From assembly GCA_003024785.1 (NCBI GenBank), contig PUQB01000583.1, positions 62,001 to 126,000 of the forward strand: a stretch of DNA of 64,000 nt. Reading direction: 5' to 3'. Of the stretch, positions 1-64,000 are shown piece after piece. This DNA comes from Selaginella tamariscina. Taxonomy: Eukaryota; Streptophyta; Lycopodiopsida; Selaginellales; Selaginellaceae. Under the pieces are notes generated by a model, which was given only the letters and a program-made list of their open reading frames with translations, was not told the origin of the DNA and made no database searches. How positions within the stretch are numbered: position 1 is the stretch's first letter; each line of letters opens with the position of its first letter. Position numbers and translations under genes: made by a program.

Positions 1-1709
1 AGAGTTGTTTAAATAGCACGAAGCTTGCCTATTAAAAAAATGAAATATTACAAATTTATCATAATAGAAAGCAAGTTTATTTAGCATTATTGATTTTTTA
101 AATTTAATTGACTTAGTTTAAAATCTTTAAAACTTTAATTCTCTTTTTACAATGTCACCATTTTAACTCATATCTTCATTTGTTATTTAGCTCCTCTTGG
201 AAAGAAAATAAAGTAAAAGGAAAAAAAAATGATTTTTCTTTTTAAATGTTATAAACAATCATAATACAATCTTGTTTTCAAATTTACGATCAATTTTAAA
301 TTGAACTTATAAAATTCCCTTTATTAAGGTTGAATATAAATAATCAACATTTCCTTTATTAAGGTTCAATCACGAGTTAAAGTATTTTAGTCTTTTTATA
401 AGTTCAATATTAATAATTTTGATGTTTATTTCATAATTAAGGATGTCCTTTTACTTAAGAATATTTTAAATAAATTGCTTCATTAAATTTTTATTTTTTT
501 AATTAAGTTTGTTTTTTTCAAAAACTTTCCATACTCATCCAGCAGACCGCTCTTCTTAAGCATATTTTTTTTTATTTTTTTTTATAATATTGGAGTTCAC
601 TCCTGAATGAGAAGAACGATGCATCTTTAGACTTCCAGAGTACCTTGTCTTTCTTTTTAATCTGTTTTAATTAACTTAAATAAGCATTAAACCTATTAAC
701 TGACCTCCACCGTTATCTGTGACGTTTTACTTAAAAATAACTATATCGCGTGTATCTAAAACTTCACTCACAAGTAGACTTATATGTTTTCTTTTTTTAA
801 ATTTCAATCACAACAAGACTTTTATATTTTTTATTTTTTATCTTTTTCCTTAGCATTGTTATTCCTTTCTTTGACTCTAATGTCTTATTTAAAAAATGTG
901 ATTACTATATTTCATCTTCATCTTCGTCCTCTTGTATAATGTGTTCATCGAACATGTCACTAGTATCTTATAAATTTATAAAGCAGCAATATCCCCACGG
1001 GTTGCAAATGAGCCCAGCTAACCTATGCATGAATATCCAGGCTGGAAACAAGCCTGGCATTTGGCCATGGTTGTGTTTTCAGCTTCTGGCCTCATAAGCA
1101 TAGAATTGTGGCTTTCCATGATTTCATTTATGTGAAATCGTGTAACTTGTAGGCATCAGATTATATCTTGCGTATGTATATCACATTCGTATAAATGTAC
1201 TATGGATGCATGCATTGTATACATAAATGTATAAATAATCTGTTGTACTTTGAAAACATGTGTGAGAGAGAGGTTTCTTTGACACACTATGCACTCCTAG
1301 ATAATTATTATAACCTTGATTGTCAAATCACCATCCTTCTGTTTCCAATTTAGAAACTATGCAAATGTGTAATTATAATAATAATAATCATTAAATTTCC
1401 AATTGCATTTGATATATGTAATTAATAATATTTTTTAATTTTTTACTAAATTTTTGAAAGGATAAAGTTTTTAAATGAAACTATAAACTATCTTAGTTAC
1501 ATAAATTTTGATGAACCCAACATAGCTTTGTCAAGTGTAAGATTCTCTTTGATATTGTTTTTGATCCTGTTACCTTTTACAGCACGATGCAGAATGCATG
1601 AATTAAATAAACTTATATTTAAAGAGTTACTAAATAAACGTAGGGAGGAGCGAGCTTGTCTTTTATTTACTTAAGAGATGTTCAGCATAAACATAGACAG
1701 ATAGCAACT
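1..1709. other. AT-rich non-coding DNA and 3' flank module of locus A
   Basis: No coding region is seen. Bases 1-640 match 29641-30196, where the copy-2 insertion begins. Bases about 1190-1660 are the inverted form of the 3' flank module found downstream of other family members (4950-5560, 14250-15060), including the inverted 'gagagagagg' run near 1266 and the text around 'gcatgaattaaataaac'. The module lies downstream of minus-strand locus A, so flank and gene were copied together. Confidence 0.6.
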
Positions 1710-2335
1710 TTAGCAACAAGTGAGAGTGTTCTAACGCAGTTGTTAAGATCACGAACCAATTCCTCACCACTGCAGAAAGCTCTCACGTTGCTACCACCTC
1801 CGCATGCGGACGTTGTTACAAGATCGAATTAAGCTGCTTTAATCATATGAGAACAGAGTTATGGTGATGATAATACAGAAAAACAGAGTCAATTGTCATC
1901 GTCGTTGTGATTGTCACAATAATTTTATAATGAATAAATATGAAATGTAAAACGAGCCTGCTTAAAAATAAACCTGTTTATGTTAAACTCATTGGCTTGA
2001 ACAATCTAGCTGGCGAGTGGTGCTATTGAACCCAACACACTGGTTTATGTCGATGCAGGTTGGGAATCTTATTCCTGTTGAATTATCGATCAAACGTCTT
2101 GCGGAGGGAGGAGAGATTACATTACATACTATACTAAATACTAATATACAGATTTCATGAACAACCGCTCGAACTGCTGAAATTACTAGGGTTTTAAAAA
2201 TTTAGACATTTAAATTACACTATCTGAAAATTACATAATGAGACAACCGTATGAAGAATTTAAGCTGTGTATACGTACTTGAGCAGAGCTGACAACAGCT
2301 AAGAGCATGCGGATGGAGGCCTGTAACGAAGACAT
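1710..2335 (-). pseudogene. CVNH lectin pseudogene A, copy 1
   Basis: This is a broken cyanovirin-N-type gene. An exon-1-like signal peptide (2279-2335, beginning MSSLQASIRMLLAVV) ends at a GTACGT donor. The N-terminal cysteine part of the CVNH exon is missing. A middle piece (about 1995-2110) encodes IDNSTGIRFPTCIDIN and the QCVGFNSTT region, then is cut by about 150 bp of unrelated sequence (1835-1990). A C-terminal piece (1710-1834) encodes VRAFCSGEELVRDLNNC but ends out of frame, losing the usual Cys-Cys-stop. Copy 2 (40462-41121) carries the same breaks, so decay preceded the duplication. Confidence 0.8.
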
Positions 2336-2801
2336 TTAATAGTTTAATCTAAAACTTTGTCCTTCCAAAAATTTAAGAAAATAAAAATCAAGATATGTAC
2401 AATTGCTTCTTTATTAAGCGTGCAAATCTTAAAATCTACTAAGACAGCGACAAAATCTTATGTCAAAATCTTGAAGAAGACATTTTAATAAAAGGATTTT
2501 TAATGATTATTATTAATAATTAATTGGTCATATTTAGAATAATATATTGCTGCTTTATAAATTCCAGAAAAAGAATAAGAAGGATAAGCCATGCCCCAAC
2601 TACTTGTTTCGAAACTATTCAGAACTTGTATATATTGAGAAACTATTCAGAATTAGTACGGAAGGTCCCTCGATGGGAAACAAACTGTAATCTAAAAAAA
2701 TTTAAGGCATCTCATTAAAATAAAATGCCAACCGTTTTATTTACTTAAGAGATATTAATCACTCATTAACATCTCAACATAAACACGTATAGATAACAGA
2801 T
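2336..2801. other. Spacer between loci A and B
   Basis: AT-rich DNA with no supported gene. It holds the upstream side of locus A and the 3' side of locus B. A direct repeat of 'gaaactattcagaa' occurs near 2607 and 2638. Small open frames here look random. Confidence 0.5.
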
Positions 2802-3323
2802 TTAGCAGCAGCGGAGAGTGCCTTCAATGTTTTCAATGCAGTCGTCAAGATCACGAACTGAAGGCACACCACCGCAAGTAGCTCTCACGTTGACACCTCC
2901 GTAGCTGATGTTGATACAAGATGCAACAAAGTTGCTTGAACAGTCGAGCTGGCCAGTGGTGCTATTGAATCCAACACACTGGTTTACATCGATGGAGGCT
3001 GGGAATGTTACTCCTGATGAATTTGCGCATCTTGCAGACATGATATTACCACTGAAGGAGATATTAGTGCAGGACTGCGAGAAGTTGCAAGCCTACAAAT
3101 GAAGACAAATGTCATTATTTCTTTCCAAACAAAATTGACATTAGTCACGTTCTTTGTTTTATGTTACATTAAATTCACTACAACATATTATAGACTTCAT
3201 GAACAAGACAGAATACTATACTTAACCTGGTTGAAACAACCCTAAACTGTGTATACTTACTTTTGCGTGGCCGATAACAGCTAACAGAATGCTCAAGATC
3301 ACTAAAGCACGAATGGGAGCCAT
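2802..3323 (-). CDS. Secreted cyanovirin-N homology (CVNH) lectin B, copy 1
   Basis: Predicted small secreted protein of the CVNH family; characterised members bind high-mannose glycans. Exon 1 (3261-3323) encodes a 21-residue signal peptide, MAPIRALVILSILLAVIGHAK, broken here as MAPIRALVILSILLA then VIGHAK, and ends at a GTAAGT donor. Exon 2 (2802-3092) follows TTTGTAG in phase 0 and encodes 96 residues. It shows two pseudo-repeats, each with a Cys pair 13 residues apart, matching the two disulfides of cyanovirin. They end in SIDVNQCVGFNSTTGQLDC and in DDCIENIEGTLRCC. Total is 117 aa with no breaks. Copy 2 (41587-42123) encodes the same protein, and a TATA block lies about 75 bp upstream. 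Function in the plant (defence or carbohydrate binding) is inferred. Confidence 0.9.
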
Positions 3324-3394
3324 TTCTAAAAGCAAGCTTTTGCAAATGAATATAGAAGATAGATGATTGAGATGATCATTTCCAAAGCATCTTA

Positions 3395-3560
3395 CTTATA
3401 TAGTCCCCATTTTGTGTTATCTTATCAAGTTGCGTGTTGCAATCCAACAGTTCTACCTTGGTGTGCACCCTGTAAAGTCTTGGCAAGGTTACCGTATACG
3501 TTATTATTTGCTATTCTTTTATATACGTGTATGGATATGGACTGGGCCATGTTCACTGCT
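3395..3560 (-). promoter_or_regulatory. Conserved CVNH promoter of gene B, copy 1
   Basis: Read on the minus strand, TATATAAG (3395-3402) lies 72 bp before the ATG. It is preceded by a block that recurs upstream of nearly every family member: 'aacacaaaatggggac', 'ttgcaacacgcaac' and 'accaaggtagaac'. Further out are GGCCCA (3543-3548), the TGGGCC-type site-II motif of plant promoters, and 'gtgaacatgg'. Conservation across paralogues is what supports a regulatory role. Confidence 0.75.
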
Positions 3561-3756
3561 ATCAGATTGCGTTGTGCCTGGACTCTTGTGCCATACCCGC
3601 TTAGTAATCTAATATTATTTTCAATCACTCTATCGATTTTATACTAATAAATTCATATATTAATAACTTTTATAATTTAATATCTGAAGTCAGTCCTCCC
3701 ATTGATATTAAATTATTATCTCTAGAGACAATAATGTGTGCGCATCTGTTTGTTTT

Positions 3757-4092
3757 GACACATTTCTTTCAATTGCGCAACTTTTCAGACACTTGCGTTG
3801 ATCTCTCCCAGAGATGTTAATCACTCATATAAACATCTTAGCGTAAACACATACAGAGAGCAGCAGCACGTGAGATTGCCATTAACATTTCCAATGCAGT
3901 CCAATCACGAACAAACGGTTCACCACCGCGAAAGCGCTCACGTTGGTACCTTCGATGCTGACGTTGTTACAAGATTGAGTTAAGTTGCTTGAACAATCTA
4001 TTGAAAGTTGAAACCAACACACTGGTTTATTTATGTTGATGCAGGTTTGGCGTCTTATTCCTGTTGAATCGATCAAGCATCTTGTACATAGG
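3757..4092. pseudogene. Chimeric inverted CVNH fragment C, copy 1
   Basis: Two CVNH pieces of opposite orientation abut here. Bases 3757-3811 (+) match the end of the intron and the start of the lectin exon of gene E ('tttgacacatttctttcaat', then codons like NFSDTCVDLS). Bases about 3870-4092 (-) encode the rest of a lectin exon: IDSTGIRRQTCININ, then a damaged centre, then LTQSCNNVSIEGTNV and a frameshifted tail. There is no signal-peptide exon. The arrangement looks like an inversion with its breakpoint inside a lectin exon. It is also present in copy 2 (42549-42892). Confidence 0.75.
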
Positions 4093-5594
4093 GTAGTGTA
4101 AGTAAATAAAAGAAAATAAAACGGTCCGATGTCTATGTCTATGGGTTATTTGTTGTGTGTCCGTATGTCTATTGTGAACGCCCCCATCAACTCTCAACGA
4201 CCATCCTAAATCACCCATCGTTGACATCATTAAATCGCTCATTAATTATTATTCTGAATGCCCCGTTAATATCTATTTTAATTATTATTTTTTTTTAAAC
4301 GGATTTTTTTTTTAAAATTTAAACAATTAAAATCTTAAACCTCCATTTTATGATTATTCTAAACTCTTTAAGATTTTTAACATAAAAATAACTTAAAAAA
4401 AGATAAAGATAGTGAATAAAGAGTTAAGTTATTGCATAATTAATAAGTAATCACAATCAACGTTTCATATAAAAAGAAATTAATAATAAAAATTACACTA
4501 GAATAAATTCGTTAAAGATAAAATATATTTTTTTTCACAGCTATAAAATCATACTTCGGGTGTTCATGTTCATGCCGTTCTCACTGTTATTAAAGATAAT
4601 AATTAAGTTAAAAATTATTATAATTAATAATTAATAAATAGTAATATATTACTACATATAGTAAGTTTATTATGTGAGTTTGTTTTCGTGACATTATTGA
4701 CTTAGCAAACATTTTAAATTATATTAAATGATCATTTTAAATCTTAAATTCTAAATTTGAAATTTATGTAACATTATTGTCAACTTAAAAAAAACTTATT
4801 AAGTTAAGGATAATAATTGAGTTAAACAATTTAATTTAAAAATAAATTCATTTAAATTCAAAATAATAATTAACTTAAAATTTTAATAAATTATTATTAA
4901 ATAATTAAGCCCACCGATAGCGAGCATGTGTACTATTTAAATATAAGTTTATTTAATTCATGAATTCATGTATAATCATCTATGTTGTGAAAGGTAACAA
5001 GGTTAAATCAATATTAAAGAGGCTTTTTACACATGTAACGACTAAAGAGCAAGAAAATCATGTTATGTTCTTGAAGAATCCAAATTGTTTACAACTACTT
5101 TTGTAAAGATGTTTTTACTGATTATTATTAGTAATTCAACATATGGAAAGCAACTGGACATTTAATGATTATTATTAATTATAAATTACATATATGCATA
5201 GTATCTAAATTGGAAATAGAAGGATGGTGATTTAGAATATGGCAACCAAGGTTATAACAATTATTTAGGAGTGCATAGTGTAGTGTGTCAACAGAAGCCC
5301 CAAGAGTAGTGAATTTGTGCAGCAACAGAACCTCTCTCTCTACACACACACACACACACACACAGTACAATTTATATGAATGTATATATATATATATATA
5401 TGAAGATATAGATACATGTGGGCATAAGAAGTACACACATGAATTGAGTATGTGTATCTGATGCCTACAAGTTATACATATAAAGATACGGAAACAACAC
5501 GAATTCACATAATGAAGATAAAACGATGTGAAGCCACAATTCTATGCTATGAGACATTCCAAGTGCAAGGGCCAAAGGTTTCGGACCTGGATAT
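4093..5594. other. AT-rich spacer and 3' flank module of locus C
   Basis: No gene is supported. Bases 4110-4130 keep a poly(A)-signal-like 'taaataaaagaaaataaaac'. Bases 4260-4900 are very AT-rich. From about 4950 to 5590 the sequence is another copy of the CVNH 3' flank module, also seen at 14440-15060 and inverted at 1190-1660. It includes 'aaccaaggttataacaatta' and 'gtgtgtcaacagaagccc'. Confidence 0.6.
5336..5402. repeat. CT/AC and TA microsatellites
   Basis: A CT run followed by an AC run, then a TA run at about 5384-5401. At the same place in copy 2 (about 44130-44165) the AC run is shorter and the TA run is missing, giving a clear length difference between copies. Confidence 0.9.
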
Positions 5595-6428
5595 GCACGC
5601 ATAGATCAACTGGATATTCACATTTAACAACCCTTATGTGAATAGACACATGAAGAATAATATATTCTGTTTTATAAATTTTAGGATAAAGATACTCATG
5701 GAACTTTTTATATGCTTGATCAATACATTATACAAAGAAATGATGAAGGTGAAATATAGTGATCACATTTTGTGTTCAACGTTAAGTCAACAAAGGAATA
5801 ACAATGCTAAAAAGAAACAAAAACACATAAGTCTATTTATAGCAGTTACAGTAACCCTAGGCAGCAATTGGTACGAGTGAGAGGATAACACGATGAAGGT
5901 GAAATATAGTGATCACATTTTGTGTTCAACATCAAAGCCAACAAAGGAGTAACAATGCTAAAAAAGAAAGAAAAACATAAGTCTATTTATAGCAGTTTGA
6001 TTTGGGTAAACCTAGTGAAAACTGGATAGTAGCAATTGGTATGAGGTGAGAGGGTACAAAGTAAGGAGCCTTGGATGTTGGGTCCGCGAGCGAAGAACAA
6101 CAGAGAGTTTATTCGTTCTGCTCTTTGCTTGGCTTTGTTCTTGAGTTCATTAAGTATTAAATATATTAACAAAGTACCTTCACTGGTTGAGAAGCTTATC
6201 TTCACTTCATAGGCACTTCTTTGACCTCTCTATTTAAAAAATAGCTATACCACATGCATGTAATAATTTCATTCACAAATATCTAAAGGAGCCTAAAAGC
6301 TAGACATGCTCTAGCAGATGCATCATTATTCTCTTTCAGAGAGAACTGCAAGCTTATGAAAGAAGCATCTGCTTAAGAAGAGCAGTCTGAGATTAGAAAG
6401 CAGTTGTCAGTTAGGGCCTGCATAAAAA
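5594..6428. repeat. Copy-1-specific insertion with internal 150-bp tandem duplication
   Basis: Copy 2 goes straight from 'ggacctggatatgca' to 'caagacattttaattacac' (44345-44390), whereas copy 1 has about 835 bp between these points. Inside, a unit starting at 5742 ('gatgaaggtgaaatatag') is repeated at 5892 with a 150-bp period. The second unit runs into 'gtaaacctagtgaaaactgg', which also follows the right-hand direct repeat of the copy-2 insertion (39078-39097). Near 6380, 'gcttaagaagagcag' is the reverse complement of text near 550 and 30100. It appears to be a dispersed repeat with no coding capacity seen. Confidence 0.75.
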
Positions 6429-6745
6429 TATGCCCAAGACATTTTAATTACACAATTGTGGTCAGAAATCAACAGGTTCCAGGTAGTTTATAAAATTTAT
6501 GCAAAGTAAATGGAATACAAGCATCAATACAAAGCTAAGAGTAAAAGGGTAAGCCATGCCTCAACTGCTTGTTTTTGAAACTATTCAGAACTTGTATATT
6601 GCCTAGGACACTTTATGGAAAGCAAACTCAACTAAAGAAAATTGTAATGCATCTCATTCAAATCAATTAACTTCAACCGTTTATTTACTTAGAGAATATT
6701 AATCACTCATTAACATCTCAACATAAACACTTATAGATAACAGCT

Positions 6746-7313
6746 TTAGCAGCAGCGGAGAGTGCCTTCAATGTTTTCAAATGCACTCGTCAAGATTACG
6801 AACTGAAACCACACCACCGCAAGTGGCTCTCACGTTGATACCTTCGAATCTGACGTTGTTACAAGATGCAACAAAGTTGCTTGAACAGTCGAGCTGGCCA
6901 GTGGTGCTGTTGACGCCAACACACTGTTTACATCGATGGAGGCTGGGAATGTTACTCCTGATGAATTTGCGCATCTTGCAGACAATATTACCACTGAAGG
7001 AGATATCAGTGCAGGATGAGAGAAGTTGCAAGCCTACAAATGAAATAAATGTCATTATTTCTTCCAAACAAAGTAAAAGACCCTGTGTGTGTGCGCCATT
7101 AAGTCGTTTCTTTGTATATGCTTACATTAAACACTACAACGTATTATAGACTTCATGAAAAGAATGTAAGCTGCGGAGAATACTAGGCCTATATAACTTA
7201 GACATATATACTATGCTTAATCTGGTTGAACAACCGTAAACTGTACTTACTTAGCGTAGCCGATAACAGCTAACAGAACGCTCAAAGATCACAAAAGCAC
7301 GAATGGGAGCCAT
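6746..7313 (-). pseudogene. CVNH lectin D, copy 1 (multiple frameshifts)
   Basis: Same structure as intact gene D in copy 2 (44723-45296) but with several private indels. Exon 1 (7251-7313) has one added A and one lost T, producing a stop. Exon 2 (6746-7033) lacks a C near 7016, lacks ATG near 6983, lacks a G near 6927 and has an added A near 6780. Otherwise it still encodes recognisable CVNH text such as NFVASCNNVRFEGINVRATC. Almost all changes are one base long, so sequencing error is a real alternative to decay. Confidence 0.8.
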
Positions 7314-7385
7314 TTGTAAAAACAAGCTTTGCAAATGAGTATAGAGATATATGATTGAGATGATCATTTGTTTCCCGAGCATCTT

Positions 7386-7575
7386 CTTATATAGTCCCCA
7401 TTTTGTGTCATCTTATTAAGTTGCGTGTTGCAATCCAACAGGTGTGCACCCTGTCAAGGTTACCGTACACGTTATAATTTGCTATTCTTCTATATACGTG
7501 TATGGATATGGAATGGGCCCTGTTCACTGCTATTTGATTGCGTTGTGTCTGGACTCTTGTGGCATACCCGTATAA
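7386..7575 (-). promoter_or_regulatory. CVNH promoter block of locus D, copy 1
   Basis: Minus-strand TATATAAG (7386-7393) lies 73 bp before the exon-1 ATG, preceded by the family's conserved 'aatggggac' and 'ttgcaacacgcaac' blocks and a GGCCCA-like element near 7515. The block is shorter than that of gene B because about 15 bp around the 'ggtagaac' segment is missing. Confidence 0.65.
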
Positions 7576-9889
7576 GCTCTTCTAACCACAAAAATATTAA
7601 ATGATTATCAACAAATTTTGAATTTTAAAATCTTCTGTGTTACAGTAAAATCTGTTTAATTTAACAGCTTAATAATCTAATATTATTTATCCATATTAAT
7701 AAATTCATATAATTCAATAACTTTTATAATTTAATACTTGAAGTCTAGTCGTTCCATTGATATTAAATTATTATCTCAGTGATCGACTCAAAGTATATGT
7801 ATATCTTTACACAATTCTTTAAAGTCAATATTGATCAATTATTTTACTTTCACGCCAGCTGATCAAGAGCCAATACTAATTAATATACAATATATAATTA
7901 AAAATTATCATATCAACATAAATATTGAAAATAACAAAAGCTCCTCATGAAATTAAAAAAAAAAAAAACCACTTTTTATCAAGAAAAATAACTTCATAAC
8001 TGAAGGCAAATACATTGTAAGGGACATTGTAAACCTTATCGCATTCGTTACAAACAATTTAGACAGTGTGAAACATGATTTGCTTCACCTGTCCAAGGAA
8101 AACAGATTATTTCAGATTCATTAACTTAAGTTAATTCTAACTTATATTATTATGAATCAGAATAAATCAAGTGAATGCAGTCTTTGTCTTAATTAATCAG
8201 CACACCATGCACTAACGATAGTGTTTAAGTTTGATGTACGTTGTTTTAAATTCACTTGCACCAGATACAAATATTGATACATATCAGGTTTGGAATTGCA
8301 TACTTATCATGCACATTTTACATTTGCCAGGTTGTTGAGTACATAGATATTGACTTTGAAGAGTACATAGATTTTGAGTGCGAGATTTTTACTTACTGAC
8401 CCTACAATACCAAATACTGGCCCTACATTGCCAATTGTCTATTCTGATTTCAAGACTTTTTTTAATCAAGCTCATTATTCTTTCAATTTGAATTCAATCG
8501 TGATATTTGATTAATGAACATTGATTTCTGTGTAATGTTAATCATATTTATAACGATGTGTCATTGAAATTTTTAACTTTCAAAAATATAAATAATAAGT
8601 TAAATCTTGTATTATTAACATTTAAAAAGAACTATAATTAATTAATGCAAGCTGCAGAATATATAAATTATGTAAGATCATGTAAATATTTATTTTTAAA
8701 CTTTATAAAAACCTCAATTTATATGCACCAGTGCCCTCTCCCATGTGAGAGACTCCTCTCACATCCATCATCGTATCTCCACCATGAAATCTTCATTAAC
8801 CTTGGCTCCCTAGATTAAAAACTGCCTCTCTATTTTATCATTTCCATTGCAGAAGTGCAGTACTATATATTCTTCCCAAAGTCTTTAAAGTTGTACTCCA
8901 CATAACATCATTCTCAGTGCTTTAGAGCTCTAAAAGCATCACTTGTAAGATGTATTTTGCCTGTAATATTCCTTTCTTCATAAAGAGAATAGTTAAAAGG
9001 GTGCACGGTGAGTTCCAAACTTGCTGCAATGTAAAGATGTTTATGAGATATTAATAGTTTTCTTGTAATAGGTTGTTATAAGACATGAATCCTCGTAATT
9101 CTGGTGAGTAGCTTTGTTTATAGTAAATAATAATAATAAATTTATTATTATATATTATTATTATTATGTATCATTTTCTTAAACCATTTATTTCATATAA
9201 TCTTTACTATTCTCATTTGGCAACTAGTTCCCACTTAGAATGAACCTTCAATTGCAGCTTGAGCTCTAAATGACTTAGTAACCCCTGAAAGGGGACTAGG
9301 TCAGCACCATTACTCATACTTCGTTTGGTGTTGAATTCAATTTAAAAGAATAGTGAGCTTAAGCAAAATAAAGTCCTGAATCAGAATAAGCAAGACAAGA
9401 CACAACATAAATTTAATTTGGCATTGTAAATTTGTAGGGCCTGTAAGTAACGATCTCACACTCAATATGTACACAACAACATAGCAAATGTAATATGTGC
9501 CTTCAATTCCAAAAAATAATATATAAATAAGCTAATTGAAAACTGCACATTTACACGAGGCTGATCATCTAACACATTTCACCTATAATATTAAGTTGTG
9601 ATAACTTAATTGATATTCAATACTTGTATCTAGTGTAAGTAAATTTAAAACAGCGTTACATACATGTGTATACATACGTGTCATATATACAGCTTAAACA
9701 CTATTCATTAGTGCATGATTTACTGATTAATTAAGACAAAGACTGCCTTTCACTTGATTCATTCTGATACGTAACAGTAAGTATCATATATATTAAAGTT
9801 GAGTGTATTATATTGACTCTTCAATTAAGGCCTCCAATCCGAAAGGAGGAGTAATCGTTTATCTTGTGATTAGAAGATCTTACAGGGGT
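7576..9889. other. Non-coding spacer between D and G; includes copy-1-only segment
   Basis: No gene is supported on either strand. Most of it is collinear with 45540-47270. Bases about 8593-9170 are absent from copy 2, which has only a short 'ccctaaaccag' filler there. That segment has no long open frame. An ATT/TAA-rich run lies at 9125-9172. Confidence 0.55.
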
Positions 9890-10160
9890 ATGTCACAATA
9901 GTCCAGGCCCAACGCAATCAGCAGTGAACGTGGCCCATTTCATTAAATACAGTCATCCATACACGTGTATAGAAGAAGAATAGCAAATTATAACGTGTAC
10001 AGTTAATCTTGCAAAGATTTTCCAGGGTGCACACCAAGGTAGAACTGTTGGATTGCAACACGCAACTCGATAAGATAACACAAAATGGGGACTATATAAA
10101 CAAGATGGCTGGGAAACAAATGGTCATCTCAATCATCTATCTTCTATTTCATTTGCAAAG
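9890..10160 (+). pseudogene. CVNH locus G remnant: promoter without gene, copy 1
   Basis: On the plus strand this contains the full conserved CVNH promoter: GGCCCA-type elements near 9907 and 9933, 'accaaggtagaactg', 'ttgcaacacgcaac', 'aacacaaaatggggac' and TATATAAA at 10093-10100. Downstream, the 5' leader runs to 'catttgcaaagcttgg' and then stops matching, so the coding exons are gone. Copy 2 (47270-47540) retains the first codons, ATGGCTCCTATTCATGG, before the same breakpoint. Confidence 0.7.
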
Positions 10161-10748
10161 CTTGGAAATAATCATTAAATTTCCAATTGCTTTCGATATG
10201 TATGAATATATATGTAATTAATAATAGTAAAAATCATTTTTATGTTTTACGAAAACGTAGTTCTGGGTTCTTCAAGATTTGACATAAGATTTTGTCACTG
10301 TCTTAGCAGATTTTAAGACTTACACGCTTAATCAAGAAGCGATTGTAAAAATTAAACATATCTGTAAGGACAAATTTTTTATATTAAACTATTAAATGTC
10401 TTAATTACATAAATATGAGGACCCAACGTAACTTTGTTCAAGTGTAAAAATTCTCTTTGATATTAACCTTGTTAGCTTTTACAGCATGGATAGTTCATCG
10501 CTATTCATCAGAATGCATGAATTAAACGAACTTATATTTGAAGAGTTCCTAAATAAACACATGAAGAGTGTGCTTGTCTACACTTCCTAGCAGTGGAGCT
10601 CTTTAAGAAGTTGAACAAATCATAAAGAGCATTAGTGATTGGAGTGATGGCTATTACATGCTTTGTATTTACAAAGTCATGACTTAAGATAAAAAAAAAT
10701 GTTAATCATTCGTAAGCATCTCAACATAAACACATACAGATAGCAACT
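10161..10748. other. 3' flank module of locus F, copy 1
   Basis: No gene seen. Inverted copy of the family's 3' flank ('gcatgaattaaacgaac', 'agagctctttaagaagttg' and neighbouring text) lying downstream of minus-strand locus F. It links to the truncated G promoter through 'aaataatcattaaatttcc'. Confidence 0.55.
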
Positions 10749-11351
10749 TTAGCAACACGTGAGAGCCATTAACATTTCCAATGCATTTGTTAAGATCACG
10801 AACCAATTCCGTACCACTGCAGATAGCTTTCACGTTGGTACCTCCGTCGATGCGGACACTGCTACAAGATTGAGTTACGTTGCTTGTACAGTCAAGCTGG
10901 CGAGTGGTGCTATTGAATCCAACACACCGGTTTATGTCGATGCAGGTTGGGAGTCTTATTCTGTTGAATTATCGATCAAACATCTTGCACATAGGGTAGT
11001 ACCGTTGAGGAGAGATCAACGCAAGTCAGTTGAAAAGTCGCAAGGAACCTGCAAATTCAAAGAAATGTGTCATTATTCTTTGCAACAGTGAAGCCCCACG
11101 TGTGTGTGTTACATTCTCTCGTGTCCTTGACATGTTTTATGGATAAGATTTTACACTAAACATTACAACTTATATAACAACCACTAAGGAAAGGACTGCT
11201 GAATTACTAGTCTTAAAACTAAGACATTTTCATCTGAAAATTACATAATGAAACAACCATATAAAGAATCTAATCTGTGTACACGTACTTGAGCATGGCT
11301 GACACCAGCTAAGAGCATGCTCAAGATCACGAAAGCACGAATGTAGGCCAT
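10749..11351 (-). pseudogene. CVNH lectin pseudogene F, copy 1
   Basis: Exon 1 (11289-11351) encodes an intact signal peptide, MAYIRAFVILSMLLAGVSHAQ without its last residue, and ends at GTACGT. Exon 2 (10749-11048) starts V-P-C-D-F-S but soon hits a stop. Further on, 'aacagaataag' has lost one base relative to paralogues (which have 'aacaggaataag'), giving a second stop. The second defect is present in both copies, so F was already dead before duplication. The C-terminal half still reads QSCSSVRIDGGTNVKAIC and ends LTCC-stop. A TATA box lies at 11431-11438. Confidence 0.82.
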
Positions 11352-13369
11352 TTAATTTGTGAAATGCAAACTTCCCAAATTTGTAAAGAAGGTATATGAA
11401 CGGATGTGAGCTTTGTTGCTCAAGGTTCTCCTTATATAGTCCCCTTTGTGTTAGTTGCGTGATTGCACTCTTGAAAGTCTTGGCAACCATATCACTAGAG
11501 TTTACTCTTTGCTGTACGTGTATGCATGCGTGAACATTGTAATGGAATGGGCCATACATATGCCCGTATGGGCCATGTTCACTGCTATATGGATGCAGAA
11601 ACATTTCTAATATAGCTTGCCCTGGGTTTAGACCCTACCAAGACGCGTACGTACGTCGACAGCAGCAAACATGTCAAGCTTGAAGGAACCCTAATCTTTT
11701 CTATTGACAAAGTATTATACCATGTCTTTATCACTGTCCTGTTCCAATCCAGGAAGGCCACGAAGTTGCATCGTGTCTTTGGTCACCTCTCTCTTTCTTT
11801 GGCCAGGCCTACTACGATTTCTCCATCAACATCAAATACTTCAAGACATATATTAGTGTAGCATTGTAGAACTAAATAGATTTTTTTTATTAAAAGTATA
11901 ATTTAAACCAGATGTTCTAAATAGGGCTGATAAGATATAGATACTTGTTTTTCAATTTTTCTGTAATTTTTAAAAGTTGATATAACATTAATATTAATCC
12001 CTCCTTCCTAGTTTAGCTACATGGAACTCACTGAGGAAATCTATGGATGAACATTACTAATCATGCTAAAATTTATATTTCTATATTGGTTAACAGCCTG
12101 GTGATTTTGATTTACATATCTCTTTGAACCCATTCCTTGAGCACTAGGTAATGTAGACAGAATTCTTGTTAAGTAGTTTACTCTCCCCTCCATATACATG
12201 TTTTCTTTATTCTCATTATAAGGTATATCTCCTTAGTTATAGTGAAAGAAACACACTGAGAGGTGAATATAAATAGAATGGATTGAAGTAGCTGAAAGAG
12301 AGGTGTGGGCTTGGCTAGCATATCTTTTGAGAATATCTACAAAATTTACATTCTTAATAATTCTTATATAGTAAAAAAAATCTGTTTTACAACACTAGTT
12401 GAAGACTTCAAATACAAAGACACAAACTTTACGTAAACAAAATATATTTATAAATTAAATTGTTTTTTTATCAATTACAATATTCAAGTGTTTATGAAGA
12501 GAGTGAGTTGAAAACTTTGATATAGCAAATCAAAATCAAAAATACACTTTACATCAGTTATTTACGACAACCCTAATTAAATTGCAATTACTTAATTAAA
12601 TTTTCATTTTAATTATATTTATTTTATATTCAATTTTATATTATTAAAAAATTTCTAAATTAATTTCACTTTGATTAATACTCACCCAGGAAGAGCCATC
12701 AACAACCTCCTCATGAAGGAGTAAAAAAGGATGAATTCGAAAAACCTCTTCTCAGGTAACTTAAAATCTCACGCATTTATTAATTAATTAATATAGAAAC
12801 ATATAATATTATGCATACACATTAATAATGATTATTGAAAGCATATCTGAATATACATTTTAGCTTTTACACCTAGCCAGTTCCGTGTAACTAAATTGAT
12901 ATTATTAATAATGTTATATCAACTTTTAAGAGAATTAATGAGAAATTAAAAAAAAATTAAAAATATATAAATTATCACCCCTATTTAAGATTTATTTTTA
13001 TTTTAATTAAATCAACGATTGATCATTAATATAGGTTTGTAACCTGGGTAAAGAGAGAGGTGTGAATATATGGTAAAAGGATGTGTTCACATATCCCAAA
13101 GACACATGCAACGTTACCAGCAGCGAGGCCTTCCTCAGGATGGTAATTTAAGATGACGGTAGAAGATGGTATGCAGCATTACAAGTCCCAAGCGAAGCTC
13201 TTAGAATCTTAATACTTTGTCAATAGAAGGCCAACCAGTCAAAGCAGGTTAGGAGTCCTTTAATTTTAATAGCTTGCTGTTGTCATCGTAGGGTCCAAAC
13301 TGGGCAACCTAAGAAGAACGTAGCATTGAACATGGCCCATCCCATTAGAAATCCATATAGCAGTGAACG
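11352..13369. other. Spacer between divergent loci F and E, copy 1
   Basis: F (minus) and E (plus) are transcribed away from each other. Bases 11431-11600 hold the promoter of F and bases from about 13320 the promoter of E. Between them is AT-rich DNA without a supported gene. Both ends carry family promoter text such as 'cttggcaac' and 'ggcccat', and the TTCCAATC/TTGACAAAGTATT region near 11710 is partly mirrored near 13215, consistent with an inverted duplication of one promoter. Confidence 0.55.
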
Positions 13370-13594
13370 TGGCCCATGCACCCATGGCCCATTAGAAAAC
13401 CTCATGCATGCGTAAACATCCCGGATAAGGTTGGCAAGACTTTCAAGAGTGCAATCCAAGGTAGAACTTCATTGGTGAAGTACAACACGCAACTCTATAC
13501 AATAACACAAAGTGGGGACTATATAAGGAGACCTTGAACAACAAAGTTCACATATCTTCTTTACAAATTTGGGAAGTTTCCATTCACAAATTAA
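13370..13594 (+). promoter_or_regulatory. CVNH promoter of gene E, copy 1
   Basis: TATATAAG at 13520-13527, 68 bp before the ATG, preceded by 'aataacacaaagtggggac', a cognate of the block in genes B, D and F. Repeated 'ggcccat' elements (about 13325-13392) are TGGGCC-type site-II candidates. 'ccaaggtagaac' lies near 13458. Confidence 0.72.
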
Positions 13595-14168
13595 ATGGCC
13601 TCCATTGGTGCTTTCGTGATCTTGAGCATGCTCTTAACTGTTGGCAGCTATGCTCAAGTACGTATACACAGATTAGATTCTTCATATGGTTGTTTCCAGA
13701 TTTAAGTGTATTATAATGTCTTATATGTATTGTAAAGTAATTTCAGCAGTTCCCTTTCTTTAGTGGTTGTTCATGAGATCTCTATATAAGTTGTAGTGTT
13801 TAGTGTAGAGTCCTTATCCATAAAACACGTGCGCATCTTTGTTTTGACACATTTCTTTCAATTTGCAGGTTCCTTGCAACTTCTCACAGACTTGCGTTAA
13901 TCTCACCTCCAGTGGTACTATTCTACGTGCAGACTGTTTCGTCGTCGATTCAACAGGACAAAGACTCACAAGCTCCATCAACATAAACGATTGTGTTGGG
14001 CTCGATCGCACTGCTGGCCAGCTTGACTGTTCAAGCAACGTAATTGGATCTTGTAGCAGTGTCCGCATCGAAGGTACCAACGTGAAAGCTACTGCAGTGG
14101 TGCGGAATTGGTTTCGTGATCTTAACTTATGCATTGGAAATGTTAATGGCAAGCTCACGTGCTGCTAA
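13595..14168 (+). CDS. Secreted CVNH lectin E, copy 1 (open, locally altered)
   Basis: Exon 1 (13595-13657) encodes MASIGAFVILSMLLTVGSYAQ less one residue, a clean signal peptide, then a GTACGT donor. Exon 2 (13869-14168) follows TTTGCAG and encodes 99 residues starting VPCNFSQTC and ending NGKLTCC. The frame is open throughout, giving 120 aa. Compared with copy 2 and paralogues, a T is missing near 14092 and a T is added near 14118. The segment between reads KATAVVRNWFRDL instead of the family's KAICSGAELVRDL, losing a conserved Cys that should pair in the second disulfide. Either a mildly damaged gene or two compensating sequence errors. Confidence 0.85.
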
Positions 14169-14221
14169 AGTTGCTATCTGTATGTGTTTATGCTGAGATG
14201 TTAAGAGTGATTAACATCTCT

Positions 14222-14247
14222 TAAGTAAATAAAAGAAAATAAAACGG
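14222..14247 (+). promoter_or_regulatory. Polyadenylation signals of gene E, copy 1
   Basis: Two AATAAA hexamers (14228-14233 and 14238-14243) lie about 60 bp after the stop codon. The surrounding 'taaataaaagaaaataaaac' is conserved after other family members, for example near 4110 and 42900. Confidence 0.65.
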
Positions 14248-15704
14248 TTGTTGTTATTTTTTTCTCTAGTTTTTGTTACTATATAAATGCAAAGCGTGCA
14301 ATAGCCATTCCCAGTACACTTGCAATCACTGTATTGCTCCAGCTTCTTAAAGAGCTCAACCGCTAAGAAGTGTAGACAAGCTCTCTCCTCGTGTTTTTTT
14401 AGGAACAAATCAAATATAAGTTCATTTAATTCATGCATTCGTGTATAATCTGTAAAAGTTAAGAAGGTTAAAACAATATTAAAGAGGCACATGTAAGGGG
14501 TGAGGAAGTTAAGTTGAAACAGTTTAATTAGAAATTTTGTCCTTCCAAACGTTTTGAAAAATAAAATTCAAGATATGTCTGCTTTTAATACAGCGACAAA
14601 GGCCCCTTTTCTTAATTACAGTTAATTAAATTAATGATTTTATATGGATTTAAAAGATATAAATTAAAAAGATCTTCACGGTTAATGCATTTGATCTATC
14701 TACATGATTTAATGTATATAAATTTTCCTTAAATACATGTTATGTCAAATCCTGAAGAATTCAAATTGTCTAGAACTACGTTTTAATAAGACAAAAGAGT
14801 ATTTTTAATGATGATTATTATTATTAATTACATATAAATTGTACATAAAAAGCAACTAGAATTTAATGATTATTTATTATTAAACATAAGTATCTAAATT
14901 GAAAATAAAAGAATGGTGATGTAGATATGACAACCAAGGTTATAACAATTATTTAGGAGCATAGTGTGTCAACAGAAGCCCAGAGAATAGTGAATTTTGC
15001 AGAAGTAACAGAACAGCTCTCTCTCTCTCTACACACTTGGTTTCGAATTACAAAATATGAATATGAGATACATATTATGAAGATATAGACAAAGAAATAC
15101 ATGTGAAATTGAGTATGTGTACATGATGTGTCTAATGATTGAGTATGTGTAGCTTTATAGGAGTAAAATCATTAATATGATTTAATATTTAGATTATTTA
15201 GAGATGGTTTTTATCTTAATATGCGTAATATAATATATTTAGTCTGATCTGGAATATTTATTTATAATAAGCAATAAGTTTATCATTAATATTTTTTATA
15301 AAGATACAGAAACATAATATGAAATGATGTAAAAGCATATACGAGTGCAAGGGCCAGTTGATATTATTAAGATTTTGAGTTCCCAACCACATTGGATATT
15401 TTATCTTATGTATTATTAAATTTAAGTAATTTATTGTTGATTTTTCAGACGGATCGTTCTGAAAAGTGTTCGCTGGGTCTCCAATGTGTGAAGAATTTTA
15501 TCTGAAAAGTGCATGCTCGCTCTCCAACGTGTGAAGGATTCTATTGTCTGTTGAGAGATAGTTTGAATCGTAGAAGAAACAGAAATTATAAGATGTTGAA
15601 TCTTCAATCAAATCCATACATAGAGATAGTTGACTAACATCTTGTGATTTCATTCAAGATGTACCTGGGAATGGATACAAAATAAATGTTAAAATGGGAA
15701 TATA
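14248..15704. other. 3' flank of gene E and right end of copy 1
   Basis: No gene supported. It contains the forward-oriented 3' flank module ('aaccaaggttataacaatta' near 14932, CT run near 15021) and then AT-rich DNA up to the duplication edge at 15704, where a truncated gypsy element begins abruptly. Confidence 0.6.
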
Positions 15705-16331
15705 TGAGAAGGATTAAGATGTATTAAAATTAGAATTATCGTGAAGGCATCCTTGAGTGTTGTAAATACATGTTCTGCCTTATCGGACCGAGAAAAATCC
15801 CTGTGCACTTGGTGAGTTCCGTAAGTGGAAATACACGCTTGGAGAAGTCCTGTATGAATCACATGTAAAAGTTTGCAAAGCTAAGGAAACATTGTATGTC
15901 TTGTACAACTTGGGCTTGTGCTAAAATTAGAACTATCATAAAGGCGTTCTTGAGTGCTATGAATGTATGTTCCGCCTTATCAATCAAGAGAAATCCCCTA
16001 TGTGCTTGGTGAGTTCCGTGAGTGGAAGTACACGCTTGGAGAAATCTTATATGAATTGCATGTAGAAGTTTGCAAAGTCAAGGAAACATTATATGTCTCG
16101 TACAGACTTGGGCCTCTCCCACTGCACGATAGTCTTCACCTTGTGCATGTTCATGGAAACGCCAACAAAAAAACCGATGTAGCCCAAGAACTCTATAATA
16201 TCCCTGTCGAAAAAACACTTCTTCAACTTCGCATACATGCCATGCTTGCGAAGCTTTTATAGAACTAGTCATACATGCTTGTCATGGGCTGCCTGGTCCT
16301 TAAAGAAAATTAAAATGTCATTGAGGTAGAG
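15705..16331 (-). pseudogene. Ty3/gypsy pol fragment (RT end to RNase H), 3' piece
   Basis: Read on the minus strand, this continues the reverse-transcriptase fragment at 23642-23870 across a nested LTR element. Recognisable conceptual text includes FLGY-like motifs near 16180, 'DFANFYMQFI' and 'DFSKRVLPLTELT' (about 15985-16085), and WSDKAEHVFTTLKDAF near 15765, typical of the RT connection and start of RNase H. There are many stops and frameshifts. It ends at 15705, exactly at the edge of segmental copy 1. Confidence 0.75.
15726..16110. repeat. 196-bp direct tandem duplication inside the gypsy fragment
   Basis: The text 'aaaattagaattatcgtgaa' at 15726 recurs as 'aaaattagaactatcataaa' at 15922. 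The following sequence through 'ggtgagttccg' and 'tacacgcttggaga' is repeated at the same spacing. It duplicates the DFSKRV...TELT region, so the pol fragment carries this segment twice. Confidence 0.8.
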
Positions 16332-18166
16332 TGTCAGAGTTTTAACCCAAAGGGCTAACACGTGGTAACACGTGGCTGCCAGGTGGCCATTCGGCGTCAT
16401 TACCCTATGTGATCAACGCTAAGTTTCCCAGAACAACCCCAACGACCCCTAGGGTTAGACTCTAATGCCCAAGTGGACAAGAGACTTAGGGTTTAGCCTA
16501 AGTCTCCCTAGAATGTCTGCCCCCAGAACCCTTGAGGGATAACCCTAGTTGACTTAGGGTTTTGCCTAAGTCTCCCTAGAATGTCTGCCCCCAAAACCCT
16601 TGAGGGATAACCCTAGTTGACTTAGGGTTTAGCCTAAGTCTCCCTAGAGTGTCTGCCCCCAAAACCCTTGAGGGATAACCCTAGTTGACTTAGGGTCTTG
16701 CCCTAGAAGACCTAGACAGGCTCATGCCCTAACCCCCATCAAGGAGACGTGTGTTCCACACATACCCCGTGACAGAGCTAAGGCATCGTCACTTACCCCT
16801 TGAGGAATCACCCTCATCCGGGAGTACAACCCCTTTAGGGCAACAAGGGGTACCCTGAACCACGACTAACCCCTAAGGGTTTGAGTGGCCAAGTATACCC
16901 TAGACCTAGGGTTAGTACTTAGTGAGGACACGAGTGTGCGCCGTAGGCGGACACGAGTGTTCTGCTAAGCAAACTCCCTAAGGCTAGGTTTGGGATAACC
17001 CTAAGCACATGACCTTGCGAGTGCCTCACGAAAGGGCTCCTGCTAATATGTTTAGGTTGTTCAACCCTTGAATTCCAAGGAGAACACTCCCCTAGCCAAG
17101 TGTGCCAAAGCACACCTAGTTATGAGACCTAACCTCCCTTGAGCGGATGCCCAAGGCTTAGCACCCTAGTGCAAGCACAAGCATGTCTGTTTGCTAAAGT
17201 ATCCAACCCCTTGGCGACAACCATGACATAACCCCAAAGGGCTGCCTAGGCGTTGTACCATGTGACGTTTAGCCCAGTGTCACATCTCCATGTGACACTG
17301 CCTTCCCTGATGTGGGCTATCATGCCATAGCCCTTAGATTCAAGAGTTGCACCAAGTGCCACAAACGTGGCTCCTAAATGCCAACTCTAGAACCCCTCAA
17401 TGAACCCTCAGGAACCAAGTAACATGAACCTGTCAAACAAGATCCCACGCACAGTTGGACAAGGACACGGATGTGCCTTGCTTGGCCGTGAGTGCTACAC
17501 CTAGCTTGACGTGGAGGAGGAGGCTGGAGACAAGCCTCAACCTCTGCCTCTTGGAACGTGCATTCCGACAAGACCTCCCAGGCATGGATTCGCCAACGTT
17601 AAGGGTAAGCTACCCCGAAGGTGGGACGTACCCCTGGCATCTGGAAGTTAGGGCGGCACAACAGAGGGTTGTGCCTTAACGACACAAGCTAGAGCTTGCA
17701 CCGGGAGAAGAGTAACGAGCTCAGTCATGAACCCAGGAACCCTCACTCCTATATACTACCTTATTTATGTGACAGAGCCCCCCCCCCTGTTTTCCTGTTT
17801 ACATAAGTGGGCTAGCACTGAAATCTCATTCCCAGAGGGAACATACTTGGTGAGTTATCCATCGACCCCTAAACCCTAACCTGTCAAACCTGGGGGTATT
17901 TCTAAGCATATCCGACATCGAACTCACCAAACTAGCCATTAATCCAACCAGGACAGAAAACGAGGGTAAGAGTTTTCTAAAGGTAAGTGCTACCTTCGCT
18001 TAGAGTTTCTCGAGATATCTAAGGACAGCCGGCCGGACTACCCCTAAACACCTAAGTGCACTAAGCGGGGCTGTTTCTCACTACATCTAGGGCTTGTCAA
18101 CATAGTACAGTAGGTAACAACAGTCAACGTCCAAAGTAAAGAGGAGTCATAGTAAAAACTATGACA
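16332..18166 (-). repeat. LTR (3' LTR in element sense)
   Basis: 1835 bp, GC-richer than surroundings, closely similar to 21872-23641 and to the inverted solo LTR at 24903-26662. Contains a C run near 17780 and three 68-bp units. Ends carry the short inverted repeat TGTCA...TGACA. Confidence 0.9.
16483..16686. repeat. Three 68-bp tandem repeats in the left LTR
   Basis: Units begin at 16483, 16551 and 16619 ('gacttagggtttagcctaag' and variants), with a partial fourth start at 16687. The right LTR has only two units (22020-22155), and the solo LTR has three near 26295-26500. Copy number has therefore changed since the LTRs were identical. Confidence 0.88.
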
Positions 18167-21100
18167 CACTCCTCGCCTTTGAAAATGTCAACGTCCTCGT
18201 TGACGTCCAACTCCAAGACTAGATAATGTTAGAGAAAACTAACCAAAACTAACATATCACTCTATGCGGAGTCAGCCAAAAGTTCACATAATTTTTATTA
18301 CCCCCCTTGCATTACGCGAAACCAAGTACTTCAGAACCGTCGTTCACTGAGTCATAAACCCAGCTGCCGGAGGCACCACCTGCGACATGAAGTCACTTGG
18401 AGAATTTATATTGGAGGCCTCTAGTTAGTGTTGTTGCCGGCCCCTTGGTTAATAAGAAATAAAGGCTTGCTTTATTCCTTAATATCAAACGCTGTTGACG
18501 ACTTTGTCGTCTTAGCGCACAACAAGCACTTTGACGTCCATCGCAAGTACTTAACCAAACGCCTCCTTGTTTCTCCAATTGTTCCACAATTCCACATGTT
18601 ACAGTATTATAGCTTCACATTTCTGCATCCCTCAGTGTTTCTCATTACCCCTTTTTCATAAGGGTCTGCTACTATACCTATCCCTCATTAGTGTATAGCT
18701 ACGCTAGACTAAGTATGAGACTTTTTATCGGAATTAAGCTTTCTCTGATACAAGAGTACAATTCATAAAACCCTGTTCTTTGTAAACATGTCAATCTGGC
18801 CAGAGGCGATCACAGAGGCGCATGGCTGTACACATGTATACAACAAGGTCTTGCCAATTTGCCAACTGCCATCCACTTGGTGTGTTATTAACATAAATTT
18901 ATTCCCGATAGGAACCAAATTCAGTCAAATCCGCAACCAAGTGTGATAGCCTTACCATTCGTCTTTCGCAACCATCTTTGTACTCTTTCATAACACCGAC
19001 CAGTTTAGGGACCAGATAAGTTAACATACCTTTCTTACAAACTAATGTGGAAACCAGGAAATTCAACCCATCTCTAGTGCCTCAATCGACAACCTTCAGA
19101 TAACATGTCTCTTAATTGTCATCTCATTGTACTCATTCCCCAAAGAGCACAATACTTCCTAACTCTTTATCTCACTAAGTTCAAAATACCAAATTTTAAA
19201 CTTAGTTTCCACGATAAGAGTCTCTCTGAATTCAGAATACTGCACGCCTCCATAACATTATATTTATTTCCAACTCTTAAACTGATTTCGTAAATGTTTC
19301 TCAACACTATACCGAAGTATAGCATTTTCACTAATTGAAGCAACTAGTGTTTTGATAAACATCTTTTTAAAACTAATCCTTATTCTATAAATAGTCGCAA
19401 TTTCGATATTGATACTCTTGAATGGATAATGATCGTTTTAACGTTCAAATCCTAAGCTTATCAACTAGTTGTTATACTAGTGGATATAAACTTACAATCA
19501 TATCAATTATAAAATGCTACAACTACATTATAGATATGGTCTTAGTTTACATGAACCGAACTTCAATTTTGAGATGGACATATAATGTTATGACAGTATT
19601 CGAGGAACTTGTTCAGAGACTAAGAGGAATCATGAACTAGTGTCTGGTTCATCTAATTGATTTAGTAAGATATCAACCTCCACATAAATGTTATCATAAC
19701 ACTGAAGTGTTATATCAACTTCGTTTTAGTCATACCTTATAATTCAATAGATCTCCCCAAACATGAATAAAATATCTAGTTCAGTACATTGAACTAAGAT
19801 ACATTATTCATCTAGACACCTAGCAATCCAGAAAGTATCACATTGCCCCTCAAGCAATGTATTGAGAAATGTCTCATTTCTCAACTAACTTGAAAACACG
19901 TTTCAAGTTATAACACTAAGGTAGTGCCTTACCAAAGTGTTGAACTCAATCCGCTTGAGTCTTTATATTTCATGATTATGGCCACCTCATGTGATCATAA
20001 CCAAGTTTAATATTGAGCGCTCCAAACCAATATTGAAGAGATACATACTATACTTTGACAAGTCATTTATAATCAATCTTAAAAGATTGTCACAAAATAC
20101 TTTCAAAGTTTAAATATAATATCTCAATGATGAGGTGATAGGAAACCTCATATTCGAACCGGATATTGGACGAACCTTGAACTACAATCATCAAGAAGGG
20201 ACACCATCTTCTTGAGCTAATCCCGCTACACAATATCATACTTACAAGAATATTGAACCAACTCAAGGAACACCATCAAACCTTGAGATAGAACTAAAAC
20301 TAACCCAAGGAATACAATCAAACCTTGAGTCAAGAATAGTTCTATTTTTCAATATTGAAAGATTGAAGATACATACTTTATTTGTTCTTTAAGTGCCCAC
20401 ATTTGCGACCATGATGCAAGTCAAGAAACCGTCTTTTGAATAATCGTATTCGACTCTAAAATGAAATTGATATTGAAAATCAATATCAACTTTAATTCTC
20501 ATCGAACACCGACTCTCTGAGGAGGTACATGCACTTAAACCTCCAATGGAAATCCGACTATTACTAGCTCATTGGTAATTCTCAACATAAGTTATCAAAC
20601 TTAGCAAGTTTCCTTACTTAGTCGATAAACAAAGTGAAGAATCCCAAATCATGCTCTTCTTAACCAAGGAATCACCCTTGTTCAAGAGCTTTCCCACATT
20701 GCAAACAACGTTACAGTTTCAAGATTAAAGAGTTAACAATGAAAATGCACAAGTGTGCGCCGAACGCCTTCACTATGCAAGTCTTCATTACTCAGTAAAC
20801 TGAAAATGTAAACGTATGTTTCCAACATTACTCTTTCTGATAGATCATGCCATCTATCCCAAAAGTTGCATTGATAGGGATGCAACATTAAATCCGTCTA
20901 CTGCCAAAATATATTATTCTATCCATTCTTAAGATCCCATGAGATAACTTCATAATCAAGTTAGTCGAGCTAGCTAACTTGAATACAAAGTGCGCGCTTA
21001 CAACTAACTAAGGTTTCAAGTTGTACTTTGTTCAAATTAGGTACTTGAACTTAGTAAACTATTTCACCTAATGTTACTTGCAGCTAGCGTCATCAAAATA

Positions 21101-21854
21101 TTCGAACATCGGACAATACTTTGATTACATTGGATCTTCGAACCAACTGCTTAACATATTCATCATATGTTAATATTTGACATTCGTTGTATTATAAGTT
21201 CATCACCATAGTCTGCTTCTAGAGTTACACTCTCGGAAACATGCACTATAATAAGAGCTTATTTTACACTTTATGTCAAAATGTAGTGTTCATCTTATGT
21301 TTGAATATGCCCCTTCTCCCGAAGTCAAAGACGCACTTCTGAACATAAGTCTTTCCCCGTTTGAACACTATTGGATCCGATATTGAATCTTGACCTAAGC
21401 CAAAACTCAATGGACACTACTGTTTCCAAATCATGTGTTATCCCAAATTCAAACACCTTAAAGAAAAAGAAAAATTTTCAATAATGGTAAGCTTAGCATA
21501 TCACATGATCCACTTCACAAGACTTAGTTTGTAAGCCAGAACAAACTAACACGCCACGTCTTGTGGAAACATATGGTAAAGTAACCTGGACAACCTTAAG
21601 GTAAGTAACCTAGAGAAAACGTAACCTGGCATGCAACTTGGAAGTTGCCTTCCAGTGCTACCTTCGACATTGGAGTCCATAACCCACACCCACTTATTAA
21701 GTAGATGTTCTTTGAAGAGTTATAGATCTCAGGACCAACTCTCTCCGCGCAGAATTCAGACGTTAGCCGAAAGTGATAGAGTACTTCAAAAATTTAGAAC
21801 TAACTAAACCCTGAAACACACTACAACTTTAGGCAGTCCTACTGACCGCAGAGA
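18167..21854. other. Internal region of the non-autonomous LTR element
   Basis: About 3.7 kb without a supported coding frame on either strand. A minus-strand purine tract, AAAGGCGAGGAGTG (18167-18180), adjoins the left LTR and fits a polypurine tract. The rest is unlike gag or pol; scattered frames below 80 codons look random. Confidence 0.75.
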
Positions 21855-21871
21855 ATGGCTCCGATACCAAT
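21855..21871 (-). promoter_or_regulatory. Primer-binding site, initiator Met tRNA type
   Basis: On the minus strand, directly after the LTR end CTGACA, the sequence reads ATTGGTATCGGAGCCAT. It matches the plant initiator-Met primer site TGGTATCAGAGC at 11 of 12 positions and fixes the element's orientation. Confidence 0.88.
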
Positions 21872-23641
21872 TGTCAGAGTTTTAACCCAAAGGGCCAACA
21901 CGTGGCAACACGTGGCTGCCAGGTGGCCATTCGGCGTCATCACCCTTGTGAGCAACGCTAAGTTTCCCAGAACAACCCCAACCCCTAGGGTTAGACTCTA
22001 ATGCCCAAAGTGGACAGGAGACTTAGGGTTTAGCCTAAGTCTCCCTAGAATGTCTGCCCCCAGAACCCTTGAGGGATAACCCTAGTTGACTTAGGGTTTA
22101 GCCTAAGTCTCCCTAGAGTGTCTACCCCCAAAACCCTTGAGGGATAACCCTAGTTGACTTAGGGTCTTGCCCTAGAAGACCTAGACAGGCTCATGCCCTA
22201 ACCCCCATCAAGGAGACGTGTGTTCCACACATACCCCTGACAGAGCTAAGGCATCGTCACTTACCCCTTGAGGAATCACCCTCATCCGGGAGTACAACCC
22301 CTTTAGGGCGACAAGGGGTACCCTGAACCACGACTAACCCCTAAGGGTTTGAGTGGCCAAGTTATACCCTAGACCTAGGGCTAGTACTTAGTGAGGACAC
22401 GAGTGTGCGCCGTAGGCGGACACGAGTGTTCTGCTAAGCAAACTCCCTAAGGCTAGGTTTGGGATAACCCTAAGCACATGACCTTGCGAGTGCCTCACGA
22501 AAGGGCTCTGCTAACATGCTTAGGTTGTTCAACCCTTGAATTCCAAGGAGAACACTCCCCTAGCCAAGTGTGCCAAAGCACACCTAGTTATGAGACCTAA
22601 CCTCCCTTGAGCGGATGCCCAAGGCTTAGCACCCTAGTGCAAGCACAAGCATGTCTGTTTGCTAAGTATCCAACCCCTTGGCGACAAGCCCATGACATAA
22701 CCCCAAAGGGCGTGCCTCAGGCGTTGTACCATGTGACGTTTAGCCCAGTGTCACATCTCCATGTGACACTGCCTTCCCCGATGTGGGCTATCATGCCATA
22801 GCCCTTAGATTCAAGAGTTGCACCAAGTGCCACAAACGTGGCTCCTAAATGCCAACTCTAGAACCCCTCAATGAACCCTCAGGAACCAGTAACATGAACC
22901 TGTCAAACAAGATCCCACGCCACAGTTGGACAAGGACACGGATGTGCCTTGCTTGGCCGTGAGTGCTACACCTAGCTTGACGTGGAGGAGGAGGCTGGAG
23001 ACAAGCCTCAACCTCTGCCTCTTGGAACGTGCATTCCGACAAGACCTCCCAGGCATGGATTCGCCAACGTTAAGGGTAAGCTACCCCGAAGGTGGGACGT
23101 ACCCCTGGCATCTGGAAGTTAGGGCGGCACAACAGAGGGTTGTGCCTTAACGACACAAGCTAGAGCTTGCACCGGAGAAGAGTAACGAGCTCAGTCATGA
23201 ACCCAGGAACCCTCACTCCTATATACTACCTTATTTATGTGAGAGAGCCCCCCCCCCTGTTTTCCTGTTTACATAAGTGGGCTAGCACTGAAATCTCATT
23301 CCCAGAGGGAACATACTTGGTGAGTTATCCATCGACCCCTAAACCCTAACCTGTCAAACCTGGGGGTATTTCTAAGCATATCCGACATGCCGAACTCACC
23401 GGAACTAGCCATTAATCCAACCGGGACACAGAAAACGAGGGTAAGAGTTTTCTAGAAGGTAAGTGCTACCTTCGCTTAGAGTTTCTCGAGATATCTAAGG
23501 ACAGCCGGCCGGACTACCCCTAAACACCTAAGTGCACTAAGCGGGGCTGTTTCTCACTACATCTAGGCTTGTCAACATAGTACAGTAGGTAACAACAGTC
23601 AACGTCCAAAGTAAAGAGGAGTCATAGTAAAAACTATGACA
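21872..23641 (-). repeat. LTR (5' LTR in element sense)
   Basis: 1770 bp, very similar to the left LTR apart from one fewer 68-bp unit and scattered single-base changes. It would hold the element's promoter, but no single TATA box is called. Confidence 0.9.
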
Positions 23642-23870
23642 TAGATCACCATAAACTAGTTCAAGAAGTTTTGGAACACGGCTGGGGCATAAAAGGCATC
23701 ACCGTGTACTTGAAATGTCCATACCTTGTATGAAAGGTAGTCTTCCACTCATTACTTGAATAAATCCATACAAGATTTAGGTCCCTCATAAGTCGATCTT
23801 TGTGAACACTTTTGCTCCTCGTAGCCAATCGAAAAGTTCCAGGATCAATGGCAATGGGTACTATCACAAC
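23642..23870 (-). pseudogene. Ty3/gypsy reverse transcriptase fragment, 5' piece
   Basis: Minus-strand translation gives DLNLVWIYSSNEWKTTF, HTRYGHFKYTVMPF and then text resembling the PAxFQNF motif. This matches the conserved RT core around 'EWKTAF..RYG.FEY.VMPFGL'. The YLDD-like region is where the LTR element inserted: the last codons before the break and 'CTCTACCTCAATGAC' across the element join up. Decayed. Confidence 0.8.
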
Positions 23871-23998
23871 CCGATACAGGATGCAGGATTCCGGATACAA
23901 GATATAAGATGTAGGATACGGGTTACAGGATATGCCTATAGGATATACCTACAGGATATTTCTATAGGATATGCTACAGGATATGCCTAGAGGATAAG
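23868..23998. repeat. Short-unit minisatellite (GGATAT-rich)
   Basis: Degenerate repeats of roughly 9-18 bp built on 'caggatatgcctataggata', reading 'ggatacaagatataagatg', 'ggatatacctacaggatatt' and so on. It sits just 5' of the RT fragment on the minus strand and makes the open frames there unreliable. Confidence 0.8.
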
Positions 23999-24363
23999 GG
24001 TCACTATTTTTTAGCTCATGACTAAATTGGACTCATGACCAGATTAGCTTGGAGTTGTGAGCATAAAAGTAACTAATTGTTGTACAATTAGTTACTATTA
24101 ACACCAGTTTTTCTACGATTAATCTTGTCTTGTCTTGCTCCTTGCCTCCTACTTGTCTTGTTCTTGGTTTCTAGTTCTTGTCCTGCTCCTTGTCCTGTTT
24201 TTGAGTCAAGCTTTTTTGTTCTCGGAATCCTGCTCACTTCCTATTCTTGGATCATGGCTTGACAGTTTGATAGTAACTGCTTTTATAACTTTCCGATTTC
24301 CAACTACTTTTTTTTTTTTTTTTAATTCTTTTCCTTCGTTTTCTCTATTTTCTTTCATAGATC

Positions 24364-26925
24364 ATGGTTGATTTTGAACACTTTCAATGCGAGCACCAAA
24401 TGTTGCTTCATGAACTGGCCACTTTGCGCCAAGTGTCACCGATCTGCAAGGTTCCACCAATGGGCACATGCAGCTGCCGATGCATTCTCCAAGGCTGTGC
24501 GCATGCTCTCTCTTAAGCATCGGTGGTTCCCTCTTCATCGAACTTTCTTCGGAGCCAAAGATCAGCATGCCAGAAAAGTTCATGACAATCGTGCTGATTT
24601 CAAGGTTTTCTGAATCAGATCCGGCTCTTGATCTGCATGCAACCACGCCTACTCGACTGATGCATAAAAGGTTGGCCTTTTGGCATCCTTATTAATTAGA
24701 TCTCCACGGGCTTGGGTTGCCCCTGGAGCGTGATGACCCATTAATGAAAGACTTTGAAGGTTTTGTGGTTGCCTTTGAAGCCTGTTTTGAAGATCCTGAT
24801 AAGTACCATTCATCATGCACGAAGTTACAAAAGCTCACCCAAGGATCCCAATCAGCTTCCGGTCTATGCATTCTGAATTTCAGCAACTTTGCACGAACAT
24901 TCTGTCATAGTTTTTATTATGACTCCTCTTTACTTTGGACGTTGACAGTTGTTACCTACTGTACTATGTTGATAAGCCCTAGGTGTAGAAGAAACAGGCC
25001 CACTTAGTGCACTTGGATATCTATGATGGTCCGCGGGTGTCATTAGGTATTTGCAAAAAATCTGGCGAAGCTAGCACTTCCATCTAAAAAACTCTTACCT
25101 TAGTTTTTCGTGTCCCAGTTGGATTAATGGCTAGTTCCAGTGAGTTCAGCATGTTGATATGCTTAGAAATACCCCCATGGTTTGACAAGTTAGGGTTTAG
25201 GGGTCGATGGATAACTCACCAAGTATGTTCCTCTGGGAATGAGATTTCATTGCTAGCCACTTATGTAAACAGGAAAACAGGGGGGGGCCTCTGTCACATA
25301 AATAAGGTAGTATATAGGAGTGAGGTTTCTGGGTTCATGACTGAGCTCGTTACTCTTCTCCCGGTGCAAGCTCTAGCTTGTGTCGTCAAGGCACAACCCT
25401 CTGTTGTGCCGCCCTAACTCCAGTTGCTAGGGTATCCCACCTTTGGGTAACTTACCTTAACGTTGGCGAATCCATGCTGGGTCTTGTGAGAATGCACGTT
25501 CCAAGAGGCAGAGGTAGAGGCTGTCTGCAGCCTCCTCCGGCCAAGCAAGGCACATTCGTGTCCTTGTCCAAATGTGGGCGTGGGATCTTATTGACAGGTT
25601 CACATTACCAGTTCCTGAGGGTTCTAGAGTTGGCATTTAGGAGCCACGTTTGTGGCACTTGGTGCAACTCTTGAATCTAAGGCTATGGCATGATAGCCCA
25701 CATCGGGAAGGCAATGTCATATGGAGATGTGACACTGGGCTAAACGTCACGTGGTACAAACCCGAGGCACGCCCTTTAGGGTTATGTCATAGGCTTGTCG
25801 CCAAGGGTTGGATACTTTGCAAATAGACATGCTTGTCTTGCACTGGGTGCCTAAGCCTTGGGCACCGCTCAGGGAAAGTTGTCTCATAACTAGGTGTGCT
25901 TTGCACACTTGGCTAGGGTGTTCTCCTTAGAATCAAGGTTGAACAACCTAAGCGTGTTAGCAGGAGCCCTTTCGTGAGGCACTCGTTAAGGTCATGTGCT
26001 TAGGGTTATCCCAAATCTAGCCTTAGGGAGTTTTGCTTAGCAGAATACTCGTGTCCGCCTTGGCGCACACTCGTGTCCTCACTAAGTACTAGCCCTAGGT
26101 CTAGGGTATGACTTGGTCACTCAAACCCTTAGGGGCTAGTCGTGGTTCAAGATCCTTGTCGCCCTAAAGGGGTTGTACTCCCGGATGAGGTGATTCCTCA
26201 AGGGGTAAGTGAACAATGCCTTAGCTCTGTCATGGGGGTATGTGTGGAACATGCGTCTCCTTGATGAGGGTTGGGGCATGAGCCTGTCTAGGTCTTCTAG
26301 GGCAAGACTCTAAGTCAACTAGGTTACCCTCAAGGGTTTTGGGGCAGACACTCTAGGAGACTTAGGCTAAACCCTAAGTCAACTAGGTTATCCCTCAAGG
26401 GTTTTGGGGTAACACTCTAGGGGAGACTTAGGCTAAACCCTAAGTCAACTAGGTTATCCCTCAAGGTTCTGAGGGCAGACATTCTAGGGAGACTTAGGCT
26501 AAACCCTAAGTCTCCTGTCCACTTGGGCATTAGAGTCTAACCCTAGGGGTCGTTGGGTTATTTTGGGAAACTTAACGTTGCTCACACAGGGTGATGACGC
26601 TGAATGGCCACCTGGCAGCCACGTGTTGCCATGTGTTGGTCCTTTGGGTTAAAACCCTGACACATTTCATGAGACGAGACTGCATTGATCGAACACTTCC
26701 GTTTGGGTTGAGAAATGACGTGAAGGACCTTCTTCTTACGTTATAGAATGCCCAAATTAACGGAGATCATGCAACAGCCGTTCGCTGCAACAATTGTTTG
26801 TTCGAGCGTCGTCAGGAAACCCGTCAACAGTTCTTGCAAACCAATCCTACAGTTGTGGTACATGTTCCTGCAACACCTTCTGGAGGGCACAACAAAGATT
26901 CTAGCTCTTGAGCAATAGTGATTGT
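24364..26925 (+). pseudogene. Ty3/gypsy gag pseudogene split by a solo LTR
   Basis: Before the break (to 24902), shifting frames give EPKISMPEKF, RADFKVF and then LPLERDDPLMKDFEGFVVAF followed by EDPDKYHSSCTKL. After the LTR (from 26663) the gag text resumes: RRDCIDRTLPFGLRNDVKDLLLTL, shown here as RRDCIDRTLPFG and LRNDVKDLLLTL, then AVRCNNCLFERRQETRQQF. This is the capsid region of a chromovirus-like Ty3/gypsy element of the kind found in early land plants and fungi. A stop and several frameshifts make it non-functional. Confidence 0.8.
24903..26662 (+). mobile_element. Solo LTR, opposite orientation to the 16-23 kb element
   Basis: 1760 bp reverse-complement homologue of the LTRs at 16332-18166 and 21872-23641, beginning TGTCATAG and ending CCCTGACA. 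Flanking 5-mers CATTC and CATTT form a 4/5 target duplication. The host gag reading resumes directly after it. No internal region remains, as expected after LTR-LTR recombination. It is visibly more diverged than the paired LTRs are from each other. Confidence 0.9.
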
Positions 26926-27238
26926 AAAAATATCTAAAATGGAAGGAAAGTGCAGTAAGAAAAGATTTACCAAATTTGATTTTGCAAAGATAATGTTCAA
27001 GGTACACATTGATTACTTTCTTCTTCCTTTGTTAACCCTTGTTCTTTTAAGAATGAGACAGAGGACTTAGAGAATGTTGTCAAACAAGCCAAGGAAACGT
27101 TGAGAGAGCAAATTTGACACAAACAAATATATAAAAAGCACAACCTACATATGATGAAAAGTTCACGTCTATTATTGGCCCAACCTTGGGCAAGGACTAG
27201 TTTCAAAGGGTCACCAACATCCCTCTTAGGCAATGCTA
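26926..27238. other. Spacer between gag remnant and methyltransferase pseudogene
   Basis: About 310 bp in which I see no supported feature. The gag similarity fades after the 'ggagggcacaacaaag' text near 26883. Confidence 0.4.
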
Positions 27239-28889
27239 GTGGATGAGGCTAGAGAAGCTGTATACACTTTCAAAGGCAAACGAATTGAGGATCTGGTACT
27301 TAAATAAGCTTGGCTGCCTGAACAAGAAGGATGGGCAATAGACCCTGGCAAGGCTTTAAAGATCTTGGAGAATGATTCATGATGAGGCTTTAAAGATCTT
27401 GAAGAACATGTGTGAGGACGGCGACAACTTAGGAACAAACAAGGACTTCTCCTATTGGTTTGACAAGATGAGAGCCAGGTGTAAGACTTTTATGTTTCAA
27501 CCTTTTCTTGAGTGTATATGATTCATGTTCTCTATTGAGCCAAAGGATTTCCTCGACCAAGAGGAGAGGATGATTTGGAGGTATGTAATAGTTTTCAATA
27601 TTACTTTCAACTGATACATTGTTCAAATTTGTAGTGGCAAAGAAAGTCATTCTATCACCACAATAAAGCTTTGGATGGACTACATGGGCTCTTCTCATAT
27701 GTTGAGCAAAAGGACATCTTTACTAACCCCATTTGAGTGTCACCAAGTGCTCTTTTGGTTGGACTTTCTAGAGGGAGAACCACTAGCTTGAGAAGTAGAC
27801 ATGCATAAGCTACACATTGATAACTTGTTGTCACTCTCATGGCAACCCAAGGAAGTGGAGGTAGTTTTGAAGACAAGGACCAAGAAATGGATTACACCTC
27901 TAGCAAATGCAACCTCAATAAGGTACTTTAGATATTAAGGACAACTTATTGTTATTCATCTCGACTTTGGTTATTGCTCAAGGTAGGTATGACTTAGTTG
28001 TGTGTGACATAAAGGATATGAATAGGTCTTTCTTTGATGAGGGTGTTGAGTAGTAGGAAACTTACAACATGTTGCATGATCTTTTTGATGAACAACACAC
28101 CTCAAACTCTCAGACAAGGTTTCTAGAGGGGGTGTGTGAGTACAATTTCAATCTTGTCATATTAGATCTCCTCAAGCCTCTGCCGTCATCCTTGGACAAC
28201 AACTTACTGCATCTTAATGCAGTAAGATTTGATGAAGCTCTTTAATTCACAAGGATGCACTTGTCCACAAATGGTTATAAGATGGTCTTTGCAACGGTCT
28301 CCATGATCTGTAGAGTTGTACATGTGACTAATGTCATCAAGCTTGAGCATTCAACAATATATTTCGTCCACCACGAACAAGGATGGGAATATCATCACGG
28401 GATGAAGGTATTACTCATAATTGTTCTTTAGATCTTATTTCATTTTCTATGAAACATTGATTGTGATGTTGCCTTTTCAAGTATTTAGAATTGTTACAGT
28501 GACCAATCAATTGTGGCTAGGAAGTACAATCCTCATGGAATACAAGATCGCTACTAGTCCGCATGGTAAGATTTCTTGTTGTAGTTCTCCTCTAATTGTG
28601 TACTTGTAAACTTCATCTATAACCTAAGAGTGTGCAACTTATGCAGCTCATAATCAGCAAGCTTACAAAGGAAAGCAATCTTGTTTGGGATATAGGGTCA
28701 AGTACAAGATCACTTATGGTTGCAACGATCGATTTGGAAAGAAATGTTTTGGGAACAAAGAGGTTGTTCAAGCTTGCAAGGATTGCCAATGCAAGGATCG
28801 CAAGTGAATTGACTCAACCACCTTCTAATGCAACTCAGGCCAACAGTTTTAGGATCATAGCAATGCTAAAGAAAAAGAGAAACATGTAG
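27239..28889 (+). pseudogene. Decayed multi-exon DNA amino-methyltransferase
   Basis: Fragments of a permuted beta-class amino-DNA-methyltransferase, motif IV before motif I. Early pieces read TFKGKRIEDLVLK and PEQEGWAIDPGKALKILEN. Near 27960-28020 LVIAQGRYDLVVCD appears, followed by IKDM where the DPP(Y/T) catalytic motif should be. A short exon near 28482-28565 ends SAW at a GTAAGA donor inside the Trp codon. The next piece (about 28645-28810) reads SKLTKESNLVWDIGSST and SLMVATIDLERNVLG, the SAM-binding motif I with its second and third glycines changed to S and R. Several stops. The SAW intron matches one in the intact-looking gene at 30493-34797, supporting homology. Confidence 0.72.
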
Positions 28890-29640
28890 TCAAGTGTAGG
28901 ATAGGATATAAGTTCGATTTATACAGTTTGTTTAACTATATATTTTATTTAATATGATAGTGTACATTATTTATGCAAGATGATTTCAATTATAAAAACA
29001 ATAATGTTTTTATGGTATACTTTATATGCAAGTTCAAATAAACATAAGTTTGTTGTGCAAAATAAGAAGTAGCAAAATTAAACTTCACATTCATAATACA
29101 CTAAAGAAATGTTTAGAATACACTAAAGGAATATTCCTTTAAAGTCTTGCAATTTGATGACCATAGTATATTCCATCAACATTCTACAATATTCTTAGTT
29201 TAGGTGTATATGTTTATTCTTTTAATATGAATTAATTTAATTTAACCATTAAGTTTTAAATTGTTTCAAATGGATATAAATTAATATTTTCATAGGTTTT
29301 AAAAATAAATATTTGGATATTTTTAGAAAAATTATATATTCTACAATTTGCACCAATTTAAAATATCATATATAAGATTTCACTTATTATATATATATAT
29401 AAACTAAATAAACAAATTTTTTTTTTAATAAAAGTAACATGTTATTAATTACATTAAATGACCATTTATAGTTTGTTGTAACATGGTGGTCCAAACTAAA
29501 ATGAGTTTTTTATTTTAAATAGTAATCCCTCTAATGATAGGATTGTTCGATGCTGGTGCAAAGTAAGAGCGCCTAGACAATGCATCCGCTTTGCCATTCT
29601 GAAAACTAAATTCCATAAAGGTGTTAAACAAAATAACAAA
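28890..29640. other. AT-rich spacer left of copy 2
   Basis: No gene, RNA or clear repeat seen. A short TA run lies at about 29390-29401. Copy 2 homology begins at about 29641, though the point cannot be fixed because copy 1 starts at the window edge. Confidence 0.5.
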
Positions 29641-30196
29641 AGAGTTGTTTAAATAGCATGAAGCTTTCCTATTAAAAAATGAAATTTATTACAAATTTAT
29701 CATTATAAAAATCAAGCTTATTTAGCATTATTGATTTTTTTTTATTTAATTAACTTAGTTTAAAATCTTTAAAACTTTAATTCTCTTTTTACAATATCAC
29801 CACTTTTTAACTCATATCTTCATTTGTTATTTAGGTCCTCTTGGAAAGAAAATAAAGTAAAAGGAAAAAAAAATTAATTTTTTCTTAAATTGAACTTGTA
29901 AAATTCCCTTATTAAGGTTCAATCACGAGTTAAGTATTTGTCCTTTTTATAAGTTCAATATATTAATAATTTTGATGTTCATTTCATAATTAAGGATGGC
30001 CTTTTACTTAGGAATATTTTAAATAAATTGCTTCATTATAATTTTATTTTTTTAATTAAGTTTATTTTTTCAAAAACTTTCCATACTCATCCAGTAGACC
30101 GCTCTTCTTAAGCAGATTTTTTTTTTTTTTTTATTTTATAATCTTGGAGTTCACTCCTGAATGAGAAGAACGATGCATCTTTAGACTTCCAGAGTT

Positions 30197-30246
30197 TCTG
30201 TAGCACTTTCCTCCCTAAAATTACACTGATTTTGACAGGTAAACCT
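30197..30246 (+). repeat. 50-bp direct repeat, left
   Basis: Starts 'tctgtagcactttcctccct' and ends 'gacaggtaaacct'. Differs from 39036-39085 at one base (T against A after 'ctaaaa'). The preceding 'ccagagtt' also precedes the right copy, with 8 extra bases there. Confidence 0.93.
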
Positions 30247-30255
30247 GTCATACCG

Positions 30256-30313
30256 GAATATTCCATTCCGTATAGAATATTCGTTTTCGTATAAAGAATA
30301 TTCTGGTGCGGCG
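30256..30313 (+). repeat. Left subterminal GAATATTC cluster and terminal inverted repeat
   Basis: GAATATTC occurs at 30256, 30275 and 30296. CCGTATAGAATATTCG (30268-30283) recurs on the same strand as CCGTACAGAATATTCG at 38907-38922. AGAATATTCTGGTGCGGCG (30295-30313) is inverted at 38826-38844. Such subterminal arrays often bind the transposase; that role is inferred. Confidence 0.8.
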
Positions 30314-30492
30314 AGCGAGCAATCATGGCGGCACGGTAATGTGTCAAAGTTTCACAAATTTGGGGGTTAATCTGACATATATATTTATATTTATGTTTTT
30401 ATTTTTTAATATTTATATTTATAACTATAATTATATTTTTATATAAATACCGCATCAAACTAAATAAAAATTACAATAAAAACATAACTCAA
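30314..30492. other. AT-rich 3' region of the methyltransferase gene
   Basis: Short AT-rich stretch between the left end of the element and the stop codon of the minus-strand gene. Reading the minus strand, TTTATTTAG and similar poly(A)-signal-like words lie just downstream of the stop (near 30460), so transcription probably ends inside the element. Confidence 0.4.
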
Positions 30493-33400
30493 TCATGAAG
30501 ACTCGTTTCCACCAGCCAGTGCCTCGTCGTTAATGAATGCATTGTTACGGTGTCGTGAACGTTTCTCCAAAATCTGTCTGTCGTAAACTTCGAACTCTTC
30601 AACCATTTTCTTTGCCATCTGATTAGCGTAGTCTGGTAGAACAATACTGAAAACATATTAAAGTTTAAAACCAAAGAAATGATAAAACAAATCTCACTCA
30701 TCATCTGATGACTCGTATGATCTCTCTTCTGCTGACTCATCTGATGACTCGTCGTTGTGCTCCACGGACTTCTCCGTAACAACATCCTTGTCGTTTCGAG
30801 AAGGCGGATCCTGGTCTCCATCGTTGTCGCTAGCCAAAGGCAAATCCTGTGCTTCTGTTTCCATGGCCCTCTTCCACTCATCAAAAGGAGTAATCATGGA
30901 AACAACTTGATCATCCCCACCACCTTCAGCTGCTGTAACACTTGGAATGACCTTCCTGAAGACATCTCTGGCTGCTAAAACCAGATCCTTGTTGATGTCG
31001 ATTCCATAACCATGTCTCCCTGTGTGAAAAGCTGCAAGAATACTAGCACCGGTTCCCACTGTTAGATCCACAACAGTTCCACCAGGCTTTGTGAGCTTCT
31101 CCACTAGCATCGCAAACAACTTGGGAGATTTCGGGCCAATTGAAATCCTGAAAGTTACAATATTAGAACATGAGAAATAACAAACAACATTATACCATGG
31201 GAGCTGGAAATCTTCTGGCTCATCAAAAAGAAGAGTGTAGCGAGTGTCCAAGATCTCCTTGTTCTTGGCAACCTTAGAGTAGGGGGAACCAAAAATACAC
31301 ATGGCAATGATGCTTTCCTGAAAAAAAACATTAAAAAATGACATTCTCAAAAAGAAGAATTACCTTTCTAGAGAAACGGTATCCCCATGACTTTGTCGTG
31401 TGCACATAACTCATCTGCAGAAACTTTAGCTTGCAAGTTTCTGCAGTGTTCTTCAAAGCTAGAACATCATCCGGTAGCACAAACACTACCACATGGCCAG
31501 CTCTGTCTAATATCCCGAAAGCAAGGTTCACCAAGTTCTTCAGCAAAGCATCCGAGAACTTCGTGTATTGATCCACCATCCCGCCTGCCTCAGCAACGCA
31601 TCCGGTAGGCGGGTCGATGACAACGAGATCAACAGCTCCCTGGATGCATTTTGGTGGAGGCTTCGCACCAAACACATGAATAGTCCAACTTGACTTGTGA
31701 CTCACGATCCAATCCTCAAGCTCCTTCAATCCTGACGGAAAAGGCCTTCCGGCTTTGAAGTACTGGACTGCAAGGTTCTCTGAATCTGCATGAATGATTT
31801 CCCAGCTTCCATTTCCCTTCTCAGGCATCACCATCCTCAACATATCATCTTCTTCCAATCCAGCCGAGATGAAGGATGGGGCTGAAGAAGAAGCTTGTCC
31901 CTTGCTGACCTTGCTCGCCGATCTAGCATACCTGATATCCATCTTCACATGGAGCTTCCTTGCAGCATTGTCGTTCTTCCATAATAGCTCTCGCCGATCA
32001 TCCTTGTGTATCTTATAGCTGGCCATCTCCCATTCGGGACAGTCACCAGGAAGGAAATCCAGCCAGAAAGGACAGTGTTCCACTTCGTAATCACTGATAT
32101 CACGTAACAACCGGCTCCACATGCTAGAATCCTTGGTAACATCCATCCACTCTTTGAAATCTTCAGGGAGTGCATCGTTTTCCATTTTAAAAACCTGTAA
32201 AAATAGATAAAAATCTGTAAAGAAACAAAAAAAAAACTTGCCTGAATGCCATTCTTTTTGCAGATTTTTCCAGCTCAAATAGTCGAAGGTGGAATTGTCG
32301 CACCGAACTCCTTGTTCTCGAGCATGTTCTGGTACATATCCAACTTAATTTCATTGTGCATCTTCATATACCATGTCATGAACTCCTCTACATGCTCGAC
32401 CAAAAGCTCTTTAGCTGCCTCCTCCTCTATAATAAAATATAAATATTAAATTACACTGGAACCAGTAAGTAAAGATGTGCAAAAACTTGATGAAGTCCTT
32501 GTCAGGCCAGCCGGTGACACCTTCCTTCTTGTCTTTCTCCGTCATGTTCACCAGCTTCTCAAGAACGCCACGTTCTTGAATGTGCACAAGCTTTCCAAGG
32601 ATATCAACCTTGACGTTGGAAGGAAGCTGGGACTTCGCGAGCATTTGAAGCTTCTCCAGAGTTATTTGCTTCGTTGATGGTTTGATAGTGATATCTGTGA
32701 TCGCCTTGAACCAATCTTCACCGACCGCCGGATCAGCAATGGTGAGGAATTTGTTCATCCGAACTGTGAATGTCTTGTAAACGCTGGAGAGGATCTGAGA
32801 TTCTGTCTGGTTTGGTTTTCTGTTCGCAAGTTTTGTAGCGATTTGTCGCTTCAGTTGATTCTGCAAAAGAAACCGAAAATCAAAAAACAGTCAAAAGAAG
32901 AAGAAAAGATTACCTCCCAAAAAATCTTCACCAATGTCGTCTTTGGATACTCGTACCAAACGTCTTCTTTTCTGTTCGATCTCCACACTTCCACAGCTTT
33001 TCTATCTTCCTCCGGCATCCCGCGAAGAACATGATCGGTAGAAAGATCTGCAGACTTCACACAACAATTCCGTAAGAACTGCAAGGTGTGAATGATTGTT
33101 GTAGGAACCACACGAGCAGTTGCTCTGCAAAACAAAACAACATTTATTTAGTATTTAAATAATGAAACAAACAAGTCACTTACTCATTCAACCGATTGCA
33201 AGCAGCGATTAGTCTCTTCTCCTCTTGCACTGTGGATGCTATGAGTGTTGCACGTACACGCAAAGTCCATTTCAAACCTGGCTCTTCAGCAAGCAAAGTG
33301 TTCAAAGCAACCCGACGATGATTCCCATCCCACACCAGAAACTTTGCATCTTTCAGAAATCGATACCATGCAGAAAATGCTGGCTTATGCAAATCCGCTT

Positions 33401-34797
33401 CAAACTCTCTATCGACCTGTGCTTCTGACTCATTCCAACTTCGGCGTTCGTCTGCACTCAGCTGTGGTCCGAAAGATAAGGTGAACACTGACGTCTCCTG
33501 GTAAAATCCTTCAGCTCTAATCCATCCAACAAGGTCTTTCACGCCGTCCTTAGTGACATTCCTCAAACGTTGGTGTGGGAGCAACCTGTGAACCGGGATA
33601 CGCGGAGGCTCACCAAGCTCAACTGGAACGTAGTGGTCTCGTCCTTGTAGCGATGTGTCAATATCTGTGTCATACCGAATAACAAGATCCCGAAGAAGCT
33701 TGGATGGAGCCTCAAGTGTCAGCCGCTCCGGAATTGCATATGATTCGGCAACATCCTCAGGAGCATCCAGTTTCCTCTTCTTATTGAACATTTTACTACC
33801 AAGATCAATATCCGGTACTTCCTCTGCATTACCGTGTTCTGCAGAGCTTCCTGCAATCTCCCTATTTCTAGGCATCCATTCACTCACCACAGTATGTTCA
33901 TCAATGACTTGCGAACTATCCACTTTTGTTCGTCGGCATCATCTCTTTGTGTTGCAGTTGTTGCTTGGCGCCTCGGCCTCCTTTCTTGCCACGAGGTTTT
34001 GGAGCCATATCTGCAAGAGCTTCTTGGACGATATGTTCTTGAAGTGTCAAAGTCTTGTATTTATCTCGTAGTCTCTTACTCTGCCTTTGTCTCATTCTGC
34101 AATTACAACAACTGATAAGTGTGTGTGTGAGTTGTTTTAATTTATGGACACACATTTACTATATATGTATACCTATCAATATATATAGACACACGCACAC
34201 ACACACATATTTATACGTGTAATGTTGTTTGTGTGTGTGCTCACTATATAATGTTCCTTGTGTATGTGTGTAATGTTGATTATGTGTGTGTGTGTGCAAT
34301 GTTGTTTGTGTTTTGTGATGTGTCTGTGTGAGAGAATATGGGTATATTCATATCTCTTCACATGTATATACAGACGAAAAAGCATCATCTCATATATACA
34401 AGTCTTAAATTCATATACTTATACATACATACATACATACATAATAATATATATAATATATATATATAAGTCTTTTTAAGTATGTATTTAAATATATATA
34501 TTTATATATACACACACACATGTATACAAGTCTAATGTTGTATAATCATACGTGTGTAAAATGTTATTTATGTGTGTGCGCAACACACACACACACACAC
34601 ACACACGGATTTCCTGCCCGAATTGGCAGGAAATGGTGTGGTGTGTGTGGTGTGTTTGCCGAAATCGGCAATAACTCATGCGTCGGAGGTGTGTGTGTGT
34701 GCACACGCGCGTGCGTTTGTGAATAAAGAAATCCTACTGAATTTGCACATACATTCACAGAAATTACTATACACATATATAAGATTTTACCTGTAGC
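30493..34797 (-). CDS. ParB/Srx-like domain fused to permuted DNA amino-methyltransferase
   Basis: Predicted DNA modification enzyme (N6-adenine or N4-cytosine) with a ParB-like partner domain. Exons seen: start exon near 34788-34797 (ATGGCTACAG then GTAAAA); about 33184-34012 (basic MAPKPRGKKGG, then the ParB-like region with IPVHRLLPHQRL and LVWDGNHRRVAL); 32914-33124; about 32458-32860; 32242-32426; 31364-32194 (AVDLVVIDPPTG, catalytic motif IV); 31196-31317; 30698-31147 (VVDLTVGTGASILAAF, SAM motif I, then an acidic ESSDESAEE tail); 30493-30646 (DIVLPDYANQMAKKM to stop). Motif IV before I means a beta-class permutation. Oddities: in-frame TGA at 32274-32276, a likely extra A near 33925, a GC-AG intron at 32195-32241, and an unresolved join near 32458. 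It is probably a recently inactivated gene or one with sequence errors. Confidence 0.8.
34165..34725. repeat. TG/CA- and TA-rich simple repeats in intron 1
   Basis: The long first intron of the minus-strand gene (about 34013-34787) is filled with CA/TG runs (near 34190, 34215, 34285, 34585, 34690), 'catacatacatacatacata' near 34423 and TA runs. Between two TG runs are 'ctgcccgaattggcag' and 'tgccgaaatcggca', two small hairpin-forming palindromes. Confidence 0.8.
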
Positions 34798-35440
34798 CAT
34801 GTCGCCGTGACGCTCACACTAGCCTCTTGTCGCCGCAAAAAAAAGAACAAAAGTGCCCTCTCTCAACAATGGAGAATGGAGAAGAAGAATGGGTAGTCCT
34901 GAACCTTTACCCTAAAATCTAACACTTAACCCTTTGACCCTTAACTATAAAACTGTGTTTAATTAAACCATACAACAGTATATAATACTTACGATAAATA
35001 ACATACTATATAAAAGGATACAAATACAAACACATATTTAAGTAAAAATTTGTATGTTAAAAAACATATTATTATATAATTAAATAAATATTCGTGTAAA
35101 AATATGTATTTATAATGTCTACATCTGATAAAATACTGGATCAAATAACTATATAATTATAATAAATAAATTAACAGAATATAAACAAGTCATAAATAAA
35201 TATGTCAGATGAATGTAGATTAGACACACATTTATTTAAAAGACAATAAAGATTGCTCTATCTCTACGTGAAGTGCTATACTATATTAGCATCTAAGATC
35301 TATACGTTTCCTTGAATTAAATATTCGCCCACGTTGAGTCATGATTGTGAATTTTTGAAATGGTAATATCCGATATTTACCAAAAGATGATTAAGTAATG
35401 CTGTTGTTTTTCTGTCACGTTTGTGGTAACTGCTTGCAAA
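34798..35440. promoter_or_regulatory. Divergent promoter region between the two transposon genes
   Basis: About 640 bp separates the start of the minus-strand methyltransferase gene from the plus-strand transposase ATG. The left part (34800-34880) is purine/pyrimidine-skewed and leader-like; the rest is very AT-rich. 'ctatataaaagg' near 35009 and 'ctatactatatta' near 35275 could serve as TATA elements, but no pair is convincing. Shared control of both genes is an inference from layout. Confidence 0.45.
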
Positions 35441-38400
35441 ATGGCCAGGATTGTTTACGGCAATTTGGATCACGATGTTCCTGTGATAGATGGTGTTGGA
35501 ATCATTCTTACTAATCAGATTAGAACGTTCTTTGGCATTTTTGATTGGCAAAGTGTTCGTCTTTTTAAACTTCTTCATGGGCAATCTGCTTTAGAGATCG
35601 AAATAAACGAGGACCAAGATGCTGGAGGGAAGGATAATCCAGGATATGTTTTGTTACCGGATGAAGGACCATTGTTTAAGCTTGTCGTTGCTTCTGACTC
35701 TGAATACTCAACGTTGAAGAACCTTTTCACTTCTAATACCTGCAAAAAGGGAAGAATTCTTATCGAGGGTTCCACGATCATTCATACAAATGAATTGCCT
35801 ATTGCGTATGATGGGGATGTCATTTTTGAGCTCCCTCCTTCCGAATACAAATACAAAGGAATGAATCGGAAAGAGGATGGACATACCTGGACAGCAGGAA
35901 CGACCAGCAACTGGAATTTTCAAGCGAGGGTGTCCAGGAGCAAATGTGTTGGGAGCCTTTGCTGTATCAACCCGGACTGCCCTGCTTCTAAGGCAGGATT
36001 TCCGAACTGCACTAAATGGAAAGGATGTATTGTTTCCCCACCTTCAATCGACAAACTGGCAAAAGGATTGACATGTTTTTTCTGTAAAGAAAATCCATTG
36101 TGCCTTGAAGTTTGTCATGCTGTGGCGTTTTGCGTTTTCCCAGACGACATAACCAAGACTAGATTGTTTATCCACCAGGGAAAACATTCACATCCAGTGG
36201 GTGATGGTGTTTCTGCATCGAACAAAGAAGAAATGCATATGGCGGTCCAGAATGCAACAGAAAGAACTCCCAGAGCTAGTCCAAGAGTCATCGAAATGGC
36301 AGCATGTAAAGATGCTATCTTTGGTTTCTATTAGATAATTCTGAGCCTGGAAGTTGGGATAAGCTCATGGATCATTTGCAACCATTATCAAACAATCGAA
36401 GGTACAATTAGAGTTTTACTTTGTGCTGAGCATTCTTTGATAATACCTTTGATGCAGAGTTCGTCAATGGGTAGCGTCCGCAAAGAGAACTGCTGCTGAA
36501 ATGCCAGAGAATATTGATGGATTATTGGAGCTGAAACGAAGGTTGTCTATCCCATTCATCCACGTGATTCACTATCCTGGGATGAATTTCCGTGGTTCAG
36601 ACGACCAGGCATTAGTTTTTAAGATGACGGTTTCAGGGCCAGGTTCTGGAATCGATTATGTAAGGATGTGCCAACCTCCTCTTGGCCCTTTGCAGAAGAG
36701 TTGGGTTCTACTTGATCACACACACCGTGTTGTTGATAAGTGGATCACTCTGGCATTGCATGTTTACGACCCAAAGTAAGATGTTATCTTTTTGTTGTTT
36801 GCTTAACTCTTTGATTATTTTATAGTGTGCGCCGATTATCCACCATTGCTTATGGTGACATGAAGAGACAAACGGCTGGAGCTGTGGAGAAGTTTTTTCG
36901 TGCTATGTTGGATGTCTGTTCCGAGAAGGGAATCTACAATGTGCAGTTCGCTGGGTTTATGTCCGATGAAGCAGGAGCGATCTGGCAAGCAATTAGGAAT
37001 GTGTTCTTTAATGGCCAAGAAATTCCTGGACGTGAACGGAGCTGTATCTTTCACTATGAACAAGCCATACAACGTGTGACAAGGAAGTGGGTCCCTCTTG
37101 AACATCAACAACAACATCTTCAACTTTTGAGATCATGGCCAACAGCCACATCAACAACTGATCGTGAAGAAATTGAAAATAATCTTTTCCGCTTTTGGAA
37201 TGAAAATGTGAAGGATGTTGGAGTTATGCAGACGTGGTTTTCATGGTGGGAAAGACAGAAGAATCATATTTCAAATGTTGTTCTTGAAAGCATGCCGGAG
37301 AATGCTGCAAGGGTTGTGCCCATGACAAACCAGTCGGAGTCTGTTCACGGAAGATGGAGGAGGGCTAGAGATTCAAAATACATTTCATTGTACCAAGCTA
37401 CAATCCACGACCTGACTGAATCAGTGCGACAATGTGCTCTTGTGAAGGCTTTTAGAGATGGAAGGTATAGTGGTTCCGGGCCGACTTCAGAGGAGCTCTC
37501 AGCAAGGTTCGAGAGAAGAATGTCAAATGCTAACTCAACAACACCTACAGCAAAGGTTATCATCGACTTAGTTGAAGATGTTGCTCCATCAAGCATGCAG
37601 GATACTGCTTTTGTGGCTGCCACGAATGTTGAACATCGCACTGTGCAAAGAAATATGGGGTCAGAGGCTGAACGATCCCACCGACCGGACATCTTCTATA
37701 GTGAACAGGTTATTCCAACACAGTGTAGACGGAAGCGACGATTGGATTTTCAACTTGCAGAAGAACATGAAGAATATGTTCTGGTTGAAGAACAAGATGT
37801 TACACCTGGACAATGGGCGATTAGAAGATGTGGTGAAAGAAGTTCTGTGAAATGTCTGGCAGGCTTTCCCTCTTCAGGAGGTCAGTGGAGTGCTTGTGAC
37901 AAAAAGATCAGTCCTAGTGGTAATCGAGTGGCTGCTCCTTGTTTTTTTGGAAGGATCAGATACAATGACAAAGAAACTGGTGAAGAATGCTTTCGCTCAC
38001 AAATGATGTATTTTTGTCCAACAAACATGCTTTGCAACAGACATCCAAGACCAACTATTGTTTCTCCGCCAGCTTCTACCTCGGTTTGGAAAGTTCAAGT
38101 GGGCACGAAGCTGATAGCAATGGAGATCAATGATCTGGCAAGATCAGGTTTTATGCTAGCTGGGCTTCCTTCAGCTCATGCAGGAGTGCCAGGTTTTTCA
38201 ACACCTCATGTTCCTTCAGTTCCTGTTGGAGTCACTGGATTTTCAACACCCCCTGCACAATTTCGTGGACCTCCTGTTCCTGCAAGTGGTCGTGCAACAA
38301 GAACACCTTTAGGGATGTCTAAGAAACAACAGGTAAGTTTTGAAGCATGTTTGACGTTGGGAGCATATGTCGCAGAAGTTGACGTGGTTGATCCTCCAAC

Positions 38401-38659
38401 ATGCATTCGCTTCAGAGTATGTGACAACGACCATACATCTGCTTGGGTTGTCATTTGTAGCGCACCATCTTGTTCATGCTCGGAGTTCTGCAATGGTCGT
38501 CAGTGGGTGCCTTGCAAACATATGTATTTTGTTTACAAGCGTGTACTGGGAGCTGATCCTCGAGTTGTCAAGCATTTGCAACGTCGTACACTTGCACCCC
38601 GTGAACTAAGTTCTTTATTGATGCTACCAAGGAACCTCCATCCTCCACCATCTATTTAG
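35441..38659 (+). CDS. MULE transposase with GCM1-like and SWIM zinc fingers
   Basis: About 1035 aa in three exons: 35441-36401, 36458-36775 and 36826-38659. The ATG at 35441 is the first. Residues about 150-230 form a WRKY/GCM1-type zinc finger (KCVGSLCCINPDCPASKAG, then C and H ligands to HSHP), a DNA-binding fold known from MULE transposases. The catalytic DDE triad is visible: D in WVLLDHTHRV (36714), D in FMSDEAGAIW (36965) with the CIFH motif 25 codons on, and E in NQSESVHGRW (37337). A SWIM finger near the C-terminus reads CSCSEFCNGRQWVPCKH (about 38468-38520). Exon joins restore DPNVRRLSTIAYGDM. One fault: a stop at 36332-36334, where one missing base shifts into LLDNSEPGSWDKLM. Codon use and domain completeness suggest recent activity. 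Confidence 0.88.
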
Positions 38660-38825
38660 TGTGTTTGGTTTGTTTTCAAACAGCTTCGGTTTTATATTTG
38701 TTATTTCAAACTTATAATTTTCAATATAAATTTTAATGGTAATTTTATGCTTAGCATATTTTTAAGTAATTTAACTATATTTTCTTTAAATACAACAAAA
38801 ATATACTACCATATTTTGTATGCGG
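38660..38825. other. 3' region of the transposase gene
   Basis: AT-rich DNA after the stop codon. Possible poly(A)-signal context 'caatataaattttaat' near 38724. No other feature. Confidence 0.35.
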
Positions 38826-38973
38826 CGCCGCACTAGAATATTCTAGAATATTCTTGAAAATTTTGGAAGGTCCAATTGTGTGTACACTTGGCAGTACGAA
38901 AAATTTCCGTACAGAATATTCGAGGATATCTAGACGGAAATCGTACGGAACAACAGAATATTCAAGAATATTC
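38826..38973. repeat. Right subterminal GAATATTC cluster and terminal inverted repeat
   Basis: GAATATTC occurs at 38836, 38846, 38914, 38956 and 38966. CGCCGCACTAGAATATTCT (38826-38844) is the inverted partner of 30295-30313, with one mismatch. 'ccgtacagaatattcg' (38907-38922) matches the left end on the same strand. Confidence 0.8.
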
Positions 38974-39035
38974 AAATCTAGGTCAAGCTCGTTGACCTGC
39001 GCTCAATTTCGCCGTGCCCCCAGAGTTATAATCTC

Positions 39036-39085
39036 TCTGTAGCACTTTCCTCCCTAAAATAACACTGATTTTGACAGGTAAACCT
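39036..39085 (+). repeat. 50-bp direct repeat, right
   Basis: Near-identical to 30197-30246. It continues into 'agtgaaaactggaatagta', which resembles the copy-1 block near 6003-6040 ('gtaaacctagtgaaaactgg'). The right side therefore looks like pre-insertion host repeat. Confidence 0.93.
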
Positions 39086-40461
39086 AGTGAAAACTGGAAT
39101 AGTAACCCTAGGCAGAAACAATTGGTGTGAGTGAGAATGTACAAAGTACGCCAAGCAAACAAAGGCATATTACCTACCATAGAGTGGGCATCAAATACCT
39201 TGTCTTTCTTTTTAATCTGTTTATTAATTAAACTTAAATAAGTATTAAACCTATTAACTGGCACCTCCACCGTTATCTGTGACGTTTTTACTTAAAAATA
39301 ACTATATCGCGTGTATCTAAAACTTCACTCACAAGTAGACTTATATGTTTCTTTTTTTTAATTTCAATCACAACAAGACTTTTAGATTTTTTATTTTTTA
39401 TCTTTTTCCTTAGCATTGTTATTCCTTTCTTTGACTCTAATGTCTTAATTTAAAAAATGTGATTACTATATTTCATCTTCATCTTCGTCCTCTTGTATAA
39501 TGTGTTCATCGAACATGTCACTAGTATCTTATAAATTTATAAAGCAGCAATATCCCCACGGGTTGCAAATGAGCCCAGCTAACCTATGCATGAATATCCA
39601 GGCTGGAAACAAGCCTGGCATTTGGCCATGGTTGTGTTTTCAGCTTCTCGCCTCGTAAGCATAGAATTGTGGCTTTTCATGATTTCATTTATGTGAAATC
39701 GTTATCTTTATAGGTATAACTTGTAGGCATCAGATTATATCTTGCGTATGTATATCACATTCGTATAAATGTACTATAGATGCATGCATGATAAATTCTT
39801 GTATACATAAATGTATAACTAATCTGTTGTACTTTGAAAACATGTGTGAGAGAGAGGTTTCTTTGACACACTATGCACTCCTAGATAATTATTATAATCT
39901 TGATTGTCAAATCACCATCCTTCTGTTTCCAATTTAGAAACTATGCAAATGTGTAATTATAATAATAATAATCATTAAATTTCCAATTGCATTTGATATG
40001 TATGAATATATATGTAATTAATAATATTTTTTAATTTTTACTAAATTTTCGGAAGGATAAAGTTTTTAAATGAAACTATAAACTATCTTAGTTACATAAA
40101 TTTTGATGGACCCAACATAGCTTTGTCAAGTGTAAGATTCTCTTTGATATTGTTTTTTGATCTGTTACCTTTTACAGCACGATGCAGAATGCATGAATTA
40201 AATAAACTTATATTTGAAGAGTTACTGAATAAACGTAGGGAGGAGAGAGCTTGTCTACACTTCTTACATTTGAGCTCTTTAAGAAGCTGAACAAACCATA
40301 CATAGCAGTTGGGGATGGCTATTACATGCTTTGTATTTATAAAATAGTAACATAAACGACTTAAAACAAAGAAAATTAAATAAGATAAGTGCAACAGACC
40401 GTTTTATTTTCTTTTTATTTACTTAAGAGATGTTCAGCATAAACATAGACAGATAGCAACT
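39086..40461. other. Flank of the insertion, then collinear copy-2 spacer and 3' flank of A
   Basis: Bases 39086-39190 are present only in copy 2 and resemble the dispersed repeat at 5594-6428. From 39191 the sequence is collinear with copy 1 from 641. Bases about 40240-40420 keep about 165 bp missing from copy 1, including the family's 'gagctctttaagaagctg' and an inverted poly(A)-signal block ('accgttttattttc'). No gene. Confidence 0.6.
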
Positions 40462-41121
40462 TTAGCAGCAAGTGAGAGTGTTCTGATGCAGTTGTTAAGA
40501 TCACGAACCAATTCCTCCCCACTGCAGAAAGCTCTCACGTTGCTACCACCTCCGCATGCGGACGTTGTTACAAGATCGAATTAAGCTGCTTTAATCATAC
40601 GAGAACAGAGTCATGGTGATGGTAATTACACGAGAACAGAGTCATGGTGATGGTAATTACACGAGAACAGAGTCAATGGTCATCGTCATCGTCACGACTG
40701 TCGCAATAATTTTATAATATAAATATGAAATGTAAAACGAATCTGCTTAAAAATAAACCTGTTTATGTTAAACTCATTGGCTTGAACAATCTAGCTGGCG
40801 AGTGGTGCTATTGAACCCAACACACTGGTTTATGTCGATGCAGGTTGGGAGTCTTATTCCTGTTGAATTATCGATCAAACGTCTTGCGGAGGGAGGAGAG
40901 ATTACATTACATACTATACTAAATACTAATATACAGATTTCATGAACAACCGCTCGAACTGCTGAAATTACTAGGGTTTTTAAAAATTTAGACATTTAAA
41001 TTACACTATCTGAAAATTACATAATGAGACAACCGTATGAAGAATTTAAGCTGTGTATACGTACTTGAGCAGAGCTGACAACAGCTAAGAGCATGCGGAT
41101 GGAGGCCTGTAACGAAGACAT
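40462..41121 (-). pseudogene. CVNH lectin pseudogene A, copy 2
   Basis: Same broken structure as 1710-2335: signal-peptide-like exon (41065-41121), missing N-terminal lectin segment, a central piece reading RLIDNSTGIRLPTCIDINQC, then an unrelated interruption containing a 31-bp repeat array, then a C-terminal piece. It differs from copy 1 by a few substitutions and by the array length. Confidence 0.8.
40599..40682. repeat. 31-bp tandem repeat in pseudogene A, copy 2
   Basis: Units at 40599-40629 and 40630-40660 are identical ('acgagaacagagtcatggtg' plus 'atggtaattac') and a partial third follows at 40661. Copy 1 has a single unit-like sequence near 1848, so the array expanded or contracted after duplication. 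Confidence 0.9.
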
Positions 41122-41586
41122 TTAATAGTTTAATCTAAAACTTTGTCCTTCCAAAAATTTAAGAAAATAAAAATCAAGATATGTACAATTGCTTCTTTAT
41201 TAAGCGTGCAAATCTTAAAATCTACTAAGACAGCGACAAAATCTTATGTCAAAATCTTGAAGAAGACATTTTAATAAAAGGATTTTAATGATTATTATTA
41301 ATAATTAATTGGTCATATTTAGAATAATATATTGCTGCTTTATAAATTCCAGAAAAAGAATAAGAAGGATAAGCCATGCCCCAACTACTTGTTTCGAAAC
41401 TATTCAGAACTTGTATATATTGAGAAACTATTCAGAATTAGTACGGAAGGTCCCTCGATGGGAAACAAACTGTAATCTAAAAAAATTTAAGGCATCTCAT
41501 TAAAATAAAATGCCAACCGTTTTATTTCCTTAAGAGATATTAATCACTCATTAACATCTCAACATAAACACGTATAGATAACAGAT
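41122..41586. other. Spacer between loci A and B, copy 2
   Basis: Collinear with 2336-2801 and nearly identical. No gene. Confidence 0.5.
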
Positions 41587-42123
41587 TTAGCAGCAGCGGA
41601 GAGTGCCTTCAATGTTTTCAATGCAGTCGTCAAGATCACGAACTGAAGGCACACCACCGCAAGTAGCTCTCACGTTGACACCTCCGTAGCTGATGTTGAT
41701 ACAAGATGCAACAAAGTTGCTTGAACAGTCGAGCTGGCCAGTGGTGCTATTGAATCCAACACACTGGTTTACATCGATGGAGGCTGGGAATGTTACTCCT
41801 GATGAATTTGCGCATCTTGCAGACATGATATTACCACTGAAGGAGATATTAGTGCAGGACTGCGAGAAGTTGCAAGCCTACAAATGAAGACAAATGTCAT
41901 TTTTCTTTCCAAACAAAATGAAGACCTTGTGTGTGTGACATTATGTCACGTTCTTTGTTTTATGTTACATTAAATTCACTACAACATATTATAGACTTCA
42001 TGAACAAGACAGAATACTATACTTAACCTGGTTGAAAAACCCTAAACTGTGTATACTTACTTTTGCGTGGCCGATAACAGCTAACAGAATGCTCAAGATC
42101 ACTAAAGCACGAATGGGAGCCAT
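41587..42123 (-). CDS. Secreted CVNH lectin B, copy 2
   Basis: Exon 1 (42061-42123) and exon 2 (41587-41877) encode the same 117-residue precursor as copy 1 (2802-3323). The signal peptide starts MAPIRALVILSILLA, and the lectin domain has paired cysteines SC...RC and SC...TC and a Cys-Cys end. Splice sites GTAAGT and TTTGTAG are conserved. The intron is slightly longer, carrying an added 'gaagaccttgtgtgtgtgac' near 41920. It is one of only two loci intact in copy 2, and the lack of protein change suggests either a very recent duplication or the same allele. Confidence 0.9.
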
Positions 42124-42193
42124 TTCTAAAAGCAAGCTTTGCAAATGAATATAGAAGATAGATGATTGAGATGATCATTTCCAAAGCATCTTA

Positions 42194-42360
42194 CTTATAT
42201 AGTCCCCATTTTGTGTTATCTTATCAAGTTGCGTGTTGCAATCCAACAGTTCTACCTTGGTGTGCACCCTGTAAAGTCTTGGCAAGGTTACCGTATACGT
42301 TATTATTTGCTATTTTTTATATACGTGTATGGATATGGACTGGGCCATGTTCACTGCTAT
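42194..42360 (-). promoter_or_regulatory. CVNH promoter of gene B, copy 2
   Basis: Minus-strand TATATAAG at 42194-42201, 71 bp before the ATG, with the same upstream 'aatggggac', 'ttgcaacacgcaac', 'ccaaggtagaac' and GGCCCA blocks as copy 1. Confidence 0.75.
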
Positions 42361-42548
42361 CAGATTGCGTTGTGCCTGGACTCTTGTGCCATACCCGCTT
42401 AGTAATCTAATATTATTTTCAATCACTCTTTTATATCGATTTTATACTAATAAATTCATATTTAACTTTTATAATTTAATATCTGAAGTCAGTCCTCCCA
42501 TTGATATTAAATTATTATCTCTAGAGACAATAATGTGTGCGCATCTGT

Positions 42549-42892
42549 TTGTTTTGACACATTTCTTTCAATTGCGCAACTTTTCAGACACTTGCGTTGA
42601 TCTCTCCCAGAGATGTTAATCACTCATATAAACATCTTAGCGTAAACACATACAGAGAGCAGCAGCACGTGAGATTGCCATTAACATTTCCAATGCAGTC
42701 CAATCACGAACAAACGGTTCACCACCGCGAAAGCGCTCACGTTGGTACCTTCGATGCTGACGTTGTTACAAGATTGAGTTAAGTTGCTTGAACAATCTAT
42801 TGAAAGTTGAAACCAACACACTGGTTTATTTATGTTGATGCAGGTTTGGCGTCTTATTCCTGTTGAATCGATCAAGCATCTTGTACATAGGG
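42549..42892. pseudogene. Chimeric inverted CVNH fragment C, copy 2
   Basis: Same inversion chimera as 3757-4092: a plus-strand intron-end and exon-start piece (42549-42608) meets a minus-strand lectin exon remnant (about 42659-42892, IDSTGIRRQTCININ, LTQSCNNVSIEGTNV). The coding remnant is unchanged between the copies. Confidence 0.75.
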
Positions 42893-44722
42893 TAGTGTAA
42901 GTAAATAAAAGAAAATAAAACGGTCCGTATGTCTATGGGTTATTTGTTGTGTGTCCGTATGTCTATTGTGAACGCCCCCATCAACTCTCAACGACCATCC
43001 TAAATCACCCATCGCTGACATCATAAATCGCTCATTAATTATTAGTCTGAATCGCCCCGTTAATATCTATTTTAAATTATATTTAACGGTTATCATAAAT
43101 CTTAAACAATTAAAATCTTAAACCTCCATTTTATGATTATTCTAAACTCTTTAAAATTTTTAACATAAAAATAACTTAAAAAAAGATAAAGATAGTGAAT
43201 AAAGAGTTAAGTTATTGCATAATTAATAAGTAATCACAATCAACGTTTCATATAAAAAGAAATTATAATAAAAATTACACTAGAATAAATTCGTTAAAGA
43301 TAAAATAGTTTTATTTTTTTTCACAGCTATAAAATCATACTTCGGGTGTTCATGTTCATGCCGTTCTCACTGTTATTAAAGATAATAATTAAGTTAAAAA
43401 TTTATTAAATAATTAATTAATAAATAGTAAATATATATTACTACATATAGTAAGTTTATTATGTGAGTTTGTTTTCGTGACATTATTGACTTAGCAAACA
43501 TTTTAAATTATATTAAATGATCATTTTAAATCTTAAATTCTAAATTTGAAATTTATGTAACATTATTGTCAACTTCAAAAAAACTTATTAAGTTAAGGAT
43601 AATAATTGAGTTAAACAATTTAATTTAAAAATAAATTCATTTAAATTCAAAATAATAATTAACTTAAACTTTATTAATTAATAAATTATTATTAAATAAT
43701 TAAGCCCACCGATAGCGAGCATGTGTACTATTTAAATATAAGTTTATTTAATTCATGAATTCATGTATAATCATCTATGTTGTGAAAGGTAACAAGGTTA
43801 AATCAATATTAAAGAGGCTTTTTACACATGTAACGACTAAAGAGCAAGAAAATCATGTTATGTTCTTGAAGAATCCAAATTGTTTACAACTACTTTTGTA
43901 AAGTTTTTACTGATTATTATTAGTAATTCAACATATGGAAAGCAACTGGACATTTAATGATTATTATTAATTATAAATTACATATATGCATAGTATCTAA
44001 ATTGGAAATAGAAGGATGGTGATTTAGAATATGGCAACCAAGGTTATAACAATTATTTAGGAGTGCATAGTGTAGTGTGTCAACAGAAGCCCCAAGAGTA
44101 GTGAATTTGTGCAGCAACAGAACCTCTCTCTCTACACACACACACAGCACATTTATATGAATGATGAAGATATAGATACATGTGGGCATAAGAAGTACAC
44201 ACATGAATTGAGTATGTGTATCTGATGCCTACAAGTTATACATATAAAGATACGGAAACAACACGAATTCACATAATGAAGATAAAACGATGTGAAGCCA
44301 CAATTCTATGCTTATGAGACATTCCAAGTGCAAGGGCCAAAGGCTTTCGGACCTGGATATGCAATTCATGCGCAAGACATTTTAATTACACAAGTATTTT
44401 AAATTTTGAGAGAAATCAGCAGGTCACGGGTAGTTTATAAAATGCTTATGCAAAGTATTACAAGCATTAAATACAAAGCTAAGAATAAGAAGGGTAAGCC
44501 ATGCCTAAACTGCTTGTTTCTGAAACTATTCAGAACTTGTATATTTAGAAACTATTGAATGCTTAGTTATGCCTATGGATGAGATATGGAAATTTATGGA
44601 AAGTAAACTTAACTAAAGAAATGTAAGGCATCTCATTAAAATCAATTAACTTCAACCATTTATTTACTTAAGAGATATTAATTACTCATTAACATCTCAA
44701 TAAACACTTATAGATAACAGCT
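42893..44722. other. AT-rich spacer and 3' flank module, copy 2
   Basis: Collinear with 4093-6745 but lacking the 835-bp block. Carries the poly(A)-like block near 42900, the 3' flank module (43740-44330) and a short AC run near 44136. No gene. Confidence 0.6.
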
Positions 44723-45296
44723 TTAGCAGCAGCGGAGAGTGCCTTCAATGTTTTCAATGCACTCGTCAAGATTACGAACTGAAACCACACCACCGCAAGT
44801 AGCTCTCACGTTGATACCTTCGAATCTGACGTTGTTACAAGATGCAACAAAGTTGCTTGAACAGTCGAGCTGGCCAGTGGTGCTGTTGACGCCAACACAC
44901 TGGTTTACATTGATGGAAGTTGGGAATGTTACTCCTGATGAATTTGCACATCTTGCAGACATGATATTACCACTGAAGGAGATATCAGTGCAGGACTGAG
45001 AGAAGTTGCAAGCCTACAAATGAAAATAAATGTCATTATTTCTTTCCAAACAAAGTAAAGACCCTGTGTGTGTGTGCCATTAAGTCGTTTTCTTTGTATA
45101 TGCTTACATTAAACACTACAACGTATTATAGACTTCATGAAAAGAATGTAAGCTGCAGAGAATACTAGGCCTATATAACCTAGACATATATACTATACTT
45201 AATCTGGTTGAAACAACCGTAAACTGTACTTACTTTAGCGTAGCCGATAACAGCTAACAGAACGCTCAAGATCACAAAAGCACGAATGGGAGCCAT
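44723..45296 (-). CDS. Secreted CVNH lectin D, copy 2
   Basis: Exon 1 (45234-45296) encodes MAPIRAFVILSVLLAVIGYAK less one residue, a signal peptide, and is followed by GTAAGT. Exon 2 (44723-45013) encodes 96 residues with both 13-residue Cys loops, SINVNQCVGVNSTTGQLDC and ECIENIEGTLRCC. It is intact at 117 aa. It differs from gene B mainly in the second half (NNVRFEGINV against INISYGGVNV). The copy-1 counterpart (6746-7313) has at least six small indels. A TATA box lies 74 bp upstream (45370-45377). Confidence 0.9.
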
Positions 45297-45369
45297 TTGT
45301 AAAAGCAAGCTTTGCAAATGAGTATAGAAGATATACGATTGAGATGATCATTTGTTTCCCCACCATCTT

Positions 45370-45525
45370 CTTATATACTCCCCATTTTGTGTCATCTTAT
45401 TAGGTTGCGTGTTGCAATCCAACAGGTGTGCACTGGCAAGGTTACCGTATACGTTATAATTTGCTATTCTTCTATATACGTGTATGGATATGGAATGGGC
45501 CCTGTTCACTGCTATTTGATTGCGT
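45370..45525 (-). promoter_or_regulatory. CVNH promoter of gene D, copy 2
   Basis: Minus-strand TATATAAG (45370-45377). The base before it differs from paralogues ('gggagtatataag' instead of 'gggactatataag'). Upstream are 'ttgcaacacgcaac' and a GGCCCA-like element near 45497. Confidence 0.65.
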
Positions 45526-47269
45526 TGTGTCTGGACTCTTGTGGCATACCCGTATAAGCTCTTCTAACAACAAGATATTAAATTATTATCAAAAAAATTG
45601 AGTTTTTAAATGTTCTGTGTTACAGTAAAATCTGTTTAATTTAACAGCTTAATAATCTAATATTATTTATCCATATTAATAAATTCATATAATTCAATAA
45701 CTTTTATAATTTAATACTTGAAGTCTAGTCGTTCCATTGATATTAAATTATATCTCTAGAGATAATAATGTCTAATGGTTGATATCCAAATATATCCAGT
45801 GATCGACTCAAAGCATATGTATACAACTCTTTAAAGTCAATATTGATCAATTATTAATTATTTCATGCCAGTTGATCAAGAGCCAATACTAATTAATATA
45901 CAATATATAATTAAAATTTATCATATCAACATAAATGTTGAAAATAACAAAAGCTCCTCATGAAATTAAAAAAAAAAAAAACAACCACTTTTTATCAAGA
46001 AAAATAACATCACCTGTCCAAGGAAACAGATTATTTTCAGATTCATTAACTTAAGTTAATTTCATATATATTTATTACGAATCAGAATAAATCAGTGAAT
46101 GCAGTCTTTGTCTTAATTAATCAGCATACCATGCACTAATGATAGTGTTTAAGTTTGATGTACGTTGTTTTAAATTCACTTGCACCAGATACAAATATTG
46201 ATACATATCAGGTTTGGAATTGCATACTTATCATGCACATTTTACATTTGCCAGGTTGTTGAGTACATAGATATTGACTTTGAAGAGTACATAGATTTTG
46301 AGTGCGAGATTATTACTTACTGACCCTACAATACCAAATAATGGCCCTACATTGCCAATTGTCTATTCTGATTTCAAGACTTTTTTAATCAAGCTCGTTA
46401 TTCTTTCAATTTGAATTCAATCGTGATATTTGATTAGTGAACATTGATTTCTGTGTAGTGTTAATCATATTTATAAGGATGTGTCATTGAAATTTTTAAC
46501 TCTCAAAAATATAAATAACCCTAAACCAGTCATTTTCTTAAACCATTTATTTCATATAATCTTTACTATTCTCATTTGGCAACTAATTCCCACTTAGAAT
46601 GAACCTTCAATTGCAGCTTGAGCTCTAAATGACTTAGTAACCCCTGAAAGGGGACTAGGTCAGCACCATTACTCATACTTCGTTTGGTGTTGAATTCAAT
46701 TTAAAAGACTAGTGAGCTTAAGCAAAATAAAGTCCTGAATCAGAATAAGCAAGAGAAGACACAACATAAATTTAATTTGGCATTGTAAATTTTTAGGGCC
46801 TGTAAGTAACGATCTCACACTCAATATGTACACAACAACATAGCAAATGTAATATGTGCCTTCAATTCCCAAAGAATAATATATAAATAAGCTAATTGAA
46901 AACTGCACATTTACACGAGGCTGATCATCTAACACATTTCACCTATAATATTAAGTTGTGATAACTTAATTGATATTCAATACTTGTATCTAGTGTAAGT
47001 AAATTTAAAACAGCGTTACATACATGTGTATACATACGTGTCATATATACAGCTTAAACACTATTCATTAGTGCATGATTTACTGATTAATTAAGACAAA
47101 GACTGCCTTTCACTTGATTCATTCTGATACGTAACAGTAAGTCATATATATTAAAGTTGAGTGTATTATATTGACTCTTCAATTAAGGCCTCCAATCCGA
47201 AAGGAGGAGTAATCGTTTATCTTGTGATTAGAAGATCTTACAGGGGTATGTCACAATAGTCCAGGCCCA
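45526..47269. other. Spacer between D and G, copy 2
   Basis: Collinear with 7576-9889, minus the copy-1-only segment (junction near 46515, with filler 'ccctaaaccag'). No gene supported. Confidence 0.55.
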
Positions 47270-47540
47270 ACGCAATCAGATAGCAGTGAACGTGGCCCAT
47301 TTCATTAAATACAGTCATCCATACACGTGTATAGAAGAAGAATAGCAAATTATAACGTGTACAGTTAATCTTGCAAAGATTTTCCAGGGTGCACACCAAG
47401 GTAGAACTGTTGGATTGCAACACGCAACTCGATAAGATAACACAAAATGGGGACTATATAAACAAGATGGCTGGGAAACAAATGGTCATCTCAATCATCA
47501 AAGCTCTTTTAGAAATGGCTCCTATTCATGGAAATAATCA
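47270..47540 (+). pseudogene. CVNH locus G remnant with start codon, copy 2
   Basis: Complete plus-strand CVNH promoter with TATATAAA at 47455-47462, then a leader reading 'aagctcttttagaa' and ATGGCTCCTATTCATGG at about 47516, the first codons of a B/D-type exon 1. The rest of the gene is missing: it joins 'aaataatcattaaatttcc' of the locus-F 3' flank. In copy 1 the start codon itself is also gone. Confidence 0.72.
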
Positions 47541-48098
47541 TTAAATTTCCAATATGTATGAATATATATGTAATTAATAATAGTAATATTAATAAAAAAA
47601 TCATCTTTTATGTTTTACGAAAACGTAGTTCTGGGTTCTTCAAGATTTGACATAAGATTTTGTCACTGTCTTAGCAGATTTTAAGACTTACACGCTTAAT
47701 CAAGAAGCGATTGTAAAAATTAAACATATCTATATTAAACTATTAAATGTCTTAATTACATAAATATGAGGACCCAACGTAACTTTGTTCAAGTGTAAAA
47801 ATTCTCTTTGATATTAACCTTGTTAGCTTTTACAGCATGGATAGTTCATCGCTATTCATCAGAATGCATGAATTAAACGAACTTATATTTGAAGAGTTCC
47901 TAAATAAACACATGAAGAGTGTGCTTGTCTACACTTCCTAGCAGTGGAGCTCTTTAAGAAGTTGAACAAACATAAAGAGCATTAGTGATTGGAGTGATGG
48001 CTATTACATGCTTTGTATTTACAAAGTCATGACTTAAGATAAAAAAAAATGTTAATCATTCGTAAGCATCTCAACATAAACACATACAGATAGCAACT
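47541..48098. other. 3' flank module of locus F, copy 2
   Basis: Collinear with 10161-10748. No gene. Confidence 0.5.
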
Positions 48099-48705
48099 TT
48101 AGCAACACGTGAGATTGCCATTAACATTTCCAATGCATTTGTTAAGATCACGAACCAATTCCGTACCACTGCAGATAGCTTTCACGTTGGTACCTCCGTC
48201 GATGCGGACACTGCTACAAGATTGAGTTACGTTGCTTGTACAGTCAAGCTGGCGAGTGGTGCTATTGAATCCAACACACCGGTTTATGTCGATGCAGGTT
48301 GGGAGTCTTATTCTGTTGAATTATCGATCAAACATCTTGCACATAGGGTAGTACCGTTGGAAGGAGATCAACGCAAGTCAGTGAAAAGTCGCAAGGAACC
48401 TGCAAATTCAAAGAAATGTGTCATTATTCTTTGCAACAGTGAAGCCCCACGTGTGTGTGTTACATTCTCTCGTGTCCTTGACATGTTTTATGGATAAGGA
48501 TTTACACTAAACATTACAACTTATATAACAACCACTAAGGAAAAAACTGCTGAAATTACTAGAGTCTTAAAACTAAGACAGCTTCATCTGAAAATTACAT
48601 AATGAAACAACCATATAAAGAATCTAATCTGTGTATACGTACTTGAGCATGGCTGACACCAGCTAAGAGCATGCTCAAGATCACGAAAGCACGAATGTAG
48701 GCCAT
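48099..48705 (-). pseudogene. CVNH lectin pseudogene F, copy 2
   Basis: Exon 1 (48643-48705) encodes the same signal peptide as copy 1. Exon 2 (48099-48399) starts VPCDFSLTCVDL, better preserved than copy 1, then loses frame. It shares the one-base loss in 'aacagaataag' with copy 1. The 3' part keeps 'gagattgccattaac', which is shortened in copy 1. TATA at 48784-48791. Confidence 0.82.
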
Positions 48706-50685
48706 TTAATTTGTGAATGCAAACTTCCCAAATTTGTAAAGAAGGTATATGAACGGATGTGAGCTTTGTTGCTCAAGGTTCTCCTTATATAGTCCCCCTT
48801 TGTGTTAGTGCGTGATTGCACTCTTGAAAGTCTTGGCAACCATATCACTAGATGTTTACTCTTTGCTGTACGTGTATGCATGCGTGAACATTTGTAATGA
48901 AATGGGCCATACATATTGCCCGTATGGGCCATGTTCACTGCTATATGGATGCAGAAACATTTCTAATATAGCTTGCCCTGGGTTTAGACCCTACCAAGAC
49001 GCGTACGTACGTCGACAGCAGCAAACATGTCAAGCTTGAAGGAACCCTAATCTGTTCTGATTTCTATTGACAAAGTATTATACCATGTCTTTATCACTGT
49101 CCTGTTCCAGGAAGGCCACGAAGTTGCATCGTGTCTTTGGTCACCTCTCTCTTTCTTTGGCCAGGCCTACTACGATTTCTACATCAAATACTTCAAGACA
49201 TATATTAGTGTAGCATTGTAACCAAATAGATTTTTTTATTAAAGTATATATTTAAACCAGATGTTCTAAATAGGGCTGATAAGATAATGATACTTGTTTT
49301 TCAATTTTTCTGTAATTTTTTAAAGTTGATATAACATTAATATTAATCCCTCCTTCCTAGTTTAGCTACATGGAACTCACTGAGGAAATCTATGGTGTAT
49401 GAAATATGAACATTACTAATCATGCATAAATATTATATGTTTCTATATTGGTTAACAGCCTGGTGATTTTGATTTACATTATCTCTTTGAACCCATTCCT
49501 TGAGCACTAGGTAATATGAGACAGATTCTTGTTAAGTAGTTTACTCTCCCCTCCATATACATGTTTTCTTTATTCTCATTATAAGGTATATCTCCTTAGT
49601 TATAGTGAAAGACACACTGAGGAATATAAATAGAAATGGATTGAAGTAGCTGAAAGAGGACTTGGCTAGCATATTTTTCTACAAAATTTACATTCTTAGA
49701 ATATTCTACAGTAAAAAAAATCTGTTTTACAACACTAGTTGAAAACTTCAAATACAAAGACACAAACTTTACGTAAACAAAATATATTTATAAATTAAAT
49801 TGTTTTTTTCAATTACAATATTCAAGTGTTTATGAAGAGAGTGAGTTAGCAAATCAAAAATCAAAAATACACTTTACATCAGTTATTTACGACAACCCTA
49901 ATTAAATTGCAATTACTTAATTAAATTTAATTTTAATTATATTTATTTTATATTCAATTTTATATTATTAAAAATTTGTTCACACCAAGTTAATTACAAA
50001 TGTCCTAGTATGCAAGTAAGGAAGGACTAAATTAATTTCACTTTGATTAATACTCACAGGAAGAGCCATCAACAACCTCCTCATGAAGGAGTAAAAAAGG
50101 ATGAATTCGAAAAACCTCTTCTCAGTAACTTAAAATCTCACGCATTTTATTAATTAATTAATATAGAAACATATAATGATTATTGAAAGCATATCTGAAT
50201 ATACATTTAGCTTTTACACCTAGCCAGTTCCGTGTAACTAAATTGATATTATTAATAATGTATATCAACTTTTAAGAGAATTAATGAGAAATTAAAAAAA
50301 AAATTAAAAATAATAAATTATCACCCCTATTTAAGATTTATACTTTTATTTTAATTAAATCAACGATTGATCATTAATATAGGTTTGTAAAAGAGAGTGT
50401 TCACATATCCCAAAGACACATGCAACGTTACCAGCAGCGAGGCCTTCCTCAGGATGGTAATTTAAGATGACGGTAGAAATGGTATGCAGCATTACAAGTC
50501 CCAAGCGAAGCTCTTAGAATCTTAATACTTTGTCAATAGAAGGCCAACCAGTCAAAGCAGGTTAGGACTCCTTTAATTTTAATAGCTTGCTGTGTCATCG
50601 TAGGGTCCAAACTGGGCAACCTAAGAAGAACGTAGCATTGAACATGGCCCATCCCATTAGAAATCCATATAGCAGTGAACGTGGC
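48706..50685. other. Spacer between divergent loci F and E, copy 2
   Basis: Collinear with 11352-13369, with several small indels (for example about 60 extra bp near 49978-50035, 'gttcacaccaagttaatta'). No gene. Confidence 0.55.
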
Positions 50686-50905
50686 CCATGCACCCATGGC
50701 CCATTAGAAAACCTCATGCATGCGTAAACATCCCGGATAAGGTTGGCAAGACTTTCAAGAGTGCAATCCAAGGTAGAACTTCATTGGTGAAGTACAACAC
50801 GCAACTCTATACAATAACAAAAGTGGGGACTATATAAGGAGACCTTGAACAACAAAGTTCACATATCTTCTTTACAAATTTGGGAAGTTTCCATTCACAA
50901 ATTAA
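50686..50905 (+). promoter_or_regulatory. CVNH promoter of gene E, copy 2
   Basis: TATATAAG at 50831-50838, 68 bp before the ATG, with 'gtggggac' and repeated 'ggcccat' elements as in copy 1. Confidence 0.7.
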
Positions 50906-51481
50906 ATGGCCTCCATTGGTGCTTTCGTGATCTTGAGCATGCTCTTAACTGTTGGCAGCTATGCTCAAGTACGTATACACAGATTAGATTCTTCATATGG
51001 TTGTTTCCAGATTTAAGTGTATTATAAATGTCTTATATGTATTGTAAAGTAATTTCAGCAGTTCCCTTTCTTTAGTGGTTGTTCATGAGATCTCTATATA
51101 AGTTGTAGTGTTTAGTGTAGAGTCCTTATCCATAAAACACGTGCGCATCTATTTGTTTTGACACATTTCTTTCAATTTGCAGGTTCCTTGCAACTTCTCA
51201 CAGACTTGCGTTAATCTCACCTCCAGTGGTACTATTCTACGTGCAGACTGTTTCGTCGTCGATTCAACAGGACAAGACTCACAAGCTCCATCAACATAAA
51301 CGATTGTGTTGGGCTCGATCGCACTGCTGGCCAGCTTGACTGTTCAAGCAACGTAATTGGATCTTGTAGCAGTGTCCGCATCGAAGGTACCAACGTGAAA
51401 GCTATCTGCAGTGGTGCGGAATTGGTTCGTGATCTTAACTTATGCATTGGAAATGTTAATGGCAAGCTCACGTGCTGCTAA
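50906..51481 (+). pseudogene. CVNH lectin E, copy 2 (single frameshift)
   Basis: Exon 1 (50906-50968) is identical to copy 1. Exon 2 (51183-51481, 299 bp) has one fewer A in 'ggacaagactc' (near 51272; copy 1 has 'ggacaaagactc'), causing a frameshift and early stop. Downstream, the sequence keeps the family-consistent KAICSGAELVRDL segment that copy 1 has altered. A one-base error in the assembly would be enough to explain the break. Confidence 0.85.
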
Positions 51482-52975
51482 AGTTGCTATCTGTATGTGT
51501 TTATGCTGAGATGTTAAGAGTGATTAACATCTCTTAAGTAAATAAAAGAAAATAAAACGGTCTGTTGTATTTTATTTTCTAGTTTTTGTTACTACTTTAT
51601 AAATGCAAAGCGTGTAACAGCCATCTCCCAGTACACGTTGCAATCACTGTATTGCTCCGTATGGTTTGATCAGCTTCTTAAAGAGCTCAGCTGCTAACAA
51701 GTGTAGACAATCTCTTTCCTCTGTGTGTTTAAGGACACATCAAATATAAGTCCATTTAATTGATGCATTCGTGTATAATCATCCATGCTGTAAAAGTTAA
51801 CAAGGTTAAAACAATATTAAAGAGGCTTTTTACACATGTAAAAATAAAATTCAAGATATGTCTGCTTTTTAATACAGCGACAAAGGCCCCTTTTCTTAAT
51901 TACAGTTAATTAAATTAATGATTTTAATGATTTTATATGGATTTAAAAGATATAAATTAAAAAGATCTTCACGGTTAATGCATTTGATCTATCAACATAT
52001 AAATTTTCCTTAAATACACTTTATATCAAATCTTGAAGAATTCAAATTGTCTAAAACTACGTTTTAATAAGACAAAAGAGTATTTTTTAATGATTATTAT
52101 TATTATTAATTACATATAAATCGTACGTATAGAAAGCAATTAGAAATTTAATGATTATTTTTATTATTAAACATATATGCATAGTATCTAAATTGAAAAT
52201 AGAAGGATGGTGATGTAGATATGACAACCAAGGTTATAACAATTATTTAGGAGTGCATAGTGTGTCAACAGAAGCCCAGAGAATAGTGAATTTTGCAGAA
52301 GTAACAGAACAGCTCTCTTTCTCTCTACACACTTGGTTTCGAATTACAAAAGAATGTTTATACATCTATATATACACGAATTTATTATGTATGCATCCAC
52401 ACACATCTGTATGAATATGACTAATGATTGAGTATGTGTAGCTTTATACGAGTAAAATCATTAATATGATTTAATATTTAGATTATTATTGAGTATATAT
52501 AGAGATGGTCTTTTTATCTTAATATTGCGTCATATAATATTTAGTCTGATCTAGATATTTATTTATAATAAGCAATAAATTTATTATTAATATTATTTTT
52601 ATAAAGATACAGAAACATAATATCGAGTTCAAGGGCCAGTTGATATTATTAAGATTTTGAGTTCCTAACCACATTGGATATTTTATCTTATGTATTATTA
52701 AATTTAAGTAATTTATTGTTGATTTTTCAGACGGATCGTTTCAGAAAAGTGTACGCTGGATCTCCAATGTGTGAAGAATTTTATCTGAAAAGTGCATGCT
52801 CGCTCTCCAATGTGTGAAGGATTCTATTGTCTGTTGAGAGATAGTTGAATCGTAGAAGAAAACAGAAATTATAAGATGTTGAATCTTCAATAAAATCCAT
52901 AGATAGAGCGATAATGGACTAACATCTTGTGATTTCATCTGGGAATGGATACAAATAAATGTTAAAATGGGAATA
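51482..52975. other. 3' flank of gene E and right end of copy 2
   Basis: Collinear with 14169-15704. Poly(A)-signal block near 51545, then the 3' flank module. Ends at 52975, beyond which the two copies have unrelated DNA. Confidence 0.6.
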
Positions 52976-53663
52976 TACATAATAATAATTATAATTTTAA
53001 TTATTTAATTAGCATTTATTAATAGAATAATTAATATTTATTATATTAACCTTTTCAAATTTATTTGATTTTGATTGATCATGTTTAACTAATAATTAAT
53101 AAATTATGAGTTATTCAGGCCATTACTTCAGATTGATTTGTTAAAATTAGACCTCTTAAATTTTGTTTATCTACGGAAGAGTGTGCCAAGCAAGATATAA
53201 TATTCAATATGAAGTAGCCTGCATTCAATGAGGATTTTAGCAGGTGGCGTGTTGTTGCTGGTGTGAGGAGTTGATTAGGCTTGTAATAAAGACAAACAAG
53301 ATCTGATAGTGTTCCAGAGGATGTGAAAGTCTTAGTGAGGGAGATCATATGGCACACATCCTCTCTCTCTCTCCACACAAACGCACATGTACAGTGTGTG
53401 TGTTTCTATGTACGTGTGTTGTCATGCATATAGTCTAGCTGAGATTTGTTTTTTATGTTTAATCTTGCAGAATACATTTATACTCCACGATTTCTCACAT
53501 ACTACTTTACTTAACCAAGTTTTATAAAATTTCATGTCTTGCATGAATGCAAATTTTTTTATTACATTCTTGATTGTACTATTAATATACTAGAGATTTA
53601 ACAAGATCATGCAAGATGTTCTTGCATGCAAATTTTCGTGCAAGATCTTATACATGCACTCTT

Positions 53664-53713
<50 letters not shown>

Positions 53714-53757
53714 GCAAGATTGCTTATCATGTTTCATCAAATGTTGTTAAAGAAATC
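52976..53757. other. AT-rich unique DNA with TA microsatellite
   Basis: No gene. A long TA run occupies about 53677-53711. Around it 'tgcaagat' and 'cttgcatg' words recur (53537, 53607, 53623, 53640, 53714), giving an imperfect local repeat. Confidence 0.6.
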
Positions 53758-54280
53758 ATGAACTTGCAAGATTTTATGAAATCTACATTTTGCAGATTGA
53801 AATGTATGAGCTCTTTATTCAACAATGTTTGCGTAGTTGAAGCTTTTTTTTTTTGTTCTCAAGTGCTGTTGTATATATCTGTTCAAAGGGATATGTTCAA
53901 GCAAACTTTCAATAAATTGAGACTTCACATCCATGAAAAGCAATGTGTTTGTAACTGCACATTGTCTGCTCTAGGGAATGAGTTCTGCTGCACACATTGA
54001 AGCTGTTAGTGGCTTTTGCACAAGTTACTATGTGATCCCACTGCTACTGGTTTGCATAAACGGCAATTCATTCCTGGGACATAATATGGAGATTGTAGTG
54101 AAGAATATTGAGCTTTGTGAACGTGAGAGAGAAGATGCTGAACGTAGGATGAAATTTGAAAACTTCATATATGGAAGGACATATATTGAGAAACTTGAAG
54201 CTGTGGAGACACAAGTGTTAACTGCAAAATTAGTATCCATACAATGTCGAGATTGTTTACAAGAATACGTAATACAATAA
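53758..54280 (+). CDS. Hypothetical ORF region, possibly a captured gene fragment
   Basis: Two overlapping plus-strand frames: 53758-54000 and 53978-54280 (100 codons). The second includes a charged, helix-prone stretch, ELCEREREDAERRMKFENF followed by YIEKLEAVETQVL, unlike the random frames elsewhere. I do not recognise a family. There is no clear promoter, intron or signal peptide. It may be an exon of a host gene, a piece carried by a transposon, or chance. Confidence 0.25.
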
Positions 54281-54700
54281 TCACGTCCATGGTGAATCCG
54301 ACGGTTATCAATTTTACAAATAATCAACGGTTGTGATAGAGGCAATAGGAAGCGCGTGAGATTCACATAAATAGGGGACGCGATCCTCAAGCCGGCAAGG
54401 AGCTTCAGTCTCACAAACCTCATAGCAGAATTCGTTCATGGCAATTACACGGCTGACAGGAAGCAGGATAAGAGCTACCAGCCAGAAGAAATGGTGCTCT
54501 AGGAGAGAGCTACTAGTCAGAAGAAATGGTGCTCTACCAGGAATCTCCAGCTACAGGTAGAGTTCTTTACTCCACTATCAAAGGACAATCCTTGTGTTCC
54601 ATTCAAGTTTAGCATTCCGGTTTCACTCCCTTTGGTTTGCAGCCTCTAATCAATATATTAAAATGTTTGTCACAGGGATAAAACATTCCCATTTAATACA
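54281..54700 (+). other. GC-richer segment with possible TATA, short ORF and 35-bp repeat
   Basis: 'cataaatagggg' (near 54364) resembles a core promoter, followed by a leader-like stretch and a 40-codon frame starting MAITRLTGSRIR (from about 54438). A unit 'gagctaccagccagaagaaa' at 54472 recurs at 54507 with a 35-bp period inside that frame. It could be an LTR or MITE edge. No matching partner was found in the window. Confidence 0.3.
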
Positions 54701-55149
54701 AGTTGTGGATTATTTTCACATTTAACTAGTTATTTTTATTATTTTTTTAATTCATAAATAAGATTTAATATTTTAATTTATATTCTATTCTTCGATCCCA
54801 CCTTGACAATTTCAATTACAATCCTTCAAAATCAAAATCAAGTTCTTGTGTGCTACACAAGGGCAAAGGCAATGGCTATGGTAACTCAACATGACTATAA
54901 TTATATGGTTTTTCAAATTAGTTTACACATTAGGTTTATGAGTTTGAAGCAAGAGAACAATGATTGGTGGGGAAAAAATGAAAGATTAGTGAAGAACTCA
55001 CCAACATTAAAGAGTAATAGGATAAAGAATATCAAAAGTTATAATGAATAAATGATATATCACAAGTATGACAATTACAATGTAAGCCCTTAAGCTTAAG
55101 TATTGCAAAAGGTACTTGTAAATCCAAGATTAATTTATTAAATAAGTTC
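54701..55149. other. Non-coding spacer, right-hand region
   Basis: AT-rich; an 82-codon plus-strand frame at 54803-55051 has no recognisable motif. Nothing supported. Confidence 0.35.
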
Positions 55150-56100
55150 AAACAATATAAATTCTTAATTTTATGGGTTCGTGAACCAAATATGTTTGGT
55201 TATTTAAATAAATTATAATCACTATTCTAACGGCTAATCCAAAATAATTTGTTCAATTTATTATTGGTTGGCATTGCATGGTCATAGTTCAACCCCCTTT
55301 GAAGAAGAATTCTCTCAATTGGACAATTTCAAAAGATTTACTTAAAGTTCAAGAAGTGTTTTGGTGACACCTATAATATTTACACAATAATTAATAAAAT
55401 TCATTAGCTCACTTAGGATAATTATTTTGCATTTATTTTTTAGTTTCATTCTATATGATAGTTAACTATTTGAATGTATAGTATCTACTAAGGTAGCATT
55501 AGCATTAGTAGCACAGATGGTAGCTCATGCCTTTGTTCCGGTATGAGGTCTAGGTCCCTGTGAAAATAAAAGTTGATGTTGCAAACTTTAACTATAATCG
55601 AGAAGTAGCACATAGAACCATGTTTTTTATTGTGGTGCTCTAGGTCCCATTACAATGAACTACCCAAACAAGCTCAGGCAAATCATCATACATTTAAAGA
55701 GTTCCAAACCCTTCAATAGGAGCAAAATCTTTATGGTTATCAATAAGCTCAATGAAAAATTATTAAACAATTAAATTTAATCAAAGTTGAAATCATTTGG
55801 CCAACCTCAAGCATGAAGAATCATTATAAACATTTAATTTCATTCTATTCTCTTGAGTTAATAAGTCTTTTGTAATATGTGATGAGTTGCATATGGTGGA
55901 ACATTGCAAATGTGACAATAAGTTCAATTTTAAAGCTAATGCTTTTTTACAGACTGTAACTTTATGCCTAATTATGCAATCACCTTTTAAGAACTTCCTT
56001 ATAAGGTTCTAGTCTTTGTTATAGATTCTTAATTAATTATATTAGGTGCTATTATTGAGGAGCTAGAGCATGTACAAATCAAATAGTTCATGCATGATCT
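55150..56100 (+). pseudogene. Very decayed Ty3/gypsy gag-protease copy
   Basis: A degraded paralogue of the element at 56524-60060. 'ttttatgggttcgtgaacc' near 55173 matches 56700; 'ccctttgaagaag' near 55298 matches the gag text near 56817; 'tttttattgtggtgctctag' at 55626 matches the zinc-knuckle region at 57315; and 'attattgaggagctagagca' at 56051 matches the protease end near 57722. Spacing is roughly preserved. All frames are broken. Confidence 0.65.
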
Positions 56101-56523
56101 CCTTCTTACAATGTTCTAATGTCATGAAATACCAAAATATATTAAGTTAATGCTAATGCTAGTATATGCCAATGTTGTAATATTCTAAGTTGATGTTAAT
56201 GCTAATATATATCAACACTAGAATATTTTAAGATAAAGGAATTAATGATTCAAATTCAGATCTAGAACTAAAGGTCCATATTCAGATTTATATTAGTAGT
56301 CCATAAATACTAGGTTCTAATATATAAAAAGGTTAAGGTTAGGGTTTTAATATTCCGGTTCAACACCAATTTGTTAGCTAATATACTAAGTAATTAGTAT
56401 TTTTCCTCTTCTTCTTTTCTTTTTTTATAACGATTCTGTTCATATTTTATTATTGGCTTTGGGTCGTGAGAATTTGAACCATAATTCTTTCATATTAATT
56501 GCATCCCAATCATGTTAGGATAA

Positions 56524-59500
56524 TGACAGAATTCACACAACAAGATTATACATGCATGTTTTCAGAGTTGCAGCAAGAGATCAATGATTAACAAGAGAAA
56601 ATTAACGATCGATGACAAAAAGGCATGAGCTTGCTAGGATCAAGGAATGACAAGAACCTAAGGTTTCTACTAAAAAGGTTTGATGGTATAGGGTCCCAAT
56701 TTTATGGGTTCATGAATCCTAGTTGATAGGCAAACAATTACTTGAAAGTGGGTTTAGTTGGAATATTACTCACTAGTACCACTTGAGCTTAGTTTGCGCC
56801 TTTGTTGGAGAGAATTCACCTCTTCTAAACATTGTTTTGGAGTTTAAACATTGCTTTGATGACATCGAAAGTGTCTGAACGATAATTAACAAGATTTTTT
56901 GGCTTCAACAAGGTAATATCCAATCTCAATATATGCATCGAAGTTCCACCTTTTGGCATGCGATGTGTTGTGGGATGAAGAAGCCTTAATAAACCAATTT
57001 TGTCAAGGGCTTTGCAACGATGTCAAGGACCTCCTCCTGAAATTCCATGAGGACCTAGTAAGTCTTTCCAAGGCTATTCGTCGTTCCATACGGTGCAATA
57101 ATAGGTTATTTGAATAACGTTCGAAAAGGTTCTAGTAGTCCCGTTCAAGGAAATACACTTACACTACAATAGTGGCTTCACCCCTAGTTGTACCAATGGA
57201 AACCATGGTTATGCTCTAGCCCTAAACCAAGGACCAGCCCCCATGGAGTGCGAGGTCACTCAAGCTGTCTCTTGAACCCAACTAAGAAGCAACGTTGTAG
57301 GGTTTATGGTTTGTGTTTTTATTGTGGCGGTCCTAGTCATATTATAATCAAATGTCTGAACAAGCCGAGGTGTATGATCAACCATATTCACCTCGTGAAT
57401 CCTCAATTCATCATAATCAATCAATTTTGCCATGAGAGTCCTAAACCTTTGAGCTGAAGCAACAGTTTTGAAGTTCTTAATAAATTAAATGAAAAGTTAA
57501 AGAAGTAAGTCCAAATATTGAGTGGGAAGTCGTTTGCGACACAAGTTGAGCTTTGCATGGCCAAGGTCGCAAAGTCGTAGTATCGACTCTATTGGACTCT
57601 AGAGCCAACACTTGCTTCATGGATCGTACCTTTGCATGTCAATACTCTATTTCCTTGAGGAAACTCTTGTATCAAGTTCTTGTTTTAGTTGTAAATTCTC
57701 AACTGTGGCATCTTAGTGCTGTTGTTGAGGAGTCTGAGCCCATCCAAGTGACCATGGGAGATATTTCTTGCAAGATCTTCTTCAACATGATCAACAGTCC
57801 TAATATCCAGTTATTCTTGGTACACCGTGGTTTGAAATGTACAATCCAACCATTAATTGGCACAGTGATGTTTCAGTTTACCAAGAGAGGTCAAGGTTTC
57901 CAACTCTCTAGACCTAAGTTTGCATGATCTTGTTAGATGAATTCATCCAATAAGGTAAGCGGGATCCTTTCATCATTTTTTGTTGTAGCTATCACTTCGG
58001 CACCTAAGTCTAGCTTAAGTAAATCTCTAGTCTAGCTACTAGCTAATGTTTTCAACAAGGTAAACTTCTGGAACATCGACCATATAACTGTTTCATTGAT
58101 TTGGTGAAGGTGATCAACCCGGCTCTCTCCAGCGGAGTTTGAGGTGTTAATACATTAAGGAAAACCTTTTGACCGTGTTCATCCGACACTCAAAGTCTTC
58201 AATTAGTGCACTCATTGTCTTTGTCAAACAAAAAAAAAAGATGACTCATTGTGTTTAGTAATGGATTATCATGGCCTCAATAAGTAATAGTGTGAAATCG
58301 CTATCCTTACCATAGATATTGAGCTTGCAGGGCAAGTATTTTAACAAATTAACCTTTAAGGCGTATAGCTTAGTCAGGATCCGCCAAGGAACGAGTGGAA
58401 GACTACATTTCGCATGTAGAACAAACATTTTTAGTATACAATGATGTTGTTTGGTCTCACCAATGCAGTTTTCAATACATGGCTAACAACATCTTTTGCG
58501 AGTTCTAGACATGTTTGTGATATTGTATGATATCCTTATATATTCTAAGACATTGGAGGAGAGCACGAGAAGCATGTTCAGTAGGTGTTGCAAAAATTGC
58601 ATGACCATGGCCTTGATGCTAAGCTTGAGAATTGCAATTTTGAGCAAGATCGTGTGGAGTTTCTAGGGTACATCATTCATTGAAAGGAGTTTTAATGGAT
58701 CTTACCAAGGTGAGAATTGTGTTAGATTGGTAGGTCCCATAGTCCATATAAGATGTTTAATGTTTTTTCGGCTTTGCCAATTTCTACTGCAAGTTCATCA
58801 AGGACTATTTCAAAATTGTGCTACCATTCACTAAACTCATATAAGGACAAGCCATTTGTGTGAACACCAAAGGCAAAATCTGCCTTCAATGCCTTGAAGA
58901 AGCCTTCATCTTTATTTCGATATTGGCTCATCCGAATATTGATAAGTTTCTCGCACTAGAGACAATTACGAGGTATATGATAATCACCAATTAGGTCATA
59001 GTTTACAACGACCACAAGAATCTCATGTACTTCCAGCCGACACGAGTTTTGCGTTGTAATAGTTTCGTTGGGTCCAATTCTTAACAAGGTTCAATTTTAT
59101 CATTACGTATTGACCATGTTCACAACATGGTAAAGCGGATGCTCTATCCCGACGGTCCTACTTGACTCCTCATCTTAGTCATGAATTAACTTTTTTGGCT
59201 TAGACCATGGTTTTTAATATTTGAATAGTAAACCCTAATTTTTAATAAAAATATATAATATTAATAATTTATATAATAAATAAATTGAAAAGGTATTTAT
59301 AAAAAATAAAAAACATAAGATTAAATTATATATTTTGATTTAATTTAAAATAATTATATAAATTGGTTTGAAATTTATTAATCTAAACCACTATAGTTTA
59401 TTTGGTGATTTAAACAATGGTCTAAAGTCAAAATTGTCAATCCATAGTTTCAGTGAACAATGATAAGATTTTCTAGAATCATATCGATTGAAGTTGATGG

Positions 59501-60060
59501 TTACTAAGGTGTTGCAGGCTTCAATGGATTCTAACATTCTTGACATGGTTCGTGTGGCACTACCAATAGATTCAGTTGCTTAGGATTTATGAATCATATT
59601 ACTCTAGACAAAGCCTTGAGTTATGATTCTCAATATAACTTTGGTAACTACAGTTCAAGTTCCAAGATGGGTTGTTACTATATAATAATTTTGTTTACAT
59701 TTCAAATGACCCATGTCGTCTTCAATGTTACAGAATTGTCATGATAGTCGTGTTGCTGGACATTTTGGCACCCACAAGATATTTGAGTTGATTACTTGGG
59801 ATTACTGGTGGCCTCAACTTCGACAATATGTTGTAGACTTTATTCACACTTGTGATATTTGTTATTGGTCCAAGGTCACTCGCCATTGTCCATATGGGTT
59901 ACGTTAGCCATTGTCAATTCCAACTAATCCTTGAAAGTCAATCTTCATAAACTTCATCACTGACCTTCCTTGATCGAAGGGTTTGTGCGGCTTTAATTAT
60001 GGTGGCCCTATTCATGATTCATTTTCTTGTACGGTCTGCCCAATGATGGTGCTTGTCAAA
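56524..60060 (+). pseudogene. Ty3/gypsy gag-pol pseudogene
   Basis: Domains in canonical order. Gag: FDGIGSQFYGF near 56680, NDVKDLL near 57030, and a CCHC zinc knuckle CFYCGGPSHIIIKC (57314-57355). Aspartic protease: VSTLLDSRANTCFMDRTF (about 57570-57630), where the catalytic D-S/T-G-A has become DSRA. Reverse transcriptase traces: LDMFVILYDILIYSKTLEES (58506-58565) and a FLGYIIH-like motif near 58660. RNase H trace: GKADALSR near 59130. Integrase HHCC zinc finger: HFGTHKIFELITWDYWWPQL to HTCDICYWSK (59755-59875) and the start of the core. Many stops. Order RT-RNaseH-integrase marks Ty3/gypsy. LTRs were not identified. Confidence 0.82.
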
Positions 60061-60162
60061 AGCTGATGCATATGGGCGTTTAACTTATGCAGAATGTTTC
60101 CAACTTTAAGATAGGAATATTCCAAGCATATTCTCTAAGTGGCAATATTTGGGTTTAGTAGG

Positions 60163-60770
60163 ATGAGTAAGCGAAAACAGAGAGGGGCTATCATAGAAGC
60201 TCAGAATGAAGAACAAGAAGAAGTTGATCCAACAGGTCGACCTCCCAAGTAAATCATGATGAATGCCCTAAATGAACTTTAGAGAGATGTTCTAGGGTTG
60301 AACAATCAAATCAATAATGAGCAATACGAGTTCTAGTGGCCGCCCTAGTACTAGACGCTCCAAAACCAGGTGCATGAAGGAAAATGAAGCATCATGTTCC
60401 CTAAGTTAGAGTTATGTTCCTATAAGTTAGAGTCTTCAACTGAAGAAAATGTTGGTGCTCCCAGTAAGTTCAAATTGTTAAAGATTTTAAACTTTAAGGG
60501 TTCAAAGGATTATAAGGTTTTGGATAACTAGTTGTACAACATTGAGAGCTATTTCAAGGCTGCATCTGTTCAAAAGTCAGAGAAGGTTGCATGTGCTCAA
60601 TCTCTCAAGGGAGAAGCTTAGTGGTGAAATATTGAAAGTGAACAAGGGCACCAAAATAAGTAGAGTCATATGAAATGCAAGATTCAAAAGCAGTACATGT
60701 CAGATGATCTTGGATTACGATTGCGAGCTAACTTGATAACATGTAAAAAGGAATTTGGGGAGACTTAATG
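60163..60770 (+). pseudogene. Second Ty3/gypsy gag pseudogene
   Basis: Opens MSKRKQRGAIIEAQNEEQEE, then after stops gives APSKFKLLKILNFKGSKDYK and NIESYFKAASVQKSEKVACA, then KAIQ-like text and QYMSDDLGLRLRANLIT near 60690-60740. This is a gag capsid region of a different gypsy lineage from that at 56524, so it marks another element abutting the first. Confidence 0.7.
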
Positions 60771-61298
60771 AATTACACTTATCAGTTTAAAAGTGTGTGA
60801 CATTTGATGCATGTTATAACTAAAATGGGCATGGCTATAGTCTCATTTCCTAATAATCAGCAATTTTATCTATTTAGTTAGCATTTTCTAATATTAAAGG
60901 AATATTTTAGAATATTTTTGAAAACAGAATATTCTTTAGCATATTCTATTTTGTATTCTACCCTTTAATAAATTATAGCATTCATTGAACAAAAATTAAT
61001 AACATTATAAAAGTAGGGTATTAAATTATATAATATATTGCCTAATATAACAATTAAGGAAGAGCATAAGAGGTACATTATATAAATATTGATGTTGTTA
61101 TTAAAATATTAATATTTAAATATAACATTATTAAAAAATTTGTAGTAGTAATAATATATATAAAAATCCTATAATAATATAGTCAATCTTCCATATTTTT
61201 TTAAATTTATATAGTTAAGTAAACAATTTGGTACTATTATTAAAGAGTTTATAATAATTATGAATATTAAATATATATTTTATAATTTTGTAATTGCT
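60771..61298. other. AT-rich spacer
   Basis: Very AT-rich. GAATATTC-like words ('agaatattcttt' near 60930) occur but without the other signs of the MULE ends. No gene. Confidence 0.4.
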
Positions 61299-63996
61299 TT
61301 AAGCTTCAGAAAACATACATTCCCTTGCAGTTTTGTTAATCGTGACTTTATCAACGCTTCTTGACATCCACCCATATCGAATGGATTTAACATTTATAAA
61401 ACATGCTGGGTCTTTTTGATTGGGAGACCATGTTTTCTCTAGGCATCCATTATATCTTTCGCTCTCCTTCTTGTCGCCTTTTTTGTGGTTTGAACCATGC
61501 AACCTTAACAATACTATTTTTGTGATTACTTCAGGTGTGTCGATAATTTGACCCATCCAAATAGGCTGATTATATGACGCATCTGGAGTAATGAGAACCA
61601 TCATTAGTTTTTGAAGATCCTTGCACAATCAAAGTATGCTTTAGGTTTTTGGTTCCTTTGTCCAACAAAGTGTGGGGTTTGCACTTCCACATCACTACTG
61701 GCTTCTATGTCGTCTGTGCTCAGTGATGTCATTTCAATCTCCTCTCGCCACCTTGTTTTAGGCCAAAAAAGGGTGTTTGCAATTCGTACTTGTGACAGTA
61801 GGCCCTTCCAACTCTCGAACAACAGTCTCCCAATAGTCGACCACATGCTTATATAGTTCTGAGTAACCAGTTGCCTTATCAGAATTCTTTGGCATCGATT
61901 TTTGAACCCATGCCACATATTTTTTGATGCCATCAATAATAACCTCTTGTTCCTTGAGCTGGGCACTCAATGGAATAGGGTCTGGTTGTCCTTCTGGGAG
62001 AAGTGGCTTTCCATTCTCTCCACTTTTGAAGAGCATTAAGCCCTCTTTCGGTAACCACTCCTGCTCTGATGGCCGTAACTTGTACTGCATAATAGGTATA
62101 CCATCTCGTATGGAGAAAAAGAATTGTAGCGGCACAAGGTGACCAACTAAAGAATCACTCCCTTCTTTTATATACTCCTTGAGAAATTTTTTGAAGTCTG
62201 GCACCTCAGTCACAAGCAAAGCACAACTTTTTTTGGAGATGCAATTTTCAAAAAGATTCATCATATGCGGTAAGGTAAGTGCACTTGTCCTTTTTGTAGA
62301 GTTGGAGACCTTGCTGAAGAACGCATCAATATCTTCATGAGTGTGACCAACCATAAGGAAACTGAGCGTGATTGTTTCAAAACACCTTTGGCAACAAGCA
62401 TTGACAAGTATGCTAGCACATATCTAGAAAATAAAAGTAAGTATGAGCTTGAGAAACCCTTAAGTAAAATGATTTACCTATTTTTGTTCTCGCCTGCACA
62501 ATTATCCATCTGTAAAAGCAAATGACGAGGAAGCTTATTTGATGTTGAGGACACATGTACACTATTTGAGCTAGATCCCTCCACTGAACCTGAACTCTCA
62601 ACAGGGCCATCTGTTTTTTGTGCAGGCTGTTGACAATGCCTCTCATATTCCCAAGTAGCCTCAAGTGCAGACGTGTTCATGAGAGCATTATGTAAAGGTT
62701 GAAGGTGTTGTTTCTTCACTTTGAGATCACTGATAGGACTTGTCTGTGAGTGGGCTTCAAGGANTTCTGAAACACATGGCCAACGACCCAATAGTGAAAT
62801 TGGAGTCGCTAGACCAATGTGGAAGTGAAAAGTGTCCATATGACTCACAACCGTGTCCATGTGTTAGCACACTGTCAATGAAATCGGAAGTTTCATGACA
62901 TTTCCAAGGCACTTTGGTGTTGCAAAGAGCTTTGGAATGCTGGTCTTTGAATGATCCATCTTGTCATGGATCAAGCACAGGTACTCTGATGGGCGTGACA
63001 CAGAAAGCATGCGGTGTGCATAGTACTGAGACCGGCAAGTTTGTTGTGCAATCATGTGGGCCTCCATCTTCTTTTGAATGGCAGTGATCTCCACCAAGGT
63101 TTTTGCACAAGCCTCTGCAGCCTTCAATGATGTACAAGTGTCACACTTGAAAAGCTAGAGTGTTTTGCAATCTCCACATCCTTAAAATGAGTATTCCATA
63201 TGTTGTTGAAGGTACCAGTGCAGATTGCTTGGAGCCCCATCAAACTGAGGCACTTGTTCACATGTTCACACAGCTTCAATTGAGTGTAGATTGAAGGCAA
63301 AACCTTGAGATTTTCCCTGACCCCTGCATTTGTGGTTCGGCATTTGTGAGGCATCCTGTCTGCATTTGCTTCCACAAAAGCCTTGAGTATCTCTATGGCT
63401 GCCATATGTGAGAGCGGGTTTTGACCAAGCGAGTGTTCCCATGTACTGAGGTTCGCGCTCCATCTAGCCACTCATCCCTCCGACGGTAGAACGTGGTCTT
63501 TGGGATCCCGTATATACTGTACCAAGCTTTGAAGCAGATGGCCACCTTATTAAATACCATGGATGTACTCTGATAACCTGTGTCCGAGGCCATTCCATCA
63601 ATACACCCAGTTAGTGCAGCATATACAAACTCATGCCTTTGCTTTTGGGTGAGCACGAAAGACATGTCTACATTGGGTAATTTCATTCCGGTCTGCCATC
63701 TGACAACACTTCTTCTTGCAGTCAATCGTGGAAATGCTCGTAACACTTTCGGAAGATGTAGGATCCATCTTTACCCTCTTGCTGAAACTTGCAGGGGAAG
63801 ATCAACCCATGAATCGCCTTTTTCTTACAATAGGACCAATGCAAGGAACCTCTTCAAATATGAGTTGTTCTTCCGGGTTGTTATTATTGAAATCCAACCC
63901 AGAATATGTTGAACCATCTTGCCGTCTTAATTCAGATGTTCGCCACCTCACGAGGGATCCAGGATGCAATGTGCCATTAGGTGAAACCTCTGTCAC
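61299..63996 (-). pseudogene. DUF7869-type (HTHEDID) transposon protein, decayed, runs to window edge
   Basis: A large minus-strand gene with one visible intron (62424-62477, GTAAAT to TTTCTAG). Before it: a basic N-terminal part with AALTGCIDGMASDTGYQS and KTTFYRRRDEW, then HKCRTTNAGVRENLKVLPS, then HLLLQMDNCAGENKNR. After it: VLAYLSMLVAKGVLK and MVGHTHEDIDAFFSKVS. DNCxxENKNR plus HTHEDID are hallmarks of the DUF7869 family, thought to be transposase-like. A C-terminal part contains YNQPIWMGQIIDTPEV. Breaks: in-frame TAA at 62864-62866, frameshifts near 62360, 61760, 61620, 63420 and 63740, and an ambiguous base N at 62764. The N-terminus may lie beyond 64000. Confidence 0.72.
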
Positions 63997-64000
63997 AACT

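Follow-up and report, generated by a model that had tools for sequence, protein, structure and literature searches.

Comparison of the two copies of a duplicated gene cluster in the 64,000-nucleotide stretch of DNA analysed here (the window) identified an insertion carrying a transposase gene and, on the opposite strand, a gene encoding a ParB-like domain and a DNA methyltransferase domain. We consider it probable that this element is a DNA transposon with a transposase of the MULE/IS256 kind and a ParB-like plus beta-class DNA methyltransferase cargo, and that it adds one more example to the ParB-methyltransferase accessory genes of algal transposons. The presence of both genes in one insertion, their protein domains, and the palindrome arrays in both ends of the element were observed directly. 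Since both genes share one insertion, with direct repeats and palindrome-rich ends on either side, we regard their pairing in this copy as real. The attributes of the accessory gene (a ParB-like domain, an N4C/N6A methyltransferase domain, and a place within a transposon beside the transposase) were found together in one copy. Coordinates are listed in Table 1.

Limits and ends of the insertion

A cluster of CVNH genes is duplicated in the window (copy A, 1-15704; copy B, 29641-52977). The extra DNA in copy B extends from 30196 to 39195, and copy A is uninterrupted at the corresponding point, 641. The initial annotation had described two divergent, intron-bearing genes within one insertion that is missing from the other duplication copy, and the copy comparison and the gene models agree with this. 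The limits it gave for the element (30493..38659) are too narrow, being those of the genes; the insertion occupies 30247-39019. Copy A does not represent a clean empty site: ∼160 bp that adjoin the insertion in copy B are missing there as well.

The two copies of the flanking direct repeat are identical at 49 of 50 positions (30197-30246 compared with 39036-39085), and CCAGAGTT, at 30189-30196 of the left copy, recurs at 39020-39027. At 58/66 bp, this repeat is far longer than the 8-11 bp target site duplication of MULEs, which counts against our main reading. The other direct matches of at least 8 bases between both element ends are GAATATTC-type motifs. This palindrome was found 8 times in the element ends and 0 times in the interior, a number in the ends that was reached in 0 of 2000 simulations, with the motif chosen after being noticed. 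In addition, AGAATATTCTGGTGCGGCG of the left end recurs inverted at 38826-38844 (18/19). Long terminal inverted repeats are common but not universal in MULEs; here, the ends have just the 19-bp inverted match and the palindrome arrays.

An AT-rich, simple-repeat-rich stretch (34100-35440) lies between the two genes. Scans with Rfam (gathering scores) and for tRNAs detected nothing in the window, and a bacterial promoter scan of 30240-30320 also detected nothing and was not informative.

Table 1. Positions of the element, its genes and ends, and a decayed relative in the window.
Feature	Position	Strand	Remarks
Second methyltransferase-gene relative, decayed	27159..28886	+	outside the element
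Flanking direct repeat, left copy	30189..30246	+	58 bp; target-site-duplication-like
Inserted element	30247..39019		8,773 bp; between direct repeats; absent from copy A
Left end	30255..30313		three GAATATTC at 30256, 30275, 30296, plus AGAATATTCTGGTGCGGCG
ParB-methyltransferase gene	30493..33875	-	1,005 aa when read through; end 30493 read by eye
SAM-binding motif I exon	30698..31147	-	VVDLTVGTGAS at 31042-31074
Motif IV exon of methyltransferase	31364..32194	-	IDPPTG at 31601-31618
ParB-like domain exon	33186..33875	-	WDGNHRR at 33312-33332
MULE/IS256-like transposase gene	35441..38659	+	four exons, 1,027 aa
Cys/His region resembling GCM1/WRKY-type finger	35936..36196	+	by eye; no Pfam match
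SWIM-like CxC...CxH finger	38471..38521	+	by eye; no Pfam match
Right end	38826..38973		five GAATATTC at 38836, 38846, 38914, 38956, 38966
Flanking direct repeat, right copy	39020..39085	+	66 bp; 8 extra bases

The two genes and a decayed relative

The transposase gene contains gaps at 36306-36334, 36402-36457 and 36776-36825, and the 29-nt gap at 36306-36334 may be a frame break instead of an intron. Within the gene, a 614-aa open reading frame (36815-38659) is not a chance occurrence. The MULE DDE residues claimed for this protein were located at D397, D464 and E588, and the NCBIfam IS256 model matches it (E 1.1e-6), which places it in the MULE/IS256 kind. For the claimed GCM1-like and SWIM fingers, the Cys/His patterns are readable by eye, but Pfam searches up to E 1, from which most matches above ∼0.1 were filtered out, returned no MULE, FLYWCH, GCM or SWIM model, so the assignment of both fingers rests on the by-eye pattern. 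MULE transposases commonly have a SWIM zinc finger downstream of their DDE domain.

In the ParB-methyltransferase gene, seven gaps were read as introns (six GT-AG and one GC-AG, as modelled), and its start is perhaps at 34095 instead of 33875. In this assembly, the frame is broken between 32240 and 32430, i.e., between the two halves of the gene. Judged by its sequence, the methyltransferase half is a predicted beta-class N4C/N6A DNA methyltransferase domain. Beta-class DNA methyltransferases have motif IV, (D/S/N)PP(Y/W/F), before motif I, and the same order is seen here, with motif IV reading DPPT, without the usual aromatic residue (DPPY/W/F). Both the DPPT catalytic motif and the downstream SAM motif noted initially could be read, and Pfam N6_N4_Mtase matched the spliced protein at 29.3 bits, above the cut-off of 26.7, and the unspliced form at 26.6 bits, slightly below it. 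The methyltransferase was also matched by PHROG phrog_67 ‘DNA methyltransferase’ (E 4.4e-8), and the adenine methyltransferase MboIIA aligned weakly over both motifs, IV and I, with their order conserved (0.1 and 11.9 bits, respectively; whole E 0.13).

The ParB-like DGNHRR motif that had been proposed gained backing from profile comparison, which placed the ParB-like domain above 200 shuffles. The profile was made from 8 phage ParB proteins, hand-picked among the 60 listed of 749 records. The exon alone scored 25.0, and the score was 25.9 with downstream residues added (200 shuffles reached at most 19.4) and 36.0 after a 40-residue loop was left out (200 shuffles, at most 19.6); the test strings extended with downstream residues contain one duplicated N at the join. 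The probability given by the comparison was 12-13% with the loop and 82.5% without it. In a plain HMM search, the phage ParB profile placed the protein no higher than shuffles, and in Pfam searches of the ParB part the ParB models were unmatched, a weak DndB match (0.0017) being the sole one. When phages were searched by tblastn, the ParB exon yielded no records and the methyltransferase half yielded 3, at E 0.2 to 0.7. Single-sequence structure models were poor (mean pLDDT 43.1 and 35.8), and a fold search with the 43.1 model was discarded, with none of the 457 matches listed up to E 10 reaching E <= 0.001.

Searches of the protein collection scored no homologue among 7,995 candidates for the joined methyltransferase protein (the best of a longer list), 7,086 for the transposase, and 588 for the motif IV exon. 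Pattern scans gave no match in bacterial/archaeal contigs or in viral contigs. These negative results say little about rarity, because the contigs searched were those of bacteria, archaea and viruses, and the eukaryote share of the protein collection is uncertain. The weak ParB comparison with the loop kept, the negative plain HMM search, and the lack of a scored homologue all stand against our main reading.

Outside the element, the decayed relative matched the methyltransferase by tblastn over 27159-27845 (E 3e-8); in a separate comparison it reached 49.3 bits, with at most 24.3 in 60 shuffles, and 28623-28886 gave a weak N6_N4_Mtase match (0.023). By eye, CDIKD is found where motif IV would stand. 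Using two of the four transposase exons as queries, we saw no transposase beside this relic, whose 5' side is not recognisable; this also weighs against our main reading. Protein residues 230-345 and 330-430, searched separately, produced no collinear match at the relic; resemblance starting near 26690 is visible by eye, but we make no claim for it. Comparison of its following flank with the left flank of the element gave 65, close to the simulated mean of 62 and reached in 102 of 300 simulations. As a post hoc hint, GGAATATTCC is present ∼240 bp past the decayed relative and, in the element, ∼230 bp from where the methyltransferase gene ends.

Possible roles of the methyltransferase

In the mechanism that we envisage, the transposase would act on the palindrome-rich ends, and the ParB-like domain may direct the methyltransferase to the DNA of the element itself, possibly to its GAATATTC palindromes. 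N4-cytosine or N6-adenine methylation at the ends would then mark the element, and this mark could either resist host silencing or set the timing of transposition to follow replication, a role played by Dam for some bacterial transposons. Self-methylation by the element is plausible, and we put forward the mechanism of end-targeted marking only tentatively. In this copy, DPPT and the broken frame speak against an active methyltransferase; its methyltransferase gene looks broken and so probably derives from intact copies elsewhere or relies on them. There is a slim chance that the marking is parS-like, with the ParB-methyltransferase recognising GAATATTC in the ends and writing N4-methylcytosine/N6-methyladenine, such that a MULE whose host may be a land plant escapes silencing or licenses transposition, and that the module was repeatedly picked up by unrelated transposase families.

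The broken methyltransferase gene, together with the relic at 27.2-28.9 kb that has no transposase seen beside it, would also suit an accidental pairing, in which a methyltransferase gene of the host or of another element was picked up by a MULE, or had one insert next to it (Pack-MULE-like), and plays no part in transposition. We find this rather unlikely, since the methyltransferase gene shares its flanking repeats and end motifs with the transposase, genes of this kind are reported from other transposons, those of brown, red and green algae (PMC12477816), and the 5' side of the relic, where a transposase would be expected, is not recognisable. The DPPT of this copy and the CDIKD read by eye in the relic raise a different possibility, that the ParB-methyltransferase binds DNA but is catalytically dead, and serves the transposase as an end-binding accessory factor; palindromic end sites would suit a dimeric binder. 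However, the protein retains SAM motif I (Pfam, 29.3 bits), and one copy plus one pseudogene cannot reveal what active copies carry; a dead binder seems unlikely to us. The unusual length of the flanking repeat and the simple-repeat-rich stretch separating the genes are compatible with separate arrival of the methyltransferase and transposase halves in two nested events, but palindrome arrays at both outer limits, with no GAATATTC in between, make such a composite quite improbable.

Should intact copies of the cargo-bearing MULE/IS256-like transposon exist, the same bacterial-type binding-and-methylating module rides yet another transposase family, perhaps in a land plant and not an alga. If unrelated transposons have captured the module repeatedly, this would suggest that it is useful for transposition, and would offer a eukaryotic example in which transposon-written N4mC/6mA can be tested. 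The host is perhaps a fern; passages of the Ceratopteris genome paper (PMC9477723) mention none of cyanovirin, Mutator, MULE and 6mA, and weigh neither for nor against this.

Relation to known systems

The initial annotation knew of no description of this pairing. A published transposon already has a ParB-methyltransferase gene opposite its transposase, but a MULE-like partner was not found in print; our search of the open literature yielded no MULE with a ParB-methyltransferase gene, and works on the algal cases cited by PMC12477816 may report one. According to that paper, Sola1-1_Ec32, an Ectocarpus DNA transposon, has a gene for a ParB-like domain and an N4C/N6A methyltransferase, encoded on the other strand from the transposase, as in our element; the protein measures 1,104 aa there and 1,005 aa here. 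The two are alike by description, and they differ in that Sola1-1_Ec32 has a Sola1 transposase and measures 21.5 kb, whereas the present element is MULE/IS256-like and measures 8.8 kb. The same paper cites green and red algal transposons with a similar accessory protein (including Petroll 2025) and states, as a separate matter, that giant EnSpm elements bearing several accessory genes are reported from red algae (PMC12477816).

MuDR/MULE elements with epigenetic cargo, as described in PMC12730594, likewise join a MULE-type transposon to an accessory gene that possibly counters silencing. Unlike the present element, the Vandal anti-silencing proteins and the SET-domain MuDR of Phytophthora covered there represent sequence-specific anti-silencing protein and histone methyltransferase cargo, not a DNA methyltransferase. 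Fungal KDZ and other DNA transposons with TET/JBP genes also carry a DNA-modification enzyme, but according to the same paper it is a dioxygenase and not a methyltransferase, and the transposase families are different (PMC12730594). Finally, the phage ParB-DNA methyltransferase fusions L001, L002 and L004 also place a ParB-like domain ahead of a DNA methyltransferase, as our protein does, but are 404-445 aa in length, have DPPY, and are without the long middle region.

Limits and ends of the insertion

Two copies of one CVNH (cyanovirin-N homology) gene-cluster duplication, copy A (1-15704) and copy B (29641-52977), lie in the window, and their matching pieces are 87-96% identical (94.9% and 96.4% in the two longest). 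Copy A is uninterrupted at 641, where copy B carries extra DNA. Within this extra DNA, a direct repeat (30197-30246 and 39036-39085) is identical at 49/50 positions, and CCAGAGTT stands immediately before its left copy and 8 bases before its right copy. CCAGAGT also terminates copy A's left flank and is therefore host sequence; taken together, the direct repeat, the placement of CCAGAGTT and the host origin of CCAGAGT set the limits of the element proper, an insertion of 8,773 bp with two divergent genes, at 30247-39019. The initial annotation described the insertion as missing from the other duplication copy, and the extra DNA is indeed present in copy B only, but copy A also lacks ~160 bp on the right side (39036-39195) and so does not provide a clean empty site. 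That this ~160-bp stretch is native is suggested by a gapped alignment, with a weak middle and no control, that pairs 5989-6202 with 39059-39293. Either the site was lost from copy A by deletion, or the element was removed from it along with DNA on its flank.

The window contains 12 occurrences of the motif GAATATTC: three in the element's left end, five in the right end, four elsewhere, and none in the 8.5 kb between the ends. When ends were simulated 2000 times with a first-order Markov model of their own sequence, this motif, which was picked post hoc, appeared on average 0.02 times and at most twice, compared with the 8 observed. The two ends share no clean inverted match longer than 19 bp (18 of them paired). 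These palindrome arrays look like putative binding sites for a dimeric protein, which might be either the transposase or the ParB-like protein.

Features of the window (A and B, duplication copies)
Feature	Position	Strand	Remark
Aligned left flanks	A 351-641 = B 29904-30195
Aligned right flanks	A 641-1661 = B 39196-40256
GC-rich repeat units	16551-18166, 22020-23641, 24903-26446
Relative of ParB-methyltransferase	27159-27845	+	tblastn 26% identity, 249 columns, E 3e-8; outside element
Weaker collinear piece	27979-28008	+	E 0.77
Weaker collinear piece	28261-28419	+	E 0.003
Weaker collinear piece	28623-28754	+	E 9.8e-5 (composition adjustment off, 2.7 kb target); otherwise 0.15
ParB-methyltransferase gene	30493-33875	-
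Transposase gene	35441 (ATG) to 38659 (end of stop)	+	1,027 aa, read through three gaps
DUF7869 gene fragment	61761-62423	-	Pfam 1.1e-21

The two genes of the element

The plus-strand gene was initially described as carrying MULE DDE residues, and candidate catalytic residues were found at D397, D464 and E588, with a spacing that we take to be MULE-like; the NCBIfam IS256 model matched the large exon (E 1.1e-6). The GCM1-like and SWIM-like fingers proposed for the same protein are present as patterns read by eye, but no Pfam model for either was reported up to E 1. The first gap is 29 nt, and given this shortness a frame break is an alternative to an intron.

Exons of the minus-strand gene, joined over seven gaps (as modelled, six with GT-AG borders and one with GC-AG), give 1,005 aa when read through, and an extra upstream ATG at 34095 is in a different frame. 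The ParB-like motif of the initial annotation lies in the N-terminal exon as WDGNHRR. A profile built from eight phage ParB proteins scored 25.0 (probability 11.8%) with this exon alone, 25.9 (13.4%) with downstream residues added, and 36.0 (82.5%, P 9.8e-6) when a 40-residue loop was left out, against maxima of 19.4 for the extended string and 19.6 for the loop-less string in 200 shuffles each. For the C-terminal half, Pfam N6_N4_Mtase scored 29.3 bits, above its cut-off of 26.7, and phrog_67 'DNA methyltransferase' matched at 4.4e-8. Its motif IV is IDPPTG, in contrast to DPPY in three phage ParB-methyltransferase fusions. An alignment with MboIIA in beta order (motif IV 0.1 bits, motif I 11.9 bits) may be taken as supportive only, given its whole E of 0.13. 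The frame of the gene is broken in the assembly: no single frame is open throughout 32240-32430, and the reading used has an in-frame stop. One continuous ParB-methyltransferase protein is not encoded as assembled, through either mutation or an assembly error.

A decayed relative and the surrounding sequence

A relative of the minus-strand protein lies downstream of a repeated unit that terminates at 26663, and its best piece scored 49.3 bits compared with a maximum of 24.3 in 60 shuffles. Stretch 28623-28886 matched Pfam N6_N4_Mtase weakly (0.023), and three of the relative's gaps stand, as judged by eye, where the element's gene has gaps too. The reading frame contains stops, CDIKD (by eye) occupies the place of motif IV, and no part of the relative was recognised by search before 27159. 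This decayed relative points to a ParB-methyltransferase family that is older in the genome than the insertion. With two of the four transposase exons as queries, no second transposase match with E <1 was found elsewhere in the window, and the relative is compatible with a family that always travelled with a transposase and with one that did not.

The palindrome GGAATATTCC occurs at 29128 (~240 bp downstream of the decayed relative), 30255 and 60114, three occurrences in the window compared with 0.07 expected and a maximum of 2 in 300 simulations; a 25-base stretch, 60900-60924, has a 92% match in the element's right end. By eye, the DUF7869 fragment has further exons, perhaps of the same gene, to ~63770, and Gypsy-like zinc knuckle/protease and gag remnants lie at 57188-57924 and 60400-60720; Pfam gave no match for the two ORFs of these remnants at 57 kb. 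The array duplication includes many partial repeats in both orientations, and the spacer between its copies holds three GC-rich units of ~1.6 kb, two direct and one inverted. Among ten window ORFs tested with Pfam, all four from the array matched CVNH domains (E 6.5e-7 to 1.2e-17). Searched against solved structures with an E limit of 0.01, one array ORF found 13 distinct sequences. Most of these bear the name cyanovirin-N, and they include 2jzj, presumably a protein of the fern Ceratopteris; as CVNH proteins also occur in fungi, a fern host is no more than a guess. The accessible text of one report describes a CVNH gene in Ceratopteris thalictroides (PMC3645700).

Relation to known transposon-borne methyltransferases

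The pairing of ParB-methyltransferase and transposase is real in this copy of the element. The methyltransferase would, in the mechanism proposed, mark the element's own DNA, which we consider possible but somewhat improbable. The pairing had been put forward as undescribed, and in the open literature we found no MULE with a ParB-methyltransferase, although Iyer 2011 and Petroll 2025 may include one. As a kind, however, the transposon-borne ParB-methyltransferase is already known: according to PMC12477816, which also cites cases from green and red algae, the 21.5 kb Ectocarpus element Sola1-1_Ec32 carries, opposite its transposase, an accessory gene whose 1,104-aa product combines a ParB-like domain with a methyltransferase domain, the latter predicted to yield N4-methylcytosine or N6-methyladenine. 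PMC12730594 describes MuDR families whose cargo is a SET-domain gene or an anti-silencing gene. Relative to these systems, what is new is that the transposase is MULE-like and that palindrome arrays occupy the ends; the host may be new as well.
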